The notes under the pieces: model-generated
Seen by the model: the letters and a program-made list of their open reading frames with translations, nothing else
What the model was told of the DNA's origin: nothing
Databases searched by the model: none
NCBI GenBank assembly: GCA_028293765.1
Contig: JAQGOG010000057.1
Span: forward strand, 62,001 to 126,000
Length of the DNA stretch: 64,000 nt
Direction of reading: 5' to 3'
Source: Gammaproteobacteria bacterium
GTDB lineage: Bacteria > Pseudomonadota > Gammaproteobacteria > Steroidobacterales > Steroidobacteraceae
Translations under genes and position numbers: made by a program
Part shown: positions 1 through 64,000 of the stretch, one piece after another
Position numbering within the stretch: position 1 is the stretch's first letter
Layout: each line of letters starts with the position of its first letter

Positions 1-1
1 C

Positions 2-1477
2 CTCGCGACCCAACATACGGTCTTCGCTGAGTTGACCGATCTGTTCGCAGCGGCGAGCGCGACCGACGCTTCGGCGGCTTGGCTTGCGTTCGAAGCGTCC
101 GAGCGAGGGCGAGCACGCAGTCTACGTTACGCCTTAACCCAGTCCACACGGGATGCCGCGTCGCCTACCGATGCGCTACCCGTAGCGAGGTATCAGCAGC
201 TCCTGCGTGAAGTCGTCCACATCACCGCAGCGGACGACACCAGCGAGGCACAAACTGCTCTCATCGACCAAATCGGCGGGGCCGCCCGGCGCGAAAACGG
301 TGTCACCGAACCACTCGACCGGCTCCAGCTCACGCGAACGCTGCGGCAGCTAGATGCGACGTTGGTCGAGTACGCCGTCGGCTCACACGATATGTTTGCA
401 TTTATCGTCGGTGCCAATGGCACGCGCGTCGTGCGGCTCGGTGACAGCCGGGAGATCGCCAGCGCATCCGCCGACCTGCGCGACCGCCTGCGGGATGCTG
501 AAGCCGCCCCGAGCGACGTACGCGTCGCGGCGGGACGACTCGCCCGGCTCGTTCTATGGCCGCTCACCGGATTTCTAACCACACAGCGCATCGTGTTCGT
601 TCCGGACGACTCACTGCACACAGTGCCGCTGGCGGCTCTTCCGTGGTCGTCGGACTCTGCGCAGCAGCTCGTTCTGCAGCACGCGGAAACCGCAATCATT
701 CCGTCGGCGTTGTTTCTGATGCAGGTCCACTCCGAAGCCACTGCGCACAGCGAAGCACCGCGCATCGAGCTCATTGGAGACCCTGTTTTCAGGGTGTCGG
801 ACTGGCGCCGTGAATGTATCGATTCCGAAGCAACCCAGACGAAAACAACTTTCCATCCCACCCGCATGCAGTCGGATTGGACGCAATCCCTGCCGCGCCT
901 TCCCGGTACGCGCGCTGAAGTAGCGGAAATCGGCAAGCTCGCGCGGGAGTCGCGGCCCGCGAGCCGAATCGAGACGCTGATCGGATGTGCGGCCGTACCA
1001 AGCGCGCTGCGCAAGGCGGCCAACATCGACGTCGATCTGCTACACATTGCGACACATGCGCGGATCGATGCGCAGCGGCCCCGGCTGTCGGCGCTCGCGC
1101 TCTCGCCCGAAGCCGGCACAGAGGGGAGTGCGTCCGCTTTCGGCCTGTTGGACATCCTCGGCCTGAAATTGAATGCCAGGCTGGTCGTCCTCAGCGCCTG
1201 CGAGACCTCCCGCGGCCGGCTGCTCCCCGGCGAGGGAGTGCTCGGTCCGGCGCAGGCCTTCCTCCAGGCCGGCTCGGCCGCGGTCCTCGCCAGCTACTGG
1301 CGGGTGGACGACCAGGTTACATCGAGTTTCATGCAGCGATTCTACAAGTATCTGCTCACGGACCGACTCAGCGCGTCGGCCGCCCTGCGCAAAGCGCAGC
1401 TTGACCGCGCAGCGGCCGCAACGACATACGAGTGGGCGGCGTTCGCCCTCTACGGTTGGCCTGACAGCTCCATCTAG
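2..1477 (+). CDS. CHAT-domain (caspase-like) protease, 5' end outside window
   Basis: The frame is open from the first bases, so the N-terminus lies to the left; a TTG at 32 is unlikely to be the true start. The opening residues (AWLAFEASERGRARSLRYAL) resemble the linker helix that follows TPR repeats in TPR-CHAT proteins. The C-terminal half carries the CHAT signature: a His in LLHIATHAR (codon at 1055) and a Cys in LVVLSACETSRG (codon at 1199), followed by GEGVLGPAQAFLQAGSAAVLASYWRVDD. These are the expected His/Cys dyad of a clan CD cysteine protease. CHAT proteases act as effectors in several bacterial conflict and cell-death systems. Here the gene heads a same-strand run containing a second protease and an ECF sigma/anti-sigma pair. 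The substrate is unknown. Confidence 0.9.
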   Translation, partial: LATQHTVFAELTDLFAAASATDASAAWLAFEASERGRARSLRYALTQSTRDAASPTDALPVARYQQLLREVVHITAADDTSEAQTALIDQIGGAARRENGVTEPLDRLQLTRTLRQLDATLVEYAVGSHDMFAFIVGANGTRVVRLGDSREIASASADLRDRLRDAEAAPSDVRVAAGRLARLVLWPLTGFLTTQRIVFVPDDSLHTVPLAALPWSSDSAQQLVLQHAETAIIPSALFLMQVHSEATAHSEAPRIELIGDPVFRVSDWRRECIDSEATQTKTTFHPTRMQSDWTQSLPRLPGTRAEVAEIGKLARESRPASRIETLIGCAAVPSALRKAANIDVDLLHIATHARIDAQRPRLSALALSPEAGTEGSASAFGLLDILGLKLNARLVVLSACETSRGRLLPGEGVLGPAQAFLQAGSAAVLASYWRVDDQVTSSFMQRFYKYLLTDRLSASAALRKAQLDRAAAATTYEWAAFALYGWPDSSI

Positions 1478-1577
1478 CCTTTGGGGCGTGCGGGCAGGGA
1501 TTGGCACTGAGATAACCCGGCTCCTCGCAGCAGTGAACACGTGCGGACTCGCCCCGCACATTCCCGAGGAACTTCCC

Positions 1578-2159
1578 ATGACCCGTAAACTCTCGCTGAC
1601 CCCATTTGCCGCAGTGCAATGTCTGCTCGTTGGCCTCGCGGCGACCGCGCCGGCCCACGCGGCTGAGATTCCCAAATACTTCTTCAAGGAGTGGACGATC
1701 ACCTCGAACTGCGCCGAAGCGCATGCCGGACTCGCGGCCCGCGTCCAGCCCGGACTCAAGTTCAAGGTCTCACGGGATACAGCCGCGGAAGACGGCACCT
1801 ATACGCTCGAGGCACTCAACGTCGGTCAGCAGACCTGGGCCACCGCCTGGAACGGACTCAAGCTCGAGTACCGGCCAGGCACGCAGATGACGACGGTGCC
1901 CGCCGACTTCGAATGCGTCCCCGGAGCGGAAGCGACTTCGCCCTTTCTGGCCATGTCCGGTTATGTACAGTCGGCCGAGCCCTACTACCAGCCGCAACAC
2001 TGGTATGGGCTCGCGACCATCCAGGGCCAACTCGAGCACGTTCTGATCTTTCCGCGCGACGTAAACGGTGAGAAGTCCGCGATCATCGTGCTGCAGTCGG
2101 CCAGCGCGCCGACCGACATCCAGCTCGATGACAACGGCGTGATCATCAGTCGCAACTGA
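1578..2159 (+). CDS. Exported protein of unknown function
   Basis: This predicted 193-residue protein has a clear Sec signal peptide: MTRKL, a hydrophobic stretch, then cleavage after APAHA. The ATG at 1578 is preceded by a GAGGAAC ribosome-binding site. I do not recognise the family. The mature protein has two cysteines (near TSNCAEAH and FECVPG) that could form a disulfide, and it is rich in aromatic residues and beta-type patterns. It lies 100 bp after the CHAT gene and 120 bp before the secreted subtilase, on the same strand. It may therefore be a periplasmic partner or substrate of those proteases; this is inferred from position only. Confidence 0.75.
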   Translation: MTRKLSLTPFAAVQCLLVGLAATAPAHAAEIPKYFFKEWTITSNCAEAHAGLAARVQPGLKFKVSRDTAAEDGTYTLEALNVGQQTWATAWNGLKLEYRPGTQMTTVPADFECVPGAEATSPFLAMSGYVQSAEPYYQPQHWYGLATIQGQLEHVLIFPRDVNGEKSAIIVLQSASAPTDIQLDDNGVIISRN

Positions 2160-2279
2160 TCGGCGCCGAGTAAGAGAGTCTCGACGGGGTTCGCAATGCG
2201 CGGACCCCGTAGGCGGCCACGTGCGAAACGAGTCGATCAAAGCACAATTTCCTTCATGCGCCGACTCTACAATCGGTGC

Positions 2280-3485
2280 ATGGCATTTCGGAGCTACGCG
2301 GCAGGGTTATGTCTGACGATCCTCGGCGGCACGCCGTGGGTGGGCAGCGCCCACGAGTCGTCCGGATTTCCGTGCCAGCCGCTCCCCTGCTCGACCCTGC
2401 TGCCGGCCACTCCGGTCGCTGATTCGAAGACCAACGACTGCGCCTATCGCGCGGGCAACCTCTGGTGGGTGGATTATGTAGCCGGCTCTCTCGCCTGGAA
2501 CGCGCCTGGGCGGCCTAAGCCCGTCACGGTCGCCGTCTTCGACGACGGCGCCTGGATCGATCACGAGGATTTACGCAATCAGCTGTGGACGAATGAAACC
2601 GAGGCGCGCGGGAAAGCTGGAGTAGACGACGATGGCAACGGCTACGTCGACGACGTCCACGGGTGGGACTTCGTCGATGACAGTCCAGACGTCTCGCCAA
2701 AAGGGGCGTGTCGGAACAGGGTGAGCCACGGAACCGTTACGGCGAGCCTCATCGCCGCCGAACGGAACAACCACGTCGGAATAGCCGCTCCCGGATCCGA
2801 TGGCGCAAGGGTCATGATTCTGAGGATTGTCGGTTGCGAGGGTGACGCGACCCGTGCCGACCCTGTTCGTCTCGCACGGGCCTTGGATTATGCCACCCGC
2901 ATGGGCGCGCGGATCCTGAGCTTCAGCGCGCACTGGAATGCAACCACACCCGAGCTCGACGCGAAATTTCGGGAAATCGCCGATCGACCCGGCTCGCAGG
3001 TGGCGGCGATCGTCGTCGCCAGCGTCCCCAATAAGGGCGAGCCAGCCGCGGGCTACCCCGCCGCTTACGACTTTCGTCGCATCGTCCGGGCGATTCCCAT
3101 CGGCAACGACGACATGATCTCTCCAGGCACCAGCCCGGCGCCGGCAGGGCTCAATCTGGGGGCTCCAAGCGCCTGTGTCATCGGGGCGGCTTCCCCCCCA
3201 TCGCAATACCGCCTGGAGCAGGGAAGCTCCAATTCGACCGCCATTCTGGCCGGCCTGCTAGCTGGCATCTGGTCGAGGCCGCCCTATGATAAATTGACGG
3301 CAGACGGGTTTCTTACGGAGGTCGTGGAGGGGCGGATGGCTATGACACCGCGCCGTTCAAAGCCGGGATCGCGCCCACCTTATCTGGAAGGTGTGCCGCT
3401 CGCCGACGCTTGTCTTCTCGCGACGGAGCACCGCTCCGCAAGCGTCTGCCGCCAGCCAGGAGCGTACCGGGAACCGCGTCCATGA
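2280..3485 (+). CDS. Secreted S8 family (subtilisin-like) serine protease
   Basis: The S8 catalytic triad is readable. Asp is in VAVFDDGAWIDHEDL, His in NRVSHGTVTASLIAA, and Ser in GSSNSTAILAG, which aligns with the usual GTSMATPHVAG; the Ser is kept and the Pro is replaced by Ala. The acidic segment DDDGNGYVDDVHGWDFVDD is typical of secreted bacterial subtilases. An N-terminal hydrophobic signal (FRSYAAGLCLTILGG) argues for ATG 2280, although in-frame starts at 2256 and 2196 are possible. No long propeptide is visible. The stop codon overlaps the start of the following sigma factor gene by four bases (ATGA), so the two are translationally coupled. The enzyme probably works in the periplasm or outside the cell. 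Confidence 0.88.
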   Translation: MAFRSYAAGLCLTILGGTPWVGSAHESSGFPCQPLPCSTLLPATPVADSKTNDCAYRAGNLWWVDYVAGSLAWNAPGRPKPVTVAVFDDGAWIDHEDLRNQLWTNETEARGKAGVDDDGNGYVDDVHGWDFVDDSPDVSPKGACRNRVSHGTVTASLIAAERNNHVGIAAPGSDGARVMILRIVGCEGDATRADPVRLARALDYATRMGARILSFSAHWNATTPELDAKFREIADRPGSQVAAIVVASVPNKGEPAAGYPAAYDFRRIVRAIPIGNDDMISPGTSPAPAGLNLGAPSACVIGAASPPSQYRLEQGSSNSTAILAGLLAGIWSRPPYDKLTADGFLTEVVEGRMAMTPRRSKPGSRPPYLEGVPLADACLLATEHRSASVCRQPGAYREPRP

Positions 3486-4138
3486 CTTACATCGAAGCAC
3501 CAGCCGCGGATGCCGTACCCGGCGCCGAAAAGTCCCTCGACCGGGACGAGGGCGGCGATTTTTCCCTCGTGGAGGCTGTTGCGGAGCGCAGCGCGCTACA
3601 AAATCAACTTTACCTGAGATATCGGCGCCCCTTGCTACAGGTATTCCACCACAGGCGCATCGATCGTGATGCGGCCGACGACCTGTTACAGCGTACGTTT
3701 TTGCAGGCGATCAAGAAAATCCGCACTGAAGGACTGGACGACCCGGGCAACCTCGGGGGCTATCTGTATCGCACGGCGTGCAAGCTCGCGACGGCCTACT
3801 GGCGTGGGGAACTCTCCCGTCGGCACGAGAACGACCGCGAGCTGCTCACCAACCTCAAGGACGAGGCGCTGTCGCTGGAGGAACGATTGGATCACGAGCA
3901 ACTGGCAAAGCACGTACGCGACCTCATGGATCACCTGCCGGTGCAGCGTGACCGTGAAGTCCTCGAACGTTTCTACCTTCACGAAGAGCCTCGCACCTCG
4001 ATCCGCGAGTCGTTGAAATTGACCGACATGCAGTTCAACCAGGTCTTGTGGCGTGCACGCCAGCGGTTCGGCGACATCCTCCGCAAGGCGGGACTCAGCT
4101 TGAGCGAATCGGCTTCCGCGCACTCGACACATGGGTAG
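3482..4138 (+). CDS. ECF-type RNA polymerase sigma factor
   Basis: This 218-residue sigma-70 family protein has region 2 (LYLRYRRPLLQVF, then DAADDLLQRTFLQAIKKI) and region 4 (HLPVQRDREVLERFYL followed by a helix-turn-helix ending FNQVLWRARQRFGDIL). There is no region 1.1 or 3, as usual for ECF factors. The ATG at 3482 overlaps the end of the S8 protease gene. An anti-sigma gene starts 8 bp downstream. The factor probably controls its own cluster, so protease genes and regulator may be expressed together. Region 4 is somewhat divergent, with DMQFNQVLWRAR in place of the common VKSRLHRAR. Confidence 0.9.
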   Translation: MTYIEAPAADAVPGAEKSLDRDEGGDFSLVEAVAERSALQNQLYLRYRRPLLQVFHHRRIDRDAADDLLQRTFLQAIKKIRTEGLDDPGNLGGYLYRTACKLATAYWRGELSRRHENDRELLTNLKDEALSLEERLDHEQLAKHVRDLMDHLPVQRDREVLERFYLHEEPRTSIRESLKLTDMQFNQVLWRARQRFGDILRKAGLSLSESASAHSTHG

Positions 4139-4146
4139 GGAGAACC

Positions 4147-4791
4147 ATGGACCACTCACACTTCAAAGCACAGCAGACAGCCGCCGTCTACGTCGCTGAC
4201 GGTCTCGACGAACGCACTCTCGAAGCTTTCGAGATGCACATGATGGGTTGCACGGAATGCGTCGAGGACGTCGAGTCCTGGCGCTCCATCAAACTCAACA
4301 TGGGGAGCAGGACACGTCCCGCGCTCGCGCCGTCGATCCGCCGGCACGTGCACGCTGGCTCGGGGTGGCGAATGGCGGCTTCCCTCGTCATCGGCGGAGT
4401 GCTGGGCGTGGCGGGCGGCTGGTTCGGACGTGAGGCCCAGGCACCCGACCTCGATTCGACGCAGACAGCCTTCTTCAACGTCCCGGCCGCCACGCGCGGC
4501 GGCGGCGAATGCACTCCTCTACGCCTCGCATCCGACACCCAGTTTGCGGTGTTACGTGTGCCCGGCGTCTCGCGGGAACGCCGTGTCGTAGCCGCGGATT
4601 CGGAGAAGCACGAGCTTCCCGCGTCCCGCTACACATCGCGACTGCAGCCGGACGGCAGCCACCTCGTGCGCATCGAGACGCAAGCCCTCAACGGACGGGC
4701 GGTGCACCTCGAGGGGCAGACGAAGGACGGAGTCGGTGAGCCGCTCGGATGCGTGACGGGGGAAGTCGTACCCGGGAGCCCGTCCAACTAG
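4147..4791 (+). CDS. Membrane anti-sigma factor (zf-HC2-like)
   Basis: This 214-residue protein starts at ATG 4147 behind a TAGGGAGAA ribosome-binding site. The N-terminal cytoplasmic part has HMMGCTEC, an HxxxCxxC motif as in zinc-binding anti-sigma domains. One transmembrane helix follows (ASLVIGGVLGVAGGWFG, about residues 78-94), then a periplasmic domain of about 110 residues with no recognised family. It lies directly after the ECF sigma factor, which is the usual position for the cognate anti-sigma factor. The periplasmic part could sense a signal or be cleaved; the neighbouring secreted protease is an obvious candidate to test. Confidence 0.85.
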   Translation: MDHSHFKAQQTAAVYVADGLDERTLEAFEMHMMGCTECVEDVESWRSIKLNMGSRTRPALAPSIRRHVHAGSGWRMAASLVIGGVLGVAGGWFGREAQAPDLDSTQTAFFNVPAATRGGGECTPLRLASDTQFAVLRVPGVSRERRVVAADSEKHELPASRYTSRLQPDGSHLVRIETQALNGRAVHLEGQTKDGVGEPLGCVTGEVVPGSPSN

Positions 4792-4814
4792 TGCTCGGCG
4801 CCCTTGAGCCGACT

Positions 4815-5705
4815 TCAGCTCACCGGGAGCTGGGCCAGCCGCTCACTCTGCCGGCGTAGAAACGGCCCGAAACCGAGCCGGTCGTAAAGCGCCCCCAGCG
4901 CGGGCGCGTCCGGCAGCTGCCGGCGCAGGCCTTCGATGCCGACACCGAGCTGCATGTCGCACGTGATGTGGGTGAGCTTCCTCGCGAGAAACACCGAATC
5001 GCGGTGCTGACGCAGCTTGTCGCTCAAGGTGCGCGCACCGCGCAGCTTCAATCCCGGGATGCGGTCGAGGTCGGCATAGAGATGGTCGAGTGAAGCGAAA
5101 GCTTTCATGAGCGAGGCCGCCGTCTTGTGTCCCACACCGGGCACCCCAGGAATGTTGTCTACGTCATCGCCGGTCAACGCGAGGTAGTCGGCGAAGCGTT
5201 CGGGCGCGACCCCGAAATGGCGCTCGATGTCGTTGTACCCGAACTGCTCCCGCGCTCCGAAATCCCAGTACAGATCGCCAGTGCGGACGAGTTGCGCCAG
5301 ATCCTTGTCGCGGGTGATGAACGCCGAACGCACACCTTCCTCGCGCATGAGGCAGCCCAGCGTGCCGATGATGTCGTCCGCCTCGTATTCCGGACTTACG
5401 AACGCGGCGAGACCGAGGTGTCGGCAAAGCTCGCGGCAGTGCTGGAACTGCATCGCGAGATCGACCGGCGCCGGCTCGCGATTCGCCTTGTAGGGAGGAT
5501 AGATGCGGCTCCGGTAGGAGGTCGCGAGCCGTTGGTCGAAGGCGACCGCGATATAACGCGGGCGCACGCGCTCGATGAGGTCGCCGAGGAAGCGCGCGAA
5601 ACCGAACACCGCATGCACCGGATTACCGTCCCGATCCACCATGTCGGGAAGCATCGAGTGGTAGGCGCGAAAAACGTATACCGAGGCGTCGACGAGGAAA
5701 ATCAA
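4815..5705 (-). CDS. 5'-3' exonuclease / flap endonuclease-like protein
   Basis: This 296-residue protein is of the family formed by the DNA polymerase I N-terminal nuclease and ExoIX. Metal-binding acidic positions are visible in LVDASVYVFRAYH, EADDIIGTLG, ITRDKDLAQLV and LTGDDVDNIPGVPGVGHKTA; the last segment is also the helix-hairpin-helix DNA-binding region. There is no polymerase domain, so this is a stand-alone nuclease. The likely role is processing of DNA flaps or RNA primers. The only in-frame start is TTG at 5705, without a good ribosome-binding site. It converges with the anti-sigma gene with a gap of about 23 bp. Confidence 0.92.
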   Translation of the reverse strand: MIFLVDASVYVFRAYHSMLPDMVDRDGNPVHAVFGFARFLGDLIERVRPRYIAVAFDQRLATSYRSRIYPPYKANREPAPVDLAMQFQHCRELCRHLGLAAFVSPEYEADDIIGTLGCLMREEGVRSAFITRDKDLAQLVRTGDLYWDFGAREQFGYNDIERHFGVAPERFADYLALTGDDVDNIPGVPGVGHKTAASLMKAFASLDHLYADLDRIPGLKLRGARTLSDKLRQHRDSVFLARKLTHITCDMQLGVGIEGLRRQLPDAPALGALYDRLGFGPFLRRQSERLAQLPVS

Positions 5706-5801
5706 GGATGGTGCCGGGCCCGAATTAGCGAACTCTCACGCATCCTACGTGGAATTCACGGACCGGCAAGACCGGAACGTGCAGCGACGAGAGTCCGGCC
5801 C

Positions 5802-6518
5802 TCATGCCAGCCAGCATTGAATCCGGGCGTGCAGCGGGCTCGAGCGCGGGAAATGCGCCAGCAGATATTCCATCTGGTCGGCGAGCACACGGCGCCCCTT
5901 GAGGAAAATATACTCCGCATAAGTCGGCGTGAAAGGCACCGCGATTAGCTGCATCTTGGCCTGCTCCGGGGTGCGCGAAGCCTTCTGGTTGTTGCAACGC
6001 CGACAGGCCGTTACGACATTCGTCCAGATATCGATGCCACCCTGACTGAACGGCCGGATGTGATCGCGTGACAGCTCACGTGACGGGAAGCGCACGGCGC
6101 AATACATGCACAGGTAAGCATCCCGGCGGAAGAGTGTCTGGTTGTTCAGAGGCGGAACATAGTCGTGTCGGGTGTTGCCCGGATTCCCCGTGTGTCCGAT
6201 CGTGGCGACAATCGAGTTGACTTCGAGGATGGTCCGGCGCCCCGTTTTAGCGTTTACGCCGCCATACAGCTTGTACAGCATGGAGCCGCAGGTATATGCC
6301 ACCTGCTCCTGATGGTAGAGTCGCGCGGCTTCCTTGTAGTCGATCCATTCGAGGGGCATGCCGGCGATGTCCGCTCGCAGGACAAGCTGGGAGAGCCCGC
6401 GCGCCGCCGGAGTGGCGACGATGCGCAGGTCGTCCTGATCGCCGTGGTCGGCGCGTTCTAGATCGATACCTAGCATGGCAGGTGTAAGATAAGTCACTTT
6501 TATGCAAGAATTCAACAA
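5802..6518 (-). CDS. HNH endonuclease
   Basis: The HNH core is clear: a CMYC zinc knuckle, SRDHIRPFSQGG carrying the catalytic His, WTNVVTACRRCNNQK with the Asn and the second CxxC, then a basic tail. The upstream part (VLRADIAGMPLEWIDYKEAARLY) matches the conserved N-terminal region of stand-alone chromosomal HNH proteins found widely in proteobacteria. The TTG at 6518 gives the longest protein; ATG 6476 (MLGIDLERAD) may be the true start. It is divergent from pntA. No methyltransferase or phage gene is nearby, so a restriction role is not supported. Confidence 0.85.
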   Translation of the reverse strand: MLNSCIKVTYLTPAMLGIDLERADHGDQDDLRIVATPAARGLSQLVLRADIAGMPLEWIDYKEAARLYHQEQVAYTCGSMLYKLYGGVNAKTGRRTILEVNSIVATIGHTGNPGNTRHDYVPPLNNQTLFRRDAYLCMYCAVRFPSRELSRDHIRPFSQGGIDIWTNVVTACRRCNNQKASRTPEQAKMQLIAVPFTPTYAEYIFLKGRRVLADQMEYLLAHFPRSSPLHARIQCWLA

Positions 6519-6594
6519 CGCAACGTCTTCATTCGATTAAAGTTTTCCTTCACCGTGGCCGACCGGCTACGGCACTTTCCCACGAGGGCCGTGC

Positions 6595-7719
6595 ATGCCA
6601 GTCACTATTGGTGCGCTTCGCGAGGGCTCACCGCAAGAAACGCGTGTGAGTGTGGTTCCAGAAGTCGCAGAGAAGTTCGGCCAGGCCGGGGCGCGGATCC
6701 TGCTCGAGCACGGGGCCGGGACCCGCGCGCAATTCCCTGATTCTGCATACAAGAATGTGGTTTGGGCGGACTCTCCGGACGCCGTCCTGGAGCAGTCGGA
6801 CGTCGTGCTGACGGTGCAGCCGCTCGCACTGGACCAGATCCAGCGGCTGAAGGCCGGGACGGTCGTCATCGGATTCATGCAGCCGCATGCGCGACGGGCG
6901 GAGGTCAAGGCGCTCCAGGAACGCGGGATCACGAGTTTCGCCATGGAACTCGTACCGCGCATCTCACGAGCGCAATCGATGGACGCCCTCTCCTCGCAGG
7001 CGGCCATCGCCGGCTACAAGGCCGTGCTGATCGCCGCCAATCATCTGCAGAAGTTCATGCCGATGCTCACGACCGCCGCCGGGACCATCCGGCCCTCGCA
7101 GGTACTGATCATTGGGGCCGGGGTCGCGGGGCTTCAAGCCATCGCCACCGCGCGACGCCTGGGAGCCGTCGTGGAAGCCTACGACGTGCGCGGCGCCACC
7201 AAAGAGCAGGTGAAGTCGCTCGGTGCGAAGTTTGTCGATACGGGCGTAAGCGCGGAGGGCGCGGGAGGTTACGCGCGCGAGCTCACGGAAGAGGAAAAAC
7301 GTAAGCAGCAGGAAGTGCTGGACTCACGCATTGCCGCCGCCGATGCCGTCGTCACGACCGCGTCCGTTCCGGGTCGCGCCGCACCCAAGATCATCCTGCG
7401 CGCCGCGGTGGAACGGATGAGGCCCGGTTCCGTCATTGTCGACATCGCCGCCGAGCAGGGCGGAAATTGCGAGCTCACACGGGTCGGCGAGATCGTGGAG
7501 CACCAGGGGGTGAAGATCATAGGGCCGGTGAACCTGCCCGGCGATCTCGCCTACAACGCGAGCGAGATGTATGCCCGCAACCTCCTGAACTTCCTGAAGC
7601 CGGCGATCAACAAAGGCGAGCTTGCGATCGACTGGACGGACGAGGTGTTCGCGCAGTCCTGCCTGACGCATGCCGGGCAGATCAAACACGAACCGACGCG
7701 CAAGGCATTGGAAGGCTGA
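6595..7719 (+). CDS. pntA: NAD(P) transhydrogenase subunit alpha, NAD-binding part
   Basis: This 374-residue soluble domain I of the proton-translocating transhydrogenase begins MPVTIGALREGSPQETRVS. It carries the NAD-binding Rossmann motif GAGVAGLQAIATARRLGAVVEAYDVR and the conserved YNASEMYARNLLNFLKP near the end. In this organism, as in many bacteria, the alpha subunit is split: the membrane part is the next gene. The start has a GAGGG ribosome-binding site. The complex transfers hydride from NADH to NADP+ using the proton gradient and so supplies NADPH. It is the first gene of a three-gene operon. Confidence 0.96.
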   Translation: MPVTIGALREGSPQETRVSVVPEVAEKFGQAGARILLEHGAGTRAQFPDSAYKNVVWADSPDAVLEQSDVVLTVQPLALDQIQRLKAGTVVIGFMQPHARRAEVKALQERGITSFAMELVPRISRAQSMDALSSQAAIAGYKAVLIAANHLQKFMPMLTTAAGTIRPSQVLIIGAGVAGLQAIATARRLGAVVEAYDVRGATKEQVKSLGAKFVDTGVSAEGAGGYARELTEEEKRKQQEVLDSRIAAADAVVTTASVPGRAAPKIILRAAVERMRPGSVIVDIAAEQGGNCELTRVGEIVEHQGVKIIGPVNLPGDLAYNASEMYARNLLNFLKPAINKGELAIDWTDEVFAQSCLTHAGQIKHEPTRKALEG

Positions 7720-7749
7720 CAGCGCAGTGTTCACGTATGGGGTAAGAAA

Positions 7750-8070
7750 ATGACGGGTATGGTTGCGCTCTATATTTTCATGCTCGCGGCCTTCACTGGC
7801 TACGAGGTCATCTCGCGCGTGCCGGTGATCCTGCACACGCCGCTGATGTCAGGGTCGAACTTCGTGCACGGCATCGTGCTCGTCGGCGCCATGGTCGCGC
7901 TGGGGAGCGCGCACACGACGTTGGAGAAGGTCATTGGGTTCATCGGCGTGCTGCTCGCCGCCGGCAACGCCGTTGGCGGCTATGTCGTGACGGAGCGCAT
8001 GCTGGAGATGTTCAAGTCGAGCGGGTCGCGCCAGACCGGCGCCCGTAGCGGCGGCAAGAGGGCGCACTGA
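7750..8070 (+). CDS. pntAB: NAD(P) transhydrogenase alpha subunit, membrane part
   Basis: This 106-residue hydrophobic protein corresponds to the C-terminal membrane portion of PntA. Three to four transmembrane helices are visible (MVALYIFMLAAFTGYEVI, FVHGIVLVGAMVAL, VIGFIGVLLAAGNAVGGYVV). The N-terminal VPVILHTPLMSGSNFVHGI segment is highly conserved in this subunit. It lies 30 bp after pntA with a GGGGTAAG ribosome-binding site. Its stop codon shares one base with the start of pntB, so the two are coupled. Confidence 0.95.
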   Translation: MTGMVALYIFMLAAFTGYEVISRVPVILHTPLMSGSNFVHGIVLVGAMVALGSAHTTLEKVIGFIGVLLAAGNAVGGYVVTERMLEMFKSSGSRQTGARSGGKRAH

Positions 8071-9458
8071 TGTCAGAAGTGTTGTCCCTGAACGCCCTGA
8101 TCGAGGTGAGTTACTTCGTCACGGCCGTCCTGTTCATCCTGGGGTTGAAGCGCATGAGCTCGCCCGTGACCGCCCGCAGCGGCATCCTTTGGGCCGGCGC
8201 CGGAATGCTCGTCGCCACCGCGGTCACCTTCGCCTATCCAGGAATGTCCAACTACGAGTGGATCATTCCCGCGATTCTCATCGGCGGCGGCTTCGCATGG
8301 TGGCGCGGGAAACGCGTTGCCGTGACGGACATGCCGCAGATGATCGCGCTCTATAACGGCATGGGCGGCGGTGCGGCCGCCGCAATCGCGGCGGTTGAGC
8401 TTTATCGCGGCGAAATGCAGGGGTATGCGAGTTCCACGCTGGCGGTCGTCGGCGGCATCATCGGCGCCGTCTCCTTCAGCGGGAGCGCCATAGCTTTCGG
8501 CAAGCTGCAGGGGCTGATCAAACGCAGTGTGCGCTTCAGCGGGCAGCAGGTCCTGAATCTGCTGCTGCTCGCCGCTGCCCTCGTGCTCGGCGGCATGGTG
8601 GCGTTCCATTTCAACGCCTCACCGGCCATCGTGACCGCATTTTTCGTGCTCGCGCTGATCCTCGGCCTCACGATGACTCTGCCGATCGGCGGCGCCGACA
8701 TGCCGGTCGTGATCTCGCTTTACAACGCCCTCACCGGACTTGCGGTCGGTCTCGAGGGCTTCGTGCTGAACAATGCGGCGATGATCATCGCAGGCACGGT
8801 GGTTGGCTCCGCCGGCACGCTGTTGACCCAGTTGATGGCGAAGGCGATGAATCGCTCGCTGGGCAACGTGTTGTTCTCGGGGTTCGGCGACACCGGAGCA
8901 GCCGCGACCGGCACCGTGACCGGGAGCCTCAAGCCGATCGAACCCTCCGATGCCGGCGTGATGATGGCCTTCGCGCAGAAAGTGATCGTCGTACCGGGTT
9001 ATGGGATGGCGGTGGCACAGGCTCAGCATAAGATCTGGGAGCTGTGTCAGCTGCTCATCGACCGCGGCGTCACCGTGAAATTCGCGATCCATCCGGTGGC
9101 GGGGCGCATGCCAGGGCACATGAACGTGCTGCTCGCCGAAGCTGGCGTCCCGTACGATCTGATCTCGGATCTGGATGAGATCAATGCGGAGTTCGAGACG
9201 GCCGACGTTGCGCTCATCATCGGGGCGAATGACGTCGTGAATCCCGTTGCGCGCACGGACAAGTCGAGCCCCATCTACGGCATGCCGATTCTCAATGCCG
9301 ACAAGGCGAAGAATGTCATCGTCATCAAGCGTGGACAGGGAGCCGGGTTCTCGGGCATCGAGAACGGACTGTTTTACCTCGACAACACCCGCATGCTTTA
9401 CGGGGACGCGCAGAAGGTGGGATCGGAGCTGATACAGGCCATCAAGGCCGTGGGCTGA
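8070..9458 (+). CDS. pntB: NAD(P) transhydrogenase subunit beta
   Basis: This 462-residue protein has about eight or nine N-terminal transmembrane helices followed by the NADP(H)-binding domain III. The nucleotide-binding segment VPGYGMAVAQAQHKIWEL and the downstream FAIHPVAGRMPGHMNVLLAEA and GANDVVNP motifs are characteristic. With PntA and PntAB it forms the proton-pumping transhydrogenase in the inner membrane. The ATG overlaps the preceding stop by one base (TGATG). Confidence 0.97.
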   Translation: MSEVLSLNALIEVSYFVTAVLFILGLKRMSSPVTARSGILWAGAGMLVATAVTFAYPGMSNYEWIIPAILIGGGFAWWRGKRVAVTDMPQMIALYNGMGGGAAAAIAAVELYRGEMQGYASSTLAVVGGIIGAVSFSGSAIAFGKLQGLIKRSVRFSGQQVLNLLLLAAALVLGGMVAFHFNASPAIVTAFFVLALILGLTMTLPIGGADMPVVISLYNALTGLAVGLEGFVLNNAAMIIAGTVVGSAGTLLTQLMAKAMNRSLGNVLFSGFGDTGAAATGTVTGSLKPIEPSDAGVMMAFAQKVIVVPGYGMAVAQAQHKIWELCQLLIDRGVTVKFAIHPVAGRMPGHMNVLLAEAGVPYDLISDLDEINAEFETADVALIIGANDVVNPVARTDKSSPIYGMPILNADKAKNVIVIKRGQGAGFSGIENGLFYLDNTRMLYGDAQKVGSELIQAIKAVG

Positions 9459-9490
9459 CCGCGGCTCGTACCGGCGGGGCACAATGACGA

Positions 9491-10453
9491 ATGCATAAGA
9501 TGAAAAGCGTGCGCAGTTTGCCGAAGTTCGCTCTGACAGTCGTGGCGATCGCCTGCTTGTCAGGGGCGCCCGCAGGCGCACGCACCGGGGCGCCCGCGAC
9601 GCCAGACCAGGTCAAAAAGCCGTTGACCTCGGCGGACGTACTCGCCGCCTCTACTCCCGCGGATTGGCGGCCGCTTGACCCGCAAAGCACGCTCTACATG
9701 GAGCTCCCCGCGGGGCGTGTGATCATCGAGCTCGCGCCGCAATTCGCTCCGCACTACGTGGCGAATGTCGAAGCGCTGGCGCGCGAGAGTTATTTTAGTG
9801 GGCTCTCGATAGAGCGAGTGCAGGACAACTACGTGGTGCAATGGGGCGACCCGGAGGGGAAGAAGCCCATTCACACGGCCCAACGCACGTTGGCGGCGGA
9901 ATTCGAGCGAAGCTCGCGCGGCCTGTCGTTCATGCCGCTGGCCGAAACGGACAGCTACGCGCCGGAGGTTGGCTTTTCCGACGGGTTCCCCGTCGCGCTG
10001 GATCCCAAGCTCGGCAGAGCATGGCTGATCCATTGCTATGGAATGGTCGGCGCGGGGCGCGACAACGATGTCGACAGCGGCGGCGGCACGGAACTCTATG
10101 CGGTCATCGGCCATGCTCCGCGACACCTCGATCGAAATGTCACGCTGCTCGGGCGCGTTGTGCAAGGGATGGAGATACTATCCTCCCTGCCGCGAGGCAC
10201 CGGCACGCTCGGCTTCTATGAAAAGCCAGAGCAGCGAGTGCCGCTCAAGTCGTTCAAGGTAGCCGCGGATGTGCCTGAGGCACAGCGAACTCCCCTTGAA
10301 GAGCTTCGCACGGATACCCAGATTTTCACTGAGTACATTGACGCGCGTCGTAACCGCCACGAAGAGTGGTTCAAGGTGCCCGCCGGCCACGTTGACGTCT
10401 GCAACGTACCGATACCGGTACGACCACGCACGACTACGACAACAGCGCACTGA
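9491..10453 (+). CDS. Periplasmic peptidylprolyl isomerase, cyclophilin type
   Basis: The 320-residue protein has a Sec signal peptide (FALTVVAIACLSGAPAGA) and a cyclophilin-like domain starting with STLYMELPAGRVIIELAP and containing NVEALARESYFSGLSIERVQDNYVVQWGDP. The domain is divergent: the usual FHRVI and QGGDP segments appear as IERVQ and QWGDP. A C-terminal extension of about 90 residues (from YEKPEQRVPLKSFKV) is outside the normal cyclophilin fold. It may help fold or mature envelope proteins. It stands alone between the pnt operon and the convergent DUF3106 gene. Confidence 0.88.
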   Translation: MHKMKSVRSLPKFALTVVAIACLSGAPAGARTGAPATPDQVKKPLTSADVLAASTPADWRPLDPQSTLYMELPAGRVIIELAPQFAPHYVANVEALARESYFSGLSIERVQDNYVVQWGDPEGKKPIHTAQRTLAAEFERSSRGLSFMPLAETDSYAPEVGFSDGFPVALDPKLGRAWLIHCYGMVGAGRDNDVDSGGGTELYAVIGHAPRHLDRNVTLLGRVVQGMEILSSLPRGTGTLGFYEKPEQRVPLKSFKVAADVPEAQRTPLEELRTDTQIFTEYIDARRNRHEEWFKVPAGHVDVCNVPIPVRPRTTTTTAH

Positions 10454-10481
10454 CTCAACGCGCCAGGAGTCAGACAGGCTT

Positions 10482-11033
10482 CTAGTGACCGGGCGGCCGC
10501 GATGGCCGCTGCATGTGCTGTTCCATGCGTTGCACCCGGTGATCGCGCATCCGCTGCAGCATCTCCTGGCGCTGCGCGGGAGTCGCGTTGTGCCACCGTT
10601 CGCGCAGCAGCCTGCGCCGGTCGGGCGGGAGCTGTTGAAACCTGTGGAAATTCTCCCGCACCGCCGCCTGCTCGTGCGGCGGCAGCGATTCGAATTTCTG
10701 CCAGCGCTCGCGCAAGGCGCCCCGCTGGTCCGGCGGCAGCGAATGCCAGCGATCGAAGCGCTGGCGTGCCAGGCCCCGCTGCTCCGGGGACATTCCGAGC
10801 CACCGCTGACTGCCTCGAGCGAGGGCCTGCTGCCGCTCGGACGGCAAAGTGCTCCATTGGTTTCCAAAACGCGAGAGCAACTTCTGTTGGTCCGGCGACA
10901 GGCTCGACCAGGGCACACTCGCGGGCGCGCTGGTGGGCGGCGGCGCTGGTGGGCTCGGTTCCTGCTGCGCAAAGGCGGGTGCCGCCGCTGCGAACAGCAG
11001 CGCAAGCACCAGCGAACGCCATTGGCTACTCAT
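10482..11033 (-). CDS. DUF3106 domain protein, exported, repetitive
   Basis: This 183-residue protein has a signal peptide (LVLALLFAAAAPAFA), a proline-rich linker, then a chain of similar units of about 21 residues with the pattern LPPxxRxxLRERWxxFxS. At least five are recognisable between residues 45 and 155. This pattern is typical of DUF3106, a family often found behind ECF sigma/DUF3619 genes. It is predicted to be periplasmic, helical and highly charged, like small envelope-stress chaperones, although that function is not established. It is the last gene of the four-gene module that begins with the sigma factor, and overlaps its upstream neighbour by 8 bases. Confidence 0.85.
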   Translation of the reverse strand: MSSQWRSLVLALLFAAAAPAFAQQEPSPPAPPPTSAPASVPWSSLSPDQQKLLSRFGNQWSTLPSERQQALARGSQRWLGMSPEQRGLARQRFDRWHSLPPDQRGALRERWQKFESLPPHEQAAVRENFHRFQQLPPDRRRLLRERWHNATPAQRQEMLQRMRDHRVQRMEQHMQRPSRPPGH

Positions 11034-11325
11034 TTTCTTTCACCCCGGGTGCGCTCGGCTTTGGGGCAGGCACGACGGGCTTGGCTTCGGCCACCGTCGG
11101 AGTCTTGACCACCTTGCCGATGTCTGTTTGCGAGAGATAGTCGATCCACGCGCCGTCGTCCGGCTGCACGGATTCGGACGGCGGATCGACACTGCCGAGG
11201 AATTCGAGCAGCTCACCATCGAGCGCCGGATCGGCAGCCTTTCGATTGTCGTCCGCGAGCGCGACGGCGGAGCCGGCGGTTAGCACCGCGAATGACAGCA
11301 GCAGGCGGAAGCGTCGATCCCGCAT
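11026..11325 (-). CDS. Small exported protein of an ECF sigma module
   Basis: This 99-residue protein starts at ATG 11325, overlapping the DUF3619 stop by one base. It has a signal peptide (LLLSFAVLTAGSAVA cut before DDNRKA), then a short acidic region with ELLEFLGSV and WIDYLSQ, and a Pro/Lys/Ala-rich tail (EAKPVVPAPKPSAPG) that could reach the cell wall. I do not recognise a named domain, but small proteins with an ELLEFLG segment are common in this position between DUF3619 and DUF3106. It is co-transcribed and probably translationally coupled. Confidence 0.75.
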   Translation of the reverse strand: MRDRRFRLLLSFAVLTAGSAVALADDNRKAADPALDGELLEFLGSVDPPSESVQPDDGAWIDYLSQTDIGKVVKTPTVAEAKPVVPAPKPSAPGVKENE

Positions 11326-11723
11326 CAGCCGTCGGCCCCCCCAGGCGAATCCGCCTGGTCCAGCGCCCACTCATAGAATGAGTTGTCTCCTCCTTCCATG
11401 AGATCGAGCCCTTCACTGTCCGCCAGCAGATCCAGATCTTCCACCGTCGAATGTGTGCCCTCGGCCACAGGCAACTCTATCTGCGGCTGGCGGTGCCATA
11501 GGACCATGGTCACGAGGAGCGCCGCTGCCGCCGCGCCCGCGGTCGGCACCAAGGTGAAGAATCGCCAGAAGGTAGGACGGCGCGCGGCTGCTTCCGCGAC
11601 CGCCGCCTGACGCGCCTGATTCAGGCGCGAGCGAATGCGGCCGTCGACGCGCAGCACGCCCTCATGGAGCATCGCCCGCGAGCGCTGCTCGAATTCAGTC
11701 AACCGTTCGCTGTCCGGGCTCAT
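11325..11723 (-). CDS. DUF3619-like membrane protein, probable anti-sigma partner
   Basis: This 132-residue protein has a cytoplasmic helical N-terminus (FEQRSRAMLHEGVLRVDGRIRSRLNQAR), one transmembrane helix (FFTLVPTAGAAAAALLVTMVLW, about residues 54-75) and an acidic C-terminus. The arrangement matches DUF3619 proteins. It begins with an ATGA overlap on the ECF sigma factor stop, the standard place for a regulator of that factor. No zinc-binding HC2 motif is present, so if it is an anti-sigma factor it is of a non-zinc type. Confidence 0.75.
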   Translation of the reverse strand: MSPDSERLTEFEQRSRAMLHEGVLRVDGRIRSRLNQARQAAVAEAAARRPTFWRFFTLVPTAGAAAAALLVTMVLWHRQPQIELPVAEGTHSTVEDLDLLADSEGLDLMEGGDNSFYEWALDQADSPGGADG

Positions 11724-12346
11724 ACGTAGAATTCCCCGAGTTGCCCGCGCAGCGCCTGCAGGGCGCGAAAATAATGTGTTTTGACGCTACCTTCGGAGCA
11801 ACCCATAGCGATAGCGGTCTGGGCGACGTCGAGTCCCTCCAGCGTGCGCAGCAGGAAGACCTGCTGCTGGCGCCGGGGAAGATCTCCGAGCGCCTTCTCC
11901 AATGCCTGCATCGCCTCATCGATTTCCAGCTTTCTGACGGGCGAAGGGTCCGTGCTCGGCGCCTGCGCGATCGGATCGGCGTCGTCTTCCTCCTCATCCC
12001 CGCGGAAGGGCAACCAGGAGATGACTCGCCCACGCACCGTCCGCCGGCGCTGCATGTCGCGAATGCGATTTTCGAGGATGCGGTAAAAAAGAGGCTTCCA
12101 CTCCTCGGCAGGCCTGTCCGCGTAGGCGCGAGCAAGCTGCAGCATCGCGTCCTGCACAGCATCGAGCGCGTCGTCCTCGTGCCGGAGCGCCGCCTGGGCA
12201 ATTTTAAATGCCTTGACCTCGACGCCGGCCAGAAACTGGTTCAGCGTGCGGGACCGCGTATGGGTAGACGAATCCGACAGTTCCACGTCGCCGTGTGATG
12301 CAACCGGCATGCTATAAGGCGACGCGAGCGTAGCAAACTCAGACAT
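11720..12346 (-). CDS. ECF-type RNA polymerase sigma factor (second module)
   Basis: Regions 2 and 4 of a sigma-70 ECF factor are present: DDALDAVQDAMLQLARAYADR with LFYRILENRIRDMQRRR, and LPRRQQQVFLLRTLEGLDVAQTAIAMGCSEGSVKTHYFRALQALR. The latter is a standard region 4 helix-turn-helix with SVKTHYFRA. I chose ATG 12346 (MSEFATL), which has GGGAC just upstream; an in-frame ATG at 12394 would add 16 residues but leave only 27 bp to the divergent priA start. An acidic insert DEEEDDAD lies between the regions. It probably drives its own four-gene operon (sigma, DUF3619, small exported protein, DUF3106). Confidence 0.9.
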   Translation of the reverse strand: MSEFATLASPYSMPVASHGDVELSDSSTHTRSRTLNQFLAGVEVKAFKIAQAALRHEDDALDAVQDAMLQLARAYADRPAEEWKPLFYRILENRIRDMQRRRTVRGRVISWLPFRGDEEEDDADPIAQAPSTDPSPVRKLEIDEAMQALEKALGDLPRRQQQVFLLRTLEGLDVAQTAIAMGCSEGSVKTHYFRALQALRGQLGEFYV

Positions 12347-12421
12347 GTCCCGTATAACGCGCGTGCTCGTTCCCTGGTTGACTCCCCGCGGCATCCGTAA
12401 GCCTTTGATTTAGCTAATACC

Positions 12422-14632
12422 ATGCCCCCTGCCCGCGTTTTCCGTGTCGCGCTCGACATGCCGCTCAAGCGCCTGTTCGACTACCTGCCTCCCGATCCGA
12501 CCTTTTTTGCCCAGCCGGTCGAGCCCGGCATGCGGGTGAGAGTGCCCTTCGGCCGTCAGCGGCTGGTCGGAGTGGTCATGAGCAGTGCCGATTCCTCGGA
12601 CGTTCCGCAGGAGCGCTTGAAGTCCATTCTCGAAGTGCTGGATCCAAGTCCCGTGCTCGACGCCGCGGCTCTCGAGCTGCTTGGCTGGGCCGCCGAGTAC
12701 TACCACCACCCGATCGGAGAAGTGCTGGCGAGTGCCCTGCCAAAGGCACTCCGATTGGGCGTCAAAGCGGCGGCCAGCGAAGAACGATGGACCGCGACGC
12801 TGATGGGCCGGGAGGCATGCACCCGAGGCGAACCGCGCCGTGCGCCGAAGCAACGGGAGCTCCTCACTCACCTAGTGCAGCACGAGGGCACCACGGCAGA
12901 GGCGTTGAATGAGGCGGTGCCCAACTGGCGGGACGCCGCACGGTCGCTGACGGACCGCGGTTGGATCGATTCCGCGGATATTCCGATCGCAAGCATCGAA
13001 AAGCCTGTCGTGGTGCGCACTCCGGGTCCGGAGCTTCGCGAAGAGCAACGTACTGCGGTCGAGGCCGTTCGGGGCGCGCTCGGACACTTCGGTGCCTTCG
13101 TGCTTCACGGAGTCACAGGCAGCGGGAAGACAGAAGTTTACCTACGGCTCGTCGAACGCGTGCTCGAGCAAGGGCGACGTGCCCTCGTGCTCGTCCCTGA
13201 GATCGGTCTCACGCCGCAACTCGTCGGGCGGTTTCGCGATCGCTTCGATACACCAATGGCGGTGCTGCACTCCGCGCTCACCGATACCGAACGACTCATG
13301 GCATGGCGGGCCGCCTTCACCGGCCGCGCGCGCATAGTCTTGGGCACGCGTTCGGCGGTCTTTGCGCCGGTCCCCAATCTCGGCATCATTATCGTCGACG
13401 AAGAGCATGACTCTTCGTTCAAACAGCACGAGGGAGGCTTTCGATATTCCGCGCGGGATCTCGCAGTGGTTCGCGCACAGCGTGCAGACGTGCCGGTAGT
13501 CCTCGGTTCAGCCACCCCGGCGCTCGAAACATTGCACAACGTCGGCGGCGGGCGGTACGTACGCCTGCCATTGCAACACCGAGCCGGCCAAGCGGAACCG
13601 CCACGCATGGCGCTGGTGGACTTACGCACGAACGCAGGCCACGCAGGCGTCTCAACGCCAGCAATTCAAGCCATCGAACGACACCTGCGAGACGACGGGC
13701 AGGTGCTCGTCTTCCTGAACCGACGCGGCTATGCGCCGACTCTGCTTTGCACATCATGCGGGTGGATCGCCCCATGCGAGGAATGCGATGCACGCCTGAC
13801 CGTACACATGTCCGCCGGGCGGCTTCGTTGCCACCATTGCGGTGCTGATTCTGCGTTGCCTTCACGCTGCCCACAGTGTGGATTTGCCGTGAAGCCCGTT
13901 GGGCAGGGTACGGAACGCATTGAAGAAGGTCTGACCACCCTGTTCCCCGGCGTGCCGCTCGTGCGGCTGGATCGTGACGTCGTAAGACGGCGCGGCGACA
14001 TGGAAGAAGTCATGCGCCGCATGGCTTCGGGCGAGGCGCGCATTCTAGTCGGGACCCAGATGGTCACGAAGGGACACGACTTCCCCAACGTAACGCTCGT
14101 AGTCGTCCTGAATGCGGATCAGGGTCTGTTCAGCACTGACTTCCGGGCGCCGGAGCGGCTTGCCCAGACCGTCGTGCAGGTGGCCGGCCGCGCCGGACGC
14201 GGTACGAAGCCCGGTGAAGTGTTGATTCAGACGGAGTTCCCCGATCATCCGCTGCTGCTGAGCCTGCTCACCGAAGGTTACGAAGGCTTTGCGCGGACTG
14301 CCCTCACCGAGCGCGCGCAGGCGTCCTGGCCACCGTTCAGCCGCCTGGCGGCCGTACGCGATTCAGCGAAAACCGCAGAGAGCGCCCTCGAGTTTTTGAC
14401 GGAGGCGCGCAAGTTAGTTGGTGTCCCTCCACGCGGGCTGCGCCTGCTGGGCCCCGTACCCGCAGCCATGTCGAAGCGCGCGGGCCGCTATCACGCCCAA
14501 TTACTCATCGAAGGCACGGACCGGTCGAGCCTGCACCATTTTCTCGACTCATGGCTTCCCGCGGTCGAGCAGCTCCAGAGCGCTCGGCGCGTGCGCTGGG
14601 CGCTCGACGTGGACCCCATCGAGTTGTTTTGA
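12422..14632 (+). CDS. priA: Primosomal protein N', replication restart helicase
   Basis: The 736-residue protein has the PriA order of domains. A 3'-end DNA-binding N-terminus (ALDMPLKRLFDYLPP) comes first. Helicase motif I follows, GVTGSGKTEVYL (about residue 228), with the DEEH box in IIVDEEHDSSFKQHEG (about 326). The zinc-binding insertion has paired CxxC motifs (CTSCGWIAPCEEC, CHHCG, CPQCG; about 442-490). GTQMVTKGHDFPNVTLV and the C-terminal helicase motifs come last. It restarts stalled forks by loading DnaB. It is divergent from the second ECF operon. Its 3' end overlaps the convergent CDF gene by 84 bp. Confidence 0.97.
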   Translation: MPPARVFRVALDMPLKRLFDYLPPDPTFFAQPVEPGMRVRVPFGRQRLVGVVMSSADSSDVPQERLKSILEVLDPSPVLDAAALELLGWAAEYYHHPIGEVLASALPKALRLGVKAAASEERWTATLMGREACTRGEPRRAPKQRELLTHLVQHEGTTAEALNEAVPNWRDAARSLTDRGWIDSADIPIASIEKPVVVRTPGPELREEQRTAVEAVRGALGHFGAFVLHGVTGSGKTEVYLRLVERVLEQGRRALVLVPEIGLTPQLVGRFRDRFDTPMAVLHSALTDTERLMAWRAAFTGRARIVLGTRSAVFAPVPNLGIIIVDEEHDSSFKQHEGGFRYSARDLAVVRAQRADVPVVLGSATPALETLHNVGGGRYVRLPLQHRAGQAEPPRMALVDLRTNAGHAGVSTPAIQAIERHLRDDGQVLVFLNRRGYAPTLLCTSCGWIAPCEECDARLTVHMSAGRLRCHHCGADSALPSRCPQCGFAVKPVGQGTERIEEGLTTLFPGVPLVRLDRDVVRRRGDMEEVMRRMASGEARILVGTQMVTKGHDFPNVTLVVVLNADQGLFSTDFRAPERLAQTVVQVAGRAGRGTKPGEVLIQTEFPDHPLLLSLLTEGYEGFARTALTERAQASWPPFSRLAAVRDSAKTAESALEFLTEARKLVGVPPRGLRLLGPVPAAMSKRAGRYHAQLLIEGTDRSSLHHFLDSWLPAVEQLQSARRVRWALDVDPIELF

Positions 14633-15562
14633 ATCTTGGCCCGCGGCTCGCATAGGATCGCCACGGCGGGCTTCGATGAAGATCCGGGTGACCGAGGGAT
14701 ACTTCTCGCGGATCGCCTTCTCGAGGCGCTCGACCGCGCCGATCTGCTCTTCCGCGGAGATCCCCTGTTTGAACTCGACTTCGAGGTTGAGAAGGATTTC
14801 GAACGGCGACAGATGCATCGTGAGCGGTGTGCGGGATTTGCGCACCGCCGGATCGCTCGCGACGATTCGGCAGATGTCAGCGACGATTTCAGGGCTCGCA
14901 CTCTCACCAACCAGAAGGCCGCGGGTTTCGTACACGATGGTGAGAGCGACTAACGAGAGAATGACGCCGATGACCACAGAAGCCGCACCGTCGAGGTATA
15001 CGTTCTGGAACCGGTGGCCGAAGTAGATGCCGAGAAAAGCAACTACGAGACCCAGCAGGGCACCGAGGTCCTCGAAGAACGTGGAGAACACGGAAGGATC
15101 CTTGCTCCGATGGACCCGGAGCCAGAACTCCGCCGGCCCGCGACGGCTGAGGAGTTCGCGGGTAGCGACGACGAACGAGGTCGACTCGAACACCGCGGCG
15201 ACCGCAAGCACGACGTAAGCCCAGAAAGGGTCCTCCAGCGGGCGGGGATACCGAAGGTGCCAGCCGCCCTCGACCAACGCCATGCCGCCGCCCACGCCAA
15301 ACAGCAGAATCGCAACGATGAGCCCCCAGAAATACAGCTCCTTTCCATGTCCGAACGGGTGCGTTTCGTCGGGAGGCCGCTGACTGCGATACAGCCCGAG
15401 CAACAGCAGCAGCTGATTACCAGTGTCGACGATCGAATGAATGGCTTCGGACAGCATGGCCGAGCTGCCGGTCACGGCCGCTGCCACGAATTTTGTCGCG
15501 GCTATCCCCAGATTCGCAGCCATCGCTGCATATACGACTTTGGTGGATCTCGAAAACTGCAT
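14549..15562 (-). CDS. Cation diffusion facilitator (CDF) metal efflux transporter
   Basis: This protein of about 337 residues has six predicted transmembrane helices and CDF metal-site motifs: SEAIHSIVDTGNQ (helix II, His/Asp) and HPFGHGKELYFWGL. A cytoplasmic C-terminal domain follows (MHLSPFEILLNLEVEFK). I used ATG 15562 (MQFSRSTK), which has AAGGAG upstream; a GTG at 15589 is also possible. Substrate is likely Zn2+, Fe2+ or similar, undetermined here. The last 84 bases are antisense to the end of priA. Confidence 0.92.
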   Translation of the reverse strand: MQFSRSTKVVYAAMAANLGIAATKFVAAAVTGSSAMLSEAIHSIVDTGNQLLLLLGLYRSQRPPDETHPFGHGKELYFWGLIVAILLFGVGGGMALVEGGWHLRYPRPLEDPFWAYVVLAVAAVFESTSFVVATRELLSRRGPAEFWLRVHRSKDPSVFSTFFEDLGALLGLVVAFLGIYFGHRFQNVYLDGAASVVIGVILSLVALTIVYETRGLLVGESASPEIVADICRIVASDPAVRKSRTPLTMHLSPFEILLNLEVEFKQGISAEEQIGAVERLEKAIREKYPSVTRIFIEARRGDPMRAAGQDSKQLDGVHVERPAHAPSALELLDRGKP

Positions 15563-15706
15563 TGGCCGGCAGAGCTCCTTGAACAACACAGACCCGAGCC
15601 ACGACTCGCCCGCGGGTCACCGCTCGTCTGCTCTCGCGCAAGTAGCATGCCGCAACGCCAGCGTTGACCGGGCCGCCGGGCGACGAAGCAGCAATCTCGA
15701 GCCACG

Positions 15707-16087
15707 ATGATCCAGACGCTTGCGATTGCCAACTACCGCTCCGTCCGCCAGCTCGTCGTACCGGGGCGCCTCAATGTCATCACCGGAGGGAACGGTTCGC
15801 GTCGATGCGATGCGCCGGCACGACAGCCGCAACTCGGGAGACGCACGCCCGTTCTGTCGCACAACGGGCGCGATCTGGCTGCGGCCCTTCAAACCACGCG
15901 CTCGACACCGCGGTGGATGACGCGTTTCCCGGCTCGCGCATAGCGATCTCGGAAACCGGTGATGGGCCTGGTCGCGGCACTGGCTTCCCGCTGCCGTGCC
16001 ATCCTCTTAGAGAAGGCAACGGGCGAGACGCGTATCGTCGGCCAGGGCCTGTTGGATCAGCCGCCCTGGAACTGGCCGGCGCGGTGA
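15707..16087 (+). pseudogene. Broken AAA-type (RecF/SMC-like) ATPase gene
   Basis: The three reading frames in turn give pieces of one protein. From 15707 the frame reads MIQTLAIANYRSVRQLVVPG then RLNVITGGNGS, a Walker A start, and later PVLSHNGRDLAAALQT. A shifted frame around 15897-15965 gives ALDTAVDDAFPGSRIAISETGDG. A third frame from about 15970 gives LVAALASRCRAILLEK and ends GQGLLDQPPWNWPAR with a TGA at 16085. Intact members of this AAA ATPase family are about 350-400 residues; here only about 125 codons remain, so the Walker A lysine region, signature and Walker B are deleted. It is a decayed remnant, not a functional gene. Confidence 0.8.
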
Positions 16088-16197
16088 CGTTTTGGACCAG
16101 AATCCGCGATTGCGGAAGCCTCTCGCCGTGACATCCTGCGCGTCAGGCAGCGGTCGGCTCCATGCTCCTTGAATGCGAGCCTGTTGAAGACTATCGT

Positions 16198-16809
16198 ATG
16201 TCAATCTTTAGTGACGCGACCGCTGACTGTTGCCGTGCCATCATGCTGATCTCCCGCGAACGCGAAAAACTCATCAATGTCATCGTGTTCTTTGCGAGGA
16301 ACACGCGGCATTGCGGCAAGGTGAAACTGTTCAAGCTTCTTTATCTGCTCGATTTCAGGCATTTTCGCGAAACTGGGCGCAGCGTCACGAGGCTCGACTA
16401 TCGCGCGTGGAAACTGGGTCCCGTACCGCTCGAACTGGTTCAGGAATGGGATGAACTGGAGCCCGATCTGGCAGCGGCAATCGACATCGCGCCAGAGCGG
16501 GTGATCGATTACGAGCGTGAGACCGTGGTCGCAAAGGCGGAATTCGACGACAGCCTGTTCACCAAACGCGAGCTGCGGCTGATGGGCGAGTTGGCGGAAC
16601 GGTTTCGCACAGATTTGACCAAGCCGCTGATCAACATTACCCACGCCGAACGCGGCCCATGGGACAAGATCTGGGATGCTGGGCAAGGCAATAACGAGCG
16701 CATTCCTTACACGCTCGCGGTCCCTGATGACGATCCCAATCGCGCCGCAATTCTTGAGGCGGCGCGTGAGTACGAGGGAATCATCGCCGCCGGCCTGAGT
16801 AGGCACTAA
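16198..16809 (+). CDS. Panacea-domain (DUF4065/SocA-like) protein, putative antitoxin
   Basis: The segment EKLINVIVFFARNTRHCGKVKLFKLLYLLDFRHFRETGR followed by YRAWKLGPVP is the hallmark of the Panacea domain. The rest (PLINITHAERGPWDKIWD and a C-terminal helix EAAREYEGIIAAG) also fits that family. Panacea domains are known as antitoxins able to neutralise unrelated toxins, and as protease adaptors in the case of SocA. The start is uncertain: ATG 16198 is used, but ATG 16243 (MLISREREKL) may be correct; neither has a strong ribosome-binding site. A small gene follows after 26 bp. Base composition looks lower in GC than neighbouring genes, suggesting acquisition. Confidence 0.85.
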   Translation: MSIFSDATADCCRAIMLISREREKLINVIVFFARNTRHCGKVKLFKLLYLLDFRHFRETGRSVTRLDYRAWKLGPVPLELVQEWDELEPDLAAAIDIAPERVIDYERETVVAKAEFDDSLFTKRELRLMGELAERFRTDLTKPLINITHAERGPWDKIWDAGQGNNERIPYTLAVPDDDPNRAAILEAAREYEGIIAAGLSRH

Positions 16810-16835
16810 AGGCCCTTTTACGATCAGGTCACACG

Positions 16836-17261
16836 GTGAACCCCGGAGAGATCTATCGCCACGACGCGTTCTACAGGAACGCCGCATCCGGTGCTTTGGA
16901 GCGTAAGTACTTCGTTATTCTCGCGCGAACTCCAGGAAATGACCTGGTCGCACGACTGCTCACAAGCCGGCCTCATGCGCGACCTGAAGCTCCAAAATGC
17001 TTCCACGGTCATCCGTACCCGGGATTCTTCTTGGGCGTTCTCGGAGAACCGTTAATCGCAAAATCCTGGGTGGACATGCGCTACCTCGGCGACTTGGATC
17101 CTTCGGATGCTGATCGCTTGATGACTCGAGGGGTGCTTGGCCGCGTCATCACTTTGGATGACGACGTACTCGCCGAACTCATCGAGTGTGTGGCAAACGC
17201 GGACGACACAACTAGGCTGCAGGAAGTGTCTATGCGCGATCAGCTCGCGCGATTGCGATAA
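16836..17261 (+). CDS. Small protein paired with Panacea gene, candidate toxin
   Basis: This 141-residue protein starts at GTG 16836 (NPGEIYRHDAFYRN). I do not recognise a named family with certainty. The N-terminal pattern (PGEIYRHDAFY, then KYFVILAR and DLVARLLTSR) has the short alternating beta strands of SH3-like barrels, as in MazF/PemK toxins. GKSWVD-like KSWVDMRYLGDLD and a helical C-terminus follow. No MazF catalytic residues can be assigned. It lies 26 bp after the Panacea gene on the same strand, in the position expected for the toxin of a Panacea toxin-antitoxin pair. Toxicity is inferred only. Confidence 0.6.
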   Translation: MNPGEIYRHDAFYRNAASGALERKYFVILARTPGNDLVARLLTSRPHARPEAPKCFHGHPYPGFFLGVLGEPLIAKSWVDMRYLGDLDPSDADRLMTRGVLGRVITLDDDVLAELIECVANADDTTRLQEVSMRDQLARLR

Positions 17262-17273
17262 CCCCCTTAGCAA

Positions 17274-19205
17274 TCAGCCCAGATAACGTCTCCAGCTGCC
17301 GAGACCTGTGATGTCTGCGGCGGTTGCTGTGGCGTAGGACTCGCAGACGAAGCCGGCGACTTGCTCGCCGTTCTCCAGTTCTACTTTGCCGATGCCGAGG
17401 GGTGCGGGGATGCCGGCAACGAAACTGCCGAAGCTGGCGGAAGGAACTGACCAGACTTCGAGCTCTATGGGGGCGCCGCCGCTGGCGACTCGTACCAGGC
17501 CGGGGCGATCTGGGGGGCCACCGGGGAGGGCATAGAACTTATACGCTGGGGCAGTGCGGGTGCGGCGGATCAGAAATGCGCCGCGGCTCGTGAGTTGGTG
17601 GTTGAGGGGCAGGCCTTCCATGTGAGCGCCACAGACTGCAACGGCGATGCGGTCATCGGCGCTAAGGATGTCGGTCGAGGCGACGCGACTGTCTTTGGTG
17701 TCGACCTTGGCAGTGGCCCGGCTGTTAAAGCTGCCTTCCAGTGCTTTGGATGTCGCGGCCTGCGGCCCTGGCGTTGGAACAACCCCGGAGGCGTAGTCGG
17801 TTGCAACGTGCGCCGGAAGATCGAGACCGAGCGCGCCCAGCGAAGTTGGTTTCGCTCGATGCACCTTGTCGGCCAGAAACAGCAGGTCCGCGTCGGCGCC
17901 GGCTCGGCCTACCAGGGTCAGGCCGAATGGCAGGCCGTCGCTACGGAAGCCGGCCGGCACCGCTACGGCGGCCAGGTCGAGAAGGTTGACGAAATTAGTG
18001 TAGTACCCGAGATTCGAATTCAGGCGGATCGGGTCGGCATCGACTGCCTCGATGCGATAAACCGTGCCGGCGGTCGGCGTGACGAGCACGTCGATTGTGG
18101 ACCATACGCGGTCCGCCGCACGCCGCAGCTCCATCAGGCGGTATTGCGAGCGAAAGGCATCAGCCGCTGTGGCATTGCGGCCACCCGATATGATCTGCCG
18201 GGTGATTGGATGCATGGACTGCGGTTGCCGCTCCAGGAAGTCTCCCACTGCGCAGTAGCGTTCGGCCACCCACGGACCTTCGTATAGGAGCCTCGCTGTT
18301 GCGCGGAAGGGGTCGAAGTCGATTTCCACACGGCGGCCGCCGAGGGCTTCCAGCCGGGTTACCGCCGCTTCAAAGAGGTGCGCGTATTCGCTATCGCCGA
18401 AAAACTCGAGTTGATCGGCGCGCGGAACCCCGAAGCGAAAACCCAGAGCGGCTAGCGGGCCCGTCGCGGCCAAGCCTCTCAACGACACCGCCTTCGAGTA
18501 CGGGTCGTCAGGATCGAACCCAGCAGCTACCGCATACACGCGCGCGGCATCGTCCGCCGTCAAAGCAAAAATCGACACGCAGTCGAGGGAACGACACGCC
18601 GGGACGACACCGCTCGTGCTGAGCGCTCCGCACGTGGGCTTGAGGCCAACGATGTTGTTGAACGCCGCCGGCACCCGGCCCGATCCCGCCGTGTCCGTTC
18701 CCAACGAGAAACTCACGAGCCCCGTTGCCACCGACACCGCCGACCCGGAGCTGGACCCTCCGGAAATGTAGGCGCTGTCGAAGCTGTTCTGACAGGCGCC
18801 ATGCGGCGAGCGCGTCCCGACCAGTCCCGTCGCAAACTGATCGAGATTCGTCTTGCCGAGCGGAATCGCTCCCGCTTCGATGAGCTTACGCACGACGTAC
18901 GCCGATTCCCCCGGCGTATAGGCATAGTCAGGGCAGCCCGCCGTGGTGGGCATTCCCCCGAGATCGATGTTGTCCTTGATGGCAAACGGAACACCGTAGA
19001 GGGGCAGCGCTTCCGGAGCACGCGCAGCAAGAGCCCGCGCAAATCCAAGGACCCGGTCGCGAGCCAATCGTGTTATCCAGACGCGCCGATCCGGCGCCCG
19101 CGCGATGCTCGCGAGCACCTGCTCCATGACATCGACCGGCGAGAAGCGGCGTGCGCGATAGCCATCGAGAAGGCCTGAAATCAGCAATGGGTTGGGTAAA
19201 GACAT
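17274..19205 (-). CDS. atzF: Allophanate hydrolase
   Basis: The amidase-signature domain has the Ser-cisSer-Lys triad region: FAIKDNIDLGG (Lys), ISGGSSSGSAVSVA (cis-Ser) and GTDTAGSGRVPAAFNN (nucleophile Ser). The C-terminal domain beginning VAVCGAHMEGLPLNHQL is specific to allophanate hydrolases. It splits allophanate to ammonia and CO2, the last step after carboxylation of urea or guanidine. ATG 19205 with GGA nine bases upstream is preferred; a TTG at 19220 would overlap the carboxylase stop. It is the last gene of the four-gene guanidine catabolic operon and converges on the candidate toxin gene with a 12-bp gap. Confidence 0.95.
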   Translation of the reverse strand: MSLPNPLLISGLLDGYRARRFSPVDVMEQVLASIARAPDRRVWITRLARDRVLGFARALAARAPEALPLYGVPFAIKDNIDLGGMPTTAGCPDYAYTPGESAYVVRKLIEAGAIPLGKTNLDQFATGLVGTRSPHGACQNSFDSAYISGGSSSGSAVSVATGLVSFSLGTDTAGSGRVPAAFNNIVGLKPTCGALSTSGVVPACRSLDCVSIFALTADDAARVYAVAAGFDPDDPYSKAVSLRGLAATGPLAALGFRFGVPRADQLEFFGDSEYAHLFEAAVTRLEALGGRRVEIDFDPFRATARLLYEGPWVAERYCAVGDFLERQPQSMHPITRQIISGGRNATAADAFRSQYRLMELRRAADRVWSTIDVLVTPTAGTVYRIEAVDADPIRLNSNLGYYTNFVNLLDLAAVAVPAGFRSDGLPFGLTLVGRAGADADLLFLADKVHRAKPTSLGALGLDLPAHVATDYASGVVPTPGPQAATSKALEGSFNSRATAKVDTKDSRVASTDILSADDRIAVAVCGAHMEGLPLNHQLTSRGAFLIRRTRTAPAYKFYALPGGPPDRPGLVRVASGGAPIELEVWSVPSASFGSFVAGIPAPLGIGKVELENGEQVAGFVCESYATATAADITGLGSWRRYLG

Positions 19206-19216
19206 TTGAATTCCAA

Positions 19217-22200
19217 TCAAAGCGGTCGCAATACGAGCAGGGTTTCACCGGCTGACACGGGTCGACCGCGGGCGCAGCGAACTTCGACGATCTCTCCCGC
19301 CTCCTCGGCCGTAATCGGGATTTCCATCTTCATCGCCTCCACGATCAAGAGGTCGTCGCCAGCGCGTACCCGTTTTCCCGGCTCGACGTCGATTTGCCAG
19401 ACGCTCCCGGCGACAGGAGAGCTAACCGCGATGCATCCTTCAGGAACGCTCGGTCCGGCGACTATCTCCCCCGAGCCCAGCGGGTCGCTGACATTCGGGC
19501 AGTCATCCGCCTCCGACTCGTTCCAGCGCTCGCGTTCGGCCTCGAATGCGGCCTGCTGGCGTGCTTTGAACTGCGCAATGGATGGTGCGTTTTCCTCCAG
19601 AAACGCACGGTAGTCCCTGAGCCGGAGCGTGGTGTCCTCCATGTCCAGCCGGAATCGACCGTAAGGAAAGTCCTCGCGCATGTTCGCAAGCTCTGCCGCG
19701 CTCACGGGGAAAAAACGAATTTGATCGAAGAACCGTAGCAGCCACTGCTTGCCGTCACGAAAGTCGACCGTCCGCCGCTGGCGATTCCACATCTGCACCG
19801 TACGGCCGACCAACTGGTATCCGCCGGGACCTTCCATGCCATAGACGCATAAGTACGCACCTCCAATCCCCACTGCGTTTTCCGGCGTCCAGGTACGCGC
19901 GGGGTTGTATTTGGTCGTGACCAAACGGTGTCGCGGATCGAGCGGGGTCGCCACGGGTGCGCCGAGATAGACATCGCCGAGCCCCATGACGAGGTAGCTC
20001 GCCTCGAACACGATTCGCCTCACATCCTCGCTGGAGTCGAGGCCATTCATGCGACGGATGAATTCGATGTTGCTCGGACACCAGGGCGCGTCCTTGCGCA
20101 CGGATTGCGTGTACTTGTCGATCGCGAGTTGCGTCGCCGGATCGTCCCATGACAACGGCAGATGTACGATGCGGCTCGGCACTTCCAGCCTGTCGACCGG
20201 CGGCAACTCGTCTTCCGCAAGCAGCAACAGCTCCCGCAGAGCGGGCTGCGACAGCATGCGGCTGTCGAAGTGCACCTGAAGGGAGCGAACACCCGGCGTG
20301 AGATCGATGATTCCCGGCTCGTCGCGCCTCGCGAGCCATTCCATCAGCGCATGGACGCGGAAACGCAGCTCGAGCTCCAGAACCGGGCGGCCGTACTCGA
20401 CGAGCAGATAATCCTCGCCCGAGTGCCGATAGCACACGGGGATCCGGCCCGTGTCTTCCAGCCGCTGCAACACCGGCGATGCGTGCGTCGACACTCGCTG
20501 GAACCGGATCGTGTCGCCCGGCCGTAACTGTCCGATCTTCCACAGATCCGACCGTGTGATGACCGCCGGACATACGAAGCCGCCGAGACTCGGGCCGTCC
20601 GGGCCGAGGATGACCGGCATGTCGCCGGTGTAATCGATCGCGCCGATCGCGTAAGCGTTATCGTGAATGTTGGAAGGGTGCAGTCCCGCTTCGCCGCCGT
20701 CCGCCCGCGCCCATTGAGGCTTGGGGCCGATGAGGCGAACGCCGGTCCGGCTCGAGTTGTAATGCACTTCCCAGTCCGTCGCGAAGAAGGTGCGGATGTC
20801 TTCGTCCGTAAAGAAATCCGGAGCACCGTGCGGACCATAGGTGACCGCGACGCTCCAATGCTTCCCGTACGTGGGGATTTGACTCTGCGGCAGCGACACG
20901 CAGCCCTCGAGATGCGAGCCGGAACGCGCCAGCCGCAACACGTCGCCCTTGCGGAGCGCCCGGCCGACGTGACCGCCAAATTGTCCGAGCGTGAAGGTTG
21001 AACGGCTGCCCAGGTACTCGGGTACGTCAAAGCCGCCCCTCACCGCGAGGTAGGCCCGCTGTCCTGGACCATCGATGCTACCGAGTGCGAGGACACTCCC
21101 TGCCGCGACCGGCAGCGGCGTCCAGAAAGGGACGGAACTCCCATCGAGGGTGGCCTCCATACTCGCGCCGGTCAGTGCAATGACACTGTCGCTGCCAAAC
21201 TGCAGCGCGGGCCCTTTCCCGGTGAGTTCCAACCCGGCCGCGCTCGTCGGGTTGCCGACGATGCGGTTGGCGAGCCGGAAGGCGAGGCCATCCATTGGAC
21301 CGGAAGGCGGCACGCCAACGTTCCAATACCCGAGTCGTCCCGGGGAATCCTGCACCGTTGCCTGCGTCCCCGGCCGGAGCACCTCGACTGACAAGGGCCG
21401 AAATTCGACACCCGCCAGGAACCTCGTGAACTGCTGTCCTTCCCGAAAGACGGCCGTATTCAAAACCGTTCGCAGGTATTCGAGATTGGTCTCGATACCG
21501 TACACGCGGCTGCTGGCCAACGCGGCTTGCAGTTGCTCCAGCGCGAGCTCGCGCGTCGGCGAGTGCGCAATAATCTTCGCGAGCAGCGGATCGTAGAAGG
21601 AGGAGACTTCCGTGCCCGTCTCGATCCAAGTGTCGACACGCACGCCCGTAGGAAGTGCCACCAGGGAAAGAGGTCCGCTCGACGGCCGGAAGTTACGGCT
21701 CGGGTCTTCGGCATAGAGCCGCACCTGGATTGCGTGGCCGTTCGGTTCATGGCGGTACGCGGCGAGATTGGGAGGCTCGTCCGCGGCAACGCGGATCATC
21801 CACTCGACCAGATCGACGCCCGTGACCTCCTCGGTGACTCCATGCTCCACCTGCAGCCGCGTGTTGACTTCGAGGAAATAGAACTCACTGGTTGGCACGT
21901 CGTAGACGAACTCCACCGTGCCGGCCGATCGGTACCGGACAGCACGCCCCAACCGTGTAGCTGCTGCAAACAGCCGCTCACGGGCATCCTGCGAAAGCCC
22001 AGGCGCGGGTGTCTCCTCGATGACCTTCTGGTTCCGCCTCTGCATCGAGCAGTCGCGCTCCCCCAGTGCGATGACGTTGCCGGCGCCATCGCCAAACAGC
22101 TGCACCTCTATGTGCCGCGCGTGCTCGATATACTTTTCGAGAAACAGGCCACCGTCGCTGAAGTTGCTGCGCGCGAGACGCTCGACCGATGCGAAGGCGC

Positions 22201-22732
22201 CGCTGAGATCCGCCTCATTCCGACACAACTGCATGCCGATACCGCCGCCGCCAGCGGTGCTTTTGAGCATGATCGGGTAGCCGATGCGCACCGCCTCCAC
22301 AAGCGCTTCAGCCAGCTCCTTCAGGAGCCCGCTGCCCGGCAACAGCGGTAACCCCTGCTCTTGGGCCAGCGCGCGGGCGCGATGCTTGAGTCCGAAGTCA
22401 CGGATCTGACCGGGGGTGGGGCCGATGAACGTGATGCCGGTCTGCGCGCACGCCTGCGCGAAGGCGGCGTTCTCGCTCAAAAAGCCGTACCCAGGGTGAA
22501 TCGCGCGGGCGCCGGTGGCGCGTGCCGCTTCGATGAGCTTGTCCTGCCGCAGATAACTCTCGGCCGCCGTCACGCCGCCAAGGCATACGGCCTCATCGGC
22601 CGAAGAGACGTGAAGCGAGTGCCTGTCCGCGTCTGAATAGACGGCTACCGCACCAATCCGCATGCGACGCAACGTGCGCTCGATGCGGCACGCTATGGCG
22701 CCACGATTTGCGATGAGGACTTTTTCGAACAT
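19217..22732 (-). CDS. uca: Biotin-dependent urea/guanidine carboxylase
   Basis: This single 1171-residue chain has a biotin carboxylase/ATP-grasp domain (from [20 protein letters not shown]; residues about 1-450), a carboxyltransferase built from KipI/KipA-like halves (about 460-1070, including [20 protein letters not shown] and [13 protein letters not shown]) and a C-terminal biotin carrier domain with [10 protein letters not shown] carrying the biotinyl Lys. Enzymes of this family carboxylate urea or guanidine. The two guanidine riboswitches and two DUF1989 genes in this locus favour guanidine as the real substrate. The ATG has AAGAGG eight bases upstream and sits right after a guanidine-II riboswitch. 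Confidence 0.94.
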
Positions 22733-22756
22733 GCCGCGATCCTCTTAGGTCTTTGC

Positions 22757-22804
22757 GCCGGGTCGTCCCGGCCTTTTCACGAGGATCTGCGGGTCGTCCC
22801 GCAG
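22757..22804 (-). promoter_or_regulatory. Guanidine-II (mini-ykkC) riboswitch
   Basis: On the minus strand two perfect hairpins each close an ACGA tetraloop. The first is CTGCGGG-ACGA-CCCGCAG (22804-22787, 7-bp stem) and the second GCCGGG-ACGA-CCCGGC (22772-22757, 6-bp stem), with a 14-nt linker. Twin ACGR-loop hairpins are the defining feature of the guanidine-II class. The ribosome-binding site AAGAGG (22746-22741) and the carboxylase ATG (22732) follow at once, so control is probably at translation initiation. It lies inside the operon, between the DUF1989 gene and the carboxylase. Confidence 0.92.
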
Positions 22805-22816
22805 CCAGAATGGGCG

Positions 22817-23482
22817 CTAGGAATCCGGGCCCCTGGCGGCATCCCAAACCATCAGGCGTACTGGTGTCGGGTTGTAGGCGTTGCAAGGATTATTGAGTTG
22901 CGGGCAGTTCGAGATCAGCACGATCACGTCCATCGCGGCACGCATCTCGACGTAGCGGCCGGAGGCAGAGATGCCGTCGGCGAACGTTAGCTGCCCTCCC
23001 GGGGTGACCGGCACGTTCATGAAGAAGTTGATATTGCTCGGCAGATCTCGCTTGGTGAGACCGAAATCCGTGCGCGCCAACGCAGTCAGAAAGTTGTCCC
23101 GGCAGCTGTGCATGTGCCGCTTCTCCAGAGAGTAGCGCACGGTGTTGCTTTCGGCGGAACACGCACCTCCCAGCGTGTCATGCCGCCCGCACGTGTCCGC
23201 GACGATATCGAGCATCACGTTGCCACTGTTTGACAGCAAACGCGTGCCGGCCATCAGGTACAGATTCCCCTGCGCCCGGATAGTATCCGAGGCGCTGTAG
23301 CGCTCTTCGATATCCGCAGCGCTGAAGAACAACGTATCCACTGCCTGGTTACCCTCGAGGTCCAGGATGCGCAGGAACTGGCCTTTGCGGACGATGCCCA
23401 TCCACGGTTCGCCCGCCGGCACGATCTCGTCCGACACCGCATCGCGCGAATCCAGCGTGCTTTCGATCATCCTGAGAGTCAT
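22817..23482 (-). CDS. DUF1989 protein, urea carboxylase-associated protein 2 type (carboxyguanidine deiminase subunit)
   Basis: This 221-residue DUF1989 protein contains the family core [17 protein letters not shown], with a conserved Cys-xx-His-Asp likely to bind metal, and the end motif [13 protein letters not shown]. The pair of DUF1989 proteins next to guanidine carboxylase has been identified as carboxyguanidine deiminase (CgdA/CgdB), which turns carboxyguanidine into allophanate. I cannot tell which letter applies to which gene. The start overlaps the previous stop by four bases (ATGA), so the two subunits are made together. The guanidine-II riboswitch follows its stop. Confidence 0.9.
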
Positions 23483-24213
23483 GAAACGTACAACATTTCA
23501 GTGTTGCGAAAGCCGCGCTCATTCTCGGGGCAGCGGATGCGACAAGGATCGTCCTGCGCCACGGGGCCGGTCGCGAAGGCGGTGAGGCGCACGTACCGCG
23601 GGTGGTAGGCAGGTTCCGGATCCAACGGATGCTGGCACGTCGCGAACGCGACCAGAGCGTGCATCTCGAAACGCAGATCGACGTAGTTGCCGGCTCGCGA
23701 AGCTCCCGGCCGGAAGTACATCTGCCCCTCGTGGCCGACCGTCACCTTGCTGAAGAAATTCACGTTCGCGACGATGTCACGCTTACCCAGCCCGTATTTA
23801 CCCAGCTCGTTGAGCAAGCTGTCATACCCGTTCTTGTAGACGCCATTGCGCTGCTCCTGGAAACGAGTCGCGCCGTACTTGTCCGCGACCATCGCTGCAT
23901 TCGACACTCCGGACATCGTGTCGTGCCAGCCGCAGGTGTCTTCCGTGAGAGAACAGAGAATACGGCCCATGTCCGAGTAACACACGCAGCCCTTGGTCAG
24001 ATACGCCGTGTGTTGCGCCTTCAGAGTGTCAGCCATGTTATAGCGTTCGAGGCGGTCCTCCTGGTTGTAGAATAGCGCGGAGACGTTCGCGCCTCCGTCG
24101 ATATCGGTCAGCCGCAGCGTCGTGCCGCGGCGTACAACCCCCGACCAGTGACTACCGCTGTGCAGATGTTCTTCCCAGAGTACTGGGCCCGCCGTGCGGG
24201 TATCAGTCGTCAT
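23479..24213 (-). CDS. DUF1989 protein, urea carboxylase-associated protein 1 type (carboxyguanidine deiminase subunit)
   Basis: This 244-residue DUF1989 protein is paralogous to the next gene. It has [28 protein letters not shown] and the metal-site segment [17 protein letters not shown], and ends with [17 protein letters not shown] ribosome-binding site lies six bases before the ATG at 24213. It is first in the minus-strand operon DUF1989-DUF1989-carboxylase-allophanate hydrolase. By family knowledge it forms the carboxyguanidine deiminase with its partner. The divergent importer operon starts about 400 bp away. Confidence 0.9.
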
Positions 24214-24413
24214 CGCGTACTCCCCATGCGTGCCAGGCGCTGCAAAGGGTATACCAACTCAATTACGGCAAGTTAGCGCATGCGCTCGCTCCAAAACGGG
24301 GCACAATCCTGACGCGCCGCTGCGAAAGAGTGCGCGACGGCCTCTCGAACCCGCGCTTTGGCCCTGGTTTGGAGCGGCATACGCTTTGCATCCCTCACGT
24401 TCGCAATGTGCAT

Positions 24414-24527
24414 CTAGGGTTCCGACTCGCGCGGCCGTTCACGGTCGTGCCAGTGTCTGGTCCGAGAGAGGCAGTCCGGCAGACGCAGGCGTCAGCCGGA
24501 TACACGGCGGGACAAAAGCCCGGGAGA
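24414..24527 (+). promoter_or_regulatory. Guanidine-I (ykkC) riboswitch
   Basis: Conserved blocks of the class appear in the right order: CTAGGGTTCCG (24414-24424), GTCTGGTCCGAGAGAGGCA (from 24454), and ACACGGCGGGACAAAAGCCCGGGAG (24502-24526), here named in pieces: ACACGGCGGGA then CAAAAGCCCGGGAG. The spacing between the blocks fits the known three-stem aptamer that binds guanidinium. It lies about 95 bp upstream of the substrate-binding protein gene of the importer, so guanidine should raise importer expression. The expression platform is the hairpin region that follows. Confidence 0.95.
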
Positions 24528-24548
24528 TCGTACAGGCGCGCCTGCGCG

Positions 24549-24605
24549 CATCCGATCCCCGTCGGATGTGTCGTGGCGAGCCTCTCGCATCGGATCCGAC
24601 GACAC
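24549..24605 (+). promoter_or_regulatory. Probable expression platform of the guanidine-I riboswitch
   Basis: Between aptamer and ATG several pairings compete. CATCCGA (24549-24555) can pair with TCGGATG (24562-24568). GTGTCGT (24568-24574) can pair with ACGACAC (24599-24605), enclosing GCGAG/CTCGC (24576-24588). TCCGAT (24551-24556) can instead pair with ATCGGA (24589-24594). No U-run follows, so this is not a classical terminator; the last arm ends four bases before the AGGA ribosome-binding site of the importer gene. Translational control is therefore more likely, but is inferred. Confidence 0.45.
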
Positions 24606-24620
24606 CTCAGGAAAGCCGCA

Positions 24621-25718
24621 ATGCCCGCAACCCCCCGGAAGCTCGCCAGAACACTCGCCACCGCGTTCGTCTGCGCCGCCGTTCTTTGCGCCGCTACGGT
24701 CTTCTCCAAGCCGGCCAGCGCAGTCGAGAAGAAGAACTTCAAGGTTGCCTGGAGCATCTACGTCGGCTGGATGCCCTGGGACTACGCCGTCCAGAGCGGC
24801 ATTCTGAAGAAGTGGGCCGATAAGTACGGCATCACGATCCAGTTCACCCAGATCAACGACTACGTCGAATCGATCAATCAATACACGGCGGGAGGCTTCG
24901 ACGCCTGCGCCATGACGAACATGGATGCACTGACGATTCCGGCGGCAGGAGGCGTGGATTCCACGGCCCTCATCGTCGGCGACTTCTCCAACGGCAACGA
25001 CGGCGTCGTACTGAAGGGCAAGGGCAAGAAACTCGCCGACATCAAAGGCCAGTCGATCAACCTCGTCCAACTTTCGGTGTCGCACTACCTGCTGGTTCGA
25101 GGCCTCGAAACGGTGGGACTCAAGGAGCGCGACGTCAAGGTCGTCAACACGTCCGACGCCGATATCGTCGGCGCCTATGCGGCCCCCGGAACGACCGCCG
25201 TGGTCGCGTGGAAACCGCAGCTCGCGCAGATCATCGCGGCGCCCAGCGCCAGCGAGGTGTTCGATTCGAGCCGGATCCCGGGTGAGATCACGGATCTCTT
25301 CATCGTGAATACGGCGACGCTCAAAGCGAATCCGAAACTCGGCAAAGCGCTGGTGGGCGCGTGGTACGAGACGCTGGCCATCATGTTCGGCAAGGGCCCG
25401 CGGACGAGCGCCGCCCTCGCATCGATGGCGAAGGCGTCGGGTACCGATGTGGCGGGCTTCAACAGCCAGCTGGCGACGACGAAGATGTTCGTCACTCCCG
25501 CCGAGGCGGAGACGTTCGCCGCCAGCGCCAACTTCATCAAGATCATGGATCTCGTGCGCACGTTCTCTTTCAACCACGGCTTGCTCGGCCAGGGAGCGAG
25601 ATCGCCCGACGTCGTGGGGATGGCGTTCCCGGGCGGCAAGACGCTGGGCAATCCGCAAAACGTCAAGCTGCGCTTCGATCCGACCTACCTGCAGCTCGCC
25701 GTGGAAGGCAAGCTTTAG
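24621..25718 (+). CDS. ABC transporter substrate-binding protein (NitT/TauT type), probable guanidine binding
   Basis: The 365-residue protein has a signal peptide (ALATAFVCAA-like LATAFVCAAVLCAATVFSK) and a periplasmic-binding fold of the NMT1/SsuA type, with VAWSIYVGWMPWDYAVQSGILKKW and IQFTQINDYVESINQYTAGGFDACAMTNMD-like segments. ATG 24621 has AGGA nine bases upstream. The guanidine-I riboswitch before it, and the divergent guanidine-degrading operon, point to guanidine or a close derivative as ligand. Generic annotation would be nitrate/sulfonate/taurine, which does not suit the context. Confidence 0.9.
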   Translation: MPATPRKLARTLATAFVCAAVLCAATVFSKPASAVEKKNFKVAWSIYVGWMPWDYAVQSGILKKWADKYGITIQFTQINDYVESINQYTAGGFDACAMTNMDALTIPAAGGVDSTALIVGDFSNGNDGVVLKGKGKKLADIKGQSINLVQLSVSHYLLVRGLETVGLKERDVKVVNTSDADIVGAYAAPGTTAVVAWKPQLAQIIAAPSASEVFDSSRIPGEITDLFIVNTATLKANPKLGKALVGAWYETLAIMFGKGPRTSAALASMAKASGTDVAGFNSQLATTKMFVTPAEAETFAASANFIKIMDLVRTFSFNHGLLGQGARSPDVVGMAFPGGKTLGNPQNVKLRFDPTYLQLAVEGKL

Positions 25719-25761
25719 AAATGAAATCGCTTGTCAGGCCGGCCCTCGATGCCACAGTCGC

Positions 25762-26577
25762 ATGCCGAGGTTAATCAATCGGCATCCCGGCCGTGGCCCC
25801 GCCCTCATGCTCGGGCTGGTGCCTTTCATAGTGCTCATATTCGCCTACCTCTTGGGCTCCCACGTACGGCTGGCCGCGAATCCCGATGACAAGCTGTTGC
25901 CGACACCGTCCACGCTGATGTCGACTCTGCACACCTATGCGGCCGAGGAGGATGTCCGCAGCGGCCAGGTGCTGTTCTGGGTGGATACGATGGCGAGCCT
26001 CGAGCGCATCCTGATTGCACTGGTGCTGTCAGCTTCCATCGGACTTGCGTTCGGTCTGGCGATCGGTGCGCTGCCCGTGGTGAGAGCGGCTCTTGCGCCC
26101 TTCGTCGCCGTGGTGTCGATGATTCCGCCGCTGGCGATCCTGCCGATCCTGTTCATCGTGCTCGGACTGGGTGAGGTCGCGAAAATCGCGCTCATGACGC
26201 TCGGCATCGCTCCGGTCATCGTGCGCGATCTCGCGTTACGCGCGGCCGAACTGCCTTCCGAGCAGCTCATCAAGGCGCAGACCCTCGGTGCGTCCTCCTG
26301 GCAACTCGTCACCCGCGTCATCCTCCCTCAGATGTGGCCGCGGCTGATCGACTCATTGCGACTGTCGATGGGCTGCGCGTGGTTGTTTCTCATCGCCGCG
26401 GAGGCGATCGCCTCAACGGAAGGGCTCGGGTACCGGATCTTTCTCGTGCGGCGGTATCTCGCGATGGATGTGATTCTGCCGTATGTCGCCTGGATCACGT
26501 TGCTGGCCTTTCTGATGGACTGGGCGCTGAAAATCCTGCGCTCACGGGCGTTCCCATGGACTGACATGAGTCGCTGA
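25762..26577 (+). CDS. ABC transporter permease (guanidine uptake)
   Basis: This protein of about 271 residues has six transmembrane helices and the BPD_transp_1 EAA-type loop in LIKAQTLGASSWQLVTRVILPQMWPRL. The N-terminal helix MLGLVPFIVLIFAYLLG and the central SMIPPLAILPILFIVLGLGEVAK are typical of SsuC/TauC-like permeases. ATG 25762 is used because earlier starts would run into the preceding gene's coding sequence; there is no strong ribosome-binding site. Middle gene of the riboswitch-controlled importer operon. Confidence 0.9.
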   Translation: MPRLINRHPGRGPALMLGLVPFIVLIFAYLLGSHVRLAANPDDKLLPTPSTLMSTLHTYAAEEDVRSGQVLFWVDTMASLERILIALVLSASIGLAFGLAIGALPVVRAALAPFVAVVSMIPPLAILPILFIVLGLGEVAKIALMTLGIAPVIVRDLALRAAELPSEQLIKAQTLGASSWQLVTRVILPQMWPRLIDSLRLSMGCAWLFLIAAEAIASTEGLGYRIFLVRRYLAMDVILPYVAWITLLAFLMDWALKILRSRAFPWTDMSR

Positions 26578-26580
26578 CGC

Positions 26581-27378
26581 ATGGCTCGCGTGACCGTCAA
26601 GGGCTTGTGGAAGCGGTACGGGGACACCGTAGTGCTCGAGAACATCAATCTGGACTTTGCGGATCATGAATTCGTCACGATTGTCGGCGCGTCGGGCTGC
26701 GGAAAGACGACGTTCCTGCGAATTCTGCTCGGCATGGAGCAGCCTTCGAAGGGACGGCTGCTGATCGACGGGGAGCCCGTGTCGCCCGAGCCCGGTCCGG
26801 ATCGCGGCATCGTCTTTCAGCGCTATTCGCTGTTTCCGCATCTGACGGTGCTGGGGAATCTCATCCTCGGGCTCGAATTGCGACGCTCGCGGGTGCTGGG
26901 AAAGCTTTTCGGAGCGCGGCGGCGGGAAGCCATCGTGCGCGCCGAAAGCATTCTGGAGGCGGTGGGGCTTGCGGGGGCCCGGGACCGGTATCCGGCGCAG
27001 CTCTCTGGCGGCATGCAGCAGAGACTCTCCATCGCGCAGTCGGTCATCGGTGAGCCGCGAATCCTGTTGCTCGACGAGCCATTCGGCGCGCTGGATCCGG
27101 GGATCACAGCGGACATGCACAAGCTTATCCTCGACCTTTGGGCCGCCAATGCCATGACCATCTTCATGGTCACGCACGATTTGAAGGAAGGATTCGAGCT
27201 GGGCACACGGCTGCTAGTGTTCGACAAGCTGCGGCACGACCCGCAAGCCCCTGAAGCGTATGGGGCAAAGGTCACGTACGACATCCCGCTGCGGAGGCTC
27301 AAGAACGACCGGGAGCGCCAGCGGCTGGCGATCGTGGAAGCATCGGGTTCAGAGCCGTCGTACGCTCCTGCGGGCTAG
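26581..27378 (+). CDS. ABC transporter ATP-binding protein (guanidine uptake)
   Basis: The 265-residue ATPase has Walker A GASGCGKTT, Q-loop GIVFQRYSLFPHLTV, signature LSGGMQQRLSIAQ, Walker B ILLLDEPFGALD and the H-loop in FMVTHDLKEG. It is closest in pattern to SsuB/TauB-like proteins. It starts three bases after the permease stop. It energises the importer formed with the two upstream genes. A short C-terminal extension follows the core domain. Confidence 0.95.
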   Translation: MARVTVKGLWKRYGDTVVLENINLDFADHEFVTIVGASGCGKTTFLRILLGMEQPSKGRLLIDGEPVSPEPGPDRGIVFQRYSLFPHLTVLGNLILGLELRRSRVLGKLFGARRREAIVRAESILEAVGLAGARDRYPAQLSGGMQQRLSIAQSVIGEPRILLLDEPFGALDPGITADMHKLILDLWAANAMTIFMVTHDLKEGFELGTRLLVFDKLRHDPQAPEAYGAKVTYDIPLRRLKNDRERQRLAIVEASGSEPSYAPAG

Positions 27379-27382
27379 GCAA

Positions 27383-27432
27383 AGCCCCGTACGGCCTCAC
27401 CGCGGCGCTTACGTACGGGCGGCGGCGGGGCT
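27383..27432 (+). terminator. Possible hairpin terminator after the importer operon
   Basis: AGCCCCG (27383-27389) and CGGGGCT (27426-27432) form a perfect 7-bp stem right after the ATPase stop codon, with a long GC-rich interior that can pair further (CGTACGG and neighbours). A short ATTTG follows rather than a real T-run, so efficiency is doubtful. Confidence 0.4.
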
Positions 27433-27528
27433 CATTTGCCTTTGCGAATCCGGGCGCCCCTTCGAGGTACGCGATTCACGTACCGCTTCGGGTAAACTTC
27501 GGCGCCTTCCATCGCCGGATCTCACTCC

Positions 27529-29286
27529 TTGAAGCAGCAACTCGAGCAGCTCGTGCTGGCCGCCCTGAATAATCTTCCGGGAGGCCTGCTCCCTGAGGCG
27601 CCCTCCCCGGCGGCGATCGTCGTCGAGCGCACTCGGGATACGCAACATGGCGACTTCGCCACGAACGTGGCCTTGCGCCTGGCCAAGGCGGCGAGACGCA
27701 AACCGCGTGAGCTCGCAGAGGCCATAGTGGCTGCACTGCCGGTCAACCCCCTCGTAGCGCGCACCGAGGTGGCGGGTGCCGGCTTCATTAACTTCTTCCT
27801 GACGACGAATGCTTACGCGCAGGAGCTCGCGACTGTGCATGAGCTGGGGGAGCGCTATGGACGCAGCAATCTCGGGCAAGGACAGCGCGTCATGCTCGAG
27901 TACGTCTCCGCGAACCCGACCGGGCCGCTACATGTTGGGCACGGGCGGCAGGCCGCCTATGGGGCGACGCTTGCGAACTTACTCGGCGCGGTTGGTTTCG
28001 ACGTAGCGCGCGAGTACTACATCAACGACGCCGGGCGCCAGATGGACATCCTCGCGGTCAGCACCTGGCTGCGATATCTCGAGATCTGCGGCGAGGAGCT
28101 GCCATTCCCGGCGAACGGCTACCGGGGCGATTACGTCCGACCGCTGGCGCAGAAGCTGCACACCAAGCTCGGGGAGAAACTGCGGCGGCCGGCGACAGCC
28201 GTACTTGCGAACCTCCCGGTCGACGCGCCGGAGGGCGACAAGGAAGCGTATATCGACGCGCTGATGAAACGCGCACGCGAGTTGATCGGTGCCGACGGGT
28301 TCCGGGAGGTGCTGGAGCTTTCGCTCGCGGAGATGTTAACCGGCATTCAAGCGGATCTCGCCGAGTTCGGCGTCGTGTTCGACCGGTGGTATTCCGAACG
28401 GGCGCTCAGCGATAGCGGTGCAATCGACCGCGCGCTTGCGCGGCTGGAGGCGCAAGGTCGGCTCTATCGGCAGGAGGGAGCCCTCTGGTTCCGCGCGACC
28501 GAGTTCGGCGACGAGAAGGATCGCGTGGTGGTTCGTGAGAACGGGCAGAAAACCTACTTTGCTTCGGATATCGCGTATCACCTCGAAAAGCGTGAACTGG
28601 GATTCGAGCGCCTGATCGATGTGCTCGGCGCGGATCATCACGGCTACATCGCGCGGGTGAGAGCGGGGCTCATTGCCATGGGCGAGCCGGGTGATTGCCT
28701 CGAGGTCAATCTGATCCAGTTCGTCAGTCTGTTTCGCGGCGGCGAGAAGATTGCGATGGGCAAGCGCGAGGCGCAGTTCGTTACGCTGCGGCAACTGCGC
28801 GAGGAAGTGGGGAACGACGCCTGCCGCTTCTTCTATCTCATGCGCAGCCACGACCAGCCGCTCGATTTCGATCTCGAGCTCGCCAAGTCGCGCACCAACG
28901 AGAATCCGGTGTACTACATCCAGTACGCGCACGCGCGCGTTGCGAGCGTCATGAAGCAGCTTGCCGCTCGCGAGCTCAGCTTCGATCGCGCCGAGGGCCT
29001 GACGAGCACCGAGCTGCTTGTCGGCAGCCAGGAGCAAGCGGTGCTCAATTCGCTCGCCCGCTACCCGGAGGCGCTCGAACAGTCGGCCGTGAACCGTGCG
29101 CCGCACACGCTCGTTCATTATCTGCGCGAGCTTGCGAATGCGCTCCACACGTACTACAACGCAGAGCAGTTCATCGTAGGCGACGCAAAGCTACGCAACG
29201 CGCGGCTCGCGTTGGTGCTGGGAGTGCAACAGGTTCTTCGCAATGGTCTCACCTTGCTCGGCGTCTCCGCGCCGGAAAGTATGTGA
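27529..29286 (+). CDS. argS: Arginine-tRNA ligase
   Basis: The 585-residue class I synthetase has the ArgRS N-terminal domain (KQQLEQLVLAALNNLP, later VEVAGAGFINFFL-like AGAGFINFFL) and the HIGH motif as NPTGPLHVGHGRQAAYG. The KMSK-equivalent region is AMGKREAQFVTLRQL, and the C-terminal anticodon-binding DALR domain ends LVLGVQQVLRNGLTLLGV. The only reasonable start is TTG at 27529, because family members begin with this same MKQQLEQ-like segment. It charges tRNA-Arg. A SPOR protein gene follows closely. Confidence 0.96.
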   Translation: MKQQLEQLVLAALNNLPGGLLPEAPSPAAIVVERTRDTQHGDFATNVALRLAKAARRKPRELAEAIVAALPVNPLVARTEVAGAGFINFFLTTNAYAQELATVHELGERYGRSNLGQGQRVMLEYVSANPTGPLHVGHGRQAAYGATLANLLGAVGFDVAREYYINDAGRQMDILAVSTWLRYLEICGEELPFPANGYRGDYVRPLAQKLHTKLGEKLRRPATAVLANLPVDAPEGDKEAYIDALMKRARELIGADGFREVLELSLAEMLTGIQADLAEFGVVFDRWYSERALSDSGAIDRALARLEAQGRLYRQEGALWFRATEFGDEKDRVVVRENGQKTYFASDIAYHLEKRELGFERLIDVLGADHHGYIARVRAGLIAMGEPGDCLEVNLIQFVSLFRGGEKIAMGKREAQFVTLRQLREEVGNDACRFFYLMRSHDQPLDFDLELAKSRTNENPVYYIQYAHARVASVMKQLAARELSFDRAEGLTSTELLVGSQEQAVLNSLARYPEALEQSAVNRAPHTLVHYLRELANALHTYYNAEQFIVGDAKLRNARLALVLGVQQVLRNGLTLLGVSAPESM

Positions 29287-29302
29287 GCCCCTTCAGTAAC
29301 TT

Positions 29303-29884
29303 ATGGCAAGACTGACGCATCGCGACTACAAGACGAGCCACCGGCGCCCGCTGGACGTCGGGCGCCTGCGTGAGTTTGGAGTCGGCGCTTTGGTCGGCCT
29401 CGTCGTGGCGAGCGCGCTATTCCTTTACATGGGGGGCAAGCGAACGACTGCCCATGAAGGCGCCGAGGCTCCTCACCCCGATCCGCACCGGGTCGCGCCG
29501 GCAGACACGGAAACCGCAGCCGCGGGCACGCGGCAGGCATCGGAGAAGTATGACTTCTACCAGATGCTGCCGAACTTCGAAGTGGTGGTGCCGGAGAAGG
29601 AAAAAGACGTCAAGCGCGACCTCCCGGCCACGGCAAAGATCGAACGCCCCGGCGTGTACGTCTTGCAAGCCGGTTCGTATCGCAATGAGGCGGACGCCGC
29701 GCGCGTCGCTAAGCAACTCTCTCTACAAGGGATCGATGCCAAGGTGCAGCGAGTCGCTGTCGACGCCGACGTCTGGCACCGCGTCCGCATCGGACCCATC
29801 ACCAAGCTCGACGAGCTCAACAGGCTGCGCAAGCAACTGCAGGCGGCCGACGTCGATGCACTGGTGATTCGGGTCGGCGACTAG
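29303..29884 (+). CDS. SPOR domain protein (cell-division type)
   Basis: This 193-residue membrane protein has one N-terminal transmembrane helix (FGVGALVGLVVASALFLYMGG, about residues 26-46), a linker, and a C-terminal SPOR domain (GVYVLQAGSYRNEADAARVAKQL then VWHRVRIGPITKLDELNRLRKQL). SPOR domains bind denuded glycan strands at the septum. It follows argS with a 16-bp gap, an arrangement common in proteobacteria where an FtsN-like gene follows argS. Confidence 0.92.
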   Translation: MARLTHRDYKTSHRRPLDVGRLREFGVGALVGLVVASALFLYMGGKRTTAHEGAEAPHPDPHRVAPADTETAAAGTRQASEKYDFYQMLPNFEVVVPEKEKDVKRDLPATAKIERPGVYVLQAGSYRNEADAARVAKQLSLQGIDAKVQRVAVDADVWHRVRIGPITKLDELNRLRKQLQAADVDALVIRVGD

Positions 29885-29983
29885 CCACTTCGAATTGTCC
29901 CAACGGCGGTCCGGCATCAGACCTGAGTAAATGAAGGTTCGCAGACCCTTTTGGGGTCGAGCTGCAGCCAACGTCGCATGCGC

Positions 29984-30017
29984 TTCAGCCTGCTCATCAC
30001 TTCAGCCTGCTCTTCAC
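29984..30017. repeat. Imperfect 17-bp tandem repeat at a gene end
   Basis: TTCAGCCTGCTCATCAC (29984-30000) is followed directly by TTCAGCCTGCTCTTCAC, one mismatch. The repeat spans the stop codon of the minus-strand GlcG-like gene, so its last codons appear to have been duplicated just downstream of the stop. Confidence 0.7.
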
Positions 30018-30545
30018 TTTCTTCAGCCCCGCAGCGGCGCAAGCTTCATCCTTTTCGCTGCCCTTGGCACCACCAACCCCGATTGCCCCAATGACATTGT
30101 CGCCCACCTTGATGAGCAGTCCACCCGCGCGGGTATTGTAGTTCGCGTTCGCCGCGAGCTTCTCGGCCAGTGCCGTGTCGGTCTTGACCTTCTCGCCCAA
30201 TTCACTGGTTGCAGCGCTGAACGCTAGCGCGGTAAGGGCCTTATTGGTGCTCGACTGCACGCCACGCGTCGAGGCGCCGTCCGTGGCCAATACAACCTTG
30301 AAAACGCCGGCCGAGTCGATCACGGTGACGCCGATCTTCTGATCGAGCCCTTTGCACGTTTCGACGGCCTTTTCCGCCGCCTCCAGCGCCAGCTGCAACG
30401 CAGGCCCCCGGGCCGCCGGTGCTGGCGGCTGCTGCGCCGGCGCACCCGTAGCGCCCGCCGGGGTCGGAACCTGCGCTTGCGACTGCGCCACTACCAACGG
30501 CGCCGTGACGCACGCCCATGCCAACAGATAAATCGTCTTCTTCAC
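29997..30545 (-). CDS. Exported GlcG/HbpS-like heme-binding family protein
   Basis: This protein of about 182 residues has a signal peptide (IYLLAWACVTAPLVVAQSQA), a Pro/Ala-rich linker and a GlcG/HbpS (DUF336-type) domain: ALEAAEKAVETCKGLDQKIGVTVIDSAG, then STNKALTALAF and GGLLIKVGDNVIGAIGVGG. GTG 30545 is chosen because GGAGAG lies at the right distance. Members bind heme or act in poorly defined catabolic roles. It follows the TonB receptor on the same strand with a 56-bp gap, so both may serve uptake of the same compound. Confidence 0.85.
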   Translation of the reverse strand: MKKTIYLLAWACVTAPLVVAQSQAQVPTPAGATGAPAQQPPAPAARGPALQLALEAAEKAVETCKGLDQKIGVTVIDSAGVFKVVLATDGASTRGVQSSTNKALTALAFSAATSELGEKVKTDTALAEKLAANANYNTRAGGLLIKVGDNVIGAIGVGGAKGSEKDEACAAAGLKKVKSRLK

Positions 30546-30601
30546 CAAATTCTCTCCGCAGTGAGGCCGCGAAGGGCCGGCCGGGAAATGCAACCCAAGG
30601 T

Positions 30602-33196
30602 CTAATAAAGTTTCGCGTGCAGCACCACGCCGACCCAGCGCGGATCGCCGATGCCGTCATAGCCGATCGACCCATCGGTACCCAACGTCACGCTGGTCGT
30701 GTACTGCTTGTTGAAAACATTCTTGGAAACCACGTCGAGCTCAAATCTCTCGCTCGGCGAGAGCACGCCAAGGCCGACATCCGTGATGCCGTACGCGCCC
30801 TGGACGCCATAACGAGACAGGTTATTATCGAAGTTCTGCTGACTGCGAAACACATTGCTCGCCCAGGCATGGCCCAGAAAGCCCGCGTGTACCAGCTGCC
30901 GGTAATCGAAACCGACATTGGTGGTGAATCTGGGCGCGGCCACGATCTGCTTGCCGGTGTTGTCGCACACCGTGGTGCTCGATTTGACGTTCAGCTCCGC
31001 CGGGCAGGTGGCGGTATGCCAGTTCGTATAGATGGCGTTGTTGTAGGTGGCACCAAACGTGAAACTCAGGCTCCGGGTAATGCTGAAGAGCCCTTCGAGC
31101 TCGACGCCGCGGGCGCGAATCTCCGGAATGTTGCCGAGAAGCGACTGGTAATAGAGCGTGCCGTCGTGCTTCAACGCCGTCGTGGCTGCGTCGAACACGC
31201 TCGTCGTCTGCTGATAATCTCTGACCCTCGTCTGGAAGAGATTGACGTTGAGCTCGAGCCTCTTGGCCAGCAGCAGGCTTTTCACCCCCACCTCGAAGTC
31301 GAGCACTTTCTCGGGACTCACGTTGAGGGGGCTCCCCGTGCTGCCGAACTGTACCGATCCTGACTTCTGGCCGGCCGCGGCAGAGCCGTAAAGCATGACG
31401 TCCTCGGTGACTTTGTAGGTCGGACTCGCCAGCCACGACAGCGCATAAGCCTTGATCGGTGTGCCCTGGATTGTGGGATAGGTCGTTCCCACGGTCGTGG
31501 TGCGGATATTGTTCGCGGAGGCAATCTGCTGCGCGGTGGCGCCCAGGCTGTTGCCCAGCGAGGTGAGACTGTTCAGCGGCGATCCATCAATGAACGTCGC
31601 GGTCTTGCTCGAGGTATTCGTCTTGTCCTCGTACGTTTCCCGCAGGCCCAATGTCAGGGTAGCGCGATCCGTGAAGTGCCAGTTCGCCTGTCCGAAGGCG
31701 GCGTAGCTCCTGGTATCCGGGGTAATGGTGTTTCTGAGGTAGACGCGGTTCAAAGACGCCTGCAGCAGCTGATCGCCGGTCCCCGAGCCGTACAGCACGT
31801 TGTAATCGCCGTTTTTGGAGGAATACGCGCCGGAGTCCGCTCCATACAGGGTGCGTCCGATGGACGTGAGCGAGCTGTGCAGGAAGAACAGCCCGGCCTG
31901 GTAGTCGAACCGCTCGTTCACCACCTGCGTCAGCCGGAATTCGTGCGACTGCTGCGAGGCGTCGATGAAAGTGCCGCTGCGGCCGGTATCGAATTTCGTC
32001 TGGTCCGCATCGTTCTTCGCATCGAAGTTGTAGCTGCGGGCGGCGCTGATCAGCGTGAGAGTGACCGAACCCAGCGCCCAGTTGAGAGCGGCGCTGATGC
32101 CCTGATTGCGGGTGAACACCGGCACGTTGAGGTTCAGATCCTCGGCGGTCCAGGAACCCACGATGGGCTGATAGCCACCGAACCAGGCACGCTTGAAAAT
32201 GCTGGTGTAAGTGTTGGTCCCGGTATTCTGCAGCTGTACGGCGGCCGCGGTCGCCGCAATTGCGGTGCCGCCGGGGGTCGTGACTCGCGGGGTATGCGCG
32301 GCATCGTCCCAATTGGTGAGTACGGCAACGACAGGTTTCGTGTTGCTGCGCTCGTTGGTCTCGGCGAAATCCCCGTTCACCCGGGCAGTAAAGCCCGTGA
32401 ACGGCGTCAGCAGAAACTGCAGGCGGCCGCCGGAGCGATTCTTTTCGCTCGTAGTGCCGCCTTCGGTATCGACGTTCCTGATGTAACCATCCTGCTTGTC
32501 GACGAACGCGGCAGCGCGATAGGCGAGCAGGCCATCGACGAGAGCATCACTGAATGAGGCGTTGCTCGACCGTGTGTTGCGCTGTCCGATCGTGAACGTG
32601 CCGCTGCCCTCGGGCGTGAAGGTTGGGGCTTTACTCACGAAATTGAGTGCGCCGATCGTCGTGTTCTTGCCGAGCAGCGTCCCCTGCGGACCGCGCAGAA
32701 CCTCGATGCGATCGAGGTCGGTGAAATCCTGGTACGTCATACCCGGATGAGTGAGATACACGCCGTCGACGAGCACGCCCATCGACGCCTCCAGCGCATC
32801 GTTGCCGGCGGACTTGCCGATGCCGCGCAGTGAGATGCCGGTTCTGCGCGAGTTGGGCGTGGTCGCTTCCAGTCCCGGCGCCTTCTGCGTCAGGTCCTGA
32901 ATGCTGACCGTGCCATCGCGCACGAGTGCCTGTGACCCAATGACCGAGATCGGAATCGGTACGTCCTGCGAGGACTCTTCCCGGTTACGCGATGTGACCA
33001 GGATTTCACTGATCCCCGCGTCGGCATCGGGTGATGCCGCATCGGCAGACCCGGCGTCAGCGGAAGCAGCCTCAGGCGCATTTGCAGCACCCGCGGGCAG
33101 CGCACACGCCAGCGCGCTGCCGCCGAGGACTGCCAGAATGAAAGCTTCCCAACGCCGCTTCCCGCGGAACGCGCGTAGTGCCTGACTGCTCATCAT
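30602..33196 (-). CDS. TonB-dependent outer-membrane receptor
   Basis: The 864-residue protein has a signal peptide (FILAVLGGSALACALPAGAA), an Ala/Asp-rich spacer, a TonB box-like EILVTSRNREESSQDVPIPI, a plug domain (DLTQKAPGLEATTPNSRRTGISLRG; RIEVLRGPQGTLLGKNT) and a 22-strand type barrel ending in the C-terminal aromatic signal GVVLHAKLY. The ligand is unknown; the pattern resembles receptors for plant or aromatic compounds and siderophores in Sphingomonas- and Xanthomonas-like bacteria. A strong inverted repeat overlaps its ribosome-binding site (33204-33237). Confidence 0.95.
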   Translation of the reverse strand: MMSSQALRAFRGKRRWEAFILAVLGGSALACALPAGAANAPEAASADAGSADAASPDADAGISEILVTSRNREESSQDVPIPISVIGSQALVRDGTVSIQDLTQKAPGLEATTPNSRRTGISLRGIGKSAGNDALEASMGVLVDGVYLTHPGMTYQDFTDLDRIEVLRGPQGTLLGKNTTIGALNFVSKAPTFTPEGSGTFTIGQRNTRSSNASFSDALVDGLLAYRAAAFVDKQDGYIRNVDTEGGTTSEKNRSGGRLQFLLTPFTGFTARVNGDFAETNERSNTKPVVAVLTNWDDAAHTPRVTTPGGTAIAATAAAVQLQNTGTNTYTSIFKRAWFGGYQPIVGSWTAEDLNLNVPVFTRNQGISAALNWALGSVTLTLISAARSYNFDAKNDADQTKFDTGRSGTFIDASQQSHEFRLTQVVNERFDYQAGLFFLHSSLTSIGRTLYGADSGAYSSKNGDYNVLYGSGTGDQLLQASLNRVYLRNTITPDTRSYAAFGQANWHFTDRATLTLGLRETYEDKTNTSSKTATFIDGSPLNSLTSLGNSLGATAQQIASANNIRTTTVGTTYPTIQGTPIKAYALSWLASPTYKVTEDVMLYGSAAAGQKSGSVQFGSTGSPLNVSPEKVLDFEVGVKSLLLAKRLELNVNLFQTRVRDYQQTTSVFDAATTALKHDGTLYYQSLLGNIPEIRARGVELEGLFSITRSLSFTFGATYNNAIYTNWHTATCPAELNVKSSTTVCDNTGKQIVAAPRFTTNVGFDYRQLVHAGFLGHAWASNVFRSQQNFDNNLSRYGVQGAYGITDVGLGVLSPSERFELDVVSKNVFNKQYTTSVTLGTDGSIGYDGIGDPRWVGVVLHAKLY

Positions 33197-33203
33197 CGAT
33201 ACC

Positions 33204-33237
33204 CTTGTTGCGAGCTATTGAACGAACTCGCAACAAG
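33204..33237 (-). promoter_or_regulatory. Perfect 11-bp inverted repeat overlapping the TonB receptor ribosome-binding site
   Basis: CTTGTTGCGAG (33204-33214) and CTCGCAACAAG (33227-33237) are exact reverse complements separated by 12 bases. On the minus strand the second arm ends in CAAG, and the ribosome-binding site AAGGG (33206-33202) begins within it, five bases from the ATG at 33196. It could be a repressor operator or an mRNA hairpin masking the ribosome-binding site. Confidence 0.7.
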
Positions 33238-33466
33238 AGCACGGCTTATGCCAATTGCTCAGGACGGGGGTCGAGGTGCCGTTAGTGTTCGGAATTGATT
33301 GGGAATTGAGTCGTCATGCGAACGGGTTAGGTCGACATATGAAATGGGCGCGAACCCGCGTTCGCTGCTGACTGCGCAGCATGGCTGGACCGGATTGTTT
33401 GCGATGCAACAGTTCGCGCGCCAAGGCGTGCCCGCCAATCCGGTTACAGACTGTTGCCGGTCGCGC

Positions 33467-36115
33467 TTAACCGGAGCGCTTCTCGACCTGCGCGCCGCGG
33501 CTCGCCGCCCGCGCCGTCGGCGTCGTGAGCATCCGTTCGAGCTCCGCCGCGGGCACCGGCCGCGAATGCAGATAACCCTGCGAGTAATTGCACTTGAGCC
33601 GGCGTAGCAGCTCGAGTTGCCCCAGCGTTTCCACCCCTTCGGCCACCACCGCAAGCTGGAAAGCCGAGGCGAGCCCGATGATGCTCGACACGAGCGTCAC
33701 ACTCGCGCGGTCCGACGGCAGCCCGCTGATGAACGATCGATCGATCTTGAGAATGTCCACCGGCAGCTTCGACAGCAGGCCCAGGGACGAATAGCCGGTG
33801 CCGAAGTCATCGATCGCAATGCGCATTCCCGCGGTCCGCAACTCGCGGAATTTGCGGCTCGCGCCCTCCATGTCATGGAGAAGCCCCGTCTCGGTGATCT
33901 CGAGATCGATACCGAACCCGTCGGCCGCGCAACTCGCCGCTGCCGTGAGAAAATTCTCGACGAAAGTCCGCCGGCGCACCTGTTGAGCCGAGACGTTGAC
34001 GGCGATGCGCACGGGCCCGATGCCCAAGCCGCGCCACCGCTGACATTCCTTCACGGCCTCGTGCAACACCCATTCGCCAACGGAGACGATCATCCCGGAA
34101 GACTCCAACACCGGCAGGAACAGCGCCGGATGCTGCAGACCCTGCGCCGGGTCGTGCCAGCGAAGCAGCGCTTCGACGCTCTCGATGCGTCCCGTCAGAA
34201 CGTTGATCTGCGGCTGGTAGTGGAGGACGAACTGCCTCTCATCGAGCGCGATACGCAGTTTGTGCTCGAGCGCCAGCCGCGCGGCGATGTCGCTGTGCAT
34301 CTGAATCTGGTAGTGCAGGTACTGCTCGCCGGATTCCTTCGCCCGCTTCAGTGCCGCCTCGGCCCGCTGCGCCAGGGTGCCGGCGTCCGCGCCGTCGACC
34401 GGGTAATGCGCTATACCGGACTTGAACGACGTGCGTATGGCGCGCCCCTCGATATGAAACACATCGTGGAACACGGTGCTCTCCAGCAGCGTGGTCACGT
34501 TTTCGGCGGAAACCTCCACTTGCGAGGGCACGAGCACGAAGGTTCCACCACCCAGGTAACCGATCCGCTCGTCATCCTCGACATGGTGTTTCAGACGCTC
34601 CGCCACCCGCTGCAGCAGCAAGTCCCCCACATGCCTGCCGAAGCTGTCATTGACGTTGCTGAGGTTCATGACGTCGAAGGCCACTACCGTGGGAGCGCCT
34701 TCCGGGCCGACTCGATTCTGCAGCAGCTTGTCCAACCGCTCACAGAACAGGCCACGCTTGGCTAGCCCGGTCAGCGGATCGAAGTAGTTGAGATACTGGA
34801 CTGCGGTCTCTTTCTGCCGATACTGGAGCGCGAACGACAGGTTGGCGGTCATGTCCTGCAGCAGCCCCAACTCCTCATCGCTCAGCAAATCGCTCTCGCG
34901 GGAGGCGAGCGACAACACCCCGATGCGGGCGCCATCCACGATGAGCGGGAGGGCCACCACGGAATGAAAGCCCCGCTGCAGCAATTCCGAGCGGCCCGCG
35001 ACCGGCGGCTCGGATTGAGTGAGGTCCGTGCTGATCGTGATCTGCCCCGTGCGCAGCGCGCGCCCGACGAGGCTCGTGTCCGGCTCGGTACCATCGCTGA
35101 TCGGGAAATCCAGGTCCAACAGGTAGTCCGGGCCCATCCCGAGGCGGTACCAGGGCAACGCGTGGCGGCCATCGTCCGCGACCAGCGAAATCATCGCGTG
35201 CTCATAGCCGCCAACCTGCAGCGCGAGCCGGCAGGCTTCCCGGAGTAAATCCTCACGTTCGCCAATCCGCACCACCGCCGCATTGATGCCACTTTGCATC
35301 TGGAGCATGCGGGTGAGCCTCGTAATCCGCTCCTGCTGCTGCTTGCGCTCCGTGACGTCCCGGTGCGTCCCGCGATAGCCCGTGACGACGCCTGCGCCGC
35401 TGGTGAGTGCGCGCAGACTTGCTTCGAGCCAGCGGAATCCGCCATCGGCGTGACGCCATCGGGCGACGAGTCCGGTCGCGGTCCGGTTGTGGCTATCGAG
35501 GCTGGCAAGTGTCTTGACGAACGACGCGCGATCCTCGTCGTGCAGGAAGTCTTCGAAATGCGCGCCCTTCAGATTCTCGACCGTGAGCCCGAGAACGCCG
35601 CGGATGGACTCGCTGCTGAAGAGATAGTGTCCGGTGGAATCCAGCTCCCAGATCCACTCCTGTGCGATGTCGACGATGTCGCGCAGCCGCTGCTCGCTTT
35701 CATGGATCTGGCGCTCGGCAGTGCGCCGGCGCGCGCGCTCGCTGACGTCACGCAAGGCGCGTAACACCGCGGGCACGAGGCGCGCCGGATTGGTTTTCAA
35801 TACATAGTCGACGGCACCACGCCGTAGCGCCTCGATCGCCCGTTCCTCGCCAATCGTTCCCGACAGAAAGATGAACGGCACATCGGGCCATTCGCGCAAG
35901 GCGATAGCGAGCGCGGCGAGGCCGTCGAACGCGGGTAACGTCAAGTCCGAAAGGACGACGTGCGGGCGGAAGCTCCGCAGGGCGCCGCGGAAGTCCTTTT
36001 CAGTATCAACCCTGACATGCGTGCAGCGCAGTCCGCCCTGCACGAGCCGCCGGATCGCGAGCTCCGCCTCCGCGGCAACATCCTCGACGATCAGTACTCG
36101 CACGCCATCTGACAC
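33467..36115 (-). CDS. Response regulator with PAS, GAF, degenerate GGDEF and EAL domains
   Basis: The 882-residue protein starts at GTG 36115 behind an AAGGGGG site. Domains in order: receiver (phospho-acceptor D57 in LSDLTLPAFDG), PAS (about 145-265), GAF (about 275-435), GGDEF (about 440-605), EAL (about 620-870). The GGDEF signature reads GGGTF, so diguanylate cyclase activity is unlikely. The EAL domain keeps EALLRW, NVSAQQ, ETGLL, DDFGTGYSS, KIDRSFI and EGVET, so c-di-GMP hydrolysis is expected. The partner kinase is not adjacent. Confidence 0.93.
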   Translation of the reverse strand: MSDGVRVLIVEDVAAEAELAIRRLVQGGLRCTHVRVDTEKDFRGALRSFRPHVVLSDLTLPAFDGLAALAIALREWPDVPFIFLSGTIGEERAIEALRRGAVDYVLKTNPARLVPAVLRALRDVSERARRRTAERQIHESEQRLRDIVDIAQEWIWELDSTGHYLFSSESIRGVLGLTVENLKGAHFEDFLHDEDRASFVKTLASLDSHNRTATGLVARWRHADGGFRWLEASLRALTSGAGVVTGYRGTHRDVTERKQQQERITRLTRMLQMQSGINAAVVRIGEREDLLREACRLALQVGGYEHAMISLVADDGRHALPWYRLGMGPDYLLDLDFPISDGTEPDTSLVGRALRTGQITISTDLTQSEPPVAGRSELLQRGFHSVVALPLIVDGARIGVLSLASRESDLLSDEELGLLQDMTANLSFALQYRQKETAVQYLNYFDPLTGLAKRGLFCERLDKLLQNRVGPEGAPTVVAFDVMNLSNVNDSFGRHVGDLLLQRVAERLKHHVEDDERIGYLGGGTFVLVPSQVEVSAENVTTLLESTVFHDVFHIEGRAIRTSFKSGIAHYPVDGADAGTLAQRAEAALKRAKESGEQYLHYQIQMHSDIAARLALEHKLRIALDERQFVLHYQPQINVLTGRIESVEALLRWHDPAQGLQHPALFLPVLESSGMIVSVGEWVLHEAVKECQRWRGLGIGPVRIAVNVSAQQVRRRTFVENFLTAAASCAADGFGIDLEITETGLLHDMEGASRKFRELRTAGMRIAIDDFGTGYSSLGLLSKLPVDILKIDRSFISGLPSDRASVTLVSSIIGLASAFQLAVVAEGVETLGQLELLRRLKCNYSQGYLHSRPVPAAELERMLTTPTARAASRGAQVEKRSG

Positions 36116-36425
36116 CGGACCCCCTTATTCGACTTCAGCAACCGGTCTGCGGGGCGCCGTGCGCCGGCACAGGTCCGGTTGCCGCTCCTGCGTATTCGCC
36201 GGGTCTAGCAAGAAAGTTGTCACATGCATGATACAAGAGCCGCCGGCTGAGGCCAGCGGGCGCAGCGCTGCCGCGGCGCGCAGCGCCACCTGCCGCGCAG
36301 AATGCGGCAACCCGGGAGCTTCGCTACGACTTGAGCTGCGGCTGTTCCGCCAGGCCAAAGGGATCCGGTACACCCGTCAGGGTTGTTTCCTTTCCCTCCA
36401 TACTGTCGGCAGGGCGGGAAATATC
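36116..36425. other. 310-bp gap between regulator genes
   Basis: I see no convincing gene or RNA here. It contains a few short GC-rich inverted repeats (for example TGCCGC/GCGGCA around 36291-36309) and presumably the promoter of the minus-strand EAL regulator plus the 3' end of the ntrX transcript. No clear promoter or terminator could be assigned. Confidence 0.5.
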
Positions 36426-37796
36426 TCAGTCTTCGCTGATATTCCTGAAATCCACGCCCAGGGAGCGCAGCTTGCGGTACAGGTGGGTCCGTTCCATCCC
36501 TACTCTTTTGGCGAGCTGCCCCACCTTACCGTTACAAAGCAGAAGTTGCTGCTGCAGATAAGCGCGCTCGAACTGCTCGCGCGCCTCCCGCAACGGCAGC
36601 GCCAGCAGATCCTGTTTCACGAGCGGTTCCCCGGGAGGCGCCTGCACGGCAAGCTCGCGCTCGATCTCCTCCAGGCGGATCTCCTCTGAGCCCTTCTGGA
36701 TCAACAGGCGATGCACGAGGTTTTTCAGCTCTCGGACGTTGTCGGGCCACGGATAGTTGCGCAGGCGGTTCTGGGCCGCGACGCTGAACCGCCGGAATGG
36801 CAGGCCTTCCGAGTCCACGACGCGATCGACATAGTGGCGCAGCAGCTCGGGCACGTCCTCCGCGTAGTCGCGAAGCGGCGGCGCGCGCACGATGAGCATA
36901 TTGAGGTGCGCCAGCAGATCCCGCCGGAACCCGTCGGGGCCAGCCCGATTTTCGATGCCCGGTTGTGCCGATGAGAGCACACGCGCGCGAAACTCGATTT
37001 GCTCGCTGCCGCCCAGGCGCGTGAAGCGTCCCGCCTCGAGTACTCCGACGAGCAACCGTTGGACCGCGAGCGGCAGATCCTCGATCTCGTGGATGAACAA
37101 GGTTCCGTCGGCCACTTCCTCCAGCAGTCCGGCGCGCGGCGCATGGCCACCGGATTCCTCGCGTCCGAACAGCAGGCTCTCCGCGTCCTCTTCACGCAGG
37201 CTGCTCGCAACAAGCGTCACGAAAGGGGAGCTGGCCCGCGGGCCACGCTCGTGAAGATAACGCGCGAAGGCTTCCCTGCCGGAGCCGGGCTCACCGATCA
37301 GGAGCACCGCCGACGGGTTGGCTGCAATCTGCTGCAACTCTGCGCGCAGCTGCTGCATGATCTTGCTCTTGCCTACGGGTGCCAGGAGTTGCGGCGCAAA
37401 CAGTTTTCCCGACTGGCGCCGGCGCTTGCCGGCATCGAGCGCACGCTCCACCGTACGCAGGAGTTTGGCGAGCGAGAGCGGCTTTTCCACGAAGTCGAAC
37501 GCGCCCAGGCGGGTGGCTTCGACGGCGGTCTCGACGGTCCCGTGGCCTGACATCATCACGACGGGACAACCGTCGGTGGTCGAGGCGGACCATTCGCGCA
37601 GCAGGCTTATTCCGTCGACATCCGGCATCCAGATGTCGAGCAGTACGAGATCGGGACTTTGACGAGCCCGTGAAGCGCGTGCCTGTACCGCATTGGCGGC
37701 AACATCCACTTCGTAGCCTTCTTCGGAGAGTATCTCCTTCAAGAGGCCGCGGATGTCCGCCTCGTCGTCGACCACCAGAATGTGTGGACCGCTCAT
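36426..37796 (-). CDS. ntrX: NtrX-like response regulator with degenerate AAA+ domain
   Basis: The receiver domain has its acidic pocket and phospho-acceptor D54 (LVLLDIWMPDVDG). A central AAA+ domain and a C-terminal Fis-type helix-turn-helix (LQQQLLLCNGKVGQLAKRVG) follow. The AAA+ domain is damaged: Walker A is GEPGSGREA (Lys replaced by Arg), the GAFTGA loop that contacts sigma-54 is absent (the region reads FGREESGGHAPRAG), and Walker B reads GTLFIHEIED (His for Asp). It overlaps ntrY by four bases. It should bind DNA but probably cannot activate sigma-54 promoters. Confidence 0.93.
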   Translation of the reverse strand: MSGPHILVVDDEADIRGLLKEILSEEGYEVDVAANAVQARASRARQSPDLVLLDIWMPDVDGISLLREWSASTTDGCPVVMMSGHGTVETAVEATRLGAFDFVEKPLSLAKLLRTVERALDAGKRRRQSGKLFAPQLLAPVGKSKIMQQLRAELQQIAANPSAVLLIGEPGSGREAFARYLHERGPRASSPFVTLVASSLREEDAESLLFGREESGGHAPRAGLLEEVADGTLFIHEIEDLPLAVQRLLVGVLEAGRFTRLGGSEQIEFRARVLSSAQPGIENRAGPDGFRRDLLAHLNMLIVRAPPLRDYAEDVPELLRHYVDRVVDSEGLPFRRFSVAAQNRLRNYPWPDNVRELKNLVHRLLIQKGSEEIRLEEIERELAVQAPPGEPLVKQDLLALPLREAREQFERAYLQQQLLLCNGKVGQLAKRVGMERTHLYRKLRSLGVDFRNISED

Positions 37797-40042
37797 GCTC
37801 TCTCCCTCCGCAACTGCTCTCTTCGTTCGCGCGCGCCCCCCGTGGCGGACCTTGTGCTGTCCTTCACCGGGAGCACGACGCGCACGCGTGCTCCACCTTC
37901 CGGTCGATTATCTGCATCGATCCGGCCGCCGTGCTCCTCGACGATCTTCTTCACTATCGCAAGCCCGAGGCCGGTGCCCTTCGGCTTGCTCGTAACGTAG
38001 GGGTCGAAGACCCGCCCGAGGAGCTCGCGCTGGAAACCGGGACCATTGTCACACACGGTCACCACCGCGTAAGCGGCATCGCCACCGCTCTCCAGTCGGG
38101 TGGTGATCTCGAGCGTTGGCGTCCCGACCCCCTCGAGCGCTTCCAGGGCGTTCGTTACGAGGTTGTTGAGAATCTGTCTAACCCGGCCGCGATCCGCCTC
38201 GATCCCCTCGAGGTGCTCATCCAGTCCCAGATGGATGACCGCGCGCGGGTCCTGGGAACGGTACAGGTCGGCGACATCGGTCACGAGCTGATTCAGGCTG
38301 AATTGCGTGATGCGCATCTCCGGAGCCCGGGCGTACTCGCTAAAGGCGTTCACCATCTGCTGCATGGTCTCGACCTGCTGCACGATAGTGTGGGTTGCCC
38401 GATCCAGGATCTCCGCATCGCGCGGATTCATGCCGGACAGCAGGCGGCGCCGCAGCCGTTCCGCAGAGAGTTGAATCGGCGTCAGCGGGTTCTTGATCTC
38501 GTGGGCGAGCCGCCGGGCCACCTCGCCCCAGGCCGCGTCGCGCTGCGCCTGCAGGAGCGCCGTTATGTCATCGAACACGATGACATAACCCATGTCGCTG
38601 TCCTCACCCGGCAGCGGCGTGCAGGCACACATCAGCGTGCGCCGCCCGGCATGACTGTCCAGGTCGAGCTGCTCCCGCCATTCCTCGCGGCCCCCGGCGA
38701 AACGCACGGCAATCGCCGCCACGAACTGCCCGAGCCGCTCATTGCTGGCCGCCAGCTCGGGCAGCGAACGGCCCGTCGCGGCCGACAGGTCCGTTCCCAA
38801 AATGGCTCCGGCCGCATGATTCGCCATCCGCACGGTCAACGTGCGATCGACGGCCACCACGCCTGTCGAGAGCCTTGCAAGAATGATGGCGAGGCGCTCG
38901 CGCTCGCGCTCCACTGCCTGTTGGCTGTGAGTGGCCTCCTCATGCGCGCGCCGCAGGCGCTTGGTCATGTCGTTGAATGAATGCACGAGAAAGCCCATCT
39001 CATCGCGCGAGGGCAGCGGCAAGCGCGTGCCGAAATCGCCTTTGCCCACGGCACGGGTGCCGGCTATGAGGTCCTGCACCGGGCGCACCAGACGTTGCGC
39101 CGAAAAGATGGCCCCGTAAATGGCGGCCAGCATCGCCAGCAGCAGCACCAATGTCAGGGTGAGACGGAAACTGTATTTCAGCGGCTCGCGCATCGCGGCC
39201 AGGTCGCCGTATTGCGAATAGGAGCGCTGCACGGCCTCCGAGAGGGCGGAGAGCTGCGCCGGCACCGGATAGATGGCGACGACGTAGCGGCTGTCCGTAC
39301 TGGCGGAGGAATCGCTGAGGGCCGCGGCCGTGCGGATGAGGTATTTCCCACCGGACTGCGGCTCGAGGCTCACATAGGGGCGCAGCTGGCCCACCTGTCG
39401 GATCAGATCCGACGGCGGCCGGGACGGCAGCGTCTCGAGAGGGTTCTCCAGGCTCGCGGCAATGATGCGCTCGTGCTCTCCGAAGAGCACGATTTCCAGA
39501 CCCTCCGATACACGCCGCTCATCGTCCAATCGGCTCTGGATGTCCGCCGGCGCGGCTTTGGCCAGTGAGCCCGCCAGCGACTGCGTCCTCTGCGAATACT
39601 CGCGCATGCGCAGATCGAGGGCCGCGCGGGACAGCACGAGGGCGTCGTTCAGGCCTTGCTTCACTTCGACCTGGAACCAACTGTCGATGCCGCGATTGAG
39701 GAACTCGAGTGAGGACAGATACACGATGAGCAGGGGCGCGATCACGAGGGCGCCGAAGATCATCACGGTGCGGGCGGTAAGGCGCGAGCCCGGTACGTGA
39801 TCCCGATATTCGCGGACGAGCTGCCAGAGCTTGCGCGCGAGCAGCAGCGAGAGAGCGATCACGCCGACGACGTTGAGCAGCAGTATCCACGGCTGCAGCC
39901 GGCCGAACTCCGCAGAGTTCTGCACGCTCTTCAACAAGAGCAGCAGTGCACCGGCACCGATGGCTGTCCACAGGATAAGGAGCGCGGCGCCGCTCAGGCG
40001 CATGCGCTTTTTTGGCTCTCCATTCACACCGGGAGTGACCAT
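37793..40042 (-). CDS. ntrY: NtrY-like sensor histidine kinase
   Basis: The large membrane kinase has several N-terminal transmembrane helices (ALLILWTAIGAGALLLLL and others), a periplasmic sensor segment, a HAMP domain (RPVQDLIAGTRAVGKGDFGTR), a PAS domain, a HisKA domain with the phospho-acceptor in RLAHEIKNPLTPIQLSAERL, and HATPase boxes (NLVTNALEALEG, CDNGPGF, GTGLGLAIVKKI). ATG 40042 is preferred over GTG 40051; it overlaps the preceding DUF4390 gene by 19 bases. It senses nitrogen or redox state in studied relatives and phosphorylates NtrX. Confidence 0.94.
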   Translation of the reverse strand: MVTPGVNGEPKKRMRLSGAALLILWTAIGAGALLLLLKSVQNSAEFGRLQPWILLLNVVGVIALSLLLARKLWQLVREYRDHVPGSRLTARTVMIFGALVIAPLLIVYLSSLEFLNRGIDSWFQVEVKQGLNDALVLSRAALDLRMREYSQRTQSLAGSLAKAAPADIQSRLDDERRVSEGLEIVLFGEHERIIAASLENPLETLPSRPPSDLIRQVGQLRPYVSLEPQSGGKYLIRTAAALSDSSASTDSRYVVAIYPVPAQLSALSEAVQRSYSQYGDLAAMREPLKYSFRLTLTLVLLLAMLAAIYGAIFSAQRLVRPVQDLIAGTRAVGKGDFGTRLPLPSRDEMGFLVHSFNDMTKRLRRAHEEATHSQQAVERERERLAIILARLSTGVVAVDRTLTVRMANHAAGAILGTDLSAATGRSLPELAASNERLGQFVAAIAVRFAGGREEWREQLDLDSHAGRRTLMCACTPLPGEDSDMGYVIVFDDITALLQAQRDAAWGEVARRLAHEIKNPLTPIQLSAERLRRRLLSGMNPRDAEILDRATHTIVQQVETMQQMVNAFSEYARAPEMRITQFSLNQLVTDVADLYRSQDPRAVIHLGLDEHLEGIEADRGRVRQILNNLVTNALEALEGVGTPTLEITTRLESGGDAAYAVVTVCDNGPGFQRELLGRVFDPYVTSKPKGTGLGLAIVKKIVEEHGGRIDADNRPEGGARVRVVLPVKDSTRSATGGARERREQLRRERA

Positions 40043-40629
40043 GAATACCACTCGCTCACGCGATGCCAGTCGCCCGCCCAGAACATGAGCGCGCGCAACG
40101 AGGCCGGTAACCGTCCACGACGTACGCCGGCGCGAACGCTGACAACGTAGTTGCCGCCGTCAAGTTGCGGCTCGACCAGTACGGGCCACCCATCCACCTT
40201 TCCGAGATAGGCCAAAGCCTCCTCGAGCGTCGGAAACGTCTGCTGCTCATCGCTGCGCACGTCGCGGACGACGTAACGGTCGCTCACCGCGTGATACGCG
40301 AGCTCCCGCCTGAGTGTCAGTTCCACGATATTCGCGTTGAGCCAGAATCGCCGCTCCCGATCGATGCGTGTATCGAGATCAAACGTCAGGGTGACCCCGT
40401 CGCGCAAGGCGTTCCGGATAGCCGGACTCACCGGGTACTCGACCCGCGCGTGCAGTAGGAATACGCCGTTATCGACGTTGACGTACGCAGAACGAACCTC
40501 GAGAACGCCGTCGAGCGCATCGGCGTAAGCGCAGACGCTCCACACGCCGAGAAGCGCGGCACCGATGGTCAGCACGAGCCAGCGGAGATCCCTCGAGGGC
40601 GGTTCGCATGTTGGATAGCCGCGTAGCAT
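40024..40629 (-). CDS. DUF4390 exported protein
   Basis: This 201-residue protein has an N-terminal hydrophobic segment (LRWLVLTIGAALLGVWSVCAYADA) and a beta-rich domain: VRSAYVNVDNGVFLLHARVEYPVSPAIRNALRDGV, ending SLRALMFWAGDWHRVSEWYSWSLPV. This is DUF4390, regularly encoded between rsmB and ntrYX in gammaproteobacteria. The molecular role is not known; context suggests envelope input to the NtrY sensor. Confidence 0.88.
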   Translation of the reverse strand: MLRGYPTCEPPSRDLRWLVLTIGAALLGVWSVCAYADALDGVLEVRSAYVNVDNGVFLLHARVEYPVSPAIRNALRDGVTLTFDLDTRIDRERRFWLNANIVELTLRRELAYHAVSDRYVVRDVRSDEQQTFPTLEEALAYLGKVDGWPVLVEPQLDGGNYVVSVRAGVRRGRLPASLRALMFWAGDWHRVSEWYSWSLPV

Positions 40630-40677
40630 GAATGCAACGAGAGACCGTGCGATGGTGCTTGGAGTAATGATAAACGC

Positions 40678-42021
40678 TCAGGTTCCAGCCGTTGTCTTTT
40701 CGAGACAAGCATAATAGAACCCGTCCGTCCCCGCCTCTGCTCCGGGAATGAGCTGCACCCCGGTGCCGCGAGCCAGCGCACCGGGGGCCAGAGCGTCGCC
40801 GCGGGGAATGGCCGCCTCCCGCGCCGCCGGCTCGGTCTCGAGAAAGAACTCCACCACCTCCTGGTTTTCATCTGGCAGCAGCGAGCAGGTGGAGTAGAGC
40901 AGCCGCCCCCCAGGCGCCAACATTCGAAAAGTCGCCCGAAGAATCTCGAGCTGAGCCGCTGCAAGGGTTTGAATGTCGTCGCTGCGCCGCAGCAGCTTGA
41001 TATCCGGATGACGGCGGATCACGCCCGTAGATGAGCACGGCGCATCGAGAAGGATGCGGTCGAAGGCGCGCCCATCCCAAAAGCTCGCAGGCTGCCGGAC
41101 ATCCGCGACGATGAGCTTCGCCGCCCGATTGAGGCGCCGGAGGTTGTCCTCGATGCGTGCCACCCTCTGCGCGTCGATATCTACGGCAACGAGCTCGGAC
41201 AGCCCGGAGGTATGTTCCAGCAGGTGGCCGGTCTTGCCACCGGGGGCTGCACAGGCATCCAGCACGCGCATACCGGCGCGCGCGTCGAGCAATGGGGCCG
41301 CCAGCTGGGCGCCCGCGTCTTGCACCGACACGACGCCCTCCTGGAAGCCGGGCAGGGCCGATACCGCGACAGGCTCATCGAGTCGGATGGCGGCCGGTGC
41401 CCACTCGATGGCATGAGCGCTGATTCCCGCAGCCGCAAGCTCCACGAGATACTGAGACCTGCTTTGCCTCGATAAGTCGAGGCGCAGCACCATCGGTGGA
41501 TGACCGTTGTTCGCCTCGAGTATTCCGACGCAGGTTTGTTGCGGCCACGCCTCGCCGAGGCGTTTTACCAACCAATGAGGGTGAGCGGTGCGTCCCGGCA
41601 GCTTCTCATCGACACGACCGAGCAGTGCGCCGCGTTCAGTCACGAACCGGCGCAGGACGGCATTTACCAAGCCACTCGCCCGATCCTCCTTAAGAATGCG
41701 CGCCGCGTCGACGGCGGCGTGCACGGTGGCCTGCGGAGCATTCCGCGAGTATTCGATTTGATGCGCACTCGCGACGAGCAGCGCATGCAGCTCATTGGCT
41801 ACTCCTTTTGGTCGCGTCAGCAGCATGTCGACAGCGGGCGCGAGCCTCAGGTACCAGCGCGCGCTGCCGAGCGCGATGGCACGGACAGCTGCCCGCTGGG
41901 GCGTCGCATCGAAGGGCATTAAGGCCGCATCGGACGTCCGCCCGTCGACCACGATAGAGGTAATTGCCCGCGCTGCGTCCGCCAGCGCCGGCGCCCCAGG
42001 TGCCCAAGGCGTTCTACCCAA
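40678..42021 (-). CDS. rsmB: 16S rRNA (cytosine(967)-C(5))-methyltransferase
   Basis: The 447-residue protein has an N-terminal NusB-like RNA-binding domain and a C-terminal Rossmann methyltransferase: SAM motif LDACAAPGGKTGHLLE, the two catalytic cysteines in DAPCSSTGVIRRHPD and LYSTCSLLPDENQE. It methylates C967 of 16S rRNA. It overlaps the fmt stop by eight bases; the start is a TTG at 42021 with no clear ribosome-binding site, so translational coupling with fmt is likely. Confidence 0.95.
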   Translation of the reverse strand: MGRTPWAPGAPALADAARAITSIVVDGRTSDAALMPFDATPQRAAVRAIALGSARWYLRLAPAVDMLLTRPKGVANELHALLVASAHQIEYSRNAPQATVHAAVDAARILKEDRASGLVNAVLRRFVTERGALLGRVDEKLPGRTAHPHWLVKRLGEAWPQQTCVGILEANNGHPPMVLRLDLSRQSRSQYLVELAAAGISAHAIEWAPAAIRLDEPVAVSALPGFQEGVVSVQDAGAQLAAPLLDARAGMRVLDACAAPGGKTGHLLEHTSGLSELVAVDIDAQRVARIEDNLRRLNRAAKLIVADVRQPASFWDGRAFDRILLDAPCSSTGVIRRHPDIKLLRRSDDIQTLAAAQLEILRATFRMLAPGGRLLYSTCSLLPDENQEVVEFFLETEPAAREAAIPRGDALAPGALARGTGVQLIPGAEAGTDGFYYACLEKTTAGT

Positions 42022-43027
42022 GGCGGCGGCCTATCAGCTGGACTCCGTGCGCGAAGTCTCTCGCGGCTACAGACCTACGACCTGGCCGTTGTACTTGCCG
42101 CAGAGCGAGGCTCCCACGCCCACACGCTACTACCACGGCGTCATCACGAACAGTAACAATGGTTCCCGGTTCTGGGGCGATCCTGCCGCCACTGTCGGCT
42201 AATTCCCCCGATCCGGCGGACTCGATGCTGCTCCCTGGCGGTCGCTCCTGTTGTCCAGCCACATAGCCTTCCGCCACGGCTTCGAACACTCTCAATTGCT
42301 CACCTTCCAGGCGGGTTTCCGCTATGGGCCACGGGTTGAAAGCCCGCACCTGTCTCTCAATCGCGAGCGCGTCCCCATTCCAGTCGACCAGCGCCTCGCC
42401 CTTATCAATTTTCGCTGCGTAAGTGACGCCCTCGGTGGGTTGGGGCACTGCCTCGAGCGTACCGGCCGCGTGCTTCGCGACGGCTTCGATCAAGGCGGAC
42501 GCACCGACCGCCGCAAGCCGGTCGTGCAGTGATCCGCCGGTGTCATTCGCCTCAATGCCCACTCGCTCCTGGAGCAGCATGGGGCCGGTGTCGAGTCCAA
42601 CGTCCATGAGCATGATTGTTACGCCGGTATGAGCGTCGCCGGCCAGAATCGCACGCTGGATGGGCGCCGCACCCCGCCAACGCGGCAATAGAGAGGCATG
42701 AATGTTGATGCAACCTAACCGCGGCAGCGTGAGCGCCGCGCGCGGCAGGATCAGCCCGTAGGCGACGACGACGAGCACGTCCGGACGCCACCCAGCCAGA
42801 TCAGCACGATCCGCTTCGTTCTTGAGACTGTGCGGCTGCGAGACCGGGATACCGTGGGCAAGCGCTGCGGCTTTGACGGGACCTGTGGCGATCTGGCGCC
42901 CGCGTCCTTTCGGGCGATCCGGCTGCGTCAGTACGCCCACGACGGAATGGCCGGAAGCGATAAGAGCCTCGAGAGCCGGGACCGAGAAATTCGGCGTCCC
43001 GGCGAATGCGACGCGTAACGCGCTCAC
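42014..43027 (-). CDS. fmt: Methionyl-tRNA formyltransferase
   Basis: The 337-residue protein has the formyltransferase core: VAFAGTPNFSVPALEALI, the active-site Asn/His in CINIHASLLPRWRGAAPIQ and Asp in MDVGLDTGPMLL. A C-terminal tRNA-binding domain follows. The start is GTG at 43027 (SALRVAFAGTP); longer forms run back through the def gene and are not credible. It formylates initiator Met-tRNA and pairs functionally with the preceding deformylase gene. Confidence 0.96.
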   Translation of the reverse strand: MSALRVAFAGTPNFSVPALEALIASGHSVVGVLTQPDRPKGRGRQIATGPVKAAALAHGIPVSQPHSLKNEADRADLAGWRPDVLVVVAYGLILPRAALTLPRLGCINIHASLLPRWRGAAPIQRAILAGDAHTGVTIMLMDVGLDTGPMLLQERVGIEANDTGGSLHDRLAAVGASALIEAVAKHAAGTLEAVPQPTEGVTYAAKIDKGEALVDWNGDALAIERQVRAFNPWPIAETRLEGEQLRVFEAVAEGYVAGQQERPPGSSIESAGSGELADSGGRIAPEPGTIVTVRDDAVVVACGRGSLALRQVQRPGRRSVAARDFAHGVQLIGRRLG

Positions 43028-43064
43028 AGCCCGTGTCGCGCGCAAACCGGCCGTTGCGACGCTA

Positions 43065-43610
43065 TCAGTTCGCGCGCCGGGCGCTGCCAGCGCCCTCGCG
43101 CGCGCGCGCTGCCCGTTCCTTACGCTCTTTTTCCAGCTTCTTGCGGATGCGCTCGCGCTTGAGGTCCGAGAGGTAGTCGACGAACAGCTTGCCGTTGAGG
43201 TGGTCCATCTCGTGCTGAATGCAGACGGCCAGAACGTCGTCGTAATCGCGTTCGAAGACCTCGCCATTGCGATCCTGCGCCCTGACACGCACTTTGGCAG
43301 CCCTCTTCACGTCGTCGAAAATATTGGGTACGGACAGGCAGCCTTCCTCAGAGCTCGCCTCGCCCTCACGCGACAGGATCTCCGGGTTGATGAAGACCAG
43401 CGGCTGGTCATGATCCTGCGAAATGTCGATGACGACGAGACGCTTGTGAACATCCACCTGCGTGGCCGCGAGCCCGATTCCGGGCGCGGAATACATCGTC
43501 TCGAACAGGTCGTCGACGAGCCTGCCGAGCTCGGCGTCGAACTGGGTCACGGGCTGCGCACGGGTGCGCAGACGCGGGTCGGGATATTCGAGGATGGTTC
43601 TCAGGGCCAT
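43065..43610 (-). CDS. def: Peptide deformylase
   Basis: The three class motifs are intact: [14 protein letters not shown] and QHEMDHL, whose Cys and two His bind the catalytic metal and whose Glu is the base. It has a basic C-terminal tail ([19 protein letters not shown]). GGAAAG upstream of ATG 43610 is a good ribosome-binding site. It removes the formyl group from new proteins and is first in the def-fmt-rsmB-DUF4390-ntrY-ntrX operon. Confidence 0.97.
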
Positions 43611-43840
43611 GATCTGACTTTCCGCGGTTACCGGTTATTTGGACTTGAAAAGGCCGCCAATGTTCTAAAAGCGCTACAAATCGGTCGCGTCGCCAAGTCC
43701 CGACGACAACCGCCACGCCCGTGATCCAGCGCACAAAGTTGACATTAAATCGTGTGCCGCCGGAGCCTGTGCCAGTATAACAATCCGGAAATTGCAGCGC
43801 TTAGTCGTAAGCGCCCGCCTCGCGTGATGGGGAGTGGAGC

Positions 43841-45091
43841 ATGGTCTCAAATCAATTACTTGGGGCTCGCATTGCCGCGGGCCTGGCTGTCCTGTCCGTC
43901 ACCCTTTCAGGGTGCTCGTGGCTGCATTCCAGAGAGAGTGGGCCTCCGCCGTCCGCGCCGGTCACCCGTCCCATGCAGGCCCAGACGCAGATCGCGCCCT
44001 CCGCAGATGACATGACCGCTACCGAGGCGGCCATCAACGCGTCTGCCTCGACCGCCGCGCCGTCGCAGGCATCCGTTCCTGCGGACTCCGGAAACCTCAT
44101 CAACCCGAGCGCGCCCAAGAGCTACTTCGTCAAGCGCGGCGACACGCTCTGGGGTATCGCCACGCTGTTCCTGCGTGATCCCTGGTTATGGCCAGAGGTC
44201 TGGTATATCAACCCCCAAGTCGCCAATCCCCACCTCATCTACCCCGGCGACACCCTGGCGCTCGCCTATGGCGCCGATGGCCGCCCGCAAATTCGTCTCG
44301 AACAGGGCGGAGCCGCCCGGATGGACCCGCGCCTGCGCAGCACCGGCATCGACGGCGCGATTCCGACCATCCCGTACCAATCGATCGCCGCCTTCCTGTC
44401 GCGGCCCAGCGTGCTGACGCCTGACCAGGTAAAAAACGCCCCGTACGTACTGGCGTTTCGTGATGACCATGAGGTTGGCGGCTCGGGTCACGAAGTCTAC
44501 GTGAGGAATCTGAACGCTCCGGATCGCGCGCGTTACAGCATCGTCCATGTGGGCGACCCGCTGCGCGACCCCGACGATAACAAGGTCGTCGGCTACCAGG
44601 GCATTTACACCGCGACGGCCCTGGTCTCGAAGCCGGGTACTGTTACGAAGGCCGTTCTCATCGACGCCGCGCGTGAAACTCTGCGCGGCGACAAAGTCAT
44701 GCCGTCCGACAACGATGTACCGCTTAACTTCATGCCCAGCGCGCCCCGTAGCGACGTGCATGGCCGCATCATCGCTGTGGTGGACGGAACGGATCTCATC
44801 GGCCAGTACCAGATCGTGGTCATCAACCGCGGCTTGCGCGACGGCCTCGCTTCCGGAAACGTCCTTGCCATCGACCGGGCGGGCGAACGTGTTCGTGACA
44901 CCTACGCCAACGGCGCGAGCTTCACCCGCAAAGCGCAAGACCTGGGCACATCGTTCGCAAGGAAGGTGCAGCTACCCGATGAGCGCACCGGCACGTTGCT
45001 GGTATTCAAGCCGTTCGATCGCGTGAGCTACGGCCTCATCGTCGGCGCCTCCAACACCATCCAGGTGTATGACGTCGTCCACAATCCGTGA
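43841..45091 (+). CDS. LysM-domain lipoprotein
   Basis: This 416-residue protein has a lipoprotein signal (LAVLSVTLSGCS with the lipobox Cys at about residue 25), a Ser/Ala/Pro-rich spacer, and one LysM domain: KSYFVKRGDTLWGIATLFLRDPWLWPEVW, ending PHLIYPGDTL. The large C-terminal part has no recognised domain but is conserved in LysM proteins encoded between def and dprA. It is predicted to bind peptidoglycan from the membrane. A strong hairpin follows 56 bp after the stop. Confidence 0.9.
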   Translation: MVSNQLLGARIAAGLAVLSVTLSGCSWLHSRESGPPPSAPVTRPMQAQTQIAPSADDMTATEAAINASASTAAPSQASVPADSGNLINPSAPKSYFVKRGDTLWGIATLFLRDPWLWPEVWYINPQVANPHLIYPGDTLALAYGADGRPQIRLEQGGAARMDPRLRSTGIDGAIPTIPYQSIAAFLSRPSVLTPDQVKNAPYVLAFRDDHEVGGSGHEVYVRNLNAPDRARYSIVHVGDPLRDPDDNKVVGYQGIYTATALVSKPGTVTKAVLIDAARETLRGDKVMPSDNDVPLNFMPSAPRSDVHGRIIAVVDGTDLIGQYQIVVINRGLRDGLASGNVLAIDRAGERVRDTYANGASFTRKAQDLGTSFARKVQLPDERTGTLLVFKPFDRVSYGLIVGASNTIQVYDVVHNP

Positions 45092-45146
45092 AACGCCGCC
45101 CGCGCATCTTCTGACTCCGCGCTCCCGTCTAACCCAGCCTTCGTGA

Positions 45147-45177
45147 CCACCCGCAGCGCCTTGCGCGCTGCGGGTGG
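45147..45177 (+). terminator. 13-bp perfect hairpin after the LysM gene
   Basis: CCACCCGCAGCGC (45147-45159) and GCGCTGCGGGTGG (45165-45177) are exact reverse complements with a 5-base loop. CCATTTCT follows, so the T-run is weak, but the stem is very stable. It probably ends LysM transcription before dprA. Confidence 0.75.
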
Positions 45178-45234
45178 CCATTTCTATGCATTCGCGTGAA
45201 TTTCAGACCGGCGCCGCACAGCCGGCGCTGATCT

Positions 45235-46341
45235 ATGCTGATACGGATGGATGTGACCAAAGTCCGTGCGATGTTGGCGAGGGCGCCGGGTCTGACGGCC
45301 GAACACGTGCGCGCACTGTTCGCGGCCACTGGCGGCGAGTCCGATTTTATCCGCGGATCACGCGCGCCCGAAGAAGTTGGTTTGCCCCGCGCCGCGCGGG
45401 CCTTTCTAGCTTCACCAGACGAAGCAGCGCTGCAGTGCGATCTCCAATGGATCGAAGCAAGTGGCGCGCAGCTCATTCTGTGCACTGACCCGGCCTATCC
45501 GCCGCTTCTCGCGCAAACGGCAGGGGCACCGCCGGTGTTGTTTGTTCTGGGGTCAGTCGAAGCTCTCCACTCCCCCCAGCTGGCAATGGTGGGCTCCCGC
45601 AGTCCCACCGCCGCGGGCCGCAAGACCGCTCGCGATTTCGCCGCAGGGTTTGCGAGCGCCGGGCTCACTGTGACTAGCGGACTCGCTCTGGGCGTAGACG
45701 CGGCAAGCCACGAAGGGGCACTCCTTGTCGGCGGGCTCACTGTGGCCGTCTTCGGTACCGGCCTGGACCACGTATATCCGTCTGCAAACGCCGGCCTTGC
45801 GGCGCGCATTCGTGAGCGTGGCGCGCTCGTGTCAGAATTTCCGCCTCGCACCCGACCCTTGGGCGTCAACTTCCCGCGGCGCAACCGCATCATCAGCGGG
45901 CTTTCACGAGGCACGCTGGTGGTGGAGGCTACGCGGCGGAGTGGCTCCCTGGTCACTGCGCGGCTGGCCGGGGAACAGGGACGTGAGGTGTTCGCGATAC
46001 CTGGCTCTATCCACAGTCCCGTCTCGCGCGGCTGTCACCAGCTCATCCGTGACGGTGCAACACTCGTGGAAGCGCCGGCAGAGGTCCTTTCAGAGTTGAG
46101 AATACCCTTGCCCGGACAACGACTTACGAATCGGCAGCGGTGCGGGAAGGCGCCTTCCCCATTGGACAAGGGATATGAAATGCTGTTAGATGCGCTCGGC
46201 TTTGAACCTGCAACCATCGATGTTCTCGTCGCGCGCACGGGACTGCCGGGCGAGTCGATCGCGTCGATGTTGCTGATTCTCGAGCTCGAAGGCTGCGTGG
46301 CAGCTCTCCCGGGCGGTCGTTATGACCGTATACCTGAATGA
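45235..46341 (+). CDS. dprA: DNA-processing protein DprA
   Basis: The 368-residue protein has a SAM-like N-terminus, the Rossmann DprA core (LAMVGSRSPTAAGRKTARDFA, SGLALGVDAASHEGAL, FPRRNRIISGLSRGTLVVEA, SGSLVTARLAGEQGREVFAIPG) and a C-terminal winged-helix segment. It loads RecA on incoming single-stranded DNA during transformation. ATG 45235 is used; ATG 45247 is also possible. Its stop overlaps the smg start (ATGA). Confidence 0.95.
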   Translation: MLIRMDVTKVRAMLARAPGLTAEHVRALFAATGGESDFIRGSRAPEEVGLPRAARAFLASPDEAALQCDLQWIEASGAQLILCTDPAYPPLLAQTAGAPPVLFVLGSVEALHSPQLAMVGSRSPTAAGRKTARDFAAGFASAGLTVTSGLALGVDAASHEGALLVGGLTVAVFGTGLDHVYPSANAGLAARIRERGALVSEFPPRTRPLGVNFPRRNRIISGLSRGTLVVEATRRSGSLVTARLAGEQGREVFAIPGSIHSPVSRGCHQLIRDGATLVEAPAEVLSELRIPLPGQRLTNRQRCGKAPSPLDKGYEMLLDALGFEPATIDVLVARTGLPGESIASMLLILELEGCVAALPGGRYDRIPE

Positions 46342-46832
46342 TGACCGGCAGCGTTCTCGACATTCTGATTTACGTTTTCGACCGCTACATGCTCGACGAG
46401 GTACCCGAGGTACCTGAACGCGAGCATCTCGTGCGAGACCTCGAGCGTGCCGGCTTCGGCCAGGCGAATGTCGAGCGGGCGCTCGACTGGCTTGCGGATC
46501 TGGCATGTGAGCGCGATCGTCCCCCCTTGCCTTTGTCGACGAAGGACAAAGGCAAGGGACCGACGGTGCGGATTTTTTCCGATGGCGAGCTCGTGCGACT
46601 CTCGACGGAGTGCCGAGGGTTTCTGTTTACGCTCGAGCGCCTCGGCATTCTCTCGCCGCAGCAGCGCGAGATCGTGATCGAGCGCATGCTGGCGCTCGAT
46701 GCCGACGAGCTCGACACGGAACAGCTCAAGTGGGTCGTGCTCATGGTGTTGTCGAGTCAGCCGGGACAGGAGCTGGCATTCGAGCGGCTGGAGGATCTGG
46801 TATCCGATGCGCATCCCAACGTCCCGCACTGA
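46338..46832 (+). CDS. smg: Smg (DUF494) family protein
   Basis: This 164-residue acidic protein has the DUF494 pattern: VLDILIYVFDRYML, LVRDLERAGFGQANVERALDWL and LKWVVLMVLSSQPGQELAFERLEDLV. Function is unknown, but the gene lies after dprA in most gammaproteobacteria. It is translationally coupled to dprA. A terminator hairpin with a T5 run follows. Confidence 0.92.
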   Translation: MMTGSVLDILIYVFDRYMLDEVPEVPEREHLVRDLERAGFGQANVERALDWLADLACERDRPPLPLSTKDKGKGPTVRIFSDGELVRLSTECRGFLFTLERLGILSPQQREIVIERMLALDADELDTEQLKWVVLMVLSSQPGQELAFERLEDLVSDAHPNVPH

Positions 46833-46868
46833 ACTGCTCGAGTCAGGGATCCGACGCCTCACAGGGGT

Positions 46869-46890
46869 CCGCGGTTCGTCCGCGGTTTTT
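46869..46890 (+). terminator. Rho-independent terminator after smg
   Basis: CCGCGG (46869-46874), loop TTCGT, CCGCGG (46880-46885) and a TTTTT run. The stem is only six base pairs but all G-C. It lies between smg and topA, giving topA its own transcript start. Confidence 0.7.
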
Positions 46891-46920
46891 CGTTTCTGGA
46901 TGACGTGTTTTCCGTAAGCA

Positions 46921-49653
46921 ATGGCAGACAACCTGGTCATAGTCGAATCGCCTGCCAAGGCGAAGACGATCAAGAAATATCTTGGCAAGGATTTCGACGT
47001 GCTCGCCTCGTACGGGCACGTGCGCGATCTCGTGCCCAAGGAAGGCGCCGTCGATCCCGACAACGGCTACGCTATGAAGTACCAGGTGCTCGAGAAAAAC
47101 GAGCGCCACGTCGACGCCATCGCCAGGACCCTGCGCAAGTCGAAATCGCTCTATCTCGCGACCGACCCCGATCGGGAGGGCGAGGCGATCGCCTGGCATC
47201 TGAAAGAGCTTCTGCAGGCGCGCGGCGATCTGGACGGCAAGCAGGTCCATCGCGTGGTGTTTTACGAGATTACCAAGAACGCCGTACGCGAAGCCGTCGC
47301 CCAGCCGCGCGGCCTCTCACTCGATCTCGTGAACGCGCAGCAGGCGCGCCGCGCACTCGATTACCTCGTCGGCTTCAATCTCTCGCCGCTGTTGTGGAAG
47401 AAAGTAAGGCAGGGTCTCTCGGCCGGGCGGGTGCAGAGTCCGGCGCTGCGCATGATCTGCGAGCGCGAAGCAGAGATCCTCGCGTTCCTCGCTCAGGAAT
47501 ACTGGACGATCGACGGCGAAGGCGCGCACGCATCGCCCCCCTTCCCGCTCAAGCTCCTCGAGTACCGCGGCCAGAAAGTCGAACAGTTCAGCTTCACCAC
47601 CGAAACCCAGGCACGCGAAGTCGAACGCGCCATCCAGACCGCCGCGGTTGGCTCGGCCAGCAGCGAGACTCCGGGGCGCCTGAAAGTCATCGCCATCGAT
47701 CGCAAACAGCGCCGCCGCAATCCCGCTCCGCCGTTTACGACATCGACGCTACAACAGGAAGCAGCCCGCAAGCTCGGCTTCAACGCCCGGCGAACGATGC
47801 GCCTCGCGCAACAGCTCTATGAAGGTCTAGACATCGGCGGCGACGAGGGCAGCGTCGGTCTCATCACCTATATGCGCACGGACTCGGTGTCGCTTGCGGC
47901 GGAGGCGATCCAGGAGATCCGCGAAGTCGCCACGAAGCTGTATGGCAAGGCCGAGGTCGCCGACGAGCCGCGCCACTACAAGACGAAATCGAAGAACGCG
48001 CAGGAAGCGCACGAGGCCATCCGACCGACCTCCGCCGCGATTACGCCGGCCAGCGTCGAAGGCAAGATCGAAGACGACCACTATCGGCTTTACTCGCTGA
48101 TCTGGAAGCGTGCGGTCGCCTCCCAGATGAACCACGCGACTTTCGACACTGTTGCGGTCGACATGCTCGCGGGCCCCGACGGACCCGAGAGACATCTTCT
48201 GCGGGCGAACGGGTCGATTCTCGTCAAACCTGGTTATATCTCCGTGTACCAGGAAGGCATCGACGACGCCAAGGCCGACGACACCGACCACGTGTTGCCG
48301 CCGATGCAGGCAGGCGACACGGTCGACCTGCTCGCGCTGCATGCCGAGCAGCACTTTACCGAGCCGCCGCCGCGCTACTCGGAAGCGTCGCTCGTGAAGG
48401 CACTCGAAGAGCACGGCATCGGCCGGCCTTCGACCTACGCGACGATCATCTCGACGCTGCAGGATCGCGAGTATGTGGAAATGGACGCCCGGCGTTTCAT
48501 CCCGACCGATATCGGCAAGATCGTCGGCCGCTTCCTTACAGAGCACTTCCACCGTTACGTGGAGTACGGCTTCACCGCGGCGATGGAAGACGAGCTCGAC
48601 GCCGTCTCGCGCGGCGAAGAGGAGTGGACCACTCCCCTCGAGAAGTTCTGGAAGCCGTTCATCGACCAGGTCGAGTCGATCGAGAAAAACGTCACGCGCG
48701 AGCAGGTTGCCCAGGCGCGCGAGTTGGGCAAGGACGCGGCAACGGGCAAGCCGATCACGGTGCGCATGGGCCGTTTCGGGCCTTTCGTGCAGATCGGCAC
48801 CAAGGACGATGAGGAGAAGCCGCGTTTCGCGGGACTCAGACCCGGACAGAAGATGGACAAGATCACCCTCGCGGAGGCGATCGATCTGTTCCAGCTGCCG
48901 CGTACTCTCGGCGCGACAGCCGAAGGTGAAGCGATCACGACCAACGTCGGCCGCTTCGGGCCCTACGTCAAATACGGCAGCAAGTACGTCTCGCTCAAAG
49001 CGGAAGACGATCCGTACACGATCACTCTCGAGCGCGCGCTCGAAGTCATCAGGCTCAAGCAGGAAGCGGATGCCAACCGCATCATTACCGATTTCGCCGC
49101 CGACGGCATTCAGGTGTTGAATGGCCGCTACGGCCCATACGTCACGGACAAGAAGAAGAACGCGAAGATCCCGAAAGATCGCGATCCGAAGTCGCTCACG
49201 CTCGAAGAGTGCCGCGCTCTGATCGCGCAGGCACCGGAGCGCACTGGCGGCCGGTTCGGTCGGGGCAAGCGCGGCGCGCCGGCGGCTGCCAAGGCACAAG
49301 CGGCGCCTGCCGGCGACAGGGCAACAGCAGCGGCCGCCGGGACGGCCGGCAAAAAGAAGCGACCGGCAGCTGCCTCCAAGGGAGCCGCTCAAGCTGGGTC
49401 GGGTCAACCCCCCGCCAAACCAACACGCACTGCGACACCTCACGCAGCCGGGACGGCTGCAACGGCACCGCGCGCGGCAGCGCGCAAAGCTGCGTCAAAG
49501 TCAGGTTCGGCGACCGGTACGGCAAAAGCGGCAGGCGGGGCACCGAAGTCCAAGGCCACGGCGACTCCGAAGGCGCCGGCTAGCGTGGCTGGCTCTTCCA
49601 AACCGGCAGCAGCCGGCAAAGGCACAGCCCACCGTCCGCGTGGTGTGAAGTAG
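46921..49653 (+). CDS. topA: DNA topoisomerase I
   Basis: The 910-residue type IA enzyme has an N-terminal TOPRIM domain (LVIVESPAKAKTIKKYLG, YLATDPDREGEAIAWHL) and the active-site Tyr in LITYMRTDS. The C-terminal part carries repeats of the GRFGPFVQIG / GRFGPYVKYG / GRYGPYVTD type rather than zinc-ribbon CxxC fingers. The last 110 or so residues are a low-complexity Ala/Lys/Gly/Thr tail resembling histone-like proteins. It relaxes negative supercoils. Confidence 0.97.
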   Translation: MADNLVIVESPAKAKTIKKYLGKDFDVLASYGHVRDLVPKEGAVDPDNGYAMKYQVLEKNERHVDAIARTLRKSKSLYLATDPDREGEAIAWHLKELLQARGDLDGKQVHRVVFYEITKNAVREAVAQPRGLSLDLVNAQQARRALDYLVGFNLSPLLWKKVRQGLSAGRVQSPALRMICEREAEILAFLAQEYWTIDGEGAHASPPFPLKLLEYRGQKVEQFSFTTETQAREVERAIQTAAVGSASSETPGRLKVIAIDRKQRRRNPAPPFTTSTLQQEAARKLGFNARRTMRLAQQLYEGLDIGGDEGSVGLITYMRTDSVSLAAEAIQEIREVATKLYGKAEVADEPRHYKTKSKNAQEAHEAIRPTSAAITPASVEGKIEDDHYRLYSLIWKRAVASQMNHATFDTVAVDMLAGPDGPERHLLRANGSILVKPGYISVYQEGIDDAKADDTDHVLPPMQAGDTVDLLALHAEQHFTEPPPRYSEASLVKALEEHGIGRPSTYATIISTLQDREYVEMDARRFIPTDIGKIVGRFLTEHFHRYVEYGFTAAMEDELDAVSRGEEEWTTPLEKFWKPFIDQVESIEKNVTREQVAQARELGKDAATGKPITVRMGRFGPFVQIGTKDDEEKPRFAGLRPGQKMDKITLAEAIDLFQLPRTLGATAEGEAITTNVGRFGPYVKYGSKYVSLKAEDDPYTITLERALEVIRLKQEADANRIITDFAADGIQVLNGRYGPYVTDKKKNAKIPKDRDPKSLTLEECRALIAQAPERTGGRFGRGKRGAPAAAKAQAAPAGDRATAAAAGTAGKKKRPAAASKGAAQAGSGQPPAKPTRTATPHAAGTAATAPRAAARKAASKSGSATGTAKAAGGAPKSKATATPKAPASVAGSSKPAAAGKGTAHRPRGVK

Positions 49654-49715
49654 TCACGCGGACGCGGTGCTCAGCAAAGGTGCGCTGGCGCAGCGATTTT
49701 CGGTGCGAGCACTCG

Positions 49716-49740
49716 TCGCGCCGGTGCGATGCCGGCGCGA
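49716..49740 (+). repeat. 9-bp inverted repeat after topA
   Basis: TCGCGCCGG (49716-49724) and CCGGCGCGA (49732-49740) are perfect reverse complements around a 7-base loop, 62 bp after the topA stop. There is no T-run, so it may stabilise the mRNA end rather than act as an intrinsic terminator. Confidence 0.5.
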
Positions 49741-49845
49741 CCGCCGCGTAAAGGTCGGTGCCCGAAGCGAATATCGTGGCGTGACCGCAGCGCCAAATGC
49801 ACTATCGCTTTCTGCGCTTCGCGCCCGCAACAGACCCACATTGCG

Positions 49846-50688
49846 ATGAAATATCGACACTCCTTCCACGTCGGCAATTTTGCGGACGTGCACAAGCACG
49901 TCACGCTGATCGCCCTGCTGGGGGCCCTGAAACGCAAGGATAAGGGCTTCCTCTACCTCGAGACTCACTCGGGCCGGGGGGCTTACGACCTGTCGCAGGC
50001 GTCGGCAGAGGCCGAAGGCGGCATCGCCCGGTTCTCCGCTACCGTAAACAACTCCGGGGAACTGCAGCAGTACGCCGCACGGTTAGGGGAATATCGGGTG
50101 CAACAGGGCAATCCGCGCGCCTACCCCGGCTCCCCCCTGCTCGCGGCTCAGGAGCTGCGTCCGCAGGATCGCGCAGTGTTCGTCGAGTTGGTTGCCGCCG
50201 AAGCGCGAGTGCTGGAACTGGCACTGGCGGGTAACCCGACCGTACGCGTGGAGACCGGCGACGGATTCGATCGTCTCCGCGGCTGGCTCCCGCCGCCGGA
50301 ACGACGCGGCCTCACCTTCATCGACCCGCCGTACGAGGAGACAGGTAAGGACTTCGAGCGGGTAACGGCGGCCATCGCGGAGGCGCTCCGCCGATTTCGA
50401 ACCGGGGTCATCGTTGCCTGGTATCCCATCAAGGACGAGCGGGACATCACGGCCTGGCATGCCGGACTCTCCCGCACCCTCGACTGCGAGGCCCTCGCCG
50501 CCGAGCTATGGTTATATCCGCGCGACTCACGCGTCGCCCTCAACGGATCGGGACTGCTGATTGTGAACCCGCCGTATCTCCTCGCCGAGCGCATGCGGGT
50601 ATGGTTACCCGAACTGCAGGCGCAGCTCGATGCGGGGCAGGCTGGCGGGACGAGCGTCCGGACGCTCACGCCGACACCGCCGACGTAA
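49846..50688 (+). CDS. rlmJ: 23S rRNA (adenine(2030)-N(6))-methyltransferase
   Basis: The 280-residue length matches E. coli RlmJ. The start MKYRHSFHVGNFADVHKHV is the conserved N-terminus, which fixes ATG 49846. The catalytic DPPY motif is in GLTFIDPPYEETGKDFERV, and YLETHSGRGAYDL is the SAM-binding loop region. It methylates A2030 of 23S rRNA and has been linked to DNA uptake/use in some bacteria. It lies upstream of aroE. Confidence 0.95.
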   Translation: MKYRHSFHVGNFADVHKHVTLIALLGALKRKDKGFLYLETHSGRGAYDLSQASAEAEGGIARFSATVNNSGELQQYAARLGEYRVQQGNPRAYPGSPLLAAQELRPQDRAVFVELVAAEARVLELALAGNPTVRVETGDGFDRLRGWLPPPERRGLTFIDPPYEETGKDFERVTAAIAEALRRFRTGVIVAWYPIKDERDITAWHAGLSRTLDCEALAAELWLYPRDSRVALNGSGLLIVNPPYLLAERMRVWLPELQAQLDAGQAGGTSVRTLTPTPPT

Positions 50689-50719
50689 CGTTCCGGCGCA
50701 TCCAACGGACAATTGTCAA

Positions 50720-51586
50720 ATGAGCGCAAGCGCAACTGAAACGACGGATCAATATGGCGTGGTGGGCCATCCGGTCGCCCACAGCTGGTCGCCATTCATT
50801 CATGGATTATTCGGCCGCGAAACGGGCCAGGCGATGAGCTACCGGCTCTACGACTTCACGCCCGAAGAGTTTCACGAGCGTGTGCGCGAGTTCTTCAAAG
50901 AGGGTGGCCGGGGACTCAACATTACCCTGCCACACAAGATCGCAGCTGTCGACGTCGCTGACGACCTCACGGCGCGGGCCGCGCATGCCGCCGCCGTCAA
51001 CACCTTCGCCGTCCGCGGCGACGGCACGATCCTCGGCGACAACACCGACGGCGCGGGCCTCGTCCGCGACCTCTGCGACAACCTTGGGATAGTCATCACG
51101 CGACGCCGGATTCTCATCATCGGCGCGGGTGGCGCGGCAAGAGGAGTGCTCGCGCCGCTGCTGGCGCTTTCGCCCACAGAAATCGTCATTGCCAATCGAA
51201 CGTCTGAGCGAGCTGAAAACCTTGCCAAGGCGTTCGGCAAGCTGGGCACGATCCAGGGTACCGGTTTTCGCTACATCTCAGGCGGCGCTTTCGATCTCAT
51301 CGTCAACGCTACGTCGGCCAGTCTGAGTGGCGACATTCCGGCCGTTCCGGCGACGGTCATCGGGCCACAGACCGTCTGTTACGACATGGCCTATGGAAAA
51401 ATCGACACTCCTTTCGTGCGTTGGGCGCTCAAACTCGGGTGCACGCGCGCGCTGCAGGGATGGGGCATGCTCGTCGAGCAGGCGGCGGAGTCATTCCGCG
51501 TCTGGCGCGGCGTCCGCCCATCCACCGCGCCCGTGCTCGCCGCATTGAAGGAGCGCGCCACTCTTCCCAGTATTACCGCATCGTAA
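50720..51586 (+). CDS. aroE: Shikimate dehydrogenase
   Basis: The 288-residue enzyme has [19 protein letters not shown], the substrate Lys in [10 protein letters not shown], Asp in [10 protein letters not shown], the NADP-binding [16 protein letters not shown] and [11 protein letters not shown]. It reduces 3-dehydroshikimate in aromatic amino-acid synthesis. ATG 50720 lies 31 bp after rlmJ. The 3' end overlaps the convergent gor gene by 14 bases. Confidence 0.95.
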
Positions 51587-52925
51587 CGAGCTCTTCTGCA
51601 CTAGTCGGGTGGATGGCCACGGTGTCATCGAAGTCCTGCTTCGTGGCGCCCATACGCACCGCGATCGCAAAACCCTGCAGCATCTCGTCCGCGCCGGGTC
51701 CGACGATATGGACGCCGACGACGCGCTGCTCCGCACCCACGGTGACGAGCTTCATGTCACATCGCGGCTTGATCTTCGTCATTGCGTAATACATCGGCAC
51801 GAAGCTCGATTTGTATACAGTCACGGCCTCATCGCCGAATTCATCCCGCGCCGCCTGTTCCGTCAGACCGACGGTCCCGATCGGCGGATGGCCGAACACC
51901 ACGGTCGGAATATTGGCGTAATCGAGAAAGCGCTCGGGCATGGCGCCGAACAGGCGATCGCTCAGACGCCGTCCCGCGGCAATCGCGACCGGCGTGAGCT
52001 GCGATCGCCCTGTTATGTCACCGATGGCGTAGATGCCCGCGGCGCTGGTGGTCTGGAACTTGTCGGTGGCGATGAAACTGTAGGCGTCGAGCTTGACTCC
52101 CGCGCGCTCGAGGTCGAGCTCCTCCACCGCGGGTGTGCGCCCTATCGCCCACAACACGCTGTCGAAGGGCTCCAGGCGCCGCCCGTCGCGCACCTCGAGC
52201 TCGAGAGCGCCGGCGGCATTGCGCTCGAGCGATTGCGGCCAGGCATTCGTGACGACCTCCACCCCTTGGTCGCCAAGAACCTTCAACGTCGCCTGCCCTA
52301 TCATCGAATCGAACTCCTTCAGAGCGCTCTCGCCGCGCAGCACGAGCGTCGTCTTCGATCCGAGCGCGGCGAAGATGCCGGTGAGCTCGATGGCGATATA
52401 GCCGCTGCCGACGACAGCGACCCGTTCCGGCCGCTCCGGGAGCTCGAAGAAGCTATCGGACGTGATGCCCAACTCGGCGCCCGCAATATCAGGCAACAGC
52501 GGCCGGCCGCCCGTCGCGATGATGATGTGGCGAGCGGTGAGGTTGCGGTCCGCCGCCCTTGCCGTATGCGCATCCACGAAGTGAGCCCGACCGCGCACGA
52601 GCTCCACTTTGCGCCGGGCGAGATTGTTCTCGTAGATGCCATTCAGCCGCAGCACGAACTCGTCGCGCTTGGCCTTCAACAGCGGCCAGTCGAATCCGTC
52701 CGGGGTCTGCCGAAAGCCGTAATCCACGGCATCGTGCAGCCCCCCGGCGATCTCGGCCGCGTTCCACATTATTTTCTTGGGTACGCAGCCCACATTGACG
52801 CAGGCGCCGCCGAGCCGCCCCGACTCGATCAGGACCACCCTCGCACCATATTCCGCGGCGCGCTGGGCGGCCGCCAGACCGCCGCTGCCGCCACCGATCA
52901 CAATCAAGTCGAATTCGTCGGACAT
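51573..52925 (-). CDS. gor: Glutathione-disulfide reductase
   Basis: The 450-residue flavoenzyme has an FAD-binding N-terminus ([28 protein letters not shown]), the redox disulfide [16 protein letters not shown](P)-binding [15 protein letters not shown], a second FAD motif ([11 protein letters not shown]) and the C-terminal catalytic His in [16 protein letters not shown] with EYGARVV is typical of glutathione reductase rather than lipoamide dehydrogenase. ATG 52925 (MSDEF) is preferred over 52931. Confidence 0.94.
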
Positions 52926-53175
52926 ACGCACCTTCGCCGGTTCCGTTCGGAACGTCGCGCCATGTTACATGGGGATGCCGGGCCGAAATCCATACCCCGT
53001 TCGGACGGTGCCTGGCAGGCGAAGCGCCTTGCGCCGGAACCCATACGCGACCCTCGCCCGAGGCGGGCCGGTCTACGCGGCTCTGCCTACACGGGTCTGG
53101 CTGCGCGGGGCGCGGCCCTACGCGGCCCGCCCAATAGGCAATAGAATAGGTTCCTCCTACGGGACTGAGACATCC

Positions 53176-55227
53176 ATGGAAAACCCTCTGCTGGGCCACG
53201 AGCCGCTGCCCCCGTTCGCGCGAATCCGCCCCGAACATGTCGAGCCCGGAGTCCGGGAGCTGCTTGCGCGCGGGCGCGCTCGCATCGAGCAGCTGGCGGC
53301 GCTCGAGAAGCCCACCTTCGCCACCGTCATCGAGCCGCTCGAAGAGCTGCAGCATCAGATTTCGCGCACCTGGTCACCAGTCAGCCATCTGAACGCCGTG
53401 CTGAATTCCGAGGCGCTGCGCGCAGGCTACAATGCCTGCCTCCCCCTATTGTCGGCATACCAGACGGACCTCGCTCAAAGTGAACCGCTCTACCGCGCGT
53501 ATCGCACCATCGCGGCAGAGGAAGGCGCAGCGCTTGCTCCCGTGCAGCGCCAGGTCATCGAGCACGCGCTGCGCGATTTCCGGCTCGCCGGCGTCGGTCT
53601 GCCGGCGGAGCGCAAGGAACGCTTCAAGACGGTGATGCTCGAACTCACCCAGCTGCAGGCAAAGTTCGAAGAGAACGTGCTCGATGCGACGAACGGGTGG
53701 ACGTATCACGTCGCGGATCTCGCCGAGCTGCGTGGCCTGAATGAGATGCTGGTCGAGCAGGCGCGGCGCCGCGCCCAAGAGAAGCACGCCGACGGCTGGG
53801 TGCTCACTCTCGACCAGCCAACCTACGTAGCGGTAGTGACCGACGCGGAGTCCGCAACACTGCGCCGCGCGTTCTACGAAGCATGGACGACACGCGCGTC
53901 GGATCAGGGCCCGAACGCGGGCCGGTGGGACAACTCCACGGCCATGGAGGACATCTTGCGCCTCCGGCACGAGGCCGCCCGGCTTCTCGATTTCCGCAGC
54001 TATGCGGAGTACGCGCTGTCGACGCGGATGGCGCACAGCGTGGAGGAAGTCCTGCAGTTTCTGCATGAGCTCGCGCGCTCCGCGCGCTCGGCCGCAAGGC
54101 AGGAGTTCGCGGAACTCGAAGCCTTTGCAGGGCATACGCTGTCTCCCTGGGACGTGGGCTTTTACGCCGAGCGGCTCCAACGCAGCCGCTATGACGTTTC
54201 GCAGGAAGAGCTGCGCCCCTATTTTCCACTGCCGCGAGTCCTGAGCGGCCTGTTCGAAATGGCCGAGCGTCTCTTCGGCGTACGCATCCAGGAACGACAA
54301 AACGCACCGCTTTGGCATCCTGACGTGCGTTTCTTCGAAATCGAAAGCGTCGCCGGACAACCCGTCGGGAGCTTCTATCTCGATGCTTACGCTCGCCCCA
54401 ACAAACGCAGCGGGGCGTGGATGGACGAATGTGTCGGGCGCAAACAGCTGAACTCCGGCTCGGCCCTGCCTGTCGCGTACCTGGTCTGCAATTTCCTGCC
54501 TCCCAGCACCAGCCGGCCGGCGCTGCTGACGCACGACGACGTGCTGACCCTGTTTCATGAATTTGGCCACGGCCTGCATCACATGCTGACCCGGGTCGAC
54601 TATCCGAGCATCGCCGGCATCAATGGCGTGGCGTGGGACGCGGTGGAGCTGCCGAGTCAATTCCTCGAAAACTATGCGTGGCATCCCGATGTGCTACAGC
54701 GGATATCGGGCCACTTTCAGACGGATGCCCCGCTGCCGCCGGCGACCCTGTCGCGACTCATCGCGACGCGCAGCTTTCACGCCGGCCTGCAGACGATGCG
54801 GCAACTCGAATTCGCCCTGTTCGATTTCCGCATGCACGCGGAATATTCGCCGGACCGTGGCGGACGCATCATGGACATACTGAACGAGGTCCGGCGCGAG
54901 GTCGCCGTCGTGCCCGTCCCGGAGTGGAACCGCTTTCCCAACAGCTTCGGGCACATCTTCGCCGGCGGCTATGCCGCGGGCTACTACAGCTATAAGTGGG
55001 CGGAGGTGCTGGCCGCCGACGCGTTCTCCGCGTTTGAGGAGAATGGTGTATTCGACCGCGCGACAGCGCAACGTTTTCTGGACACCATCCTCACACGGGG
55101 CGGCAGCCGCGATGCCCTGGAAGCTTTCATCGAATTTCGCGGCCGCCGGCCGGACGTGCGCGCGTTGTTGAAGCAGCACGGCATCGACGGCACTGCCCAA
55201 GTCGCGCCCGGCGAGGTTGCCGGATGA
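53176..55227 (+). CDS. prlC: Oligopeptidase A (M3 metallopeptidase)
   Basis: The 683-residue length suits PrlC. The zinc-binding HEFGH is in LFHEFGHGLHHML (about residue 459), with the third ligand Glu in the conserved WDAVELPSQFLENYAW. The N-terminus NPLLGHEPLPPFARIRPEHVEPG fixes ATG 53176; longer frames run antisense through gor. It degrades oligopeptides, including signal peptides, in the cytoplasm. Its stop overlaps the next gene by four bases. Confidence 0.96.
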   Translation: MENPLLGHEPLPPFARIRPEHVEPGVRELLARGRARIEQLAALEKPTFATVIEPLEELQHQISRTWSPVSHLNAVLNSEALRAGYNACLPLLSAYQTDLAQSEPLYRAYRTIAAEEGAALAPVQRQVIEHALRDFRLAGVGLPAERKERFKTVMLELTQLQAKFEENVLDATNGWTYHVADLAELRGLNEMLVEQARRRAQEKHADGWVLTLDQPTYVAVVTDAESATLRRAFYEAWTTRASDQGPNAGRWDNSTAMEDILRLRHEAARLLDFRSYAEYALSTRMAHSVEEVLQFLHELARSARSAARQEFAELEAFAGHTLSPWDVGFYAERLQRSRYDVSQEELRPYFPLPRVLSGLFEMAERLFGVRIQERQNAPLWHPDVRFFEIESVAGQPVGSFYLDAYARPNKRSGAWMDECVGRKQLNSGSALPVAYLVCNFLPPSTSRPALLTHDDVLTLFHEFGHGLHHMLTRVDYPSIAGINGVAWDAVELPSQFLENYAWHPDVLQRISGHFQTDAPLPPATLSRLIATRSFHAGLQTMRQLEFALFDFRMHAEYSPDRGGRIMDILNEVRREVAVVPVPEWNRFPNSFGHIFAGGYAAGYYSYKWAEVLAADAFSAFEENGVFDRATAQRFLDTILTRGGSRDALEAFIEFRGRRPDVRALLKQHGIDGTAQVAPGEVAG

Positions 55228-55883
55228 ACGGGCGCGCGGCGCCTGTTTTTCCGATTCTCCTGCTGGCCGTCGGTGCGCCGGCCAGCCACGCCGAGACGCT
55301 GTACGTGATCGAGCAACTCGTAGTAAGTGTCTCCAGCGCACCCGATACCAGCGGCGAGCGGGTCGCCTCGATTCATAGCGGCGATCACGTAGACGTCCTC
55401 GACAGGCAGGGCGATGAGGTCCACGTGCAGCTGGCAAACGGTACGGCGGGATGGATCAAGGCGTCTTACCTGTCGTCCGACCCGCCGTTGAAGCTTCGTC
55501 TGGCGGAACGCTCGGCGGAAGTTGAAAAGCTCAAACAGGATGTCGGCCGACTCGAAGCGGACCTCGCCAGCGCGCGAGTGGCGTCCAGAGCTAAGCCGAA
55601 CGGCGCGCCGGCCAACACCAGCGCCGCTCCTCTACCCTCGACGCCAGCTCCCGCCGCGGCAACGAGCACGGAATCTCCACCGGCGGCCATTGAATCCCCG
55701 CCAGCAGACACGGCCACACGCGACCCCGCTTTCTTCATGACTCCGCCGGAGCAACCTCCCCGTCCCATCTGGCATTGGGTACTCGGCTCGTCCAGCGTCA
55801 CGCTCGGATTGGGATTCGCGCTGGGCTGGCAGATGCTCGACCGGCGCATACGGCGCAAGTACGGCGGCCTGCGAATCTATTGA
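55224..55883 (+). CDS. SH3-domain membrane protein (TIGR04211/YgiM type)
   Basis: This 219-residue protein has a signal peptide (FPILLLAVGAPASHA), a bacterial SH3 domain (LYVIEQLVVSVSSAP to GTAGWIKASYLSSDPP), a coiled-coil (AERSAEVEKLKQDVGRLEADL), a Pro/Ala/Thr-rich spacer and a C-terminal transmembrane helix (WVLGSSSVTLGLGFALGWQML) with an RRIRRKYGG tail. This layout is that of the YgiM-like TIGR04211 family. It is translationally coupled to prlC (ATGA). Confidence 0.9.
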   Translation: MNGRAAPVFPILLLAVGAPASHAETLYVIEQLVVSVSSAPDTSGERVASIHSGDHVDVLDRQGDEVHVQLANGTAGWIKASYLSSDPPLKLRLAERSAEVEKLKQDVGRLEADLASARVASRAKPNGAPANTSAAPLPSTPAPAAATSTESPPAAIESPPADTATRDPAFFMTPPEQPPRPIWHWVLGSSSVTLGLGFALGWQMLDRRIRRKYGGLRIY

Positions 55884-56209
55884 TTTGGCTGAAAGTCGCC
55901 CGGGGCGCGCAGCCGGCGAAAAGCGGGACAGTTGTGGCGGTAGGGCGTTTCGCTGCTAGCGATTTGACGCATCCGGCACGAGCAGCATCGCGCTCGATAC
56001 TTACCTGTTCGCCCATCACCGCGATCCTCAACGTAGCGGTTTGACATAACTGCGCGCCGGCATCGCACCCGCAGCATCCCCCGGCCGGGCCACCGCACAC
56101 CACTCAAAGTGTGCGCCGCTTCGCTGCTGGCACCTGTCATTACTGCCTAGACTGCCCCGGATCGAACTTCGACCCAGGGGACGGCTGTCGAGCCGCACCA
56201 GCAGCCATA
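55884..56209. other. 326-bp gap before the HD-domain gene
   Basis: No plus-strand gene is evident. On the minus strand a 56-codon frame (56047-55877) contains RARCCSCRMRQIA and RHNCPAFR, a pattern like a small zinc-binding protein, but without a ribosome-binding site and overlapping the end of the SH3 gene. I do not annotate it as a gene. No promoter or terminator could be assigned. Confidence 0.5.
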
Positions 56210-57247
56210 ATGAAAAGCGTCCGGCGTAGCGATTTCGACGTGACCAACACCGTCCAGGTGAGCTCACCCAAGGCGGTCGCGAGCGCGGTCGAAGCTCTCT
56301 ATCGGCCGACGTGGCCCAAACTATCGCTCGAGCCACTGGCCCGGGCGTTCGAACACTTCGAACGGCTGTTCGCGGGCGAAGTCCCCGGTTATTTCGGCGT
56401 GGATACCGTCTACCACGACCGCCAGCACACATTAGACATAACGCTCGCGCTCGCGCGTCTCATCGTGGGGCACGATCGCATGCAACCGGAGGCGGCTCGC
56501 CTGGGCGGGGAGCGCGCAGTCATCGGACTCATCACGGGGCTATTTCATGACGTCGGCTACCTACGCCGCACGGACGACGTCGAATCGCGAAACGGCGCGG
56601 AGTTCACGCGCACCCACGTTTCGCGGGGCGCCCGCTTCCTGCAGGAATACCTGCCGGTGCTGGGCTTCGATGCGTGGGTTCCGGTCGCAACGCAGATCAT
56701 CCACTTCACCGGCTACGAGATGCCGTTCCCACAGATCGAGGCGAAGGTGCCCGACCGCCGCGACGTGATGCTGGGGCACCTCCTCGGCACCGCGGACATG
56801 ATCGCGCAAATCGCCGACCGCTGTTATCTGGAGAAATGCCGCGACCGGCTCTATGCCGAGTTCGTACTCGGCGGCGTCGCCCTCCCCGTTGCCGCCAACG
56901 GCGGCAGACAGGTCAAATACGCTTCCGGCCTCGATCTTTTGCGCCAGACACCCGACTTCGTCGCGGAGGTCCGCGCGAAGCGTCTCGACGGCCAGTTCAA
57001 CTCGGCGTATCGCTATCTCGAAGCGCTCTATGCCGGCCGCAACCCATACATCGAAGCGATCGACCGCAACATGGAATACCTGCGCCAGATCCTGCGCAGC
57101 GAGAACTGGCGCCTGCTGCGGCGCACTCCGCCAATCTTTGCCGCTACGGCCGATCCGATGTCCACGATGCGTGGCCTCATGCTCGGTTATATCAAGCGGG
57201 TGTGGTCGGGGCAGGTCCCCGAAGCGGAGGCGGCGAAGGGAAAGTGA
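56210..57247 (+). CDS. HD-domain phosphohydrolase-like protein
   Basis: This 345-residue protein has metal-binding residues of the HD family in TVYHDRQHTLDI and GLFHDVGYLRR, with a later FTRTHVSRGARFLQEYL and IIHFTGYEMPF that would complete the site. It begins at ATG 56210. No fused sensor or effector domain is visible. The nucleotide substrate is unknown. It precedes a c-di-GMP enzyme gene, but no direct link is shown. Confidence 0.85.
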   Translation: MKSVRRSDFDVTNTVQVSSPKAVASAVEALYRPTWPKLSLEPLARAFEHFERLFAGEVPGYFGVDTVYHDRQHTLDITLALARLIVGHDRMQPEAARLGGERAVIGLITGLFHDVGYLRRTDDVESRNGAEFTRTHVSRGARFLQEYLPVLGFDAWVPVATQIIHFTGYEMPFPQIEAKVPDRRDVMLGHLLGTADMIAQIADRCYLEKCRDRLYAEFVLGGVALPVAANGGRQVKYASGLDLLRQTPDFVAEVRAKRLDGQFNSAYRYLEALYAGRNPYIEAIDRNMEYLRQILRSENWRLLRRTPPIFAATADPMSTMRGLMLGYIKRVWSGQVPEAEAAKGK

Positions 57248-57399
57248 TCGCGGCGGGCGAAATAGCGCATTCCCGTCCGATCGGGCCGCTTTTGTCGCAA
57301 ATTGGCACCCCATTCAGGTAGCGTTCCCGGCCGGGCGGCGGGTAATATCGTCCCCGAATATTGTGGGGATACGGCCGCGAGAAGGCGGACCGAAAAGAT

Positions 57400-59889
57400 G
57401 TGACTGCTGTCAGCCTCAAGTTGAAGTACGCGAGCGCGGCCTTTCTGGTCGTGATGCTCGCCATGGCTGCCGTTACCGCGCTCCTCGTCTGGCAGCACGA
57501 CACCGATACGCGACATCTTGGTGCACTGGCGGAAGATAGTGCCCGCCAGAGGGTGGACGTCGAGCTTCGCGCGCGTGCCGCCAGCACCGCGGCCCACGCC
57601 GCAGACTCGATCACGAATTCAATTCGCACGCGGGATACGGTGACGGTAGCCCGCAGGCTGCTGCCGTTCATCGAAGACGCGACGGTCGCCGGGATCACCG
57701 TCACAGACCGTGGCGGAGCCATCGTCTACAGCTGGCACAGAGGCACGCAGCCGCGGGTAGGGATCCTGCAGGCGGAAGCGACCGAGCCCGTCCGGACCAT
57801 GGTGGAGAACATCCCAGGCGCGGCGACCCCCGAGACATTTGGAACGGTCAAGGTACTGCTGGAGCAGGCGGCCCCAGCTCCTGGGACGAGCCTTACGGGT
57901 CGGCTGGTAGCCGCAAGTGCCTCACAGTCCCACCTTGCGCTGCTGCTCGCGGGTGCCCTTGCCCTTCTGGTGGGCCTTGCCGGCGCGGCATTCGCGTGGC
58001 GGGCAGCCCATAGGATCGAGAGACCCATCGATGCGCTCATCAAGAGCGCCGAGCGTATCGGCCAGGGTGACTACACCCGGCCGCTGGAGGTCCGGCGACG
58101 CGATGTGTTGGGTGAGCTGCAGCAGGCGCTCGAACGCATGCGCGCGCGCCTACGGCAGTACACGATAAATAAGAGCTACCTGCACAGCGTTCTGAACAGC
58201 ATGACGGACGCGGTGTTCGTGACCTCGCCGGACGGCGTGGTCAAGCTCGCGAATTCCGCCGCGTGCAAGCTACTTGCCTTCAGCGAGGAGGAGATTCTCG
58301 GTCGTGGCATAGTCGCCGTGCTCGATGAGCGTGAGCGCGAAGGCTTCGATCTTGTCCAAGCCGCGCAGGAAACCCGCGAGACCGTCGTCCGCACGCGCAG
58401 CGGCCAGACGATCCCTGTCTCACTCACCGGATCGCGCATCGAGAGCGACGACCCACAGTTCCAGGGCAACATCTTCGTCGCGCGCAACATCACGGACCGA
58501 AAGCGCGCCGAGCGCCGCATCCGTTACCTCGCCCGGTACGACGCGCTCACCAAGATCCCAAACCGGATGCAGTTTCACCACCTGCTGCAGCAGACGATCG
58601 CACGCGGGCTGCGTAGCGGCCAGGTCGTGGCGCTGCTGTACCTCGATATGGATCGATTCAAAGAGGTCAACGACACGTTCGGGCACGGTTCCGGCGATCG
58701 CGTTCTCGAAGTGCTCGCGGAACGTCTCACCCGCTCTCTGCCGAAGGACACCGTCGTCGGGCGTCTCGCCGGGGACGAATTCGCGCTGTTCGTCGACGGA
58801 CTTCCCGCCGATTCGGACAATCGAGGACCGATAGCTCACCTGGCGCGCTCCATTCTCACGGAGGTGAGTCGCGCCTTCCAGTTGAACCAACACGAAGTCT
58901 TTTTGACCGCCAGCATCGGCGTAGCGTTGTGCCCGCGAGACGCGGAGAACGTCATTGACCTCATTCGTAACGCGGATGCGGCGATGTACTACTCGAAGCA
59001 GAACGGGGGCAACACCTTCGCGTTCTACTCGCCCGAGATGAATGCCGCCGCCGTCGAACGGCTCATGTTGAAGAGCAAGCTACGCCGCGCACTGGAGCGC
59101 GACGAGCTGGTCATCAAGTACCAGCCGAAGGTCGACCTGCGCACGGGGCGCATCATCGGCGCCGAAGCTCTGTTGCGCTGGCGGCTGCCGGGGCACGGCG
59201 ACATCCCGCCCTCGCAGTTCATTCCGCTCGCGGAGGAAACCAACCTCATCCTCGAGATCGGCGAGTGGGTGTTGAATCGTGTCTGCATGGACTACCGCCA
59301 CATGCAGAGCGAGGGCGGCGATCCGGGCCGCGTCTCGCTGAATCTGTCGCTCAAGCAACTGCGCCAGGCGAGCTTCATCCTGCGCTGCCGTTCGGTCTTC
59401 CGCCGCCATGGCGTCTCGCCGACGGCGTTCGAGCTCGAGATCACGGAAACCACGCTGATGGCCGACGCCAAGCGCACGGTGCGCCTGCTGGACGAGCTGT
59501 ATGCGATGGGCCTGCACCTCTCGATAGACGACTTCGGCACCGGCTACTCGTCGCTCTCGGCCCTGCAGCAGTTTCCCATCGGCACCCTCAAGATCGACCA
59601 GTCGTTCGTGCGCGATGTGAGCGAAGACGCCGGGGACGCGACGATCGTGAAAACGATCATCGAGATGGGCCGTAGCCTCGGCATGGAAGTGATCGCGGAG
59701 GGCGTCGAGTCGCTCCGCCAGCTCGACTTCCTGCGCAGGAACTCGTGCCATTTTGCTCAGGGCAAGCTGTTCGGCGAACCCTGCGCCGCGGTGGACCTGC
59801 TCGCCCTTCTGACGCGGCAGGCAGCCGGAACCGCACCATTCGGACACCTGCTGCAGCACGCCGACGACTCCGCGAGTCGCTCGGCGTAA
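57400..59889 (+). CDS. Membrane GGDEF-EAL c-di-GMP enzyme with HAMP and PAS
   Basis: Two N-terminal transmembrane helices (ASAAFLVVMLAMAAVTALLVW and LALLLAGALALLVGLAGAAF) flank a periplasmic sensor of about 150 residues, followed by HAMP (RPIDALIKSAERIGQGDYTRPL), PAS, GGDEF with the signature AGDEF (RLAGDEFALFV), and EAL with EALLRW, NLSLKQ, ETTLM, DDFGTGYSS, KIDQSFV and EGVES. Both activities are therefore possible. GTG 57400 is preferred because AAGGCGG lies upstream; TTG 57361 would add 13 residues. It follows the HD gene by about 150 bp. Confidence 0.93.
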   Translation: MTAVSLKLKYASAAFLVVMLAMAAVTALLVWQHDTDTRHLGALAEDSARQRVDVELRARAASTAAHAADSITNSIRTRDTVTVARRLLPFIEDATVAGITVTDRGGAIVYSWHRGTQPRVGILQAEATEPVRTMVENIPGAATPETFGTVKVLLEQAAPAPGTSLTGRLVAASASQSHLALLLAGALALLVGLAGAAFAWRAAHRIERPIDALIKSAERIGQGDYTRPLEVRRRDVLGELQQALERMRARLRQYTINKSYLHSVLNSMTDAVFVTSPDGVVKLANSAACKLLAFSEEEILGRGIVAVLDEREREGFDLVQAAQETRETVVRTRSGQTIPVSLTGSRIESDDPQFQGNIFVARNITDRKRAERRIRYLARYDALTKIPNRMQFHHLLQQTIARGLRSGQVVALLYLDMDRFKEVNDTFGHGSGDRVLEVLAERLTRSLPKDTVVGRLAGDEFALFVDGLPADSDNRGPIAHLARSILTEVSRAFQLNQHEVFLTASIGVALCPRDAENVIDLIRNADAAMYYSKQNGGNTFAFYSPEMNAAAVERLMLKSKLRRALERDELVIKYQPKVDLRTGRIIGAEALLRWRLPGHGDIPPSQFIPLAEETNLILEIGEWVLNRVCMDYRHMQSEGGDPGRVSLNLSLKQLRQASFILRCRSVFRRHGVSPTAFELEITETTLMADAKRTVRLLDELYAMGLHLSIDDFGTGYSSLSALQQFPIGTLKIDQSFVRDVSEDAGDATIVKTIIEMGRSLGMEVIAEGVESLRQLDFLRRNSCHFAQGKLFGEPCAAVDLLALLTRQAAGTAPFGHLLQHADDSASRSA

Positions 59890-59990
59890 TCCAACTTCGA
59901 CGGCCAGGTCCGCAACCGGACTCGAGACGTACCGCCCGCGTACCTTGCACTTGGACCCTCGCGGCGCTATCCGGGCATACTTGCTCCCAC

Positions 59991-61886
59991 ATGCTCACAC
60001 TGTCGAACGTCCGCCTCCGCCGCGGTCCACAAGTCCTCATCGATGCAGCCAGTGTCGGAATTTTCCGCGGGGAGAAGGTCGGCATCGTCGGGCGCAACGG
60101 CAGCGGCAAATCCACCCTGCTGGCGTTGATTCGTGGGGAGTTGGTTCCCGACGCCGGAGAATACTCGGCGCCGCCGAATCTCGCGCTGGCGGCCGTCGCG
60201 CAGGAGTTGCCGGAGTCCGACGCACCGCTGGTGCAATACATTCTGGACGGCGACCTGGAATTGCGCGCCGTGGAGGCCCAGCTGGCGCAGGCGGAGCACG
60301 GCGCGGACGGTACCCGCATCGGCGCCCTGCACGCCGAATACGAGCGCCTGGCGGGTTATGCCGCGAGGAGTCGGGCCGCGGAGCTCGCGGCGGGCTTAGG
60401 GTTCGCGCCCGAGGAGATCGAGCGCCCGGTGCGACAGTTCTCGGGCGGCCTGAAGATGCGCGCAAACCTCGCCCGCGCGCTCATGCGCCGCTCGGACGTG
60501 CTGCTCCTCGATGAGCCGACCAACCACCTCGATCTGGACGCCGTGCTCTGGCTCGAACAGTGGCTGCGAGGCTATCCTGGCACGTTGCTGCTCGTCTCTC
60601 ATGACCGTGAGTTTCTCGACGGAGTGGTCGGCCGCATCCTGCTCATCGAAGGCGGCCGCCTGAGCGCTTACGCGGGTACGTACAGCTCGTTCGAAATACA
60701 ACATGCGGCGGAAGGTGAGCGCACCAGGGCGCTCATCGCCCGCCAGCAGCGCGAGACGGCGCGTGTCGAGAGCTTCATCGTGCGTTTCCGCGCCCAGGCG
60801 AGCAAGGCCCGCCAGGTCCAGAGCCGCATCAAGGCTCTGGCGCGTCTCGGGGAAATCTCCGCCGTGCAGCCCGAGTCGGGCTTCGAGTGGGAGTTTGCAA
60901 CGCCGGCCAAGCTGCCACGGCCGCTGCTGACTCTCGAGCACCTGGCCGCGGGCTACGGCACGCGCCGCGTCATCGAGAATGTATCCTTATCCGTCAACCC
61001 GGGCGACCGGATCGGCATTCTCGGACGCAATGGCGCGGGCAAATCCACGCTGATGCGCGTGCTGGCCGGGCAGCTTGCCGCGCTCGCCGGAACTCTCGAT
61101 ACAGCGCCCGACGTTGTGACCGGATTCTTCGCTCAGATCGAGCTCGAACACCTCGATGCGAGCGGTACGGCCCTCGGCGAGCTCGTAAGGCGCGGCGGCT
61201 CCGATGTGACACTGTGGACGGAGCAGCAACGGCGCGATCACCTCGGCCGCTTCGGATTCCGCGGCGAGCGGGTCTTCGAGCCGACCGGGCAGTTTTCCGG
61301 GGGCGAGCGGGCGCGGCTGGCGCTGGCCATCCTCGTCGCCCGCAAACCCAACCTGCTGCTGCTCGATGAGCCGACCAATCATCTCGATCTCGAGATGCGC
61401 CACGTACTGCTGCTGGCTCTGCAGGAGTTTGCGGGCGCTGTCGTAGTGGTTTCGCACGATCGCACCCTCCTGCGCAGCGCCTGCGACAGCTTCCTGTTGG
61501 TTGCCAACGGGGCGGTGGCGCCCTTCGACGGTGATCTCGACGACTACGCCGCGTGGCTCGGGAAGAGCGGCAAGGCGCGGGCCGCGCCGGATTCCGCCGC
61601 CGCGGTCGCTTCCCGGCAGGAGCAGCGGCGACTCGACGCCGAAGCGCGCAACCGGCTGACACCCCTGCGGAACGAGCAACGCCGGATCGAGGGGCAGCTT
61701 GAAAAGCTGACCGGGGAACGCCAGCGGCTCGAGGAGGAGCTGGCGGACCCGGCGACGTATACGACAAAACCTCCCGCCGAAGGCAAACGCCTGACGCTGC
61801 GGCACGCGGAGCTGGTGCGGGAGATAGAGACTCTGGAGGAACGCTGGCTCGAAGTGATGTCGGAACTGGAACAGCGTTCGGCATAA
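59991..61886 (+). CDS. ABC-F family ATPase (YheS type)
   Basis: The 631-residue soluble protein has two ABC domains: GIVGRNGSGKSTLL / FSGGLKMRANLARALM / LLLDEPTNHLDLDAVLWLEQWL, and GILGRNGAGKSTLM / FSGGERARLALAILVA / LLLDEPTNHLDLE. A C-terminal coiled-coil follows (RIEGQLEKLTGERQRLEEEL). There are no membrane helices. The length matches YheS, a ribosome-associated ABC-F factor. ATG 59991 fits the conserved start LTLSNVRLRRG. Confidence 0.93.
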   Translation: MLTLSNVRLRRGPQVLIDAASVGIFRGEKVGIVGRNGSGKSTLLALIRGELVPDAGEYSAPPNLALAAVAQELPESDAPLVQYILDGDLELRAVEAQLAQAEHGADGTRIGALHAEYERLAGYAARSRAAELAAGLGFAPEEIERPVRQFSGGLKMRANLARALMRRSDVLLLDEPTNHLDLDAVLWLEQWLRGYPGTLLLVSHDREFLDGVVGRILLIEGGRLSAYAGTYSSFEIQHAAEGERTRALIARQQRETARVESFIVRFRAQASKARQVQSRIKALARLGEISAVQPESGFEWEFATPAKLPRPLLTLEHLAAGYGTRRVIENVSLSVNPGDRIGILGRNGAGKSTLMRVLAGQLAALAGTLDTAPDVVTGFFAQIELEHLDASGTALGELVRRGGSDVTLWTEQQRRDHLGRFGFRGERVFEPTGQFSGGERARLALAILVARKPNLLLLDEPTNHLDLEMRHVLLLALQEFAGAVVVVSHDRTLLRSACDSFLLVANGAVAPFDGDLDDYAAWLGKSGKARAAPDSAAAVASRQEQRRLDAEARNRLTPLRNEQRRIEGQLEKLTGERQRLEEELADPATYTTKPPAEGKRLTLRHAELVREIETLEERWLEVMSELEQRSA

Positions 61887-61915
61887 AGGAGCCTGAAACA
61901 GCTAGAATCCCCGGC

Positions 61916-63469
61916 ATGCCGTTCAGCTCGAGGATGTCGACCGCGCATTCCACGCGGCGACCTCGCATTCGGCGGGCGATCTTCCTGGGAATCGTGGGGA
62001 TCTGGCTCGCCACTGCGTGCTGGGAAGCGAATAAGCCGCTGCCACCCGGCGTGCACACCACCTCTGCCTGGCACTCCGTGGCCGCGAAGGACCTGAGCTT
62101 CATCGCCGACATCACCTCCGCCGACGCCTACGGGCGGGCGGTTTCGAGCCAGGCCATTTTCGACGAGGTACTGAAAGTAGTGCGCTCGGCCCATGAGTTC
62201 CTGGTACTCGACTACTATATGTTTAACAGCCGGCGAGGCGAGCTCGACGCCACTTCAGCGCTCCTGAGGCCGCTGTCCGCCGAACTGCGCGACGCGCTGA
62301 TCGAGCGCCGGCGCGCGCTACCCGGCCTGAAGGTGCTGTTCATCACCGATCCCGTCAATGAGCTCTACGGCGCCGCCCCTTCGGCCGACCTGCGCCTGTT
62401 ACGGGCGGCGGGGGTGGATGTCGTCACGACGGATCTCGACCGGCTGCGCGATTCCAACCCGCTCTACTCGAGCGCCTGGCGGCTTGCGATCGGATGGTGG
62501 AGTCCAAACCCGCGTGGCGAGGGATGGCTGCCCAGCCCCCTCGATGATACGACCGATCCTCTGACGCTCGGCGCCTGGGCGCAGCTCGCCAACTTCAAGG
62601 CAAACCAGCGCAAAGTGGTGATCGGGGACGACGGCCGGGGTGGCCTGGTCGGTATCGTGGGATCCGCCAATCCGCACGACGCCGGCGGCGCCGATTCGAA
62701 CGTCGCAGCCCGGGTCACGGGTCCCGTGCTGGGGCCGTTGCTCGAGAGCGAGCTTGCCGTGGCCCGCTTCTCGGGGTGGCAGGGCGGTATCGAGCCACCG
62801 CCAAAGCCGGCCCCGGTGGCGCAGTCCCTATCCGAAGCCAACACGGACGACGACTTCGCTGCAGGAAAGTCGGCAAGAGTCGGCGTGTTGACGGAGGGTG
62901 CGATCCACGAAGCTCTGCTCGAGCGCGTGAATACGGCCGTCAAAGGCGAGTCCGTCGACATCGCCATGTTCTATGTGGCGGATCGAGGTATCGTCGAATC
63001 GCTGCTCGCCGCGAGCCGGCGCGGCGTCAGCGTGCGGCTGATTCTCGATCCCAACAAGGATGCTTTCGGCCGCGCTACATCGGGCCTCCCGAACCAGCCG
63101 GCCGCCAGTGAGCTCGTCTCCGAGAGCAAAGGCGCGATTCACGTGCGGTGGTATCGCACGCACGGAGAGCGGTTCCACACGAAGCTCGTAATGATCTACG
63201 GACCCGAACGACTCTGGCTCACGCTGGGCTCCGCGAATCTCACACGGCGCAGTGTCGGGGACTACAACCTCGAGGCGAACCTCGCTATTGAAGTCGCGCG
63301 CGCGGCGCCGTTGGCCTTGCAAACGCTCGAATACTTCGAAACGCTCTGGAGCAACCGCGCCTCGCTCGGGATCGAATACACGGCGGACTTCGCGGCCTAC
63401 GCGGACCCCGCGCAGTCGCATTACTGGCTGTATCGCTTCATGGAAGGCACCGGCATGTCTGACTTCTAG
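61916..63469 (+). CDS. Phospholipase D-like protein with one degenerate HKD motif
   Basis: This 517-residue protein has an N-terminal hydrophobic segment ending in LATAC, possibly a lipobox, so it may be exported or lipid-anchored. Two PLD halves follow. In the second, ERFHTKLVMIYGPERLWLTLGSANLTRRS keeps the HxK and the Ser/Asn. In the first, KANQRKVVIGDDGRGGLVGIVGSANPHD has Asn in place of the catalytic His. It resembles cardiolipin synthase-like proteins. The enzymatic reaction is therefore uncertain. Confidence 0.87.
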   Translation: MPFSSRMSTAHSTRRPRIRRAIFLGIVGIWLATACWEANKPLPPGVHTTSAWHSVAAKDLSFIADITSADAYGRAVSSQAIFDEVLKVVRSAHEFLVLDYYMFNSRRGELDATSALLRPLSAELRDALIERRRALPGLKVLFITDPVNELYGAAPSADLRLLRAAGVDVVTTDLDRLRDSNPLYSSAWRLAIGWWSPNPRGEGWLPSPLDDTTDPLTLGAWAQLANFKANQRKVVIGDDGRGGLVGIVGSANPHDAGGADSNVAARVTGPVLGPLLESELAVARFSGWQGGIEPPPKPAPVAQSLSEANTDDDFAAGKSARVGVLTEGAIHEALLERVNTAVKGESVDIAMFYVADRGIVESLLAASRRGVSVRLILDPNKDAFGRATSGLPNQPAASELVSESKGAIHVRWYRTHGERFHTKLVMIYGPERLWLTLGSANLTRRSVGDYNLEANLAIEVARAAPLALQTLEYFETLWSNRASLGIEYTADFAAYADPAQSHYWLYRFMEGTGMSDF

Positions 63470-63506
63470 CGTTCGGGAATTGCTGCCCAGACACTGCCTA
63501 CGGTCG

Positions 63507-64000
63507 TCAGTGCCTCTCGCTCGTGCGCTCCAAAGCGACACGCACGGCGCCGCGAGCCTGTTCCGACAACGAGCCGAGAGCACTGTTCGCCGCCGTCTCG
63601 AACGCCGCGGTGACAGCGCTGAGCTTGTTGCCGGCAGCCACTGAAGAGCCCTCTGCCACGAAGCTCGCCACGACATCACGGCCCTCGCGTCTGCCGATGA
63701 GACAGTCGAGTACCACATGAACCTCAGGTGCACCGCCCCCGTCATTGTACTCGGCCTCGAAGCGGCGCACGCTAATCTGCAACAGGTAGTCGGACGGAAA
63801 CGGGCTCGCCGAATTCTCCACCGAGGTCCACGATCCCGATGCCCGTAACGTCTCGATCGCAAGCGTTTCGACCATGTCCGGCACGGCGGTGGGCCAGCGG
63901 CTCGCGGAGAAAAAGCTCATGCGGTGGCCCGCCTGCACCAACACGATCTGCGGTGAGTCCAGGCCGGAAGTGGCCACGGGACGGCCAACCCTTACCGACG
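63507..64000 (-). CDS. ABC-type transport auxiliary lipoprotein, 5' end outside window
   Basis: The frame is open to the right edge; reading in, SVRVGRPVATSGLDSPQIVLVQAGHRMSFFSASRW is the characteristic region of the ABC_trans_aux family (YmbA/PqiC-like), followed by YLLQISVRRFEAEY. The signal peptide and lipobox lie outside. Such lipoproteins sit in the outer membrane of MlaD/PqiB-type lipid transport systems, whose other genes would be expected further right. A GTG at 63977 is an internal codon, not the start. Confidence 0.88.
   Translation of the reverse strand, partial: SVRVGRPVATSGLDSPQIVLVQAGHRMSFFSASRWPTAVPDMVETLAIETLRASGSWTSVENSASPFPSDYLLQISVRRFEAEYNDGGGAPEVHVVLDCLIGRREGRDVVASFVAEGSSVAAGNKLSAVTAAFETAANSALGSLSEQARGAVRVALERTSERH

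Follow-up and report, generated by a model that had tools for sequence, protein, structure and literature searches.

A Guanidine-II Riboswitch between cgdB and the Guanidine Carboxylase Gene of a Steroidobacteraceae Bacterium, with Divergent Sigma54-Type Sites That Suggest a Combined Nitrogen and Guanidine Gate

The stretch of DNA analyzed here (the window; 64,000 nucleotides, positions 62,001 to 126,000 of contig JAQGOG010000057.1, from a gammaproteobacterium of the family Steroidobacteraceae) carries on its minus strand an element that is assigned, from its match to the family model, as a Guanidine-II riboswitch, a known class in an already published place, immediately before the carboxylase gene gca. 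We consider it quite probable that this element is a translational ON switch for gca on a transcript made from a sigma54-type promoter, and that the two together form an AND gate. The riboswitch itself is one more case of a published architecture, and its setting may matter more. The new part is the lineage-specific divergent layout of the genes together with the sigma54-type sites, which is likely to constitute the AND gate. The promoter evidence suggests that the use of guanidine as a nitrogen source is controlled by nitrogen status through the promoter and by guanidine through the RNA, and that detoxification has no nitrogen gate. If this is true, it would explain how bacteria save ATP on guanidine while ammonium is present, and the question of guanidine as a food or as a poison becomes directly testable.

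Results and Discussion

Identification of the Guanidine-II Element

The coordinates of the element and of the surrounding features are collected in Table 1. The original prediction had placed two ACGA hairpins on the minus strand between a DUF1989 gene and the carboxylase, followed by a ribosome-binding site, and had named them a mini-ykkC element. The hairpins, their location, and the Shine-Dalgarno (SD) region behind them are as described, and the predicted limits of 22755-22806 are right to within a few bases. The mini-ykkC identity was upheld by the Rfam covariance model. When the whole 64-kb window was compared with 4227 Rfam families using cmscan, RF01068 was matched with a score of 46.2 bits, relative to a gathering cut-off of 32, and an E value of 5.5e-6. 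The only other match over its gathering score in the window was RF00442 (Guanidine-I) on the plus strand. The two hairpins are GC-rich, and the 14-nt linker that joins them falls inside the range of 7-40 nt described for Guanidine-II hairpin pairs with ACGR loops (PMC7544219). P1 begins 12 nt after the stop codon of cgdB (22819-22817), and P2 is followed after 24 nt by the ATG of the carboxylase (22732-22730). Among the matches listed for the genome there are two Guanidine-I elements and one Guanidine-II element, the window copy (150 of 1470 first-look candidates were scored for Guanidine-II).

Table 1. Features of the Guanidine Carboxylase Cluster in the Window
Feature	Position	Strand	Description
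Guanidine-II (mini-ykkC) aptamer	22758..22805	(-)	Rfam RF01068, full model 1-48
P1 hairpin	22804-22787	(-)	CTGCGGG-ACGA-CCCGCAG, 7 bp
Linker between P1 and P2	22786-22773	(-)	ATCCTCGTGAAAAG, 14 nt
P2 hairpin	22772-22757	(-)	GCCGGG-ACGA-CCCGGC, 6 bp
Anti-Shine-Dalgarno GATCCTC (last base of P1 plus linker)	22781..22787	(-)	perfect complement of GAGGATC
Shine-Dalgarno region of the carboxylase, GAGGATC	22738..22744	(-)	from the sequence
atzF, allophanate hydrolase	17274..19220	(-)	TIGR02713, 805.5 bits
gca, guanidine carboxylase	19217..22732	(-)	TIGR02712, 1855.9 bits; usual annotation "urea carboxylase"
cgdB / UAAP2, carboxyguanidine deiminase subunit (DUF1989)	22817..23482	(-)	TIGR03424, 343.2 bits
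cgdA / UAAP1, carboxyguanidine deiminase subunit (DUF1989)	23479..24213	(-)	TIGR03425, 349.7 bits
Sigma54-type -24/-12 site facing cgdA	24241..24256	(-)	TGGTATACCCTTTGCA, 9 of 12
Sigma54-type -24/-12 site facing the transporter	24375..24390	(+)	CGGCATACGCTTTGCA, 9 of 12
Guanidine-I aptamer, divergent transporter operon	24403..24528	(+)	RF00442, 81.4 bits (cut-off 63)
ABC substrate-binding protein, urea-carboxylase type	24621..25718	(+)	TIGR03427, 543.7 bits (cut-off 333.9)
ABC transporter permease (open frame; true start inside)	25447..26577	(+)	PF00528
ABC transporter ATPase	26581..27378	(+)	PF00005

A chance origin of two such ACGA hairpins, in intergenic DNA that is itself rich in G and C, was also considered. 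In its favor, both hairpins are short and GC-rich, and the folding energy of the leader is unremarkable (z -1.4; 15 of 200 shuffles fold equally well), so that it is the family (covariance) model and not folding energy that identifies the element. The E value obtained against the entire Rfam library in 64 kb, together with an equivalent element before gca in a same-genus relative and in 18 further family loci, makes a chance origin extremely improbable.

Genes of the Cluster

The gene that adjoins the Guanidine-II element is related to guanidine: it encodes a TIGR02712 carboxylase with aspartate at the position of residue 1330 of the K. lactis urea amidolyase. D700 of the carboxylase aligns with N1330, and D920 aligns with D1584, where the chain numbering of 5i8i is taken as the numbering of the K. 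lactis enzyme. Aspartates at these two positions have been described as the mark of guanidine carboxylases (PMC11410670), and asparagine at position 1330 as that of urea carboxylase (PMC12186494). By its marker aspartates, the window carboxylase is assigned as the guanidine rather than the urea type. Aspartate is found at the 1330-equivalent position in 79 of 81 sequences (the window and 80 loci of the comparison described below), and asparagine is found in L071 and L089. The fetched stretch of L089 does not contain cgdAB. The carboxylase of L071 (a Hyphomicrobium sp. MAG; carboxylase at 8001-11603) has the asparagine despite the presence of cgdAB, a Guanidine-I, and a Guanidine-II in the same locus.

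The earlier label of DUF1989 is correct (PF09347), and the more specific names are UAAP2/CgdB and UAAP1/CgdA, from TIGR03424 and TIGR03425; cgdA and cgdB overlap by 4 nt. The gene families and D700 also bear out the prediction that the element stands inside the operon, ahead of the carboxylase, here one of the guanidine type. Translation of atzF can start at an ATG (19205-19203) or at a TTG that overlaps the stop codon of gca.

Placement of Guanidine-II across Carboxylase Loci

The comparison was made with 80 carboxylase loci (given L numbers here), and 79 of their genomes, without that of L081, were searched for both riboswitches. The search returned 53 Guanidine-II matches at E ≤ 0.001, and 36 of these map to positions within the loci. 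Twenty-five stand immediately ahead of gca, 10 ahead of cgdA, and 1 elsewhere. Three of the 25 (L027, L070, and L079) score 30-31 bits, which is below the Rfam cut-off. With 25 of the 36 mapped elements directly before gca, the internal position of the riboswitch is ordinary for this gene set. cgdB lies just upstream of the element in all 24 loci where cgdB is visible; L079 starts near a contig edge. The elements before cgdA are those of L067, L071, L076, L084, L085, L092, L093, L094, L097, and L057. Nine of these ten loci are alphaproteobacterial, and the gap between cgdB and gca is 1-5 nt in the nine that were measured. The median gap, counted on L020-L099 only, is 87.5 nt with a Guanidine-II element between the two genes (n = 24) and 18.5 nt, with a wide spread, where none is listed (n = 40). 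Weak look-alikes, recognized by eye as two ACGR-like hairpins, are found between cgdB and gca in several of the unlisted loci, so the counts of elements before gca may be low. When six of these loci (L024, L025, L026, L030, L074, and L091) were examined with Rfam, none reached the cut-off there.

The placement of a Guanidine-II riboswitch just ahead of the carboxylase gene has been published for Vreelandella boliviensis, Raoultella, and others. The V. boliviensis copy, between cgdB and gca, occupies the same place as that in the window, and it was found to bind guanidine by in-line probing (PMC12508155). The cluster described there likewise contains an ABC transporter, cgdAB, gca, and atzF, plus a Guanidine-I riboswitch (PMC12508155). 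However, the Guanidine-I of V. boliviensis stands ahead of the entire operon with cgdAB behind it, whereas in the window it is on the divergent transporter transcript (PMC12508155). The window also differs in having no mgdH/mgdL between gca and atzF. In the clusters reported for Raoultella terrigena, Erwinia rhapontici, and Klebsiella michiganensis, a Guanidine-I is likewise placed over the importer and a Guanidine-II immediately before the carboxylase and allophanate hydrolase genes (PMC12186494). The carboxyguanidine deaminase genes of these three species are placed with the importer under Guanidine-I, whereas in the window the two are split (PMC12186494).

Probable Mechanism of the Switch

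The SD of the carboxylase finds its complement in the 14-nt linker, and a translational ON switch is therefore the best reading of the element. The core of the SD, GAGGA (22744-22740), is separated from the carboxylase ATG by 7 nt. The duplex calculated for the 3' arm of P1 plus the linker with the leader has an energy of -19.4 kcal/mol (z -4.1), and none of 300 shuffles was as good. In ensemble folding, with the linker held free in the guanidine-bound state, opening of the start region was 3.2 kcal/mol cheaper when the hairpins were formed and the linker was free, a gain that was not attained with any of 40 shuffled linkers (p 0.02).

An anti-SD linker is the published model for Guanidine-II (PMC9094411, PMC7544219). 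The window copy resembles the Guanidine-II of E. coli sugE, which has two ACGR hairpins, a putative anti-SD linker, and a proposed function as a translational ON switch (PMC9094411). The difference is that the E. coli element drives the exporter SugE, whereas the window copy would drive the carboxylase from inside an operon (PMC9094411). We infer that, without guanidine, the linker sequence GATCCTC, aided by the 3' arm of P1, pairs with the SD sequence GAGGATC. Binding of guanidine would allow the two ACGA loops to kiss, the linker would be withdrawn, and the SD would be freed to turn on translation of the carboxylase. P1, P2, and the helix between linker and SD are mutually compatible as secondary structures in the window, and hence the switching would have to rest on the tertiary kissing of the loops. 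Since the ATG of atzF is found 11 nt past the stop codon of gca, atzF may be co-controlled by the switch and would follow gca through coupling.

A mid-operon block might open the downstream mRNA to Rho, and the element could then act on transcription, through Rho access or termination, and not on translation. We regard this as very unlikely: a terminator-like hairpin with a T-run was not found near 22700-22810, and P2 is followed by an SD and not by a U-tract. The separate control of the carboxylase that had been proposed is plausible, with no terminator found at this place and a linker that is able to mask the SD.

The complementarity of linker and SD is kept in the same-genus relative L164 (duplex z -3.0; linker-shuffle opening test p 0.05) and in L105, from another genus (duplex z -3.3; linker-shuffle opening test p 0.10). 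In both, the letters around the SD are changed and the complement is retained. As judged from these calculations, the anti-SD model is strong in the window and is not general, since, among carboxylase-type leaders, linker-specific masking of the SD at p ≤ 0.05 was found for 1 of the 36 from outside the family and for 5 of the 20 within it, and the duplex test was positive for 10 of 56 in all. The duplex test was positive for 1 of 19 SMR-type leaders. The ensemble-folding comparison was made without L124, L130, L137, L139, and L016, for which the simple pattern failed, and without L126, L138, and L144, whose hairpins were not parsed. Swaps of linkers and leaders across 33 loci gave no sign of pairwise coevolution (permutation p 0.98 for the linker only and 0.30 with the arm). 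The median calculated switching energy was 0.96 kcal/mol for carboxylase-type leaders (n = 56) and 4.18 kcal/mol for SMR-type leaders (n = 19; Mann-Whitney 4.6e-5). No claim is drawn from this difference because shuffled linkers nearly match the SMR-type value (mean 3.96) and the effect is thus not linker-specific.

The aptamer might be real and the SD not be masked at all. The translation of gca would then be carried out mainly by ribosomes arriving from cgdB, and the hairpins would serve as a spacer or as a block to re-initiation. The single positive among the 36 leaders outside the family points in this direction, as do the weaker SDs of carboxylase-type leaders (median -3.9 kcal/mol, n = 56, vs -6.5 kcal/mol for SMR-type leaders, n = 19) and the short gaps between cgdB and gca in loci with the element before cgdA (nine of nine) or with none listed. 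In the window, however, the linker comes close to a perfect anti-SD, the SD is a good one in its own right (-5.8 kcal/mol), and the gap of 84 nt between cgdB and gca is long for re-initiation. We therefore think it unlikely that the hairpins act only in this way, and the translational ON switch is retained for the window copy.

Divergent Layout in the Family

A Guanidine-II match was found in 26 of 217 genomes of the family. In 17 of the 20 family loci that carry the element ahead of gca, the window among them, the transporter genes point away from cgdA in a divergent arrangement; of the other three, L170 cannot be judged, and L107/L108 and L173 have no transporter up to the end of the contig. 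Twelve of the 17 divergent loci have a Guanidine-I beside the transporter genes, and none reaches the cut-off in L164, L178, L103, L171, and L179. The search of L164 returned no Guanidine-I down to an E value of 5. The transporters of L103, L171, and L179 are more distant (27-45% identical). The region at 6500-6760 of L164 keeps both sigma54-type sites and the Guanidine-II, and its transporter leader past the site is only about 30 nt long.

Guanidine-I was not found at the start of the gca transcript in the window; it is on the plus strand, in the divergent direction. The minus strand upstream of cgdA contains no Rfam riboswitch down to an E value of 5. A match to a worm snoRNA before cgdA (22.5 bits, with a cut-off of 48) is sub-threshold and was taken as chance. 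Because the transporter is divergent, Guanidine-I stands solely with the transporter genes. As far as the sequence can be read, Guanidine-II is then the sole recognizable guanidine sensor for the catabolic transcript. cgdA and cgdB would be upstream on the same transcript and have no such sensor. Outside the family, where both riboswitches are found, the common order is Guanidine-I, transporter, cgdA, cgdB, Guanidine-II, and carboxylase, all in one direction.

Sigma54-Type Promoter Sites

In the sigma54 consensus, TGGCACG-N4-TTGCW, a GG and a GC dinucleotide are spaced by 10 nt, and sites were scored out of 12 against this consensus. The transporter-facing site of this type in the window ends 12 nt ahead of the Guanidine-I aptamer. 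The two window sites are weak by score: p is 0.097 for each relative to shuffles, 38 sites of at least 9 occur in 64 kb, and shuffled divergent regions give a best score of 9 in 10-15% of cases. The strict pattern YGGYAYRNNNNTTGCW, which was written after the window sites had been seen, has two matches in 64 kb, namely these two sites, with 0.27 expected; at least two matches were obtained in 3 of 100 shuffles.

The sites are conserved in the family. Among the first 13 family regions, a site of at least 9 of 12 faces cgdA in 13 and faces the transporter in 13, and a site of at least 10 of 12 faces cgdA in 10 and the transporter in 11. The transporter-facing site ends 11-14 nt before Guanidine-I in the 12 of these 13 regions that have one. 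Four more divergent regions gave a transporter-facing site in 4 of 4 and a cgdA-facing site in 1 of 4. For all divergent regions of the family, the totals are 17 of 17 for the transporter-facing site and 14 of 17 for the cgdA-facing site, with none found facing cgdA in L103, L171, and L179. The genome encodes two RpoN proteins (TIGR02395) and one NtrC over the cut-off (TIGR01818). An NtrC-like palindrome, GCAC[CT]N5[AG]GTGC, is present in 4 of 13 family regions and was not found in the window. In L168, L169, L172, and L180, a conserved NtrC-like palindrome, GCACTCAAGC[A/G]GTGC, lies between two sigma54-type sites. A search for sigma70-type promoters in 17000-25000 found none, with 1.3 expected in shuffles.

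The cgdA-cgdB-gca transcript most likely starts at the sigma54-type promoter at 24241-24256, and its leader would then be just about 17 nt long. The divergent transporter transcript, with its Guanidine-I leader, most likely starts at the second sigma54-type promoter, at 24375-24390.

Sigma54-Type Sites at Guanidine Riboswitches beyond the Family

The search of the 79 genomes listed 70 Guanidine-I matches, of which 54 are inside the loci, and 51 leaders from 50 loci were kept. L043 and the second match of L064 were removed as wrong mappings by a motif check, and L053 was removed for being too near the start of its contig. A sigma54-type site is found within 100 nt upstream of 40 of these 51 leaders, against background rates of 3.0% (random segments) and 1.4% (shuffles); the 51 include L074, which is below the Rfam cut-off, and L023, L032, L033, and L049 are counted. 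The 11 leaders with no such site are from Nitrosomonas/Nitrosovibrio (L032-L035, L039, and L046), cyanobacteria (L029 and L044), L052, L074, and L093. The cyanobacteria are a phylum that is not known to have sigma54. In the class-wide search, a site was found at 26 of 30 Guanidine-I loci, including the second copy of the genome studied here, where the aptamer starts are approximate, having been placed by motif, and where overlap with the 51 leaders was left in; those with no site are L190, L191, L203, and L208. The Guanidine-II leaders of SMR exporters have a site of at least 9 in 0 of 19 cases (Fisher 8.6e-10 vs 40 of 51), a contrast that mixes the Guanidine-II class of the exporters with the Guanidine-I class of the carboxylase loci. 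The p-values for the enrichment overstate the independence of the data because the sequences are related.

A Proposed AND Gate

With two sigma54-type sites back to back around the switch, the genes probably need both a lack of nitrogen and the presence of guanidine. Nitrogen shortage would permit transcription through sigma54 and probably NtrC, and guanidine would permit expression of the importer and the carboxylase via the two riboswitches. We also find it reasonably likely that guanidine assimilation clusters in general are AND gates of sigma54/NtrC transcription and guanidine riboswitches, and that export genes carry the riboswitch with no nitrogen gate. In the family of the window, this gate would be divided between two sigma54 promoters that face away from each other: uptake would be gated by Guanidine-I and the ATP-consuming carboxylase by Guanidine-II, and the deiminase would respond to nitrogen alone.

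A literature search of titles and the beginnings of abstracts, with most subscription papers outside its scope, returned no paper that joins guanidine riboswitches to nitrogen control. Word searches found no passage on Ntr or sigma factors in PMC12508155, and none on "sigma", nitrogen limitation, or nitrogen starvation in PMC12186494.

Published RNA-seq results for an ntrC mutant of Burkholderia cenocepacia H111, as given in the text of that paper, fit the AND gate (PMC5491218). The "urea carboxylase" BCAS0272 had a log2 change of -6.0 in the mutant (PMC5491218). The genes I35_7283-7286, which include a related ABC protein and an "aminomethyltransferase", were also down, with no fold change given in the text for those two (PMC5491218). 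It was further reported that 95% of the top 150 genes of the mutant are also regulated by sigma54 (PMC5491218). The cluster was read there as one for the use of urea, and a search of the text did not find the word guanidine (PMC5491218).

The second Guanidine-I of the genome (1129-1245 of the stretch L116:138-5259; 93.4 bits) is preceded, at a distance of about 11 nt, by a sigma54-type site (11 of 12). It follows a gene for a carbon-nitrogen hydrolase and precedes genes for a TonB-dependent receptor and a cytosine/purine-type permease. This second locus is possibly for the uptake of a guanidino compound across the outer membrane.
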